Shown: one piece after another, positions 1 to 43,924 of the stretch
Numbering within the stretch: position 1 is the stretch's first letter
Layout of the letters: each line of letters opens with the position of its first letter
Assembly (NCBI GenBank): GCA_025360845.1
Contig: JANYBJ010000325.1
Span: 1 to 43,924 of the forward strand
Length of the DNA: 43,924 bases
Source: a bacterium
GTDB lineage: Bacteria > Verrucomicrobiota > Kiritimatiellia > RFP12 > UBA1067
Direction of reading: 5' to 3'
Position numbers and translations under genes: made by a program
The notes under the pieces: model-generated
Databases searched by the model: none
What the model was told of the DNA's origin: nothing
The model's input: the letters and a program-made list of their open reading frames with translations, nothing else

Positions 1-65
1 GGAGAATTTAGGAGTTGAACAGCCTAACAGCCTAAACACCTGACAGCCTTCTCCCTCCCTCCGGC

Positions 66-144
66 TTTGTGTTTCTTCGTACACTTCGTGTCTTCGTGGT
101 AAAACAACTTGTTTTTTATTGCCGTTGTTGGTTTGTAAGGCACT
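66..144. repeat. Dispersed CACGAAG-type repeat, copy 1
   Basis: This stretch carries iterated TTCGTGTCTTCGTGG-like motifs followed by a 41-bp segment (104-144). That segment matches 1370-1410 at 37 of 41 positions, and both copies end in GTAAGGCACT. No coding potential is seen. Bases 1-65 hold short AGCCTAA/ACAGCCT iterations and nothing I can name. Confidence 0.7.
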
Positions 145-267
145 AAATATGGCTTTGCATGCCATGGAAGAATGCCCTTACGGGCACACTACAAACGGAT
201 TCCCCTAGTCTTTCTTACGTTTGTAGTGGCGCCGTGAGGCGCTTTTTGGCCATATTTAGAATTGCTG
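143..267 (-). mobile_element. MITE-like palindromic element, copy A (left end incomplete)
   Basis: Positions 145-267 match the reverse complement of 23818-23940 at 120 of 123 positions. The right terminal arm (GCCATATTTAGAATTGCTG) is intact. The left arm keeps only its inner part (CTAAATATGGC), because the outer 8 bases are replaced by the end of the preceding repeat. Internally it has nested inverted repeats: CACTACAAACG against CGTTTGTAGTG, GCCCTTACGGGC, and GCGCCGTGAGGCGC. It encodes no protein, so any transposition would need a transposase from elsewhere. It lies directly upstream of the methyltransferase gene. Positions 268-326 hold no recognisable feature or clear ribosome-binding site. 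Confidence 0.75.
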
Positions 268-326
268 AACGCTCTCACTCTTTCCACCTTGTAACCTCCC
301 TCCCCTAACGTGTAACCTGTGCCCCT

Positions 327-1223
327 ATGGATTTGATCAAGGAGACCTGCTGCCCGGTGTGCGGCGGCAGACAATTGAACGCGCTGTGGACGTGCCAGGA
401 CCGGCTCACCCACCGGGGCGCGTTCACCCTCTGCGCGTGCGCGGCGTGCGGCTTCCGCTTCACCAACCCCTATCCGTCGCAGGAGGACATCCACGTCTTC
501 TACGAGAGCGACGATTACGTGCCGGTGAGCAACACCACCAAGGGGCTGATCAACAAGGGCTACCATGTGGCGCGGCGCGTGATGCTGCGGGCCAAGCGGC
601 GCCTGGTGAACCGGCTCGCGGGGCGCACGTCGGGTCGCCTGTTGGACATCGGCTGCGGCACCGGCGAGTTCGCGGGCATCATGAAAGAGGCGGGCTGGCA
701 GGTGCAGGGCGTGGAGCCTTTCGCTTCGGCGCGTGAGTCGGCCGCCGCGCGCTTCGGCGTGCCGGTCGTGGATGTGCCGGAGCAGGCGGGGCTTCCCGGC
801 CACGCATACGACGTGATCACCCTCTGGCACGTGCTGGAACACGCGCACGACCTGAACCGCAGCATGAGCGAGCTGGAGCGGCTGCTCGCGCCTGGCGGGA
901 CGATACTGATCGGCGTGCCCAACTACACCTGTTACGACGCGGGCTTCTACCGCGGGAACTGGGCGGCTTACGACACCCCGCGCCACCTCTTCCACTTCGC
1001 GCCGGACACGATGCTCCGGCTCGCGGGGCGGCACGGGTTCGAGGTCGCCGCGATCCGGCCCCTGCTGTTCGACCCGCTCTACATTCCGCTGCTGACCGAG
1101 AAGGAGCGTGAAGACCGCTCGTGGCTGCGCGGCCTGCGGGTGGCGGGCGTCTCCTTCATCGTGAGCCTGCTGAACCCGACGCGCTGCACGGCGCTGGCCT
1201 ACGTGCTGCGGAGACGAGCTTAA
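327..1223 (+). CDS. Class I SAM-dependent methyltransferase with N-terminal zinc-ribbon-like segment
   Basis: A 298-residue protein. The N-terminus has two CxxC pairs (CPVCGG near residue 9 and CAACGF near residue 37), as in sugar- and polyketide-type methyltransferases that carry a small zinc-binding head. The Rossmann SAM site is visible as LLDIGCGTGEF near residue 106, followed by the acidic motif GVEP and by WHVLEHAHD and LLAPGGTILIGVPNY (motifs II/III). No signal peptide or membrane span. The substrate is not readable; the membrane-protein neighbour at 1414 makes cell-envelope or exopolysaccharide modification plausible (inference). The start is the first ATG before the CxxC head. There is no good Shine-Dalgarno sequence, which is unusual next to the well-marked starts elsewhere in the window. 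Confidence 0.85.
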   Translation: MDLIKETCCPVCGGRQLNALWTCQDRLTHRGAFTLCACAACGFRFTNPYPSQEDIHVFYESDDYVPVSNTTKGLINKGYHVARRVMLRAKRRLVNRLAGRTSGRLLDIGCGTGEFAGIMKEAGWQVQGVEPFASARESAAARFGVPVVDVPEQAGLPGHAYDVITLWHVLEHAHDLNRSMSELERLLAPGGTILIGVPNYTCYDAGFYRGNWAAYDTPRHLFHFAPDTMLRLAGRHGFEVAAIRPLLFDPLYIPLLTEKEREDRSWLRGLRVAGVSFIVSLLNPTRCTALAYVLRRRA

Positions 1224-1287
1224 AAACGATTAGGATCACGGAGAGGCATACGCTAACGTGGGCTCCGCCCACTACCCAATTCAATCT

Positions 1288-1410
1288 CACACAAAGGCAC
1301 AAAGGACACAAAGGATTCTGTAAAGATCGTATGATTAACCTTCGTGCCCTTCGTGCCTTCGTGTGAGATACAACTTGTTTCTTATTGCTATTGTCGGTTT
1401 GTAAGGCACT
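1288..1410. repeat. Dispersed CACRAAG inverted repeat, copy 2
   Basis: The left arm (1288-1314, CACAAAGG units) and right arm (about 1341-1367, CCTTCGTG units) are inverted repeats that differ only at A/G positions. A transcript of the minus strand would pair throughout using G-U wobbles, while a plus-strand transcript would have A-C mismatches. A 41-bp tail (1370-1410) is shared with 104-144. It fills the gap between the methyltransferase and the membrane-protein gene, and could act as a terminator-like or mRNA-end structure. Confidence 0.65.
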
Positions 1411-1413
1411 TCT

Positions 1414-2340
1414 ATGACACCTCAGACCAAGAGTCACCTGAAAACCGCCGCCAAAGTGACGGTGACGCTGACCCTGCTCGCGCTCGCTTTCCGGATGATC
1501 CGTTTCGACACCCTGCTGGAGAGCCTGCGCCACGCGGATTACGCCCTGCTCGCGGTCGCGGCGGTGATCATCCTCCTCGGCGGCTTCGCGGGCGCGGCTT
1601 CGTGGTACTGCATCCTGCGCACGCGCCTGCCGGAGATCGGCTACCGCGCGGTGGCGGCCTGCCACTGGAGCGGCATGTTCTTCAACAGCTTCCTGCCCTC
1701 GAACGTCGGCGGCGACGTGGTGAAGGGGTACATCGTGGCACGCGATCAGGGTCAGACGGGCTTCGTGGTGACGAGTCTGCTGCTCGACCGCGTGATCAAC
1801 CTCGGCATGCTGCTCTGCATCGGCGTCTTCACGCTGCTGCTCCAACTGGGAGATCGGCTGTGGGCGGCAGGGTTCTTGGTGCTGCTCGCCCTGCTGCTGC
1901 TGGGCGTTCTCGTCTCGGCCCGCTGGCTGCAGGGCAAGGTGAGGGGGTGGCCGAAAACCGGTTTGAGAGGTAAGCTTGGGGGCCTGCTTGAGCCCGTGTT
2001 CGAGCTGGCGGCCTCGCCGCGGCGGCTCTTCCCGACGCTGCTGGCCGCGTTCGCCTCGCAGTTCTTCAAGACCTGGCACAACGTCTTCGTGATTCTCGCG
2101 CTCGGCCTGAAAATACCGACGTTCTGCGTGTGGTACGTGATCCCGCTTTTCGGCATGGTCTCGGCGCTGCCGGTCTCGATCGGCGGGCTCGGCCTGCGCG
2201 AGATGGTCGCGCAGGGGCTCTCGGGGCCGATGCACCTCGACAACACGCACCTGGTGACCTTGAGCCTGGCGGGGCACCTGATGGTGGTGCTGGTCAACAT
2301 GCTCGGCGCGCTGCCGTTTCTGCTGAGAAAGAAACGGTAG
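1414..2340 (+). CDS. LPG-synthase-type integral membrane protein (UPF0104/AglD-like)
   Basis: A 308-residue, strongly hydrophobic protein with about eight predicted membrane spans. It matches the lysylphosphatidylglycerol-synthase transmembrane family (PF03706), which has flippase-like members in glycan and lipid export. Family hallmarks visible are the polar SFLPSNVGGDVVKGY segment near residue 95 and the conserved late motif PVSIGGLGLREM near residue 250. It has only the membrane part and lacks the C-terminal cytosolic domain of MprF, so aminoacylation is unlikely. It follows the methyltransferase in the same direction after a repeat-filled gap; a joint role in envelope glycolipid or polysaccharide assembly is inference. 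Confidence 0.85.
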   Translation: MTPQTKSHLKTAAKVTVTLTLLALAFRMIRFDTLLESLRHADYALLAVAAVIILLGGFAGAASWYCILRTRLPEIGYRAVAACHWSGMFFNSFLPSNVGGDVVKGYIVARDQGQTGFVVTSLLLDRVINLGMLLCIGVFTLLLQLGDRLWAAGFLVLLALLLLGVLVSARWLQGKVRGWPKTGLRGKLGGLLEPVFELAASPRRLFPTLLAAFASQFFKTWHNVFVILALGLKIPTFCVWYVIPLFGMVSALPVSIGGLGLREMVAQGLSGPMHLDNTHLVTLSLAGHLMVVLVNMLGALPFLLRKKR

Positions 2341-2363
2341 CGCGGGCTCTCCGAGCACGCACA

Positions 2364-2429
2364 TGGAGGGCGAGTGTCCCCACGAGCCACTGCGCAGTGA
2401 CCGGCGGCTCGACAGAGTCTCGCCCTCCA
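2364..2429. repeat. REP-like inverted repeat between convergent genes
   Basis: TGGAGGGCGAG (2364-2374) and CTCGCCCTCCA (2419-2429) are perfect 11-bp inverted arms, with an inner CGAGCC/GGCTCG pair and a central CTGCGCAGTG palindrome. It lies between the convergent ends of the membrane-protein gene and the large beta-strand-repeat gene, and could terminate transcription from both sides. It has no T-tract, so intrinsic termination is uncertain. Confidence 0.65.
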
Positions 2430-2455
2430 AAAAGTGCAACCGGAACAGGGGCACG

Positions 2456-5400
2456 CTACCGGAGGAAGAGCAGCGTGCCGACCGGCGGGTAGGTGACGAC
2501 CAGGAGGCCGGGACCGGAGATCCACGGCACCTTCGCGGCGGTGTACTGGCCACCGGGCATGGACACGCCGTCCACGAAGAGCGCATGCACATACTGCTTG
2601 CCGGCGAAGCCGAGGTGCAGCGTCGCCCCGCTCGTGACGTAGAGGTCGGCTCCCTCCGGCAGACGCGCCGCGTCCAGCGTGAGCGTGCCCGCGCCCAGGA
2701 CCGTGCGACCCGTGTAGGTGGCTGCCGCGCCGGCGAGCGCGAGCGTGCCGCTGCCGCTCTTGGTGACCGTCGTGCCGCCGGCCACATCGGTCAGGACGAG
2801 CGTACACCCGGCCGCGACCGGATAGGCGGCGGAGCCCGTCTGCGTGACCGAGCCGAGGGTGAGCGTGCCGGGCTGCGACACGGTGTCCACGCCGAACGAG
2901 GCGCCGTCGCCGACCGTCGCGGCGGCGATCCTGAAGCTGCCGTTCGGTACCGAGGTGTCGCACGTCGCGGTGTTGGTGGACGCGGCCGGCAGGGTCAGTC
3001 CGGCCAGGAGCTGCTGGTTCGGCAGCGCGTCAACGGGCGTGTCGCTCGTCATGCGGAAATTGCGGATGCGGACCTCGTTGCAGGCGCCGCCGTTGCCCGC
3101 GCCGAAGCCGACGTAGGCGTAGTTGTCGCCGACGTCCGCCGGGATGTTGACGTTGTTGAAGACGTGGGTGACGGTCATGGAGCCCTGCGTGATGGTCGAT
3201 GTCAGCGTGGCGGCCACAGGATCGTAGCGGATCGTGAAATGGGTTTCCGCGGCCGTGATCACGATCGGCGCGTAGCTCTGGCCCGAGCCATAGTCGAAGC
3301 CGCCGTTGTGTCCGACGAAGGATTTATATTTAAACTCCGCCGGATGATCCGGATAGGTACACCACCGGATGGCGGTGCTGCGGGCGATCCCTTCATAGCC
3401 GGCCCCGACATTGTTGTTGCCGACCGCGCCCGGGCCGCGCGGGTCGTTGTGGACGAAGAAGGAGAAGGCGTCCTGGGGGTTCCAGTTCACCGCGCCGATC
3501 AGGTAGCTGAAGGTGGCGGTCCACGGCCCGCTGATGCGGACCCGGCGAGAAGACGTCGCCGTATCGCTGCCACCCTCCCACGTGCTGCTGCAGTACTGCA
3601 GCGTGCCGTCGGGACCCCATTTTCCAATCGGTGTAAAGAACCAGTCGCTGCGCGCGCCGGTGGTGTCGAGCGGCTCGAGGCTGTTCTTGCGCAGCACCAG
3701 CCCGCCCTGCTCCAGGCGCACCACGGCGTTGGAAGTCGGGTGGTCGATGTCGCCCGGCAAGCCCAGCGCGGCGCTGCCGCGCTTGACCAGCGTGCCGCTG
3801 CCGGTCAGCTTGTCGAAGGCCAGGTAGCCGCCCAGCGCGTTGGCGGTCGCTTCCGAGGTGAAGGAGAAGTCGCTGACGATGTTCTCCGCGTAGAGGCCGC
3901 CGGTGAAAGCGCCGAAGCCGAGGTAGGCTTCGTCCGCATACCCGAGGGCCGACGGCAGATCCACGCCGTTGAAGACGTTGGTGTAGGCGCCCGCCGCCTG
4001 CGAGGTGATGATCGTGACCGTTTTGGCCAACGCATCGTGCGAGACCGTCATGCTGGCGGGTCCGCCGTAGGGCAGATTGACAGGCGCGATGTCCATGCTG
4101 GCGAGCGCAGGCGCGCCGTTGGTGAACATGCGGAGCGAGGTGGTGGTCACGCCGCCTTCAAAATAGCGCCACATGATCGAGAACCCGGGGTTGGGCGTGT
4201 GTTCGCCGCTCGCGGGCGATTGGCGCTGCATCGCGAAGGTGATGTAGTCCGCGGGAGGATCGGTCTTAAGCCCGATGTCGTAGTTGAAGTGCGCGGTCCA
4301 CGAGCCGGCCACGGGGTAGCGGTTGACGGTGTAGGCCGTGCCTGGTTTGCCGAAGTCGTTGAGGGAAACCGCCAAGCGGCCGTCGGGCTTCCAGTGCGCG
4401 TTCGCGTTCAGCTGCCACAGCCCCTGATCCGCCAGCGTGGGCGCGGGCGGCGCGGCCGGAACCGACTTCGAGACGTTCACCACCGCGTTGTCGGCGTAGG
4501 CCAACTGGCCGGCGACGAAGCCGCGCTGGACCATGCTCGGAGCGAGAGAGGCGTTGAGGGTGTCGCCGCCGCCCAGCGCGACGCTTCCGCCATAACGGCA
4601 GTAGGAGGACGGCGTGGGCAGCTCGCTGTTGGAGAAGAGGAAGTCGGCGATCGAATGCTGTCCCCACAGGCCGCCGGTGCCCGCCGAGAAGCCGAGGTAG
4701 GCGTAGCCGTCCGTGGTCGTTTCGGCGGCCAGATCGACGGCATACTCGTAGCGGCAGGTCGCGCTGCCGGGAGGGGTCATCAGGCAGGTCAGCTTGCCCG
4801 AGCCGTCATAGGAGACCGTAAAGAACGTCTTGACGGGCTGAGACAGATGGGGCTGCCCCGCCAAGAAGGGAATATTCACGAAGTAGGTTCCCTGCTTACC
4901 GAAACGGAAACGCTTGTTATAGACATCGACGCCGACCGCGACCGAGTTCACGATTTTGTTGTCGTATTGGTAACCGATCCCCTCGCCTCCGGTGCCCAGC
5001 GCGCCCGCGCCGCGCGGGTCGTTCTGGATGACGAAGGAGAAGCCGTCGGCGGGATTCCACGGCAGGGTGGACCAGGCCAGATAGGAGAAGGTGGCGGTCC
5101 AGGCGTTGGTCACCGGATAGCGGCGCAGCAGGAAGGCCGAGCCGGCCTGGCCGCCGTTGTTCGGCGTCAGACGCAGAAGCCCGTCCGGACGCCACGAAGC
5201 CGATCCGTTGAAGCGCCAGCGGTCCTGCTGACCGCACAGGCTGACCGGCGACAACGTCAGCGGAGCGCCCGCCAGGGCGAGGTTCATCCCTGCGGCACCG
5301 CCCGCGGCAGCGAGTTCGAGCGCCGCGCCCGAAGGCGACGAAAACGTACCGTTGACTCCGCCCTGCGCCCAAGGGTATTCGATCGCCAGCGCGACCTTAC

Positions 5401-7096
5401 CCGCATCCGCCTGCACATTGATTGCCGTAGGGCGCATCGCCAACGTGCCGGAGCCCTGCTTAATCAGTTTACCGCCCGGGCTGGCGGGATCGGCCTTGAG
5501 CTGCGGATCGAGGCATGCGTAGCTGGCCACGTCGACGGTCATGTTGTTCGCGCCGACCAGCAGGTCCGGCAGCCGCGTCAACCAGTCCGAAGAGAGGATG
5601 GTCGTGCGCTGGGCCAGTGTGCTGCCGCTGAAGCGGACCGTGCCTTGGTTTCGGCTTTCGTTCACCGCAGGCAGAGTCGTGCCGTCAAGCGAGAACGTGC
5701 TGCCGCCGAGCACGTTGAGCGTGGCCCCGCGCTTCACCGTCAACAGGTTGGCGAGCCCGGTGCTGCCGTTATTGAAGGTCATGTCCGTCTGGGCGCCGTC
5801 GTTCTGCGACAGCGACAAGCCCCACCTGTAGAGGTCCGTGGCGTCGGAGATGAACGACCCGGCATTCGCGACCGAAACCGTCGAAACCGCGTTGCCGTCC
5901 TCGCCGATGAAAACGTCGTTGGCCACCCTGAGCGTGGCGTTGTCGATGGACAGCAGCGGGCGGCAGCGGTGGTCGGGCTGGCCCTGTGAATTGTCCATGA
6001 CGAAACCCGAACCTTCGACCGTCACCTCGGCGCCGCCGCTGAGGTACATGCTCGGGCTCTGGGGCGAGGCGGAGGTGCCGGTGCCGCGGCCGATCGTGAA
6101 GTAGCCGTAGATGAAGCGGGTCACGCCGCCGATGATATCCAGGCGCGGCGAGGCCAGCGTTTTGGAGCCGATCCAGCCGGCCGTGGCGTGGATGACGTTG
6201 GTCTGGCCGGGCGCGCCGAGGATCATGCGGCCCTTATCGACTGTGAACGCAGGGTACGAGTTCGTGTCGGGCACGCCGTCCGCGTCGTAGGTGATCACCG
6301 CGGTTTCGGCGTTCGCCCACTTGTCCTTGTTGAACTCCTGATAGCCGGGATAGGTGTAGGCCAGCGTGCCCTCGCCGGTCTTGATGAACGCGCCGCCGAC
6401 GGCGGCGACCGGACCCGCGACGGTGAGGGTCGTGCCCGCGTTCACCACGTCGATCACGCCGGCGCGGTCGTTGCCCGCGCCGGGCGAGAGCGTGTAGCCG
6501 CGGTTCAAGGTCGCCGAACCGCCGGTGTAACGCAGCGTGCCCTCGCCGAGAACGAGGTTGGCGGCGTCGGCCGGGCTGCTGCCGAGCGCGGACGGCGAGT
6601 TGAACTCCAGCGTGCCGGTGACATGCCGGGTCGCGCCCAAATAGGTGTTGGCCGCTCCGAGCACGACGCGTCCGCCGTTGGCCGTGAGTCCGCCGTTGCC
6701 GGAGACGGCGCCATTGAGGGTGAGGGCCTGGCCCGAGGCCGCGGCCAGCGTCGTGGAGCCGGATACCGACAGCGGCAGACCGACCGTGTGGCTGCCGGAG
6801 AGCACGGTGATGAAGCCCGCGCTGTCGAGGGTGAGCGTGTTGCCCGCGAGGGTCAAGCCGCTGCCCGAGAGCTGCACGCCGAGCAGCGCCAAGCCCGTTT
6901 CGTTGTTGTTGACCGTGCCCGCACCGGTCGTGAGATACGCGGTCGAGCCCGAGCCCGACGCGATGGCACCGCCGGCCCAGTTGGCCGTGTCGTTCCAGTT
7001 GCCGCCCGACGCAGCGGTCCATGTGCCGTCCGCCGCCAAGAGAGAACCCGCCGCGCCAAAGGCGGCGAAAAGGGATGCCAGACTCCGTGCTGTCAT
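2456..7096 (-). CDS. Giant secreted autotransporter-associated beta-strand repeat protein with three lectin-like domains
   Basis: 1546 residues from an ATG at 7096, preceded by AAAGGAAG six bases upstream. An upstream in-frame ATG at 7159 would add 21 residues before the signal peptide and overlaps the promoter, so I reject it. Signal peptide: MTARSLASLFAAFGAAGSLLA, cleaved before ADGTW. The N-terminal half is Gly/Thr/Ser-rich with units such as KTGEGTLAY and KSGSGTLAL (autotransporter-associated repeat type). Three homologous legume-lectin-like beta-sandwich domains follow, near residues 620-820, 890-1080 and 1150-1350. They share W(R/K)PDG, WTAxFxY, NPxDxFSF, NDPRGxGA and YAYLGFSAGTGG. No outer-membrane barrel, PEP-CTERM or LPXTG tail is seen, so anchoring is unknown. 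A surface glycan-binding role is inference. Confidence 0.8.
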   Translation of the reverse strand: MTARSLASLFAAFGAAGSLLAADGTWTAASGGNWNDTANWAGGAIASGSGSTAYLTTGAGTVNNNETGLALLGVQLSGSGLTLAGNTLTLDSAGFITVLSGSHTVGLPLSVSGSTTLAAASGQALTLNGAVSGNGGLTANGGRVVLGAANTYLGATRHVTGTLEFNSPSALGSSPADAANLVLGEGTLRYTGGSATLNRGYTLSPGAGNDRAGVIDVVNAGTTLTVAGPVAAVGGAFIKTGEGTLAYTYPGYQEFNKDKWANAETAVITYDADGVPDTNSYPAFTVDKGRMILGAPGQTNVIHATAGWIGSKTLASPRLDIIGGVTRFIYGYFTIGRGTGTSASPQSPSMYLSGGAEVTVEGSGFVMDNSQGQPDHRCRPLLSIDNATLRVANDVFIGEDGNAVSTVSVANAGSFISDATDLYRWGLSLSQNDGAQTDMTFNNGSTGLANLLTVKRGATLNVLGGSTFSLDGTTLPAVNESRNQGTVRFSGSTLAQRTTILSSDWLTRLPDLLVGANNMTVDVASYACLDPQLKADPASPGGKLIKQGSGTLAMRPTAINVQADAGKVALAIEYPWAQGGVNGTFSSPSGAALELAAAGGAAGMNLALAGAPLTLSPVSLCGQQDRWRFNGSASWRPDGLLRLTPNNGGQAGSAFLLRRYPVTNAWTATFSYLAWSTLPWNPADGFSFVIQNDPRGAGALGTGGEGIGYQYDNKIVNSVAVGVDVYNKRFRFGKQGTYFVNIPFLAGQPHLSQPVKTFFTVSYDGSGKLTCLMTPPGSATCRYEYAVDLAAETTTDGYAYLGFSAGTGGLWGQHSIADFLFSNSELPTPSSYCRYGGSVALGGGDTLNASLAPSMVQRGFVAGQLAYADNAVVNVSKSVPAAPPAPTLADQGLWQLNANAHWKPDGRLAVSLNDFGKPGTAYTVNRYPVAGSWTAHFNYDIGLKTDPPADYITFAMQRQSPASGEHTPNPGFSIMWRYFEGGVTTTSLRMFTNGAPALASMDIAPVNLPYGGPASMTVSHDALAKTVTIITSQAAGAYTNVFNGVDLPSALGYADEAYLGFGAFTGGLYAENIVSDFSFTSEATANALGGYLAFDKLTGSGTLVKRGSAALGLPGDIDHPTSNAVVRLEQGGLVLRKNSLEPLDTTGARSDWFFTPIGKWGPDGTLQYCSSTWEGGSDTATSSRRVRISGPWTATFSYLIGAVNWNPQDAFSFFVHNDPRGPGAVGNNNVGAGYEGIARSTAIRWCTYPDHPAEFKYKSFVGHNGGFDYGSGQSYAPIVITAAETHFTIRYDPVAATLTSTITQGSMTVTHVFNNVNIPADVGDNYAYVGFGAGNGGACNEVRIRNFRMTSDTPVDALPNQQLLAGLTLPAASTNTATCDTSVPNGSFRIAAATVGDGASFGVDTVSQPGTLTLGSVTQTGSAAYPVAAGCTLVLTDVAGGTTVTKSGSGTLALAGAAATYTGRTVLGAGTLTLDAARLPEGADLYVTSGATLHLGFAGKQYVHALFVDGVSMPGGQYTAAKVPWISGPGLLVVTYPPVGTLLFLR

Positions 7097-7130
7097 ATCC
7101 AACTTCCTTTCATGTAGGTATAGACCAAGT

Positions 7131-7159
7131 AATATCGTATAAAAGGATAGTACAAACAA
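7131..7159 (-). promoter_or_regulatory. Candidate promoter of the lectin/beta-strand gene
   Basis: On the minus strand, TTGTTT (7154-7159) and GATATT (7131-7136) are separated by 17 bp. The start codon lies about 35 bp downstream. A direct repeat ACTCCGCAA occurs upstream at 7186-7194 and 7203-7211, in register by 17 bp, and could be an activator site. Confidence 0.4.
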
Positions 7160-7233
7160 CGCGCACTTGGCGAGTAGTAATTCTGACTCCGCAAAAAAAC
7201 CAACTCCGCAAGAGGATCAAAATTAGAATGGCG

Positions 7234-8415
7234 TTACAGCGCGACAAGTTCGGAGGCGCAGGGGGTGAGGTTCCGCATGCCCTCGGACGTGACGAGGAAG
7301 GTGTCCTCCACGCCGACCGCGCCGGTGCCGGGGATCACGAACTTGGGCTCCAGCGCGACGCACATGCCGGCTTCGAGGGTCTCTTTCGAGCGGGCGCCGA
7401 GCACGGGCTGCTCGTTGATGACGAGTCCGGTGCCGTGGCCGATGAACTTCGCCTTTTGGGCAAGCCCCATGAAACAGTCGGCCAGCCCGGCCTCGTCCGC
7501 CATTTTCAGGGCGAGGGTGTAGAGGTCCTCGCAGCGCGCGCCCGGCACGCCGGCCGCGGCGACGGCCTGTTGGATGTCGATGGAAAGCTGATGGGCGGCG
7601 ACCGCTTTCGGGGCGAGGTGTCCGATCGCGAAGGTGCGCGTGCAGTCGGTGAGATAGCCGTAGAAATTGCCCGCGATATCCACCATCACGGCCATGCCCT
7701 CTTTCAGGACAATGCCGCTCTGGCCCACCGGCAGCGAGGGGTGCAGCCCCGCGCCGCCCAAGGCGAAGTCGTAAGGCGAGGCCGCGCCGCCGTTGTCCCC
7801 GGCCAGCACGGTGCCCATGAACCCTTCCATGCTGCCGCCCGCGATGCGGAAAAGGCCGAGGCTGCCGGCCTTGAGCATGAGGTGGAACATCGCGACCGCC
7901 CAGGCCTGGTCGGTCATGCCCGGCTCGTAGACCGAGGCGAACTGCGCGACCACGGCGGCGTGGCGGCTGCCGGTCTTCTTCATCACCTGGATCTCGTAGG
8001 GGGTTTTCACGGCGCGGCACTGGCGCAGCAGCCCCGAGCCGTTCTCCGCGGCCGCGCCCTTGACCAGCGCGGCGCAGCGCGTCCAGTCGCTGAAGGTCAG
8101 GTCGTCGCCCTCCAGCAGCAGCCGCGCGGGAGGCGGCAGGCCGGCGTCGCGGAGGAACTCCGGAATCTGCTCCGGCTTGCGGATCTCGACCACGTTCGCG
8201 CCGGCCAGGCCGCAGGGGCGGCGCACGAAGAACCAGGGCGCACCTTCGGCGGGCAGGTAGACGTAGCCCATGAAGATGCGGCCCGAAAGGTAAAGGAGGT
8301 TGACATTGCTGCCGACCAGGAGCGCGTCCGCGCCCGTCGCGCGCACGCCCTGCTGGAGCCGCGTCCAACGGAGTTTCAAATCGTCAACGAGTTCGGGGGC
8401 ATAGCGGGTAAACAT
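7234..8415 (-). CDS. M24 family metallopeptidase (Xaa-Pro aminopeptidase-like)
   Basis: 393 residues, cytoplasmic. Residues 1-150 form a creatinase-type N-terminal domain and 150-393 the pita-bread catalytic domain. All five metal ligands of the family are visible: D246 (MVDIAG), D257 (TDCTRTF), H327 (GHGTGL), E356 (ALEPKF) and E370 (GVEDTF). This supports a two-metal peptidase that removes an N-terminal residue before proline, or a related M24 activity. It is convergent with nothing and divergent from rpsA. Its promoter sits almost on the start codon (see 8424-8452). The exact substrate is not readable. Confidence 0.9.
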   Translation of the reverse strand: MFTRYAPELVDDLKLRWTRLQQGVRATGADALLVGSNVNLLYLSGRIFMGYVYLPAEGAPWFFVRRPCGLAGANVVEIRKPEQIPEFLRDAGLPPPARLLLEGDDLTFSDWTRCAALVKGAAAENGSGLLRQCRAVKTPYEIQVMKKTGSRHAAVVAQFASVYEPGMTDQAWAVAMFHLMLKAGSLGLFRIAGGSMEGFMGTVLAGDNGGAASPYDFALGGAGLHPSLPVGQSGIVLKEGMAVMVDIAGNFYGYLTDCTRTFAIGHLAPKAVAAHQLSIDIQQAVAAAGVPGARCEDLYTLALKMADEAGLADCFMGLAQKAKFIGHGTGLVINEQPVLGARSKETLEAGMCVALEPKFVIPGTGAVGVEDTFLVTSEGMRNLTPCASELVAL

Positions 8416-8423
8416 GATGACTC

Positions 8424-8452
8424 ACTATAACCCATCTGCGGCGGAGTGTAAA
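8424..8452 (-). promoter_or_regulatory. Near-consensus sigma70-type promoter of the M24 peptidase gene
   Basis: On the minus strand, TTTACA (8447-8452), a 17-bp spacer and TATAGT (8424-8429). Only eight bases separate the -10 box from the ATG at 8415, so transcription would start about two bases before the start codon and give a leaderless or near-leaderless mRNA. Confidence 0.65.
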
Positions 8453-8500
8453 CGGGGCGCTCGCCCTCAGCCGCACGGTTTTTAGCCGCAAATCCGGCCC

Positions 8501-8582
8501 GCCCAGCGGTCGGACCCTACCTGAACATACCGGAAATGGTCAGCGAAACGTTCTCGAAGAGACAAGGTTCGGACCGCCGGGC
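8501..8582. repeat. Imperfect inverted repeat (REP-like) in the rpsA upstream region
   Basis: GCCCAGCGGTCGGACCC (8501-8517) pairs with 8566-8582 at 14 of 17 positions. The same GTCYGACCGCTGGGC core recurs at 13682-13695, marking a dispersed family. The gap 8416-8867 also contains the M24 promoter, a candidate rpsA promoter and the rpsA leader, and no credible gene. Confidence 0.5.
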
Positions 8583-8661
8583 CGACCGTTCGCAGGTACG
8601 AAAAAGGCCAATAAGAAGAAGCCGTGAATAGTAACAGAAATAAAAAAAGCTTGTTTTTCGT

Positions 8662-8691
8662 TTGGTTGCGGGTCTCCGGTTTTGCTAAATT
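8662..8691 (+). promoter_or_regulatory. Candidate rpsA promoter
   Basis: TTGGTT (8662-8667), an 18-bp spacer and TAAATT (8686-8691), with an extended TGC immediately before the -10 box, in a locally AT-rich patch. It would give a leader of about 170 nt. A perfect TTGACA also occurs at 8754-8759 but has no matching -10 box. Confidence 0.4.
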
Positions 8692-8697
8692 AAATAT

Positions 8698-8867
8698 CTT
8701 TTGTCCGAAACAGGACAGAAACGGGTGGCGGCTGCCCGGTCGAGTGACCGGGGTTGACAGCGCGATCCGGGATGACAAACAACTAACAAACGTTTGACGG
8801 GCAGCGCGGCGCCGCGAGGGCGCGGGCGGATTCGTTCACAGGTTCCGTCAGACGGGAATACACTCAC
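8698..8867 (+). promoter_or_regulatory. Structured 5' leader of rpsA
   Basis: The leader contains TGTCC/GGACA (8702-8717) and a perfect CCCGGT/ACCGGG hairpin (8735-8752), then an A-rich single-stranded stretch (GACAAACAACTAACAAACG, 8775-8793). The start at 8868 has only a weak purine stretch (GACGGGAA). Weak Shine-Dalgarno plus a structured leader is the pattern of autoregulated S1 genes in other bacteria; for this gene it is inference. Confidence 0.35.
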
Positions 8868-10607
8868 ATGGCAAAGGGCAAACCCACGGCCGCAGTTCCG
8901 AAAACCGGTCCGATGTATGACGCGATGGCGGCAGCACTGGACCAGCAGATGAACAAGTTCACGGCCGGTTCGATCATCAAGGGCACGATCAGCGGCGTCA
9001 AAGGCAACGAGGTTCTCGTTGATATCGGCTACAAGTCGGAAGGCATTGTTCCGGCGAACGAGTTCGAAGATGTCTCCCTGATCAAGGTGGGCGACGTGAT
9101 CGACGTGTTGCTCGTCGAGCTTGAGAGCGACGGCGGGATGGTCATCCTGAGCAAGGGCCGCGCGGATGAGAAGCTGCGCTGGGATGCGGTCCTGACCAAG
9201 TATACCGAAGGCGGCGTGGTCACCGGTACGATCCGCAGCAAGGTGCGCGGCGGCCTGATCGTGAGCGTGGACGGCGTGGACGCGTTCCTGCCCGGCTCGC
9301 AAGTGGACGTCACCCCGGTGCATGATCCCGACCCTTACCTGAACATGACCTGCGAATTCAAGGTCATCAAGATCAGCAACGAGCGCCGCAACATCATCGT
9401 GTCGCGCCGCGAGCTGATCGAAGAGCGCTTGGCGGACAAGAAGCGCGACTTGCTCGGCACCATCCTGAAGGGCCAGCAGCGCCGCGGCCGCGTCAAGAAC
9501 ATCACCGATTTCGGCGCGTTCGTGGACCTCGACGGTCTGGACGGTCTGCTGCACATCACGGACATGAGCTGGGGCCGCATCAAGCACCCGAGCGAGATGC
9601 TCAAGGTCGGCCAGGAGATCGACGTGGTCATCCTCGACGTGGACATGGACCGCGAGCGCGTCTCCCTCGGCCTCAAGCAGGCCACCCCGAACCCGTGGGA
9701 CAACATCGACGGCAACTTCCCGGTCGGCAGCCGCCTGCGCGGCAAGGTCGTCAACTTGGTGCCTTACGGCGCGTTCGTCGAGATCGAGCCGGGCATCGAA
9801 GGCCTGGTACACGTCTCCGAGTTCTCCTGGACCAAGCGCGTGGCCCGCGCGTCGGACGTGCTGAACGTCGGCGACGAGGTGGACGTGGTCGTGCTGAGCA
9901 TCGACTCCGCCAACCAGAAGATCGCGCTGGGCATCCGCCAGACCGAAGCCAATCCCTGGGACACCGTGCAGGACCGCTACCCGGTCGGCAGCCGCGTGAG
10001 CGGCAAGGTCCGCAACTTCACGACCTACGGAGCCTTCGTCGAGCTCGAAGAGGGCATCGACGGCATGATCCACGTCTCCGACATGTCGTGGACGCGCAAG
10101 ATCAACCACCCGAGCGAGGTGCTTCAGAAGAGCCAGCAGGTCGAAGCGGTGGTGCTCGAGGTCAACCCGGCCGACCAGCGCATCAGCCTCGGCCTCAAGC
10201 AGGCCAGCGACGATCCGTGGAACACGATCACCAGCCGCTACGGCATCGGCCAGATCGTCAAGGGCAAGGTCTCCAAGATCGCCTCCTTCGGCGCGTTCGT
10301 GGAACTCGAGGACGGTGTGGACGGGCTCGTCCACATCTCCCAGATCAGCGACCAGCACGTGGAGAAGGTCAAGGACGCGCTCAAGGTCGGTCAGGATGTG
10401 GAAGCCCGCATCGTCAAGATCGACCGCGAGGAGCGCCGCATCGGCCTGAGCATCAAGGCCGTGACCATGAACGAGACGCAGATCGCGGAACTCACCCGCG
10501 ACCTGAACATCACGGACCTCAAGCCGGGCGAAAACCTGGTGGGTCTGGCGGCAGCCTTCGACGACGCCTTCGCGCAGAGCGAAGAGTGGCGTCCCGGCGG
10601 CGAATAA
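8868..10607 (+). CDS. rpsA: 30S ribosomal protein S1
   Basis: 579 residues with six S1 (OB-fold) RNA-binding domains, near residues 39-105, 122-190, 205-275, 289-360, 376-447 and 463-530. Domains 3-6 carry the typical RGRVxNxxxFGAFVxLxxGxxGLxHxSxxSW pattern and end in [17 protein letters not shown]. The length is close to the E. coli protein (557). It binds mRNA on the 30S subunit and helps unfold leaders during initiation. It is a single-gene unit: an intrinsic terminator follows directly. The start at 8868 fits the length and the conserved N-terminal domain. Confidence 0.97.
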
Positions 10608-10613
10608 CAAAGA

Positions 10614-10646
10614 GGGGCGCCTGGCGACAGGCGCCCCTTCTTTTTT
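10614..10646 (+). terminator. Intrinsic terminator of rpsA
   Basis: Perfect 10-bp GC-rich stem GGGGCGCCTG / CAGGCGCCCC with a GCGA tetraloop, followed by TTCTTTTTT. It begins 6 bases after the rpsA stop codon. Confidence 0.95.
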
Positions 10647-10663
10647 GTGCCTCACGAGTTTCC

Positions 10664-10739
10664 AACACAAAGACACGAAGGCACGAAGAAGAGCTGTCGG
10701 GATGACTTTGTATTCTTTGAGTCTTCGTGTCTTTGTGTT
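10664..10739. repeat. Dispersed CACRAAG inverted repeat, copy 3
   Basis: AACACAAAGACACGAAG (10664-10680) and its exact complement (10723-10739) form a 17-bp inverted repeat with a 42-base loop, between the rpsA terminator and tyrS. Motif composition matches the repeats at 66-144 and 1288-1410. Confidence 0.75.
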
Positions 10740-10782
10740 TAATGTTCCGTTGGTTCCGGCCCCGCCGGGTTAGGGAAATAAC

Positions 10783-12054
10783 ATGGCTAACATCCTCGAC
10801 ACCTTCAAAGCGCGCTATCTTTTCGAGGACATGACGAGCCCGGAGCTTGCCAAGGCGCTCGACAAACCCTTGACCGTGTACGCGGGGTTCGACCCCACGA
10901 ACGACAGCCTCCAGGCCGGCAACTTCGTGACCATCATGGCGCTGGCGCACCTGCAGCGCGCGGGCCACAAGGTCATCGCCCTCGTCGGCGGCGCCACGGG
11001 CCTCATCGGCGACCCCTCCGGCAAGTCCAAAGAGCGCAACCTCCTGAGCGCGGAGCAGGTGGAGCTTAACCTCGTCGGCATCAAAGAGAACCTCGCGCGC
11101 TTCATCGACTTCGACCCCGCCTCTCCCAATCCGGCGGTCATGGTGAACAACTACGACTGGTTCAAAGACTTCACCTTCATCGACCTGCTGCGCGACGTGG
11201 GCCGCTATTTCCGCATGGGCATCATGCTGAGCAAGGACAGCGTCAAGAAGCGCATGGAGTCCGACGACGGCATGAGCTTCACCGAGTTCTGCTACCAGAT
11301 TCTCCAGGGCTACGATTTCCTGCACCTCTACAAGACCTGCGGCTGCGCCCTGCAGATCGGCGGCTCGGACCAGTGGGGCAACATCACGGCCGGCACCGAG
11401 CTGGTGCGCCGCCTGTGCGGTCAGGAGGTCTTCGGCATGACCTTCCCGCTGGTGTGCGACAGCACGGGCAAGAAGTTCGGCAAGAGCGAGGGCAACGCGG
11501 TCTTCCTCGACGCGCGCAAGACCTCGTACTACGACTTCTACCAGTTCTTTCTGCGCACGCTGGACGCGGACGTGGTCCGCTACCTCAAGATCTTCACCTT
11601 CGTGCCCTTCGAGCGCATCGCGGAACTCGAAGCCGCCGTCGCGGCCGATCCCGGGAAACGCGAGGCGCAGCAGGTGCTGGCCGAAGAGCTGACCCGCACC
11701 GTCCACGGCGAACAGGGCTTGGCCATTGCGAAGAAGGCGACCGAGGTGCTCTTCGGCGGCTCGCTCGACGGCCTGGCCGCCGGTGACCTCGAAAAGATTT
11801 TCGCCAACGTGGCCTCGGCCACGCTGCCCGCCGACCAGGTGATCGGCAAGCCAGCGTTTGAAGTCATCGCCGCCGCCGGCATGATGGCCAGCAAGGGCGA
11901 GGCGCGCCGGCTCGTGCAGCAGGGCGGGCTCAACATCAACAACGTGCGCGTCTCCGGACTCGAGCGCGTGTTCGAGGCGACCGACCTGATCGAAGGCCGC
12001 CTGGCCGTGCTGCGCAGCGGCAAGAAGAGCTTCTTCCTGCTCAAGGTGCGGTAA
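10783..12054 (+). CDS. tyrS: Tyrosine--tRNA ligase
   Basis: 423 residues. Class I synthetase that charges tRNA-Tyr. GFDPTNDSL is followed by QAGN at residues 44-47, where the family usually has HIGH; the KMSKS loop is KFGKS (231-235). Other TyrRS hallmarks are GGATGLIGDPSGK, YQILQGYDF (tyrosine pocket) and QIGGSDQWGN. A C-terminal S4 RNA-binding domain is visible near residues 365-420 (ARRLVQQGGLNINN). Start ATG at 10783 follows AGGGA eight bases upstream. It stands alone between rpsA and a degenerate antitoxin remnant. The altered HIGH signature is the only oddity; the remaining motifs are intact, so I expect a working enzyme. Confidence 0.95.
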   Translation: MANILDTFKARYLFEDMTSPELAKALDKPLTVYAGFDPTNDSLQAGNFVTIMALAHLQRAGHKVIALVGGATGLIGDPSGKSKERNLLSAEQVELNLVGIKENLARFIDFDPASPNPAVMVNNYDWFKDFTFIDLLRDVGRYFRMGIMLSKDSVKKRMESDDGMSFTEFCYQILQGYDFLHLYKTCGCALQIGGSDQWGNITAGTELVRRLCGQEVFGMTFPLVCDSTGKKFGKSEGNAVFLDARKTSYYDFYQFFLRTLDADVVRYLKIFTFVPFERIAELEAAVAADPGKREAQQVLAEELTRTVHGEQGLAIAKKATEVLFGGSLDGLAAGDLEKIFANVASATLPADQVIGKPAFEVIAAAGMMASKGEARRLVQQGGLNINNVRVSGLERVFEATDLIEGRLAVLRSGKKSFFLLKVR

Positions 12055-12063
12055 GGGAACCCC

Positions 12064-12135
12064 ATGAGGACATCACTTGATCTGCCGGAAGAGCGGTTGA
12101 AAAAGGCGATGCGGCGGACCGCATGGATTGGCTGA
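12064..12135 (+). pseudogene. Truncated VapB-type ribbon-helix-helix antitoxin remnant
   Basis: An open frame of 23 codons starts MRTSLDLPEERLKKAMRRT and stops after AWIG. The opening matches the beginning of Arc/MetJ-like VapB antitoxins (usually MRTTLDLPEELLxEAMRLT and about 65-90 residues), but the second helix and the toxin-binding tail are missing. No PIN-domain toxin follows. A second short frame (12123-12203, beginning MDWLIPEGLVGTNDL) is unrecognised and may be debris. I read this as the scar of a lost toxin-antitoxin module. A small functional peptide cannot be excluded. Confidence 0.6.
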
Positions 12136-12234
12136 TTCCAGAAGGTCTGGTTGGCACCAACGATTTGGACCCCGTACTATTGCGCCAGGCTTTTAGCTCG
12201 TGAAGTGGAGGCTGTAGCCAAAGGAGAAAAACGG

Positions 12235-13662
12235 ATGAAAGATAAGAGACTCACGCGACGCGCATTTTTGGAGACAACCGCGCGACTGGGCGCAGTGGGG
12301 ATGGTTGCGCCGACGATCATCGCGAGAACCGCCTTCGGGCAGGAGACGAAGGTTGCCGCCAACGACCGCATCCACGTCGGCCTGATCGGCTGCGGCGGCA
12401 TGGGGCGGGCCAACCTGGGCGCCTGTGCGGCGCATCCTGACGTGGTCGTGACGGGCGCGTGCGATGTGTCGAAGGCGCGTAGGGATGCCGTTGTCGAGCA
12501 GTTCAAAGAGACCTGCAAGCCCTATGCGGACTTCCGCGAGATGCTGCGGCAGAAAGACATCGATGCCGTCATCATCGCCACCCCGCCGCACTGGCACGCG
12601 CTGATCGCCATCGCCGCCTGCGAGGCCGGCAAGGACCTCTACCTGCAGAAGCCGATGACGCTGCATCTCGGTGAGAGCCTGGCCGTGCGCAACGCCGTCA
12701 AGAAGCACAACCGCATCTGCCAAGTCGGCACGCAGATTCACGCGTCGCCGAACTACCGGAACGTCGTCGAGCTGCTCCAGGCGGGCTACCTCGGCAAGGT
12801 GGGCGCCGTGCGGACCTTCAACGTCATGAACCAGGGCGAGCTGGGCATCGGGCACGACCCGAACACAAAGCCGCCCGAGGGGCTCGACTGGGATTTCTGG
12901 TGCGGCCCCGCGCCTTTATGCCAGTATAATGGCCTGCTTGCGAAAGACTCCTATTGCCACGGCTCATGGATGGAGTACAGCGGCGGCTGGACGCCCGGGA
13001 TGGCTCCCCACATCATCGACCTGCCGGTCTGGGCGCTCGACCTGAAATACCCGACTGAAGTCTGCAGCACGGGCGGCCGCTTCATCATCAAGGACGACGG
13101 CGACGCGTACGACAACCACGAGGTGCTCTGGCGCTATCCCAACCTGACGATGACCTGGATGTCCTCGCTGACCAACAGCTACGGCTTCGACTTTCACGGC
13201 AACCCCGAGCGGACGCGCAGGCTGGGAACCTATTTTCACGGCGTCAACGGAACAATGCATACCAACTACGACGAACACCGGATTGTGCCTGAAGGGGACT
13301 TCTTGAACCCGTTCATCAAGCCCGAGGTCGCGGCCCGTAAACAGGCGGCAGACTACAAGAACCGCGTGCTTTACAGTTGCGGGGAACTCACGCCAATCTC
13401 GAACAAAATCCCTCAGTCTCCCGGCCACGAGCGCGAATGGCTCGACTGCATCAAGTCGCGCCGGCAGCCGAGCTGCAATCCGGCCTACCACTGCCGGATC
13501 GACGTGCCGATCGTCCTCAGCCTGCTCTCGTACAGGCTCGGGCGGTCCATCCGTTTCGACCCCGAGACCGAAACGATCGTCGGGGACAAGGAGGCGGCCA
13601 AACTGTCGGTGCCGACCTATCGCGCCCCGTGGAAATTCCCGAAGCAGTACTTGCAGGCGTAG
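12235..13662 (+). CDS. Tat-exported Gfo/Idh/MocA family oxidoreductase
   Basis: 475 residues from the ATG at 12235, which follows AAAGGAG seven bases upstream. The longer frame from 12151 has no ribosome site and precedes the signal peptide. Twin-arginine signal: TRRAFLETTARLG (R8-R9), then a hydrophobic stretch to AFGQ. The NAD(P) Rossmann site is GLIGCGGMG (residues 49-57), and the catalytic lysine of the EKP-type motif is K139 in LQKP. A C-terminal alpha/beta substrate domain follows. Family members oxidise or isomerise sugars and cyclitols. Tat export suggests folding with bound cofactor before reaching the periplasm. It heads the plus-strand glycan run with the PmoA-type and GH106-like genes. 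The substrate is not readable. Confidence 0.9.
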   Translation: MKDKRLTRRAFLETTARLGAVGMVAPTIIARTAFGQETKVAANDRIHVGLIGCGGMGRANLGACAAHPDVVVTGACDVSKARRDAVVEQFKETCKPYADFREMLRQKDIDAVIIATPPHWHALIAIAACEAGKDLYLQKPMTLHLGESLAVRNAVKKHNRICQVGTQIHASPNYRNVVELLQAGYLGKVGAVRTFNVMNQGELGIGHDPNTKPPEGLDWDFWCGPAPLCQYNGLLAKDSYCHGSWMEYSGGWTPGMAPHIIDLPVWALDLKYPTEVCSTGGRFIIKDDGDAYDNHEVLWRYPNLTMTWMSSLTNSYGFDFHGNPERTRRLGTYFHGVNGTMHTNYDEHRIVPEGDFLNPFIKPEVAARKQAADYKNRVLYSCGELTPISNKIPQSPGHEREWLDCIKSRRQPSCNPAYHCRIDVPIVLSLLSYRLGRSIRFDPETETIVGDKEAAKLSVPTYRAPWKFPKQYLQA

Positions 13663-13674
13663 CCACCGTTTTTT

Positions 13675-13773
13675 GGGAGGGTCTGACCGCTGGGCTGGTA
13701 GGGACGGTTCGCCGAACCGTCCGCCGGTCCCGGTGCGCAAGGCCCTACGGACGCCTCGGGGAGGCGTCCCTGC
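13675..13773. repeat. Double-hairpin REP-like (cruciform) unit
   Basis: The GTCTGACCGCTGGGC core (13681-13695, related to 8501-8517) precedes GGTAGGG (13697-13703). Then come a perfect hairpin ACGGTTCGCCGAACCGT (13704-13720) and a second one, GGACGCCTCGGGGAGGCGTCC (13749-13769, 21 bases), closing with CTGCC. The overall architecture equals 35431-35484. It fills the gap after the oxidoreductase gene. Confidence 0.7.
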
Positions 13774-13798
13774 CGTTCAGAGTTTGCGGAGGCCTCAT

Positions 13799-14323
13799 AT
13801 GGGTAAGAAAGCTAGGATATGTTGGGTTGTCGCGCTACTGGCTGCACGCGCAACCTTGGCGGACGACTTCGCAATCACCGAAGAAGTCGCGACCGGCAGG
13901 TACACGGTTATGGACGGGGTCAAGCCGGTCCTCGTATACAACTTCAGCACCGTGCCCGTGCCCGTCGGCGTCACGGGCCAGTATGCCGTCGCGCGCAGCG
14001 ACTACATCCATCCTCTGTACGGGCCGGACGGCGAGGTGCTGACCAAGGACTACTCGCCGGAACACCCGCACCACCGCGGGCTTTACTGGGCGTGGCCGGA
14101 GGTGACCTGGAAAGGCGAGAAACGGGATCTCCATGCCCTGCAGGGCGTGTTCGCCCGGCCGGTGCGGATCGTTCGCAAGGACGTCACAAACGGATGCGCC
14201 GTGCTCGCAGCCGAGAATGTCTGGAAGTGGGGCGACGCGGAGCCGATCGTCAGGGAGCTGGCGACGATCACGGTTTCGCAGGAGAAAGAAAGAAAAGGAC
14301 GATCACATGAACCCGTCTCTTGA
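13799..14323 (+). pseudogene. PmoA-family (DUF6807) protein, C-terminally truncated
   Basis: The start ATG at 13799 has GGAGG six bases upstream. A Sec signal (KKARICWVVALLAARATLA) precedes DDFAI. The family hallmark HPHHRGLYWAWPEV is present near residue 82, and the N-terminal beta-sandwich reads normally up to ELATITVSQ. The frame then runs into EKERKGRSHEPVS and stops. Family members (PF14100) are usually about 300 residues; this has 174, so roughly the second half is missing. The foreign tail coincides with the ribosome site and start of the next gene, which overlaps by 17 bp. This looks like a deletion that fused the front of this gene to the leader of its neighbour. The product may be non-functional; translational coupling could persist. 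Confidence 0.7.
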
Positions 14324-17183
14324 TCATGAAAAGAAACGTTCGTCGCGGGATGCTTCCACGACGTTACACGCCACGGTGGCGTGCCTCTCCGTATTTGCGG
14401 CGCTGCTTTGCGGCGCTGCGGACGCGCCCGCCGGAAAGGCCGCAGACGACCTGACAGGTTTGCGGGGCCGCTTTGTGGCACCGCCCCAGAGCGCTGGCAC
14501 GGTCACGCTCTTCTGGCTGAACGGCACCCTCACGAAGGAGGGTGTCAGGGCGCAGTTGCAGGCTATGCGCGACCAGTGCGGGTTCGGCGGTGTGGCGCCG
14601 CTGACGCTTCATGCGATGCAGCCGCCGACGCAGCCGGCTTATCTTTCGGACGAGTACTTCGGCATCTATGGCTGCCTTCTCGACACGGCCAAGGAACTCG
14701 GGATGACCGTGGTGTTCTATGACGACTGCGATTTCCCGTCCGGTTCCGCAGGCGAACAGATGCGTGAAAAGCATCCGGAGTCCCTGCTGAAGTACCTGTC
14801 GCGCGGCCAAGCCACCGTGACCGGGCCGGGCGAGGCTGTCATCCCGATGCCGGATGGCGTCCTGATGAGTGTCGTCGCCAAGAATCTCGACGACGGAAAG
14901 AGCCGGGCGGTCACGGGCCAGGCGACCTGGTCCGACGCCCCGTCGCTCTGGGCAGGCACGGGCGTGGGTTTCCGCCAGCCGCCGGAGGAAGCCGCGCTCT
15001 TCGAGTACCTTCGCGTCACAGGCGGCGACGGCAAGGTTCTGCACGAGGAGCGGTTTGCGGGAAGCAACGCGCTCGCGCAGGGATGGAACGACGTGGGCGG
15101 AGCGCGGCTTGAGGCGGCCGGCTTGCGTGCCACGGACTGCCTCCCGATGTGGCGAACCGGCTTGTCACTTCCCGACCGGTTCACACTGGAGACGCGGCTC
15201 ACCATCTTGAACGGCGCCGCCGGTCTGGCTTTTGGCGTGCGCGGGTCGGGCGATCTCTATTTCTGGCAGTGCAACGCGGGAGCCAAGGCGCTTCGCCCGC
15301 ACCGCAGGCAGGGCGGGCAGTATACGCTTCTGCAGGCGGCGGACTTTCCTTTCGAGACGGGCCGCGCCTATGACCTGCGCCTCGCGGTCAACGGGAAAAC
15401 CGTCACGACATGGATTGACGGGCAGCGCGTGGCGGAGCACGCGCTAGCCGGGGAAGGGGCCAAGACGGTGCGCTGGAAAGCGCCTGCGGGACGCTGGGAT
15501 GTCCAGGCCTTCTTGTGCGCCACGGTTTCGGGCACGCGCCTGGTGGACTACCTCGACCCGGCGGCGGTCGGCCAGTTCCTCTCTCTAACCTACGACCCCT
15601 TCTACCGCCGGTTCCCGAAGCATTTCGGCTCCACGATCCAGATGACCTTTTTCGATGACCTGACGGCCATGAACGCGCCTGACTGCCTGCTTTGGACGCC
15701 GTCGTTCCGCGACCGGTTCAGCAAGCGCTTCGGCCGGCCGGCCGACGCTTACTACCCGGCGCTCTGGGAAGACATCGGCCCGGATACGGCTGCGGCGCGC
15801 GTGGCGCTCTACAGCGTGCGCAACGAGATGTTCGCGGCCGGTTATCCCGGAGGGACCGAGGCGTGGTGCGCCAAGCGCGGCGTGAAATCCTCCGGCCATC
15901 CTGCCGGCTCCTACAACGCGAACCCGCTCCAGTCGTCGGGCGACGCGCTGCTGTTCTACAAACACCAGGGCTATCCCCTGACCGACTACATCCATTACTA
16001 CCATCACGGGGTGGACGGCTTCTCCATACCCGCTTCCGCCGCCTACAATTATGACAGCCCCCTCATGGTTTGCGAAATCTACGGCAACTTCCACCAGAAG
16101 CTGCCCAACGACTCGAACATGCTCTACCGTGCGGGCATGGAGTGCTATGCCCGCGGCGTGAACGCCCTGTTGCCGCACGGCACGTGGTGGGATGCGGACA
16201 AGATGGCGATCGTGCCCGAGATCTCCTGGCGCAATCCGGAAATCGGCCCCGAACTGCCGCGCTTCAACCGCTGGGCGGCGCGCTGCGAGACGCTCCTGCG
16301 CGGCGGCCGGCACGTGGCGGACATCGGCATCCTTTATCCGATTGCCGACCTTGAGGCCCGTTACCGCGTGGGCGAGCAAAGCCCGAACTGGGGATACGCG
16401 CCGGTCCCCGGCACCGACTATTTCGAGCTCATGCGCCTGCTCACGGGCGAGGTCCGGCGCGACTTCACGCTGCTACATCCCGAGGTGCTCGACGGGCGCT
16501 GCCGCGCGAAAGGCGCGGAGCTGTTGCTCGACAACAAGGAAAACCGGGAGCGGTTCAAAGTCCTGATTCTCCCCGCCTGCCGGACCGTTTACCTCAGCAA
16601 TCTGAAAAAGGTGAAGCGGTTCTATGACGGCGGCGGACGCGTGGTGGCCACAACCTGCCTGCCGGAGCAATCCGCGGAGTTCGGCGGCGACGAAGAGGTG
16701 CGGCAGCTCACGAAGTCGATGTTCGGTCCGTCCGGCCACGGCGTCTTTGTGGCGAAACCCGATGAGCGCACCCTGAAACAAGCCCTCGACGGACTCGCGC
16801 TGGTCTGGGACGTCCGCGTGGAGAATGCGCCTGAGATTCCCCGCGTGTCCCGCGACGGCAAAGACCCCTACGTCAACCAGTCGGCGCTCAACTCCAATTG
16901 GTACGAGGGCGGCAACCGGCAGTTCGCCTACATCCACAAGGTGAAGGCCGGCGCGGACCTCTATTTCTTCGCAAACTCCAGCGCGCAGCGGGTGACGGCC
17001 GACGTGACCTTGCGCGGCCGGCACGCCCTCGAACTGTGGGACCCGCACACCGGCGCCGTGTCGCCGGTGCCCTGCTCGCACGACCGGGAAGCAAACAGCG
17101 ACATCACCCGCTTCCGGGTGGACTTGGAGCCGTTGAAGTCGGTGTTTTTGGTCTCACCCGGGAGCGTGCCGTCCGAACAGTAA
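14307..17183 (+). CDS. GH106-like glycoside hydrolase (putative alpha-L-rhamnosidase) with inserted lectin-like domain
   Basis: 958 residues from the ATG at 14307 (AAAAGGA seven bases upstream). A signal-type hydrophobic stretch lies at about residues 22-42 (ATVACLSVFAALLCGAADA). The opening FWLNGTLTKEGVRAQLQAM, then CGFGGVAPL and MTVVFYDDCDFPSG, matches the barrel start of family 106 proteins. Later AGMECYARGVNALLPHGTWWD and the C-terminal LWDPHTGAVSPV also fit. Residues about 230-380 form an extra concanavalin-like sandwich (ERFAG...GWNDVGG...FTLETRL...GLAFGVRGSGDLYFW) placed between barrel segments. Predicted role: outer-surface or periplasmic removal of rhamnose or a related deoxysugar. 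Family assignment is from motif likeness only; an unclassified relative of GH106 is possible. Confidence 0.7.
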   Translation: MNPSLDHEKKRSSRDASTTLHATVACLSVFAALLCGAADAPAGKAADDLTGLRGRFVAPPQSAGTVTLFWLNGTLTKEGVRAQLQAMRDQCGFGGVAPLTLHAMQPPTQPAYLSDEYFGIYGCLLDTAKELGMTVVFYDDCDFPSGSAGEQMREKHPESLLKYLSRGQATVTGPGEAVIPMPDGVLMSVVAKNLDDGKSRAVTGQATWSDAPSLWAGTGVGFRQPPEEAALFEYLRVTGGDGKVLHEERFAGSNALAQGWNDVGGARLEAAGLRATDCLPMWRTGLSLPDRFTLETRLTILNGAAGLAFGVRGSGDLYFWQCNAGAKALRPHRRQGGQYTLLQAADFPFETGRAYDLRLAVNGKTVTTWIDGQRVAEHALAGEGAKTVRWKAPAGRWDVQAFLCATVSGTRLVDYLDPAAVGQFLSLTYDPFYRRFPKHFGSTIQMTFFDDLTAMNAPDCLLWTPSFRDRFSKRFGRPADAYYPALWEDIGPDTAAARVALYSVRNEMFAAGYPGGTEAWCAKRGVKSSGHPAGSYNANPLQSSGDALLFYKHQGYPLTDYIHYYHHGVDGFSIPASAAYNYDSPLMVCEIYGNFHQKLPNDSNMLYRAGMECYARGVNALLPHGTWWDADKMAIVPEISWRNPEIGPELPRFNRWAARCETLLRGGRHVADIGILYPIADLEARYRVGEQSPNWGYAPVPGTDYFELMRLLTGEVRRDFTLLHPEVLDGRCRAKGAELLLDNKENRERFKVLILPACRTVYLSNLKKVKRFYDGGGRVVATTCLPEQSAEFGGDEEVRQLTKSMFGPSGHGVFVAKPDERTLKQALDGLALVWDVRVENAPEIPRVSRDGKDPYVNQSALNSNWYEGGNRQFAYIHKVKAGADLYFFANSSAQRVTADVTLRGRHALELWDPHTGAVSPVPCSHDREANSDITRFRVDLEPLKSVFLVSPGSVPSEQ

Positions 17184-17194
17184 GGCTCCTCGCC

Positions 17195-17224
17195 TTGCTA
17201 TTTGCACACAAACTGTGCTACACT
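17195..17224 (+). promoter_or_regulatory. vapBC promoter with embedded operator palindrome
   Basis: TTGCTA (17195-17200), an 18-bp spacer and TACACT (17219-17224). The spacer holds the inverted repeat GCACA-N5-TGTGC (17204-17218). An operator in this position is what an autoregulating VapB/VapBC complex would use. The antitoxin start follows 27 bp downstream. Confidence 0.5.
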
Positions 17225-17250
17225 ATGGCTGTGAAACTGGAGGACAAAGG

Positions 17251-17467
17251 ATGCAAAATGTGACACTGCGAATGGACGAAGAGCTGCTGATCGAACTTCG
17301 CCATCGGGCCGTCGACGCCCGCATGTCGCTTTCCGCATGGATAACCGCCACGCTCAAAACCCTCGCCTCGCCCCCTCGCGAACTTGATGCGATTCAGAAG
17401 GACGCGCTTCAACGCATGAACAAGGGCTTCCATCTGGGAGGAAAAAGGGTGTCGAGGGAGGCTCTGT

Positions 17468-17478
<11 letters not shown>
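17251..17478 (+). CDS. vapB: VapB-type antitoxin
   Basis: 75 residues from the ATG at 17251, preceded by GGAGG. An in-frame ATG further upstream lies over the promoter and is rejected. QNVTLRMDEELLIELRHRAVDARMSLS is the beta-strand plus first helix of a ribbon-helix-helix DNA-binding fold (only part of it is quoted as key motif: VTLRMDEELL). SAWITATLKTLA supplies the second helix. The C-terminal third (LHLGG-like FHLGGKRVSREALYE) is the expected toxin-wrapping tail. It overlaps the toxin gene by 11 bp, the usual coupling for this module. The module sits between two glycosidase genes and is read in the same direction. Confidence 0.85.
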
Positions 17479-21758
<4,280 letters not shown>

Positions 21759-21768
21759 CCCGGCGCGA

Positions 21769-23703
21769 TCAGAAAAAGATGATGTTGAGGACGAGGCAGA
21801 CGAGCAGCAGGGCAACGGCTTGGACGCCGGGCCGCATGTACCAGGGCTCGTTTGCCGAGGTGATCTTCGGTGTCAGCGAATAGACCAGGCCCGTCAGTTC
21901 CGCATCGGTCTTGGTCTGCTTCGTGGCCAGCGAAATCCCGGCGGTCAGGGCCAGGCAGGTTAGGAAGGCAAAGGAGGCCAGCCAGAAGTTCTGGGCCATC
22001 TCGCTGGGGAACGACTGGACCACGCCCAGGTAGCCGCCCTTCACGCCGGGGGCGTTCCCCGTCGCCAAGGTCAGGGCGTGGAAGGCGGCCGACGTCGTGG
22101 TGCCCAGCAGCAGGCCCAGGAAGGCGCCCGTCGCCGTGATGCGCTTCCAGAACATGCCGAGCAGGAAGGTCGCGAAGAGGGGCGCGTTGACAAAGCCGAA
22201 CACGAGCTGGATCACATCCATGGCGTTGTTGTAGAGGGCGGCGAAGTAGGCGCAGCCGATGCTGATCAGGATGCCGGCCACCGTGGCCGCCCGGCCCATC
22301 CACATGTAGTGGGCGTCGCCCTTGCCGCGCGCGATATACGCCTGGTAGAGGTCGTAGGTCCAGATGGTGTTGAACGCGGTGACGTTGCCGGCCATGCCGG
22401 ACATGAAGGAGGCCAGCAGCGCGGTCAGCGCCAAGCCGAGCAGCCCGGTCGGGCAGTACCGCTTGATCAGCGAAAGGATCACGCCGTCATAATCGTTCTC
22501 CGCCACGGCGTTCTGAACGCGGCTCTTGATTTCGGCGTCGCTCAGGCCGGGCGCGGCCTTGACAAGTTCGTCCACCTTGGCCGACATCATCTTCAGGCCG
22601 GCGGCCTTGGCGATCTCCCGTGCGGCGGCCTCGCCGGCCAGCCCGCTAGAAGCGGCTTTCTTCACGGCCGGAACGACCTTCTCGTAGGCGGATTCGGCGA
22701 TGGCTCTCGGAGGCAGGCGGTAGCCGTCCTTGCCCGTGAAGGCCAGGCCCGCCGCGATCATGCCGGGCAGGATCACCAGCGCGGGGATCAGCATTTTCGG
22801 AATGGCTCCGATCAGGGGCGTGCGGCGCGCGGCGCTCATGTCCTTGGCCGCCATGGCCCGCTGGACCACGAGGAAGTTGGTACACCAATAACCGAAGGCC
22901 AGCACGAAGCCGAGGCCGAACACCATGGCGAAGAGATCCACGCCCATCGGGTTTGCGGCCGCGCCGTTGAGCATCGGGTTCCAGACCCCCGTCCAGGCGT
23001 CCGGCTGGAAGGCCTTCTCGCCGACACCGATGGAGGCGGGGTTCTGGGCCACGCCGGCGAGCTTCTCCTTCAGCACGCTCCAGCCGCCGACGTCCTTGAG
23101 GCCCAGATAGACCACCGGCGAGAAGCCCAGCACGATCATGAAGAACTGCAGCACCTCCGTGTAGATCGCCGAGGTCAGGCCGCCCTTGAGCACATACACC
23201 AGCACCACGCCCGAGCAGACCCAGAGGCTCACGTGGTAGTTCCACCCGAGGAGCGCATGCAGCAGCTTGGCCAGGGCGTTCATCGAAATGCCCGAGGCGA
23301 AGACGGTCATCACGGCGAACGTGATGGAGTTCAGGCAGCGGACCCGGCCGTCGAAGCGCATGTTCAGGTATTCGGGCACCGAACGCGCCTTCGACCCGTA
23401 GTAGAACGGCATCATGAACACTGCCAGAAAGGTCATGGCGAGGATGGCGCCCATCCAGTAAAAGTGGCAGCTCATCATGCCGTACTTGGCGCCGCTGGCC
23501 GCCATGCCGACCAGTTCCAGCGCGCCCAGGTTCGCCGAGATGAAAGCCAGGCCTGTCACCCACGCGGGTATGGACCGGCCCGACAGGAAGAAGTCGCTGC
23601 TCGACTTCATCTGCTTGCGCAGGGCCTGGCCGATGCCCAGCACGGCCCCGACGTAAATCGCCATGATGCTGTAGTCCATCCATCCCAATGTCACGTTCGG
23701 CAT
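21769..23703 (-). CDS. Sodium:solute symporter (SSS family, SGLT-like)
   Basis: 644 residues, with about 13-14 membrane spans. The N-terminus (DYSIMAIYVGAVLGIG, then SSSDFFLSGRSIPAWVTGLAFISANLGALELVG) and the pattern ALTALLASFMSGMAGNVTAFNTIWTYDLY are typical of the family. It should import a sugar or sugar derivative with sodium. Between the segments near PGMIAAGLAF and YDGVILSLIKRYCP there is an extra soluble, alpha-helical, Lys/Ala-rich stretch of about 80 residues (about 335-415). This is longer than the usual loop. It is last in the minus-strand glycan cluster, separated from the GH31 gene by a MITE-like element. It is the only transporter in the window and so the likely uptake route for the released sugars. 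Confidence 0.92.
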   Translation of the reverse strand: MPNVTLGWMDYSIMAIYVGAVLGIGQALRKQMKSSSDFFLSGRSIPAWVTGLAFISANLGALELVGMAASGAKYGMMSCHFYWMGAILAMTFLAVFMMPFYYGSKARSVPEYLNMRFDGRVRCLNSITFAVMTVFASGISMNALAKLLHALLGWNYHVSLWVCSGVVLVYVLKGGLTSAIYTEVLQFFMIVLGFSPVVYLGLKDVGGWSVLKEKLAGVAQNPASIGVGEKAFQPDAWTGVWNPMLNGAAANPMGVDLFAMVFGLGFVLAFGYWCTNFLVVQRAMAAKDMSAARRTPLIGAIPKMLIPALVILPGMIAAGLAFTGKDGYRLPPRAIAESAYEKVVPAVKKAASSGLAGEAAAREIAKAAGLKMMSAKVDELVKAAPGLSDAEIKSRVQNAVAENDYDGVILSLIKRYCPTGLLGLALTALLASFMSGMAGNVTAFNTIWTYDLYQAYIARGKGDAHYMWMGRAATVAGILISIGCAYFAALYNNAMDVIQLVFGFVNAPLFATFLLGMFWKRITATGAFLGLLLGTTTSAAFHALTLATGNAPGVKGGYLGVVQSFPSEMAQNFWLASFAFLTCLALTAGISLATKQTKTDAELTGLVYSLTPKITSANEPWYMRPGVQAVALLLVCLVLNIIFF

Positions 23704-23807
23704 AGTCGCTCTCGTCTTTCCGGCCCGGTCATCGTTTGCAGGATTGACCAGCCCTTTTCAAATCATTGTTACTGTACACCAAACTCGGCCTTCCACGCCA
23801 CAGGCTG

Positions 23808-23960
23808 TTACTCATCCCAGCAATTCTAAATATGGCCAAGAAGCGCCTCACGGCGCCACTACAAACGTAAGAAAGCCTAGGGGAATCCGTTTGTAGTGTG
23901 CCCGTAAGGGCATTCTTCCATGGCAAGCAAAGCCATATTTAGAATTGCTGTCACTCATCC
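23808..23960. mobile_element. MITE-like element, copy B, with target-site duplication
   Basis: The element proper is 23818-23950 (133 bp), with perfect 19-bp terminal inverted repeats (CAGCAATTCTAAATATGGC and complement). Flanks TTACTCATCC (23808-23817) and TCACTCATCC (23951-23960) agree at 9 of 10 positions and look like a 10-bp target duplication. The right flank is the last codons and stop codon of the GH31 gene, so the element begins at the base after the stop. A 4-base GCTG also precedes the left flank, so the duplication might be counted as longer. There is no internal coding capacity; nested hairpins are as in copy A (143-267). Confidence 0.8.
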
Positions 23961-26788
23961 ACAAATACCGCCGAGATGACGGCGTTCGCCCCGCCTGTCT
24001 TGCTGACGGAAAAACGGACGTGGCCTTTGACCTCGTAGCGCAGGTACGCCCCGCCGTCGAACTTCTCAAGCCTGCGTGTGTCGTAGACCTCTTCGGTGCG
24101 CGGGTTCAAGGCCGTGACTTGGAGGGACCGCGCGCCTTTGCCGTCCCAGTCCAGAAAGTAGAGCGCAATCTTTTTTGGCTTGTCGCCTTTCACCCCGACA
24201 TCGACGTCAAACTCCGTCCCGAAGTTGCAGGCCGCAATGCGCTCCGCGCCTCCGGGCTTCTGAGGCGCGTTGGGCGTGGCCGCCTTGTCCGCCCACACGC
24301 ACGGACTGCCGCCCAGCCGGACGTACAAGCCCTGGGGCAGATGCGAACCGGCGCCGGCGAGGCTTTGCCCGCCGCCGCCGTAAACGCCGATCCAGTTGCC
24401 CTGGGTGGTGCGGTCTTCACCTTTGAAAGCCAGCGCGGCTTTCGCGTCGAAATCGTCCAGCGGATCAGGTGCCTGGTTGATGAAAAAACCATGCCCGGCA
24501 GAGGCCTGGGCCGGCGGCGCGGCAGGATCGCGCAGGATCTCGACCGTGATCGCGCGCCCGGCATCCGGAGCCTTCACCTGAACCATGAAACAGCCCGTCA
24601 GAGCGTCGGCGAAATATCCCCAGCCTTGAGGCGCGTCCGCCAGTTTCTCCACCGTCTTCGAGGGTTTCAAGTCGTGTCCATCCAACCGCACGGCCGACGG
24701 GAGGGACGGGCAGAGGACTTTGAGCAGTAGCGCGCGGGGCCCGGGATTGAAGCGGCCTTCCCTCGCGCTCACCGTGACGCGCACGGCGGCGTCCGTTTGC
24801 ACACAGCCGATCTGGGTCGTGCAGAAATCGCCGGCCTGATAGCTCCGGGTTTTGCCGTCATCTTCGTAGAGCGTGGTGCTGGACGTGTCTGCGGGATAGA
24901 CCAGCAGCGTCAGCGGGTCCATGGGTTTCTCGTCCATGTATCGCATCGTCGGCATCAGGGGGATGATGGCGCCGGCCTTGACGAAGATGGGATATTCATC
25001 GACGGGCGGTTGGAACGAACCGAGTTTGCAGGGGCCGGTGACTTCTTTTCCGCTGAAGAGATAATGCCACTTCCCTTCCGGCAGATACACAGTGCGGTAC
25101 GCGCTCTCGTATAAGGGCGCCATCAGCAGCCAGTCGCCGACCAGGATCTCGTCGCTGGCATAGGTCGCCGGATCATTCGGATAATCCAGCAGGAGCGCCC
25201 GCCAGCCGGGGACGCCCGTGGTATGTGACTGCCACGCCATGGTGTAGAAATACGGGATCAGACGGTAATGAAGATCGAGAAACTTGCGGAACACGCCCTG
25301 CACCTGCTCCGACCACTCCCACGGCCGATGACAGGGAGTCTGCTTGGGCAGCCATGCGTTGCATTGGCTGATGGGATTGAGGAAGTTCGCTTTCACTCCC
25401 GCAAGAAACGTCGCATCGGACTGGCCAGACAGCGCGGCACCCGCCATGTCATGGGTGGAGTGCGCAACGCCCGCCAGGCCGTTGCAGAGGTTCGCCAGCA
25501 CCGTGGCCCGGCAATAGGGCAGATCTCCCATCCACGGGTAGCCGAACCGCTGGCACCCGGCGTAGCCGCCGCGGGCGCAGAGAAAACCGCGGCGTGAATC
25601 CTGTGCCTCCGTGATCTCCGTCACCGCCTGGTAGAGGCTGAACTGGAAGCGGGGCGCCCACCCGTCGTCGGTCTCGTCGATCCAGAACCAGTCCACGCCG
25701 TTATCGAGCAGGCGGGTTTTGACCAGCGCCTTGAATTTGGCCCAGTCGGCATAAGGCGGGGTGCGCGGCTCGGGCTTGCTGTCCTGGAACGTGCCGGGCG
25801 AGCAGACATCGTAATAGAAGCCGAACAGGCCATTCAACGCGTGGATGCGTCGGCCGGTGGAGGCCACCGCCGCGATCTCCTCAGGCGTCTCGACGCGCTG
25901 GTCGGTGAAGGTGATGCAGGAGTCGATGGGGTAGCCGCGCTTCACCCATTCCGGGAACGCCTCCTCGGTGGTGATCGGCGTGCCCTGGACCAGATACTGG
26001 AACCCCAGAAGTTTTTTCGGCGGCATCGGCGGCTTGCCGGTGATGCCGGTGTACCGGTCGATCCTGCTCCTGAAATCCGCACCGCAGATGAAGAACAGGT
26101 CGAGCTGTCCCTGCTTCGCGGTGTTCTCGATAACGAACGGATCAGTCATGGAGAACCGCACGTTCTTGCTGTCCTCGTTATGGAAGAACAGGGCATAGCC
26201 GGCCGTGCTCATGAGAAAGGGCGCAGACCAGCCGTCGCCGTTCTTGTCCTCAAGGTTGACCGTTTCCCCGCGGCGGTCGAGGGTGGCGGCCGCTCCGCCC
26301 TGGTACTGGAGTCCGAAGAAATGCTCTGCGCGTCCGCAGGCGTCGCGTTTGAAGCAGGCTTTGATGTCTGTGTCAAGCGACTGCCCCGGCGGCAGGGAGG
26401 CCAACACCGTTGTTCCATCGGCTTTGAGGAACTGGATGCCGAACGGCTTCTTTCCGATGCTGACGTTCAGTTCGGCCGTACGGATGACCACACGGTCGGA
26501 CGCATCATCGACCTGCAGCGTCCGCGGCCCTTTGAACTGCGCCAGCCCCGGCTGGATCATGTAGGTGTCGGCCGCGTTGGTGTAGGAGAACTGGCCGTCG
26601 ACGGAGAGCCAGACCCGGACCACGCTGTCGTCCCAGACTTCGAACCGGACCGCGGGCACGCCGCACCGGACAGTGATATTGCGCCCATCCCGGACCACCC
26701 CCGTCACCTCACCGAGCGCCGCAGCCCGGACACTCGCGGCCGCTCCAATGACGACGGCAATAACTAATGAAACATAACGGCACTTCAT
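23951..26788 (-). CDS. GH31 family glycosidase with extra C-terminal beta module
   Basis: 945 residues with a Sec signal (MKCRYVSLVIAVVIGAAASVRA). The galactose-mutarotase-like N-domain (about 25-230) is followed by a barrel. The nucleophile motif is DWFWIDETDDG (D371), and the likely acid/base Asp lies in PWMGDLPYC. HSTHDMAG replaces the usual DIGG segment, so this is a divergent member. Later ILVGDWLLMAPLYE, YLPEGKWHYLFSGK and PIFVKAGAIIPL are characteristic GH31 sequences. Family activities are alpha-glucosidase or alpha-xylosidase; which one is not decided here. Residues about 765-945 form an added module (ALYFLDWDGKGARS, GAYLRYEVKGHVRFSV, GANAVISAVFVD) shared with the protein at 32380-35328. 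The leader GAAAAAGGAAC before the ATG also resembles that gene's leader. Confidence 0.88.
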   Translation of the reverse strand: MKCRYVSLVIAVVIGAAASVRAAALGEVTGVVRDGRNITVRCGVPAVRFEVWDDSVVRVWLSVDGQFSYTNAADTYMIQPGLAQFKGPRTLQVDDASDRVVIRTAELNVSIGKKPFGIQFLKADGTTVLASLPPGQSLDTDIKACFKRDACGRAEHFFGLQYQGGAAATLDRRGETVNLEDKNGDGWSAPFLMSTAGYALFFHNEDSKNVRFSMTDPFVIENTAKQGQLDLFFICGADFRSRIDRYTGITGKPPMPPKKLLGFQYLVQGTPITTEEAFPEWVKRGYPIDSCITFTDQRVETPEEIAAVASTGRRIHALNGLFGFYYDVCSPGTFQDSKPEPRTPPYADWAKFKALVKTRLLDNGVDWFWIDETDDGWAPRFQFSLYQAVTEITEAQDSRRGFLCARGGYAGCQRFGYPWMGDLPYCRATVLANLCNGLAGVAHSTHDMAGAALSGQSDATFLAGVKANFLNPISQCNAWLPKQTPCHRPWEWSEQVQGVFRKFLDLHYRLIPYFYTMAWQSHTTGVPGWRALLLDYPNDPATYASDEILVGDWLLMAPLYESAYRTVYLPEGKWHYLFSGKEVTGPCKLGSFQPPVDEYPIFVKAGAIIPLMPTMRYMDEKPMDPLTLLVYPADTSSTTLYEDDGKTRSYQAGDFCTTQIGCVQTDAAVRVTVSAREGRFNPGPRALLLKVLCPSLPSAVRLDGHDLKPSKTVEKLADAPQGWGYFADALTGCFMVQVKAPDAGRAITVEILRDPAAPPAQASAGHGFFINQAPDPLDDFDAKAALAFKGEDRTTQGNWIGVYGGGGQSLAGAGSHLPQGLYVRLGGSPCVWADKAATPNAPQKPGGAERIAACNFGTEFDVDVGVKGDKPKKIALYFLDWDGKGARSLQVTALNPRTEEVYDTRRLEKFDGGAYLRYEVKGHVRFSVSKTGGANAVISAVFVDE

Positions 26789-26835
26789 GACTACAGTTCC
26801 TTTTTCGAATTCACTTTCATTGCGTCACGGCTGGC

Positions 26836-27933
26836 TCAGGCACGGAAATTTTTGACCGCCTCGACATAGGCCTCGACGTTCGCCCACGGAACCTCGGGCT
26901 CCAGCATATGGGTCGGGCAGCAGAAGAGCCCGCCTTTCCCGCCGGCAAACGTCAGGTTGCGGCGCACCTCGTCGCGCACCTGCTGCGGCGTGCCGTAGGG
27001 CATGAGCTGCTGCGTGCCGATCGTGCCGCTGAACGAGAGGCGCTCACCGTACTTGGCATGCAGCTCCGCGAAGTCCATGCACTCGGGCTGCACGGGGTTC
27101 AGGATATCCACGCCCGCCTCGATCAGGTCGTCGATGAACGGCAGCACATAGCCGCAGGAGTGGTAGCTGATCAGGATGTCGGGCTTCGCCGCTTTCGCCG
27201 CCGCGATCACCCGCGCCAGGCGCGGCTTGAGCCAGGTGCGGTACATCTCGACCGACATCATGGCGGCGCTCTGCATACCGATGTCGTCGCCCAGCCCCAG
27301 AATGTCCACGCCCGCCTCGGCGAACTTTTTCGCGCGGTAGCAGGCGCGGTCCGTAATGGTGTCGAACAGGCAGGTCGCCATCGCCTCGTCGCACGCCATG
27401 TCCACAAAGAGATTCTCCATGCTGCGCAGATACCACGCCGTCTCCCAAATGGTGCATTCGGCCCAGACGAAGACCGCCAGCCCCTTGGCGTGGATCGCGT
27501 CCACTTCGGGTTTGAGATAGGAGAAGTCGAGGCGCTTGAAGTCCGGCCACGGATAGGCCTCCAGCTCCGCGACCGACGCGGCCCGCGCCAGCGGATGGTG
27601 CATGCGCGTCATGTGGTGCGCGCCGGGGCTCTCCTCGTGCGCCACGCCCCAGCCGTCGAACTTCACCCCGTGCGTGAAGCCGTCCGGATAAAACCGCCCC
27701 CAGTCGACCGTCTCCCGACCGGGAATGCGCCACACCTCATCGAAGTTCCACGCGAAGCCCGGGTCGTAGATGATCCGGTACGGCGCTCCGAAAAAAGCCA
27801 GATAGTCGCCGCCCGCTTCAGGATGCCGGCGCTCGAACTCCTTTTTCAGGGCCGGGCAGAAGTGCATGCCGACCGGCGCGACCGTGTAACCTTTGCGCCG
27901 GTACAAACTCAACAGATTCTCGCGTGGTGTCAT
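26836..27933 (-). CDS. URO-D-fold (uroporphyrinogen decarboxylase / MtaA-like) protein 1
   Basis: 365 residues from the ATG at 27933 (GGAGG about 11 bases upstream). A longer frame from 28005 overlaps the previous gene and is rejected. The single-domain TIM barrel matches the URO-D superfamily, which includes heme-pathway decarboxylases and zinc-dependent cobalamin:thiol methyltransferases. YHSCGYV gives an H258-x-C260 pair, as in the zinc site of the methyltransferase branch. The third ligand position (GGLFCCPTHMLEPEVPWANV) offers H342 where MtaA has Cys. This argues against heme synthesis and for a metal-dependent methyl-transfer-like role (inference). The start is 5 bases after the stop of the next URO-D-like gene, so the two are translated together. 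The substrate is unknown and no corrinoid protein is in the window. Confidence 0.8.
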   Translation of the reverse strand: MTPRENLLSLYRRKGYTVAPVGMHFCPALKKEFERRHPEAGGDYLAFFGAPYRIIYDPGFAWNFDEVWRIPGRETVDWGRFYPDGFTHGVKFDGWGVAHEESPGAHHMTRMHHPLARAASVAELEAYPWPDFKRLDFSYLKPEVDAIHAKGLAVFVWAECTIWETAWYLRSMENLFVDMACDEAMATCLFDTITDRACYRAKKFAEAGVDILGLGDDIGMQSAAMMSVEMYRTWLKPRLARVIAAAKAAKPDILISYHSCGYVLPFIDDLIEAGVDILNPVQPECMDFAELHAKYGERLSFSGTIGTQQLMPYGTPQQVRDEVRRNLTFAGGKGGLFCCPTHMLEPEVPWANVEAYVEAVKNFRA

Positions 27934-27938
27934 TTTCG

Positions 27939-29039
27939 TTACGTCCTCCATCTCATCAGCCGTTGCAGGATCGCGTCCTGCTCGGTCTCCTCGGCTGAGA
28001 TGCACAGAAAAATTCCTTCAGGCGCAACCTGCGCCATAAACGGCTCCAGCTCCTGCGGCTTCAGATCCACCACGACGGACTTGCCCGCCGCCTGAATACG
28101 TTGGATCAGCGGCACCCACTGCAGGATGGGCTCATCGTCGCCGACGCCTTGCGCCCATTGTATGGCCGTGATCCCCGGCTCGGACAGCAGGATGTCCAAA
28201 TGGTTCGCCACGCCCTTGCCGTCCATATGAAAGATCACCCGCTCAAGGCCAGCGATCTCCTCCCGCAGCGAGGGCAGGCAGAACTCCTCGAACTGCGGCG
28301 GCGAGATCATGCTCGCAAAGTCCGTCTGGGCGATATGACAGATCCCGTCGAACGGAATGCCCATCCACGAAACGGTCGGCAGCCCCTTGGCCCGGATGCG
28401 CTGGCTGAACTCGTTCAGCAGCGGCTGAAACGGCGGCAGGGACAGGGCCAGCAGACGCTTGACCCGCTCCGGTTCGAGCAGCAGGTCCAGGCACAGGCAC
28501 TCCGAGCCGCGCCAGGCTGCCACGCAGTCGATGCCGGGGCACCAGCTCGTGACCCCGACCAGCGCACGCCCCGCACATTTTTCCAACGCCAGGTCCGTCA
28601 GTTCCCGCAGCTTGCGCAGATACGGGTTGTCCGGATCGAACGCTGGCCGAGCCATTTGCCGGTCGTCCGTGAGGTCGTCGATGATCGGATGGCTCCAGGA
28701 GGTGATCTCGCCGAACTCCAGCTCGCAGCCGAAAAAGGCGGCGTAGATGTCCGGCCCGAGATTCGGCCAGTACACGGGAAAGCTCTCGGCCCGGAACGTG
28801 TGCCCGTCGATCTCCCGCAGAAAAGTATCCACCTGGTACTCGGCATCCAGCCACCGGTCTTTGAGCGATGCCCACCGGCGCGCGTCTTGGCCTTGCGCGC
28901 TCTCGTATTGCGCGTTGTGCTTGGAAAAACGCACGGGCACGCGGTCCAGCACCGCGCCGTGAAACCAGGCCTCCACCCGTTTCATCGCGTCTTCAAATCC
29001 CGGAATGCCCCTCAGTTCAATGGTTGTCTGCACTTGCAT
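27939..29039 (-). CDS. URO-D-fold protein 2
   Basis: 366 residues, almost the same length as its downstream neighbour but only distantly similar. It belongs to the URO-D superfamily by size and by the conserved C-terminal layout IFHMDGKGVANHLDILL followed by AIQWAQGVGDDEPILQW. The HxC zinc pair is replaced by H271-M-D273, so a thiol-type zinc methyltransferase mechanism is not supported. The active site may be metal-free or use a different metal. No signal peptide, so it is cytoplasmic. It is upstream in the operon of URO-D-fold protein 1 and downstream of the NPCBM-bearing glycosidase-like gene, with a hexamer-core repeat in between. Function not assigned. Confidence 0.75.
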   Translation of the reverse strand: MQVQTTIELRGIPGFEDAMKRVEAWFHGAVLDRVPVRFSKHNAQYESAQGQDARRWASLKDRWLDAEYQVDTFLREIDGHTFRAESFPVYWPNLGPDIYAAFFGCELEFGEITSWSHPIIDDLTDDRQMARPAFDPDNPYLRKLRELTDLALEKCAGRALVGVTSWCPGIDCVAAWRGSECLCLDLLLEPERVKRLLALSLPPFQPLLNEFSQRIRAKGLPTVSWMGIPFDGICHIAQTDFASMISPPQFEEFCLPSLREEIAGLERVIFHMDGKGVANHLDILLSEPGITAIQWAQGVGDDEPILQWVPLIQRIQAAGKSVVVDLKPQELEPFMAQVAPEGIFLCISAEETEQDAILQRLMRWRT

Positions 29040-29046
29040 TACCTAT

Positions 29047-29135
29047 ACCTTCAAGCGGATTACGATTAAGAGCACGATTAGGATTAAGAGGGGTCGGCAA
29101 CCTTCATACTCGTAATCCTAATCTTAATCGTTCAA
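29047..29135 (-). repeat. Hexamer-core dispersed repeat, copy 1
   Basis: Read on the minus strand, it begins TTGAACGATTAAGAT, has a core of GATTAA/GATTAC/GATTAG units in both orientations, and ends ATCGTAATCCGCTTGAAGGT. The same ends frame 41658-41788 (23 of 24 bases at the closing end). It lies in the 184-bp gap between the NPCBM-bearing gene and URO-D-fold gene 2. Confidence 0.7.
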
Positions 29136-29223
29136 TCAGTTACCTCTCTCGTTTGTTCGCGGTGCCGCCGTGCGGGGGACTCGTCCATACCTTCAGCGTT
29201 CGGCGTTGAGCGTTACTGAACCT

Positions 29224-32200
29224 TTACTCGGTGATGAACCCCGCGTCGGCCCAGTCGGCGTGATCGGAATCGGGCGCATCGCCCGCATCCCAGATCACGA
29301 GCTGAAGCGTTTTCGTGCCGGCCGGCAGCGGGAGGTCGATCCCCCAGGCGAAGCCCGGCGTCAATTTCGGCGTCTGATACAGGGTCTTCTCCCCGCCCAT
29401 GGCGATGATGTTCGCCTGGCCGCCGGCGGCTTTCGCAGCCTCCTCGTTGCCGGTCACGATCTCGGCCTTGACGATGAAGACCGCCGAGCCGATCGGGCGG
29501 GCCAGGGTCTCGTCGTCGATCCCCACCTGAGCCACGAAGCGCTTCCATTCGGGTTTGACGGCGTACACCAGAGTCGAGTTCGCATGACTGCCCATGCCTC
29601 TCGCGAATTCCTTGCCGCCCAGGCGCAGGGGGTTTCCGGCGGTCGACCGGTCACAACGGTTGGTCCAGCCGGGCTGACACTTCTCCGAAAGCACGGGCAG
29701 GTCGGAGAGACACACGTTCGGCCGGGGCGGCACCGGCGGCACGGCGCGGATGCTGGACGCGCCCGTCTCGCTGGCCTGCCCGTTCCAGAACACCCGCGCC
29801 TTGATCTCGCAGGGTTTCTCCACAACCAGTTGCGCATCCAAAATGGGGGCCTCCGGCGTCGGCTCGGTTCCGTCGCGCGTATAGCGCACCACCGCGCCGG
29901 TCAGTTCCGCCTGATCCGGGATGCGGTGCGTCAACGTCACGGGCTTGTTCAGAAAAGCCATGACAGGGGACAACTCGGGGGCCGGCGGACGGGTCCTGAC
30001 GAACTCCCGCATCAGGATGCCGCTAAGGACACGGCCATCGGCCGCGAACGCCTGCGCCTTGACCAAGGTGTTTTTGGAGAGCTTGAGCGCTCCGGTGCAG
30101 ACCGGCGAATCCTTCGTGGGATCGCGGCCGTCAAGCGTGTAATGGATTTTGGCGTTTTTGAAGCGCGTCTCCAGCACCACGTCGGTTTCCGCCGCGTAGA
30201 AATACCGGCGGGCAGGAAGCATCCGGGTGTGGGAGAGCCGCACCAGAGCACAGCCGCGCGCCAGAGGAACGTCCATAAGAATATCAGCGCCGACCGTTTT
30301 CGAAGGGAGCGGCTTCCAGTCCCAGCCCTTGGCCGGATGTAGCACCTCAGCATCAAACCCGGCCAGCTCTTCCGGACCATTCAGGCCGGCCACCCGCACG
30401 CCTGTCGCGGTCTTGTCCCCGCCCAGGACCACCGGCACCAGATAGCCGCCGGGAATGGAGAACAGGTTCGCCTTGGCCCCCTCTGCCTTTGCCTCCGCTC
30501 CGTCCAACACCCAGGTACGGCCGCTGTAGGCGTCGAAAAGAGGACCGTAATCGAGAGAGAACTGATCCACGTAACCGAAATCCGGCTTGATGTTGTGGTT
30601 GTTGAAAGGGACCGGCGCGGTCTTGAAGGTGCCGAGATAAAGGTTCCACTGGAAGTCGTCGTCGAAACCGACGCCCGCATTCAGCCCGCCCCACTGCACC
30701 AGCGGCTTGCGCAAGGCGAGGAAGGCGTACCGGTTCAGGCCGCTCATGCTGGTGTCCTCGGCATACAGGCCGTCGATGTCCTTGTAAAGGTCGAGCCGAC
30801 AGAAGAGCGGATTGGCATAGGCCACCTTGCCGGCCGGGTGCAGTAAGGCTCCTGCCTTGGCCCAGAACTTCCGCCACCCGTCCGCAAAGGTGGCGCCCGG
30901 CTTGCCGTTGTACCAGGTGATGCCGTCGTCGCCGTGGGTATTGATGAACCAACTGGGCCTGTCCGTCGCCACGCCTGAACTGGAGGGAAAAAGCTCGATA
31001 TGACGCCGTATCTGATCCAGCAAAAACTCGCGGTAGGCGGGGTTGCCCGGATCAAGGAACAGGCCGTTCTCCCAGCAGGGCACCCGTTTGTCATCCCAGA
31101 AAAAGTGCGCGTCGCGCATCTGATACCAGACAAAGTCATTGGCGTCGCGCCACAGGTCTTCGTCGCGGGCCGCTTTGCGCGGCGGCGCGCCGTCCGCTTT
31201 CACATCCAGCCCCACCTCGCCCAGGTTGAAATAATTGAGCACGTGGAACCCGCTCCGTCGCATGCGTTCGGAGTAGTCGCGAAGCTGCCGGAGCGAGGTC
31301 GGCTTCTTCGGACTCTCCGCACCCCAAGCCCGGGCATTCGTCCACTGCCAGTCGAGGTCATCCGTGAGCGGCAGGAACATGCCCATGTAGACATAGTCCA
31401 GGCCGGACTTCCAGTTGAACGTGAAGCCCATCCGCATGTACCGGGGAACATCCAGATCGTCTTCATACTCGGCATAGGCCCCATTGCCGGCCACCTGCCA
31501 CGTGACGGCACTGGGGGGATTGAAGAACGCCGCATACCGGTTCACCATCCAGTTCAGCCCCGGACGCCAGCCCGGCCCATGCGGCACCAGGTGCAGGGTG
31601 AAGCGCAACGGACGGTCCTTCCCGATGCGGCACTGGTAACGGAGAAAAGAGACCGAGCCGTCCTTGCCTGTGCGCAGGTCCAAACTGGGAATCGCGTCGG
31701 CAGGCGATTGAATCAGGCTGAGGCCGCGCTCTTTGTCCATGACCGTCACAAGGGGCACGGTGAATGATTCGGGATGCTGTACACCGCCATATTGTAATTT
31801 CCGGTCGCCGAACGTGGCGGTCTCCAGCGGGTCGCCCCACGCGGGAGTGCCAGTCACCCCCGTGGGATTGCTCCAGGTGGTCCAATGGCGGAGATCCGGT
31901 GTCACCGCGAAACGCAGCGTGCTGTCGATGACGGTACACCAGGACTCCCCGGAACCCGTGATCTCCACCTCCCAGCGGATGCTGTCGCGCTCGGGAATGT
32001 AACGTTCCGTCAGGTGGCACCCCTCCCCGCTTTTCTGACCTCGCAGCTCCCTTTCCACGACTACGGAACCGTCAGCCCCGCCCGACACCATCGGGGCGTC
32101 GGTCTGAGCTGACTCCAGCCGGACACCGCCCTGCGTCAGCCAGGCCGACGCTTTGACTCCGACCAACGCTCCCTCCTGTGTGACGCCGAGGTCTAAACCG

Positions 32201-32352
32201 GGGCACGACACCGTATGTAAGACCTTAATTCCATCATCGGCCTGTGCGCAAGGTACTCCGAGGGACAGCACACCCAATCCAGAACAAAGTCCGCACAGCG
32301 CCGCCGCAGCACCGAGGAACAGCACATATCTGCAATTTTTCGTCGCGCGCAT
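29224..32352 (-). CDS. Unassigned glycosidase-like protein with C-terminal NPCBM domain
   Basis: 1042 residues; signal YVLFLGAAAALCGLCSGLGV near the N-terminus. Order: an N-terminal beta-sandwich (about 40-290), then a barrel-like region with NYFNLGEVG (E379), ATDRPSWF (D464) and THGDDGITW (D475-D476). Next come beta-rich segments with two chitobiase-C-like repeats (KIHYTLDGRDPT and VVRYTRDGTEPT). The end is an NPCBM-type sugar-binding domain (about 885-1040; FARGMGSHANSTLVYAV). I cannot match the barrel to a named family; a GH31/GH36/GH97-like clan member is possible. The same YFN-E-G, DR-W and DDG-T spacing appears in the upstream neighbour (32380-35328), so the two are likely paralogues. 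Part of the minus-strand glycan cluster. Confidence 0.65.
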   Translation of the reverse strand: MRATKNCRYVLFLGAAAALCGLCSGLGVLSLGVPCAQADDGIKVLHTVSCPGLDLGVTQEGALVGVKASAWLTQGGVRLESAQTDAPMVSGGADGSVVVERELRGQKSGEGCHLTERYIPERDSIRWEVEITGSGESWCTVIDSTLRFAVTPDLRHWTTWSNPTGVTGTPAWGDPLETATFGDRKLQYGGVQHPESFTVPLVTVMDKERGLSLIQSPADAIPSLDLRTGKDGSVSFLRYQCRIGKDRPLRFTLHLVPHGPGWRPGLNWMVNRYAAFFNPPSAVTWQVAGNGAYAEYEDDLDVPRYMRMGFTFNWKSGLDYVYMGMFLPLTDDLDWQWTNARAWGAESPKKPTSLRQLRDYSERMRRSGFHVLNYFNLGEVGLDVKADGAPPRKAARDEDLWRDANDFVWYQMRDAHFFWDDKRVPCWENGLFLDPGNPAYREFLLDQIRRHIELFPSSSGVATDRPSWFINTHGDDGITWYNGKPGATFADGWRKFWAKAGALLHPAGKVAYANPLFCRLDLYKDIDGLYAEDTSMSGLNRYAFLALRKPLVQWGGLNAGVGFDDDFQWNLYLGTFKTAPVPFNNHNIKPDFGYVDQFSLDYGPLFDAYSGRTWVLDGAEAKAEGAKANLFSIPGGYLVPVVLGGDKTATGVRVAGLNGPEELAGFDAEVLHPAKGWDWKPLPSKTVGADILMDVPLARGCALVRLSHTRMLPARRYFYAAETDVVLETRFKNAKIHYTLDGRDPTKDSPVCTGALKLSKNTLVKAQAFAADGRVLSGILMREFVRTRPPAPELSPVMAFLNKPVTLTHRIPDQAELTGAVVRYTRDGTEPTPEAPILDAQLVVEKPCEIKARVFWNGQASETGASSIRAVPPVPPRPNVCLSDLPVLSEKCQPGWTNRCDRSTAGNPLRLGGKEFARGMGSHANSTLVYAVKPEWKRFVAQVGIDDETLARPIGSAVFIVKAEIVTGNEEAAKAAGGQANIIAMGGEKTLYQTPKLTPGFAWGIDLPLPAGTKTLQLVIWDAGDAPDSDHADWADAGFITE

Positions 32353-32379
32353 CGCATGGTCCCTAACGTTCTGAACAAC

Positions 32380-35328
32380 TTAATCGATGAACACGCCCGA
32401 AGCCACGGCATTCGCGCCTGCGGTCTTCTTGAGCACGAGGTTGACTTTTCCGGTCACGGTCCACGTCAGGTACACGCCGCCCGCAGCCTCTTGCGTCGAA
32501 ACCGCTTGGGTGCCCAGTGCATTTTCTGTCTCCTGGATGCTGGCTTCCATCATACGGTCGTTTCGGTCAAAGTCCAGCAGATAGACCGTCAGCTTGTAAG
32601 GTTTGCTGTCGGGCGGAGTAACGGCAAACGCGAGGGCGTCCTGCTGATACCAGCAGGTGGCGCTGCGTCCGGAGCCCCCCTCTTTAGGCGCCTCGGGCAC
32701 GCGCGGATCGCCGCTGTTTCCCTGCCAGGTGATCGCCGCGGCGTCGAGCGGCTGCAACCCGTAGCCGTTTTGCGGCTGCTCGTCGCTGACCTGCGGTAGC
32801 CACACCGCCCGCTTGCCGAGCCGGCCCTTCCAGTGTCCGCCCGAAGACGCGTCGCGACTGTCGAACTGCGCCACCGACGGAATGACCTCTTCGGCCGGAC
32901 ACCACGCCAGCGGCAGGACGAGCGAGCCGGCTCCGCCGGCAGAGGCGTCGTCGGGCGTCCAGGTGGCGATGCGGTAGCGCTTGCCGCTGGCCAGCGTGAC
33001 CTGCAGGTCTGCGCGCTGGGGCGCGAACCAAGTCCCCTCGTCCGCGGCTGTCAATTGAATGCGCGGCGGCCGGTCGGGCAACGTATTTCCGGAGGAGAGC
33101 GCCACAGCGAACAGGTTGACCCCGGCTTTCAGGTACACTGACGGAAGGTCATCGATAGCGGCTGACACCAAACCCGGCTCGCCGAGACTCGCGCCGCTAA
33201 GCAGCAGCATGGCCGATTGGATCGCCTCAAGCTTCGGCGGGGTCGCGGCATGGGCCGAGGCCGGGCCCGGCTGCGGGAACAGGCGGTCACGCACGCCGCG
33301 CAACCGTTCCGCATCGGCGAACGGCAGCGGTGGAGGCTGGCCGCGGCCCGCGACGATCATCGAAGCTGAACCGTGCCGGTCGAAGGCGATTTCCGCGCTG
33401 CCCGCCGCATGCGTGACCGCGGCCCAGCAGGGAGGCGCGTCGGCCGAAACGACGTAGGCCCAGGCGAGGTCCGCAGCGTTCGTCACGCTGAGCCGCACCC
33501 GCACCGCCTCCACGGCCTCCGTGCGGCGCGACAGGAACCGCACCCGGGAGGTCACCGGCGACACGTAATGGCCCGCCCGGTTGACGAAGAGGTTCACATC
33601 GTTCGCGCCGGAGACGCTCACGCAGTGCGGCTCGAGCACCTGCTCCTTGCCGTCGAGCAAGTCGAACAGCGGCGCGTAAATCTCCAGCAGGTCTGCGGCG
33701 CGGGCGTCGGGACCTTGCTGGCTGATCGGGAACCGGTGGGCGATCATCTGCGGAAACAGGGCGAACTGCAGCCGCCGCTTCAACTGGGCCTCGAACTTCA
33801 ACAAGTCTCCCGAGTACGGCGCTTGCTTGTTCCACGCCGCGGCCGGCCGGAAGGGCGAGACGTAGCCCAGGGCGCGCACGTGGTCGCTCTCGTGGCAGGT
33901 GCCGTCGTTGTCGCGCAGCACCTCGATCTTCCAGAACTGATTGACGTACACGCGCCACCCGGCGTCATGGGCCTGACGGCAAACCTCGGCCACGCCCTCT
34001 GCCACCGGACCGGCCATGTTTTCAGCAGGCCGGTTACCGATCATGGTCAACCCGTCGTCATGGCCGTAATCGATCACGCTGGCCCAGTCGAGCCGGTCGA
34101 TGATGAAGCCGTCCAGCTTCGGCAGCCGCGCGACGTGCCGACGAACCTGTTCCGACAGGGCCGGGAACAGGGAACAGTCGTGGCGGGCGTTCATCGCCAT
34201 CGCCCCCTCCCACGTTTCAACGGGCCGGCCCTCGGCGTCCTTGATCAAGGCGTTGGAGAACTGCTCGCGGAGGATGCGCCCCGCCGTCTCCGTGTCGCCG
34301 CTCCGCCCGCCCTTTCCGCCGTATTCCGTGACGTTAAAGTAGGCGTACACCCCGATTTTCTGCGCATGCATCTCGGCGGTGAACGCATTGATCTTCTCGT
34401 CGCTCATGGGCTCTTTGAGCTTCCACCAACTGGCATAGCTGTACGGCTCCCACTGCGGCGCGTCGGGCAGATACTCGCCGAGGTGGGTGAACCAGAAACT
34501 GGTCCAGATATAGCGGATGTTCTGCCGCGCCATTTCATCAAAGCCGGGGTGATCCTGGATGTGGTGATACCAGAAAGCCCCTTCGTAGGTTCCGCGCGGC
34601 TGAGCCGGCCGGAAGTAGCGGGGGAAGTCGTCGCTGTACGCCTTGATCGCCGCGCGGTAGTCGGCCGGATGCGTGTAGAAGAGCAGACGCAACGCAGACG
34701 GCTTGGCGCCGCCCATTCCCCGGCGCCCCAGCCGAAGCCGCAGCGTGGTTGCGTTCTGCCAATCAACTTGCAGATGCGGCGTGTTGGCGTCGGCAGGCAC
34801 GGCGACCGTCAGCGCCGTGTCCGCCAGCGGGTCCAGCACAGAAACCAGAGGCAGCACATAACATCGCCCGTCGCCCCAGCCCACCGTCCCATACGGCACC
34901 GGTTCAAACGTCGGGTAGGCCGACAGCGCCATGACGCCCCGTTCGCTGGGCGTGAACACCTGCCGCTGCCCGGTCAACACCGGAAACGCGATGGACACTT
35001 CATGCGCCGCGCGCGGCCCCTGCCCCGTGAACGTCAAGTCCCACGCCATGCCGCGTTCGGTCGCGGAAAAACGCTCGGCCACGGACAACCCTAAAGCATC
35101 GAGTGTGTGTGCGGGTGATGCTGAAGCGGCGGGCAGCGCAGTCGGTTTCACTTCAAAGGAGGCCGTCTTGCCGTCAACCTCGTTGCGGACCTCCACCCGC
35201 ACCGGCCCCTGCAGCCATTGCTGTAGGGACGGCGTGGCGCGGGGACCCGCAGTCGTTTCGCCCCCTGCGACACATACGATCACCAGACTCATCACCAGCC
35301 CATACAGGCCCGCATCGTAGACTTTCAT
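32380..35328 (-). CDS. Unassigned glycosidase-like protein with shared C-terminal beta module
   Basis: 982 residues from the ATG at 35328, preceded by AAAAAGGAAC. The frame is open to 35520, but the first 64 residues lie over a repeat and have no signal. The signal segment is YGLVMSLVIVCVAGG. N-terminal sandwich, then a barrel-like region containing TSFWFTHLGEY, YFNVTEYG (E335), IIDRLDW (D411, D414) and GHDDGLT (D424-D425). The motif order and spacing match the 29224-32352 protein. The final 190 residues or so (KLTVYLLDFDRNDRM, GVYLTWTVTGKVNL, GANAVASGVFID) match the end of the GH31 protein. Export and neighbours support polysaccharide breakdown; the linkage is unknown. Only 27 bp separate it from the next gene, so the two are co-transcribed. 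Confidence 0.65.
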   Translation of the reverse strand: MKVYDAGLYGLVMSLVIVCVAGGETTAGPRATPSLQQWLQGPVRVEVRNEVDGKTASFEVKPTALPAASASPAHTLDALGLSVAERFSATERGMAWDLTFTGQGPRAAHEVSIAFPVLTGQRQVFTPSERGVMALSAYPTFEPVPYGTVGWGDGRCYVLPLVSVLDPLADTALTVAVPADANTPHLQVDWQNATTLRLRLGRRGMGGAKPSALRLLFYTHPADYRAAIKAYSDDFPRYFRPAQPRGTYEGAFWYHHIQDHPGFDEMARQNIRYIWTSFWFTHLGEYLPDAPQWEPYSYASWWKLKEPMSDEKINAFTAEMHAQKIGVYAYFNVTEYGGKGGRSGDTETAGRILREQFSNALIKDAEGRPVETWEGAMAMNARHDCSLFPALSEQVRRHVARLPKLDGFIIDRLDWASVIDYGHDDGLTMIGNRPAENMAGPVAEGVAEVCRQAHDAGWRVYVNQFWKIEVLRDNDGTCHESDHVRALGYVSPFRPAAAWNKQAPYSGDLLKFEAQLKRRLQFALFPQMIAHRFPISQQGPDARAADLLEIYAPLFDLLDGKEQVLEPHCVSVSGANDVNLFVNRAGHYVSPVTSRVRFLSRRTEAVEAVRVRLSVTNAADLAWAYVVSADAPPCWAAVTHAAGSAEIAFDRHGSASMIVAGRGQPPPLPFADAERLRGVRDRLFPQPGPASAHAATPPKLEAIQSAMLLLSGASLGEPGLVSAAIDDLPSVYLKAGVNLFAVALSSGNTLPDRPPRIQLTAADEGTWFAPQRADLQVTLASGKRYRIATWTPDDASAGGAGSLVLPLAWCPAEEVIPSVAQFDSRDASSGGHWKGRLGKRAVWLPQVSDEQPQNGYGLQPLDAAAITWQGNSGDPRVPEAPKEGGSGRSATCWYQQDALAFAVTPPDSKPYKLTVYLLDFDRNDRMMEASIQETENALGTQAVSTQEAAGGVYLTWTVTGKVNLVLKKTAGANAVASGVFID

Positions 35329-35430
35329 GACCGATGTTCCTTTTTCATATGCAAGCCCGCCCTCACGGAGTTCCGGGAGCAAACGGATGGGTAACTTTTT
35401 CAACGAATTAAACGAAGGGTTCGAATGCAT

Positions 35431-35484
35431 GGTAGGGACGGCTCGCCGAGCCGTCCGCGGCGGTTTCGGCGAAACCGCCCTACC
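35431..35484. repeat. Cruciform REP-like unit
   Basis: Outer arms GGTAGGG / CCCTACC enclose two perfect hairpins, ACGGCTCGCCGAGCCGT and CGGTTTCGGCGAAACCG, joined by CCGCGG. The arrangement matches 13697-13773. It lies in the 257-bp gap between the LamG-repeat gene and the next enzyme gene, where it could end or attenuate transcription or protect mRNA ends. Confidence 0.75.
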
Positions 35485-35585
35485 GGTTTCAACATGGCTT
35501 ACGTGCGACAAAATGGCCAAGTTATAAGGTAAGCCTCTCTTTTCAGCTCGTACGTTCTCTCCATGAACTCCGCATCGCGCTCACC

Positions 35586-38500
35586 TTAGAGAACCGTTAT
35601 GAGCGTGCCTTTTTTGTAAAGGCGGAGCCGGCCGGACGAAGCGTCGTATCCCAGCGCATACCCTTTCAGCTCAACACCGTTCGCATAGATGATCCACGTC
35701 CCTAGCGCGCTGGCATTCTCCACGCTGGTGACGGCGAGCGGAATCGTCCACGTCAAGGGCGCTCCGCTCGCGTGTACGAGGTAGAGTGCGCCGTTGGGCT
35801 TCGGCGTCAGCCGGGTGACCGTGCCGGCGCCCAGCAGGTCGACGCGCAGGGCGCCGATCAGCTCCGGCCCGCTGACGGACAGGATCGCGTCTGCGCGAAC
35901 CTCGACCGCGGCGGTGTCGGGGATGACGTCGGTGCCGCCGCTGACCGCGAGCGTCCCGCCTTGGACAAGGACATCGCCCGCGAAGGTGTTGTTGCCGCTG
36001 AGCGTCTGCGTGCCCGTCCCCACTTTGGTGAGCGAGAGCGCGCCTTGAAGCGACCCTGAAAAACTCGGGCTGGTGTTGTCGCCGCCGATCGTGAGCATCG
36101 CCGGTGCCCCGCTGTTGGTGATTGTGCCGCCGGTGCCGCCGGTGTCGGCCAAGGAGCCGACCTGTTGGCTGCCCCCGCCAAGGTCAAGCGTGGCCCCTGA
36201 TGCAAGCTGCACACGGGTGGCGACGGGCAAGGCACCTGTCAGGGTGCCCGCTAGGTTGGCGAGGAAAAGCTGCCGCACCTGGTCTGCGCTCAGTGAGCCA
36301 TCGTAAATACAGGCGCTGGCGAGCTTCTGGCAGAAGGTTTGCTGGAAGAAATTGGCTCCGACCGAGCCGATGTCGGTCGTGCTGTCAAAGCCTGCCACCG
36401 TTCCCACGGCCTGCCCGTCGACATAGTACGTCATCGTGTTGGCACTGCTGCTGCCGACAACCGTGAGCATGTGCCACTCATTTCGCTCGCGCAACGCGCC
36501 GATATCATAGCTGCTGTCCTGGAAGCCGCCCCCGTCCCACGCGCCGAGCCGGGTGCCGTGGATCAAAAGCTGGTGCTGTCCAAAGGCGCTGCGGAACAGG
36601 GTGGCGTAATCATCCGCGTAGATGTAGTAGGCCCAGGCGGAAGCCGTGAAATTCCCGCTGGTGATAGGATAGCCGGCGACCGCCCCAAACACGGCAGTGC
36701 CAACCTCGAGGTAGCCGCTGTTTTTTGTGACGATCATCGCGTTGGCTCCGCCCGGGCCAATGCCGACCTCGAGGCGTCCATCGACCACGGCACCGTTAAA
36801 AGCCGCTCCGGCCGAACCGCTATTGGGGACGGCGGGTCCGCTGGCTGGCAGGTTGTAGCCGACCGCAACGCCCGAGGGCGCTGCAGGCGGCAAGCGAAGT
36901 TTAAGCGTGCCGCCGTTAACGACCGTTGCGCCACCGTAGCTGTTTGCGCCACCGAGGACCTGTGTGCCGGCTCCCTCTTTGATGAGCGTGAGGTCGCCCT
37001 GAATCGTTCCGTAGAAACTTGTGCTGGTATTGTCGCCGCCGATCGTGAGCGTCGCGGGGCCCCCGCTCGTGGTGACCCGGCCGGCCGTGCTGCCGCTGTC
37101 GGCCAGCGAGCCGATCCGCTGACGGGTTCCGCCAAGGTCGAGGGTGGCCCCGGCGGCAATCTGCACGCGGGTCGTTGTCGGCAGAACCGGCGCGGGAGGC
37201 AGGTTGGCAAGATCGCTGTTGTAAAGCTGTAGCACCTGGTCTGCGCTGAAGGATCTGTTGTGAATGCAGGCGCTGGCGATCTTCTGGCAGAAGGTTTGCT
37301 GGCCGAACGTGGCTCCGATCGAGCCGATCTCGGTCTTGCTGTCAAAGCCGTTCACCGTCCCCTCGGCATGCCCGTCCACATAATACGTCATCGTGTCGGC
37401 GCCGCTGCTGCCGACCACCGTGAGCATGTGCCATTCGGCTTTTTCCCGCAATCCGCTGATATCGAAGCCGCTGTCCTTAAAGGTATTGTCGACCCACGCG
37501 CCGAGTTGGGTGCCTTGGATCAAAAGCTGGTGGTGCCCGTAAGCGCCGCGGAACAGGGTGGCGTAATTATCCGCGTAGATGTGGTAGGCCCAGGCGGAGG
37601 CCGTGAAATTCCCGCTGGCGAGGGGATAACCCGGGATAGAATTTACCGCGGCAGGGCCGACCTTGAGGTAGCCGCTGTCTTTCGAGAGGGCCAGCGCGTT
37701 GGCGCCCCCCGGACCGGTGCCGGCTTCAAGGGTGCCGCTGATCACCGTGCCGTTGTAGGCGGCCGCAGTGCCCGTATTGGTGACCACGCTTCCGCTGGCA
37801 GGCAGCTTGTAGCTGATTGCGGCAAGGTCGTCGTTGAAGAGTTGTAGCACCTGGTCTGCGCTCAAGGATCTGTCATAAATAGAGGCGTTGGCGAGCTTCC
37901 GGCAGAAGGTTTGCTCTGTGAAGCAGGCGCCTATCGAACCGATGTCCATCTTGCTGTCAAAGCCAGTCACCGTCCCCACGGCCTGCCCGTCAACATAGTA
38001 CGTCATCGTATTGGCGCCGCTGTTGCCGACAACCGTGAGCATATGCCATTCCCATTTTTCCCGCAACGCGCTAATATCGTAGCCGCTGTCCATAAAGCCC
38101 GCCCCCATGGTGGCATACGCGCCAAGTTTGGTGCCGTGGATCAGAAGCTGGTGATCCCCAAGTCCGCCGCGGAACAGGGTGACGTAATCACCCGGGTAGA
38201 TGTAGTAGGCCCAAGCGGAGGCCGTGAAATTCCCGCTGGTGATCGGGTAGCCGGCGACAGCCCTAAGCACGGCTGGACCGACCTGGAGGTAGCCGCCGGC
38301 GATGATGGTCATCGCATTGGCGCCGCCCGGGCCGGCGCCGGCCTCGAGGGTACTGCTGACCACCGTGCCGTTATAGGCGGCTTCGGCTGAGCCTGAGTTA
38401 GTGACGGTCATGCCGCTAGCGGGCAGTTTGTAGCTGACCGCAGCCGTCAACCGGAGATCCAGTCTTCCGGCGTTAATGACCGTGGGGCCACTGTAGCCGT

Positions 38501-39107
38501 TCGCTCCCGTAAGCGTCAGCGTGCCCGTCCCCGTTTTGGTCAAGGCCAGCGAAGCGGCGCCGCCATCGGCGATGGCGCCGCTGATGTCCGTATGGCCCGC
38601 GCCGTCGATGGTCAGCACTTTGGCTCCGGCTGCGCCGCCCGCGCCGCCCGCGATCATGCCGGCGAAAGTGAGCCTCCCGGCAGCACCGGCGTTGGATAAC
38701 AGATACGAGGCGGCCGTGGCCGTGCCGAGCGTGATGGCCGCGTTGACGCGCTCATCGCTGGACACCGTGCCGCTCCTCTGGATCGCGCCGCCGTCGTCCA
38801 GCGTCAGGCTCTGACTGCCAGCGGTGCCGATGGTGTAGGCCGCCGCGCCGGCCGTATCGAAAAGGAGGCTCCCGAGCGTGATGCCGACGCCGAGATCAAG
38901 CGTAATGTTGCCGTTTCCCGCGCCGTTGAAGGTGGCGGTGTCGCCGCTGCCGGGAACGGTGCTGGCGCTCCAGTTTCCTGCATTTGCCCACGTCGAATCG
39001 GCGGTGCCGTTCCAAGAGGCGCTTCCCGCCAAGGCGGACCCCGCCGCCAGCACCGACGTCACAGTCAATGCCGCTATCAATCTCAAACCCGCGTTCGTCG
39101 ATTTCAT
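35586..39107 (-). CDS. Secreted beta-strand-repeat protein with three LamG-type domains
   Basis: 1173 residues from the ATG at 39107 (AAGG upstream). A frame open to 39233 adds 42 Cys-rich residues before the signal and is rejected. The signal RLIAALTVTSVLAAGSALA precedes GSASWNG. Autotransporter-type units (KTGTGTLTLTGANGYSG, KEGAGTQVLGGANSYGG, KVGTGTQTLSGNNTFAG) alternate with three near-identical LamG/concanavalin domains, near residues 222-428, 429-636 and 746-954. Each carries ASAWAYxIY, LFRGxxGxHQLLI, WHMLTVVG and YYVDGxAxGTVxGFDS. No barrel, PEP-CTERM or sortase tail. First gene of the minus-strand cluster and divergent from araC, hence probably the main regulated product. A surface glycan-binding or adhesive role is inference. 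Confidence 0.82.
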   Translation of the reverse strand: MKSTNAGLRLIAALTVTSVLAAGSALAGSASWNGTADSTWANAGNWSASTVPGSGDTATFNGAGNGNITLDLGVGITLGSLLFDTAGAAAYTIGTAGSQSLTLDDGGAIQRSGTVSSDERVNAAITLGTATAASYLLSNAGAAGRLTFAGMIAGGAGGAAGAKVLTIDGAGHTDISGAIADGGAASLALTKTGTGTLTLTGANGYSGPTVINAGRLDLRLTAAVSYKLPASGMTVTNSGSAEAAYNGTVVSSTLEAGAGPGGANAMTIIAGGYLQVGPAVLRAVAGYPITSGNFTASAWAYYIYPGDYVTLFRGGLGDHQLLIHGTKLGAYATMGAGFMDSGYDISALREKWEWHMLTVVGNSGANTMTYYVDGQAVGTVTGFDSKMDIGSIGACFTEQTFCRKLANASIYDRSLSADQVLQLFNDDLAAISYKLPASGSVVTNTGTAAAYNGTVISGTLEAGTGPGGANALALSKDSGYLKVGPAAVNSIPGYPLASGNFTASAWAYHIYADNYATLFRGAYGHHQLLIQGTQLGAWVDNTFKDSGFDISGLREKAEWHMLTVVGSSGADTMTYYVDGHAEGTVNGFDSKTEIGSIGATFGQQTFCQKIASACIHNRSFSADQVLQLYNSDLANLPPAPVLPTTTRVQIAAGATLDLGGTRQRIGSLADSGSTAGRVTTSGGPATLTIGGDNTSTSFYGTIQGDLTLIKEGAGTQVLGGANSYGGATVVNGGTLKLRLPPAAPSGVAVGYNLPASGPAVPNSGSAGAAFNGAVVDGRLEVGIGPGGANAMIVTKNSGYLEVGTAVFGAVAGYPITSGNFTASAWAYYIYADDYATLFRSAFGQHQLLIHGTRLGAWDGGGFQDSSYDIGALRERNEWHMLTVVGSSSANTMTYYVDGQAVGTVAGFDSTTDIGSVGANFFQQTFCQKLASACIYDGSLSADQVRQLFLANLAGTLTGALPVATRVQLASGATLDLGGGSQQVGSLADTGGTGGTITNSGAPAMLTIGGDNTSPSFSGSLQGALSLTKVGTGTQTLSGNNTFAGDVLVQGGTLAVSGGTDVIPDTAAVEVRADAILSVSGPELIGALRVDLLGAGTVTRLTPKPNGALYLVHASGAPLTWTIPLAVTSVENASALGTWIIYANGVELKGYALGYDASSGRLRLYKKGTLITVL
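36245..38445 (-). repeat. Three intragenic LamG-coding DNA repeats
   Basis: Copies lie at about 37823-38445, 37200-37822 and 36245-36868. Copies 1 and 2 are directly tandem (period about 618 bp). Copy 3 is offset by about 954 bp because a beta-strand unit of about 330 bp is interposed, and a second such unit follows copy 3. Landmark: a CACCTGGTCTGCGCT run near 36276, 37230 and 37848. High nucleotide identity points to recent duplication or gene conversion. Confidence 0.8.
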
Positions 39108-39329
39108 GGATGCCCTTGCCTTTCTGTGCGGTGTTGCCACACAAAACGAAGTCGTTTTGCACTCGCAGAGCGTTGCTCCGTTTTTTCCGATAGTCGTCAC
39201 ATTCTCACAATGTTGACCGCCACAAAAGAACATTTGAGGTTCAAGATGTGACTAGTATGGTCATTTTGTGACACCTGATTTATGGGTTTCGCATTTCTAT
39301 CATTCCGGCATTATGCTATCTTACCCGCG
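39108..39329. promoter_or_regulatory. Divergent regulatory region of the LamG gene and araC-type gene
   Basis: AT-rich by local standards. The inverted pair GTCACAT (39196-39202) / ATGTGAC (39246-39252) and related CACAA/TTGTG words (39206, 39221, 39266) are candidate regulator sites. Possible plus-strand promoters are TTGAGG-N16-TATGGT (39234-39261) and TTCGCA-N18-TATGCT (39288-39317). Both are weak matches. Confidence 0.35.
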
Positions 39330-40241
39330 ATGGTCAAAGGCCACACATACGCGGAACTCTCGGATAAACGGGTGTTCGACGCCCTGGACGCGGCGCGCAT
39401 CTGGGATCTCAAGCGGCACGGCTGGCGCGTGCATGCCACGGGCGGCAGTCAACATGTGATCGGCGACACCACGTACTGGTGGCACGGCGAGGAGCGCGGC
39501 GGCAACCCGGCGCACCCGTTCGTCATCGTGCAGTTCACACTGTCGGGGTGGGGCTGTTTCGAGCAGGAGGGCACCTGCCACCGGATCGGCGCCGGTAACG
39601 GGTTTATCGCTCTCGTGCCTTCCGACCATATCTATTACCTGCCCGAAGCCTCGCCGGACTGGCGCTTCATCTGGCTCGACGTCTGGCACCCCTACGCCGT
39701 CGCGCGCCTGACCGCCCTGAGCGATCAGATCGGCCCCCGCCTCACCGTCGCTCCGGAGTCGGCGGTGATGCAGCGCATGATCGACATCCTGGAGCGGCTG
39801 GCGTTCGGACGCTATCCCGACGACTACGTGCTGGAGGAGGAGGTGCTGGGGTTCTCCGTCGCGCTGGAGCGGCACATGATGCAGCATCGCTATCCGACCG
39901 CCGAACGTGACGCGTGGCTGCAGGAAATCCGTGACCTGACTCTGGCCAGGCTCGCCGACCCGCCGTCGGTCGAAGAGCTGGCCCGCCATTACCGGCAGAG
40001 CCGCACCCAGTTCAGCCACCTGTTCAAACGCGCGACGGGGCTCGCGCCCGCGGAGTTTGTCGACTCGGTCCGCCTCTCTTCGGGCGCAGGCCTGCTGGAG
40101 AGCGGCACCGGAAAGCTGGAGGTCATCGCGCGGGCCACCGGCTACCGCTCGGCCACCCAGTTCTGCAAGGCCTTCCGCAAGGTCTACGCGCTCACGCCGG
40201 GCGCCTACCGCGCCTACTACGGACGGCACGAACCCGCGTGA
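39330..40241 (+). CDS. AraC-family transcriptional regulator
   Basis: 303 residues from the ATG at 39330; an in-frame ATG at 39282 would add 16 residues coded by AT-rich, promoter-like DNA. Neither start has a ribosome site. The N-terminal cupin-like sensor domain (about 25-125) carries YWWHGEERGG, IVQFTLSGWG and GFIALVPSDH. The C-terminal pair of helix-turn-helix motifs (about 205-300) reads SVEELARHYRQSRTQFSHLFKRATG then VIARATGYRSATQFCKAFRKVYALTPGAYR (family-typical FCKAFRK end). It is divergent from the minus-strand glycan cluster by about 220 bp, so it is the likely local activator, responding to a sugar ligand (inference). GLAPAEFVDSVRL links the two motifs. Confidence 0.9.
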   Translation: MVKGHTYAELSDKRVFDALDAARIWDLKRHGWRVHATGGSQHVIGDTTYWWHGEERGGNPAHPFVIVQFTLSGWGCFEQEGTCHRIGAGNGFIALVPSDHIYYLPEASPDWRFIWLDVWHPYAVARLTALSDQIGPRLTVAPESAVMQRMIDILERLAFGRYPDDYVLEEEVLGFSVALERHMMQHRYPTAERDAWLQEIRDLTLARLADPPSVEELARHYRQSRTQFSHLFKRATGLAPAEFVDSVRLSSGAGLLESGTGKLEVIARATGYRSATQFCKAFRKVYALTPGAYRAYYGRHEPA

Positions 40242-40460
40242 GCCGACCGCAACATCCCGTCACACCGGTCGGTTCGGCGGGAAGAGTCAAATGCAGAACC
40301 ATGCCCTATTCTTCTTTGTGTTCTCTGCGTTCTGTGAGGTAATAATAAGTCCAGTTACGATTAGTCGTTTCTCTAGCCAACCGAAGTGGTTTTTGAGACT
40401 ATATCCCGCAACACAACTGAACAGGGTTGTGAAAGGTTATAAAATCGGAGGGAGTAACGA

Positions 40461-41609
40461 ATGAAACAGGTGAAGACGATGGTGGCGGCGCTGGCCGCGG
40501 GTACGGCGGCTTCGGTCGTGTGTGCGGGACTTTACGGCGACACGCCGGATGCGAAACACGCGTGGGCCGTTCATGACAGGAACCGGCCGAGGCCCGCGAT
40601 CATTACGGCCGACCCCGGCAAGCCGCCGTCAGACGCGGTTGTGCTCTTCGACGGCACGTCGCTGGACGCATGGCTCGCGGGTAACGGCAACGAGCCGGCC
40701 AAGTGGAAGATCATCGACGGCGCGATGCAGGTCGTTCCCGGCACCGGCGAGATCCGCACCAAGGAGTCGTTCGGCGACTGTCAGCTCCACATCGAATTCG
40801 CGACGCCGGCCAAAGTCGAGGGCGGCGACCAGGGGCGCGGCAACAGCGGCGTCTTCCTGATGGGCATGCACGAAATCCAGGTGCTGGACAATTTCGACAA
40901 CGACACCTATCCGGACGGCCTGTGCGCGTCGATCTACGCCGAGAATCCGCCGCTGGTGAACGCCTGCCGCAAGCCGGGCGAGTGGCAGACCTACGACATC
41001 GTTTTCCACCAGCCGATCTGGGAGGGCGAGACGCTCAAGCACCCCGGCACGGTGACCGTGGTCCACAACGGCGCGCTGACTCAGGACAACTGGGAGTTCG
41101 AGGGCATGAGCACGCACTGCACGCGCCGGCCGCTGAAGCCGTATGCCAACAAGCTGCCGCTGCGCCTGCAGGACCACAACAACCCCATGCGCTTCCGCAA
41201 CATCTGGATCCGCGAGATCCCGTCGCGCTACGCCAACACGACCCACGGCGGTCCGGCGGCCAACGAGGCGGACGTGAAGGCCTTGCGCGGCCAGACCGCG
41301 GCCAAGCTGTTCGCAGCGGCCAATCCGGCTGACGCGAACAAGGTCGCCGCGCTGCAGCGCCTGCTGGAGATCGTCGGGTACGATACGGCCGACACCTACA
41401 TGAAGCCGGTCGCGGAGCTGACCGACGCCTACCTCAAGGAGCTGGCCGGGCTGGACGCGCAGAAGCTGCAGGACCGCAAGGGCGACATCATCGGCCTGCG
41501 CAACTCGTGCAACGTGCTGACGCGCAACAAGGTCGTGCCCGAGGACTTCAAGCTGAAGGCCGAGCTCCAGCGCATCATCAACGAGAACGGGCTGGAAAAG
41601 AAGAAGTAG
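40461..41609 (+). CDS. Secreted DUF1080 protein (3-keto-disaccharide hydrolase type)
   Basis: 382 residues; start ATG at 40461 with GGAGG nine bases upstream. Signal peptide MKQVKTMVAALAAGTAASVVCA. The DUF1080 (PF06439) beta-sandwich spans about 50-265: DAVVLFDGTSLDAW, KWKIIDGAMQVVPGTGEIRTK, FGDCQLHIEF, NSGVFLMGMHEIQVLDNFDN and LPLRLQDHNNPMRFRNIWIRE are family hallmarks. A helical C-terminal extension (about 270-382) is added. Some family members hydrolyse 3-keto-glycosides, which would fit with a Gfo/Idh/MocA oxidoreductase producing keto sugars; that link is inference. The 219-bp gap before it holds a TTCTTTGTGTTCTCTGCGTT repeat-like run (near 40309) and no gene. Confidence 0.88.
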   Translation: MKQVKTMVAALAAGTAASVVCAGLYGDTPDAKHAWAVHDRNRPRPAIITADPGKPPSDAVVLFDGTSLDAWLAGNGNEPAKWKIIDGAMQVVPGTGEIRTKESFGDCQLHIEFATPAKVEGGDQGRGNSGVFLMGMHEIQVLDNFDNDTYPDGLCASIYAENPPLVNACRKPGEWQTYDIVFHQPIWEGETLKHPGTVTVVHNGALTQDNWEFEGMSTHCTRRPLKPYANKLPLRLQDHNNPMRFRNIWIREIPSRYANTTHGGPAANEADVKALRGQTAAKLFAAANPADANKVAALQRLLEIVGYDTADTYMKPVAELTDAYLKELAGLDAQKLQDRKGDIIGLRNSCNVLTRNKVVPEDFKLKAELQRIINENGLEKKK

Positions 41610-41657
41610 TCAAGGCTGCCGCCCGCGGAGCGGGAACAAACTGCAGGGGCAACGTGT

Positions 41658-41788
41658 TTGAGCGATTAAGATCAGGATTAAGATGAAGATTACGAAGGGT
41701 CCTATGCCCTCCTGATCCTGATCCTAATCCTAATCTTGATCTTGATCGTAATCTTGATCTTGATCTTGATCGTAATCCGCTTGAAGGT
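41658..41788 (+). repeat. Hexamer-core dispersed repeat, copy 2
   Basis: It begins TTGAGCGATTAAGAT and ends ATCGTAATCCGCTTGAAGGT, the same ends as 29047-29135 but with a longer core. The left arm has GATTAAGAT-type units; the right arm is a run of 6-bp steps (TGATCC, TAATCC, TTGATC, GTAATC) in the opposite orientation. It could fold into a long imperfect hairpin between the convergent DUF1080 and YjbQ genes. Short frames through it are low-complexity (Arg/Ser or Ile/Leu runs) and not genes. Confidence 0.75.
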
Positions 41789-41829
41789 GCCGACAAGGTG
41801 GCAGAGGCTTCTCGCCCGTGCCACCTTTT

Positions 41830-42216
41830 TTATTGCACCCAGACGCGGCGCGTGCGGGGGCCGTCGAACTCGCAGAGATAAAGGCCCTGCCACACGCCGA
41901 GGTCGATGCGGCCGCAGGTCACGATGAGGTGCAGCGAACACCCCATCAGCGAGGCCTTCACGTGGGCGGCGGAGTTGCCCTCGGCATGCTCGTAGAACGG
42001 CTGCCGCCAGGGAACCATCGCGTCGAGCTGCTGGAGCATGTCCGAGATCACGGCGGGGTCCGCGTTCTCGTTGACCGTCAGGCCGCACGTGGTGTGCGGG
42101 ACGAAGACGGTCACCGCGCCGTCGCGGAGGCCCAGCGCCTGAACCGCCTGCCGCACCTGCGCGGTGATGTTCACGAACTGTTCGCGCACACGCGTCGGCA
42201 CATCGAAAAATGTCAT
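41830..42216 (-). CDS. YjbQ / UPF0047 family protein (secondary thiamine-phosphate synthase type)
   Basis: 128 residues, a single compact domain of full family length. Conserved motifs: FVPHTTCGLTVNENADP (H41), WRQPFYEHAEGNSAAHVKASLMG and GVWQGLYLCEFDGPRTRRV. The E. coli relative YjbQ shows weak thiamine-phosphate synthase activity in vivo; the true physiological role is unsettled. It is 13 bp downstream of the DUF998-type gene and so probably in the same transcript. Confidence 0.92.
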   Translation of the reverse strand: MTFFDVPTRVREQFVNITAQVRQAVQALGLRDGAVTVFVPHTTCGLTVNENADPAVISDMLQQLDAMVPWRQPFYEHAEGNSAAHVKASLMGCSLHLIVTCGRIDLGVWQGLYLCEFDGPRTRRVWVQ

Positions 42217-42229
42217 GGCTGACTCCTCT

Positions 42230-42904
42230 CTATTTGGCGCTTCGCCGGATCTTGAACAGGAGCATGTTCTGATACACCAGCCAGATGATGAAGGTGCCGA
42301 TCAGCGTCTTTTGTCCGAGCGGCAGCCACGGCTGGAAGGTCAGAAGGTTCTCGTGGTTCAGGCCGACCAGAACGGTCCAGGCCGCCGTCACCAGGACCAG
42401 GGCCGCCAGCCAGAGCCGCTTGGAGAGGCGGCTCTGGAAGCGGGTGTCGGAATCGGCGGAGAGCGCGAGGATCGCCAGCGCCGCGCCCAGGGCGGTGGCG
42501 GCGGTGATGGGATCATGGAGCGGGGCCGCGCGGTCCAGCGGCGTGAGGCCGATCGCCGCCAGGCACGCGCTGGTGAACAGGCCGCAGACCAGCACCGTGC
42601 GACGTGCGAGAGGGTGCTTCACAAACAGCCGACGCGCGGTCCAGAAGAGCGCCGAGGCTCCGCCGGTCAGGAGCATGGCGAGGGCGAACAGTCCGCACGA
42701 GAGCGTGTTGGGCGTGCCGTTGTCGAGATGCGTGCGCCCGAGGTCGCTCACGACGTGCCGGCTGAACGAGTAGCCCTCGGCCGCGCCGGCGTGCCCCGGC
42801 GGGAAACACGCCATGGCGATGCCGAAGAGCACCGGCACAAGCACGGTGCCCGCCGCCAAAGACCAGGCGGCGAGGAGGACAAACGAGTCTTGTTTTTTTG
42901 GCAT
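42230..42904 (-). CDS. DUF998-like membrane protein
   Basis: 224 residues with about six membrane spans. SFSRHVVSDLGRTHLDNG in the first extracytoplasmic region resembles the conserved 'SDLG' segment of DUF998 proteins, whose function is unknown. Later spans include LVCGLFTSACLAAIGLTPL and LWLAALVLVTAAWTVLVGL. It lies between gpsA (37 bp downstream of the gpsA stop) and YjbQ, all read on the minus strand. Neither neighbour suggests a clear role. Confidence 0.7.
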   Translation of the reverse strand: MPKKQDSFVLLAAWSLAAGTVLVPVLFGIAMACFPPGHAGAAEGYSFSRHVVSDLGRTHLDNGTPNTLSCGLFALAMLLTGGASALFWTARRLFVKHPLARRTVLVCGLFTSACLAAIGLTPLDRAAPLHDPITAATALGAALAILALSADSDTRFQSRLSKRLWLAALVLVTAAWTVLVGLNHENLLTFQPWLPLGQKTLIGTFIIWLVYQNMLLFKIRRSAK

Positions 42905-42941
42905 ACCGGCCGGTTTCTCACAGAGGCCTGACCCTGCCCGC

Positions 42942-43924
42942 TCAGCCTTCGGCCTTCATGTCGCGGGTCATGAGGGTGGCGACGGCATCCGCGGCCGCGA
43001 CGCCCTCGTAGCAGAGGCCGTACACGATGTCCGTGATCGGCATTGAGACGGCGAAGTTCCTGCCGAGGGTGTGGATCACCTTGGCGTTCCAGACGCCCTC
43101 GGCCACCATCTTCATGCTGCCCAGGATGGCGCCGATGCTCTCGCCGCGCCCCAGCCGCTCGCCGACCGAGTGGTTGCGGCTATGGCGGCTGGTGCAGGTG
43201 ACGATGAGGTCGCCCACGCCGCTCAGCCCCGCGAAGGTTCCGGGGCACGCGCCGAGCGCGATGCCGAAGCGGGTGATCTCCGAGAGGCCGCGCGTGATGA
43301 GCGCCGCGCGGGTATTGTCGCCGAAGCCGAGTCCGTCCGAGGCGCCCACCGCGATCGCGATGACGTTCTTGACCGCGCCGCCGATCTCCACGCCCAGCGG
43401 GTCGGTGGAGGTGTAGACGCGGAAGAGCGGGCCGCTGAAGAGCTGCTGGACGCGCTTGGCGACCGCCTCATCTTGCGAGGCCGCGACCACGGCGGTGGGG
43501 ATTTTGCGGGCGACCTCTTCGGCATGGCTGGGGCCGGAGAGCACGGCGATGGCGTCGAGCCCGAGAATGTCCTGGGCGAGTTCGCTCATGCGGCAGTGGG
43601 TGGCTTCGCACAGCCCTTTGGTGAGGCTGACGACCAACGTGCCGGAGGGGATCACCCCTTTGAACTTCTCGCAGACGCCCGCGAGGAATTTGGAGGGCGA
43701 GGCGAGAATCACGGCGTCGGCTCCGGAGGCGGCCTCAGCCGGGTCGGCGGTCCAGCGCAGGGTCTCGGGCAGGGCGATGCCGGAGAGGAAGCGGGTGTTC
43801 TCGCGCCCGCTGCGGATCTCGTCGAGATATTCGGGGAAGGGGCCCCAGAGCGTGACCGAGTGTCCGTAGGAGTTGAGCAGGAGGCCGATGGCCGTGCCCC
43901 AGCCGCCGTCGCCGATGATGGTGA
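42942..43924 (-). CDS. gpsA: Glycerol-3-phosphate dehydrogenase [NAD(P)+], 5' end beyond window
   Basis: 326 residues are visible; only the first few codons are missing. The nucleotide-binding loop TIIGDGGWGTAIG (GxGxxG) sits at the window edge. VLSGPSHAEEVARKIPTA, the catalytic-lysine segment GGAVKNVIAIAVGASDGLGFGDN and ALITRGLSE, LSGVGDLIVTC and SRNHSVGERLGRGE are all family hallmarks. It reduces dihydroxyacetone phosphate to sn-glycerol-3-phosphate for phospholipid synthesis. It is probably the first of a gpsA, DUF998-type, yjbQ transcript in this window. Confidence 0.95.
   Translation of the reverse strand, partial: TIIGDGGWGTAIGLLLNSYGHSVTLWGPFPEYLDEIRSGRENTRFLSGIALPETLRWTADPAEAASGADAVILASPSKFLAGVCEKFKGVIPSGTLVVSLTKGLCEATHCRMSELAQDILGLDAIAVLSGPSHAEEVARKIPTAVVAASQDEAVAKRVQQLFSGPLFRVYTSTDPLGVEIGGAVKNVIAIAVGASDGLGFGDNTRAALITRGLSEITRFGIALGACPGTFAGLSGVGDLIVTCTSRHSRNHSVGERLGRGESIGAILGSMKMVAEGVWNAKVIHTLGRNFAVSMPITDIVYGLCYEGVAAADAVATLMTRDMKAEG

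Follow-up and report, generated by a model that had tools for sequence, protein, structure and literature searches.

Two adjacent genes, P0001 and P0002, in the 43,924 nucleotide stretch of DNA analysed here (the window) probably encode secreted retaining alpha-glycosidases of a single uncatalogued family with a GH151-like Asp/Glu pair, the two being old paralogues that share one locus. Sequence comparisons indicate that the family is real, rare, glycosidase-like, and outside the Pfam and NCBIfam models. Both proteins are probably secreted, and catalysis, alpha specificity, and a shared substrate are predicted for them.

P0001 is an open frame of 1042 aa (29224..32352, minus strand) and P0002 is 982 aa from its ATG (32380..35328, minus strand). 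The two frames are on the same strand, where the original prediction had placed them, with 27 bp between them. A longer frame from a TTG (32380-35520, minus strand) encloses P0002 and adds 64 codons 5' of the ATG, but these upstream codons are mostly dispersed repeat and the ATG at 35328, the start originally chosen, is therefore the better one. The TTG start was dropped, the first ~58 residues from it being a dispersed genomic repeat that is also present in other contigs. This repeat occupies 35329-35585 of the window, between P0002 and a PATR/LamG gene. Several other contigs have about 170 bp of it at 86-96% identity, with 45 matches in total, and its core of about 54 bp matches on both strands. 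Residues of P0001 are numbered here from its ATG and those of P0002 from the TTG frame, from which 64 is subtracted to give the ATG numbering.

AlphaFold models were made of P0001 and P0002, with window proteins and related loci from the collection scan as the only input. In both models an N-terminal beta-sandwich is followed by a (beta/alpha)8 barrel and then by a C-terminal beta domain. The model of P0001 (m0703b3ee4693; pLDDT 73, pTM 0.83) is moderate and is weakest in an insert after beta3; that of P0002 (m2142f9e12898) has pLDDT 87.5 and pTM 0.90. The barrel is placed at about residues 290-609 of P0001 (30526..31485, minus strand) and about residues 316-620 of the TTG frame of P0002 (33661..34575, minus strand). 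Beyond this three-domain core the proteins carry different add-ons, as was originally noted. The domain search finds CHB_HEX_C_1/Fn3_assoc chitobiase-like repeats in P0001 from about residue 719, then an NPCBM/NEW2 module at residues 880-1039 (29236..29715, minus strand; PF08305, 4.7e-27). P0002 ends instead in a C-terminal beta module (32383..32916, minus strand), its residues 869-1046 matching the C-terminus of the GH31 gene of the same locus (23957-24481; 1e-12, 30% identity). This unnamed module is shared at 30-42% identity by P0002, the GH31 protein, and, in a different genome, a GH36/GH31-like protein (L026 1486-3465).

The homology of P0001 and P0002 is well beyond chance by sequence, with a BLASTP match of 2e-19 at 23% identity across ~550 aa and an hhalign match of P0002 to the P0001 clade of 99.5% (6e-23, 518 columns), so the diverged but homologous pair that had been proposed is borne out. 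Pfam and NCBIfam recognise solely the add-ons of P0001, the repeats and the NPCBM module, and have no match to the core of either protein, nor was there a match to either core in a sequence search of the PDB. As these domain collections are silent on both cores, the family was built from relatives, giving a set of 41 non-redundant sequences from PVC bacteria, Omnitrophota, and Armatimonadota. Single-protein searches of 289 genomes of the phylum gave matches in 17 for P0001, several of which concern the add-on modules only, and in 13 for P0002, while the family profile matches 23 of 388 genomes. A scan of the collection with a core-only alignment found 32 loci, in Lentisphaeria, Kiritimatiellae, Omnitrophota, Ratteibacteria, Armatimonadota, and Planctomycetota; no relative was found in the plasmid collection. 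The genomes that both searches have in common suggest a bacterium of the Kiritimatiellae class as the source of the window. In profile comparison the P0001 clade matches the core members at 3e-50 and P0002 matches them at 2e-46, and on these alignments the family itself is secure.

Seven residues are invariant in 41/41 sequences, in P0001 numbering R263, G289, Y374, G460, D464, N514, and E532. The motifs named in the original prediction are all present in both proteins, with spacings of 85 and 76 residues and then of 11 and 13 residues in P0001 and P0002 respectively, but their acidic residues are not equally conserved across the family. D464 is invariant, D476 (D425 of P0002 from the ATG) is conserved in 40/41, and the position of E379 is acidic in 41/41 but may be E or D; D475 (D424 of P0002 from the ATG) is not conserved. 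The motifs also overlooked the likely acid/base, an invariant Glu at beta6 (E532 in P0001, E480 from the ATG in P0002). In the models, which were compared by strand-end positions, the conserved acids of both folds are at the C-terminal ends of equivalent barrel strands. The proposed nucleophiles, D464 of P0001 (30961..30963, minus strand) and D475 of P0002 (D411 from the ATG; 34096..34098, minus strand), end beta4. The invariant Asn, N514 of P0001 (30811..30813, minus strand) and N527 of P0002 (33940..33942, minus strand), comes at the end of beta5. The proposed acid/bases, E532 of P0001 (30757..30759, minus strand) and E544 of P0002 (33889..33891, minus strand), are at the end of beta6 in the first case and just after it in the second. 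An acid is found just after beta3, E379 of P0001 (31216..31218, minus strand) and E399 of P0002 (E335 from the ATG; 34324..34326, minus strand).

From conservation and the models, the catalytic pair is probably D464 and E532, and not E379 combined with either D464 or D475-D476. E379 with D464 or D475 was discarded as the pair, since the acid at the acid/base position that is invariant is E532. Some other scheme, with D464 and D476 as the pair, E379 as acid/base, or an arrangement like that of GH101/GH129, would be consistent with the conservation of D476 and of the acid after beta3 and with the presence of GH129 and GH101 among the fold matches; it is nevertheless improbable, given that beta4 and beta6 end in no invariant acids other than D464 and E532 and that both of these align with conserved acids of GHL6. 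The retention of every invariant acid in both proteins likewise makes it very unlikely that one of them, or both, descends from a glycosidase but binds carbohydrate without catalysis, a reading that would fit with the long branch of P0002 and with a diverged beta2 loop that is without the His residues of the core members.

The nearest catalogued active site appears to be that of the alpha-L-fucosidases of GH151, a family which is represented in Pfam solely by the 'hypothetical' GHL6 model. The profile of the whole family matches GHL6 across the barrel (hhalign 97.6%, 4e-12, 189 columns); the positive control, GHL6 against GH29, gives 97.8%. In this alignment D464 and E532 coincide with a conserved Asp and with Glu E240 (local numbering) of GHL6, so that the Asp ending beta4 and the Glu ending beta6 are found in both, and the beta3 Tyr and beta5 Asn align as well. 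The best PDB sequence match of the family profile is 6tvk, the GH151 enzyme ALfuk2 (E 0.001), where D464 falls on chain residue 183. This residue would be D154 of ALfuk2 if 29 residues are subtracted, as the lengths of the 689-residue construct and the roughly 660-residue protein suggest, and E532 sits at the spacing of GH151 E235 from the nucleophile. In ALfuk2, D154 was assigned as nucleophile and E235 as acid/base from mutagenesis, structure, docking, and QM/MM (PMC10154630). Mfuc3, which belongs to GHL6 and acts on pNP-fucose (PMC4723247), has been reassigned to GH151 (PMC10154630).

The likeness does not extend to the whole protein. GH151 has its barrel first, then a Rossmann-like domain, then a C-terminal beta domain (PMC10154630), whereas the models of P0001 and P0002 start with a beta-sandwich that precedes the barrel and finish with a beta domain. 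The near-invariant R7, H10, D12, H14, H50, and H51 of GHL6 (local numbering) have no invariant counterpart in the family. Neither protein reaches the 35 bit cut-off of Pfam GHL6 (PF14871), for which the best relative scores 2.9e-5, and in profile comparison with GHL6 neither the P0001 clade (20%) nor P0002 (3%) gives a significant match by itself. Taken alone in profile comparison, the two proteins reach neither GHL6 nor DUF6259, and on these scores the relationship to both is carried by the wider family, not by the window proteins alone.

DUF6259 (PF19773), an uncharacterised Pfam family, matches the family profile over sandwich and barrel (hhalign 97.1%, 5e-11, 356 columns), with the same beta-sandwich-then-barrel order and an aligned beta4 Asp. 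Its invariant Glu, E412 (17/17), is about 50 residues past the Asp, near beta5, whereas the family of P0001 and P0002 carries Asn on beta5 and its Glu on beta6. As DUF6259 is without the beta6 Glu, membership fails; P0001 and P0002 are also without a match at the Pfam cut-off of 28.7 bits. The invariant Asp and Glu of DUF6259 itself (L001, L071-L085), 50 residues apart, suggest a beta4/beta5 catalytic pair there; a literature search found no mention of DUF6259. The barrel originally described as unassigned and glycosidase-like is thus outside Pfam and NCBIfam but is not an orphan fold, its profile being related to GHL6/GH151 and DUF6259.

In a Foldseek comparison of folds with the PDB, P0001 best matches FpGalNase and GH36 enzymes, and P0002 best matches FpGalNase, GH31, GH66, GH129, and GH36, mostly with TM-scores of 0.4-0.6 at 8-14% identity. 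All of these whole-core matches (FpGalNase, GH36, GH31, GH66, GH129) are to alpha-acting enzymes. The GH36/alpha-galactosidase-like group, including FpGalNase, shares the beta4 Asp with the family and matches it over the whole core at a TM of about 0.5-0.6, and the domain order of GH36 (clan GH-D), beta-sandwich then (beta/alpha)8 barrel then C-terminal beta domain, recurs in both models. The acid/base of GH36 is Asp, whereas a Glu is found at the beta6 site in 41/41 members of the family; identity is 8-13%, there is no Melibiase profile match in P0001 or P0002, and hhalign of the family profile gives 0.3%. The GH66 dextranases, whose catalytic residues are an Asp/Glu pair, also match by Foldseek, and two relatives match PF13199 (best 0.00095), but the window proteins do not and hhalign with the catalytic barrel gives 3.7%. 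GH36 and GH66 were both rejected as parent families, there being no profile similarity despite the good fold matches. The GH29 alpha-L-fucosidases share the beta4 Asp and have a weak barrel match that is not significant (hhalign 51%, 1.5e-4); they are without the N-terminal sandwich, and P0001 and P0002 have no Pfam match to GH29 (PF01120), for which there are 12 separate matches in the genome.

CAZy gains families quicker than Pfam, as the 'hypothetical' label still carried by the model for GH151 illustrates, and P0001 and P0002 might belong to a CAZy family that is already numbered but has no Pfam or NCBIfam model. This is rather unlikely, as neither core is matched by Pfam or NCBIfam and the top PDB match of the family profile is only 6tvk at E 0.001.

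P0001 and P0002 were originally read as a tandem duplication that had diversified on one glycan while exchanging accessory domains, and they are indeed adjacent, 27 bp apart, co-oriented, and homologous, with add-ons that differ. In the tree, the sister of P0001 is instead a gene that the same genome carries on a different contig, C186 (support 100/98, identity 41%). This gene likewise ends in an NPCBM-type C-terminus, and the next relatives of these two are genes from two other families of the phylum. Constraining P0001 and P0002 to be sisters is rejected by the AU test (delta lnL 58.7, p-AU 8e-5), and their mutual identity is low, only about 20%. Tandem duplication is accordingly highly improbable, and the phylogeny shows that P0001 and P0002 are old paralogues of separate ancestry that were brought together, not duplicated in place. 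A clade of the P0001 group with P0002 has support of 98/98 but unites long branches, and the exact position of P0002 is unsure because its own branch is long.

The two genes most likely sit in a polysaccharide-utilisation locus. A minus-strand run headed by a divergent AraC-type regulator (39282..40241, plus strand) contains the PATR/LamG protein, P0002, P0001, two URO-D-like proteins, a GH31 glycosidase with the P0002-type C-terminal module (23951..26788, minus strand; domain search and sequence match), and a sodium:solute symporter (21769..23703, minus strand; PF00474). A GH2 beta-galactosidase-like protein with F5/8 type C (17943..21758, plus strand; domain search) and a GH106 alpha-L-rhamnosidase-like protein (14133..17183, plus strand; PF17132, 3.7e-18) are nearby. 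The protein at the head of the run (35586-39233 of the window, minus strand) is 1215 aa long and combines three LamG domains with repeats of the PATR autotransporter type. The URO-D-like genes (26836-29039, minus strand) overlap each other and lie between the glycosidases, and three URO-D genes are also found among the neighbours in related loci. A 1567-aa frame at 2456-7159 (minus strand) has a legume-lectin-type domain and a PATR repeat; two long frames on the plus strand, 2363-5989 and 6188-7117, are probably antisense to it. The locus is flanked by a 3-keto-disaccharide hydrolase-type protein (40461-41609, plus strand) and a Gfo/Idh oxidoreductase (12151-13662, plus strand); a 3-keto-glycoside route could operate here beside ordinary hydrolysis. 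An Rfam search of the window gave no match. A glycan-utilisation context is seen in related loci as well as in this one: the C186 paralogue has genes for an AraC regulator, a GH99-like protein, and a sugar transporter beside it, a relative in G365 has acetylesterases and a GH36 next to it, and the neighbours in the wider family include GH20, GH29, GH95, GH116, GH123-type, and DUF6259 proteins.

At beta2 most core members have the motif ExHxHFPxYGxYxP, which aligns weakly with the HH-G motif of GH29, while the P0001 clade has D(Y/F)xYMGMFxP and P0002 has FWFTHLGEYLP. As ExHxHFP is absent from both P0001 and P0002, their substrate, or even their activity, may differ from that of the core members, and the three groups (core, P0001 clade, and P0002) probably act on different sugars. 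In the proposed mechanism, the Asp at the end of beta4 (D464/D475) would attack the sugar, the Glu at the end of beta6 (E532/E544) would be the acid/base as in GH151, and the beta5 Asn and the E/D after beta3 would hold the substrate, within a barrel preceded by an N-terminal beta-sandwich and followed by a beta domain as in GH36 and GH31. With pockets that are predicted to differ in their beta2 loops and add-on modules that differ as well, P0001 and P0002 would work side by side in the AraC-headed locus with GH31, GH2, GH106, and the symporter, and would probably strip different residues off one plant or algal polysaccharide.

There is about an even chance that this is a new GH family, in which a GH151-type site, Asp at beta4 and Glu at beta6, is set on a DUF6259/GH36-type sandwich-plus-barrel chassis, sparse in PVC bacteria, Omnitrophota, and Armatimonadota, with subfamilies that differ in sugar, two of which are in the window. 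The family would be a sequence bridge that joins the fucosidase side (GH29, GH151, and GHL6) to DUF6259 and, by fold, to GH36 and GH31 on the sandwich-plus-barrel side. Bacteria of the Kiritimatiellae and Lentisphaeria type have many uncatalogued glycan-degrading genes, and two of these become directly testable once their family is defined and its catalytic pair predicted.
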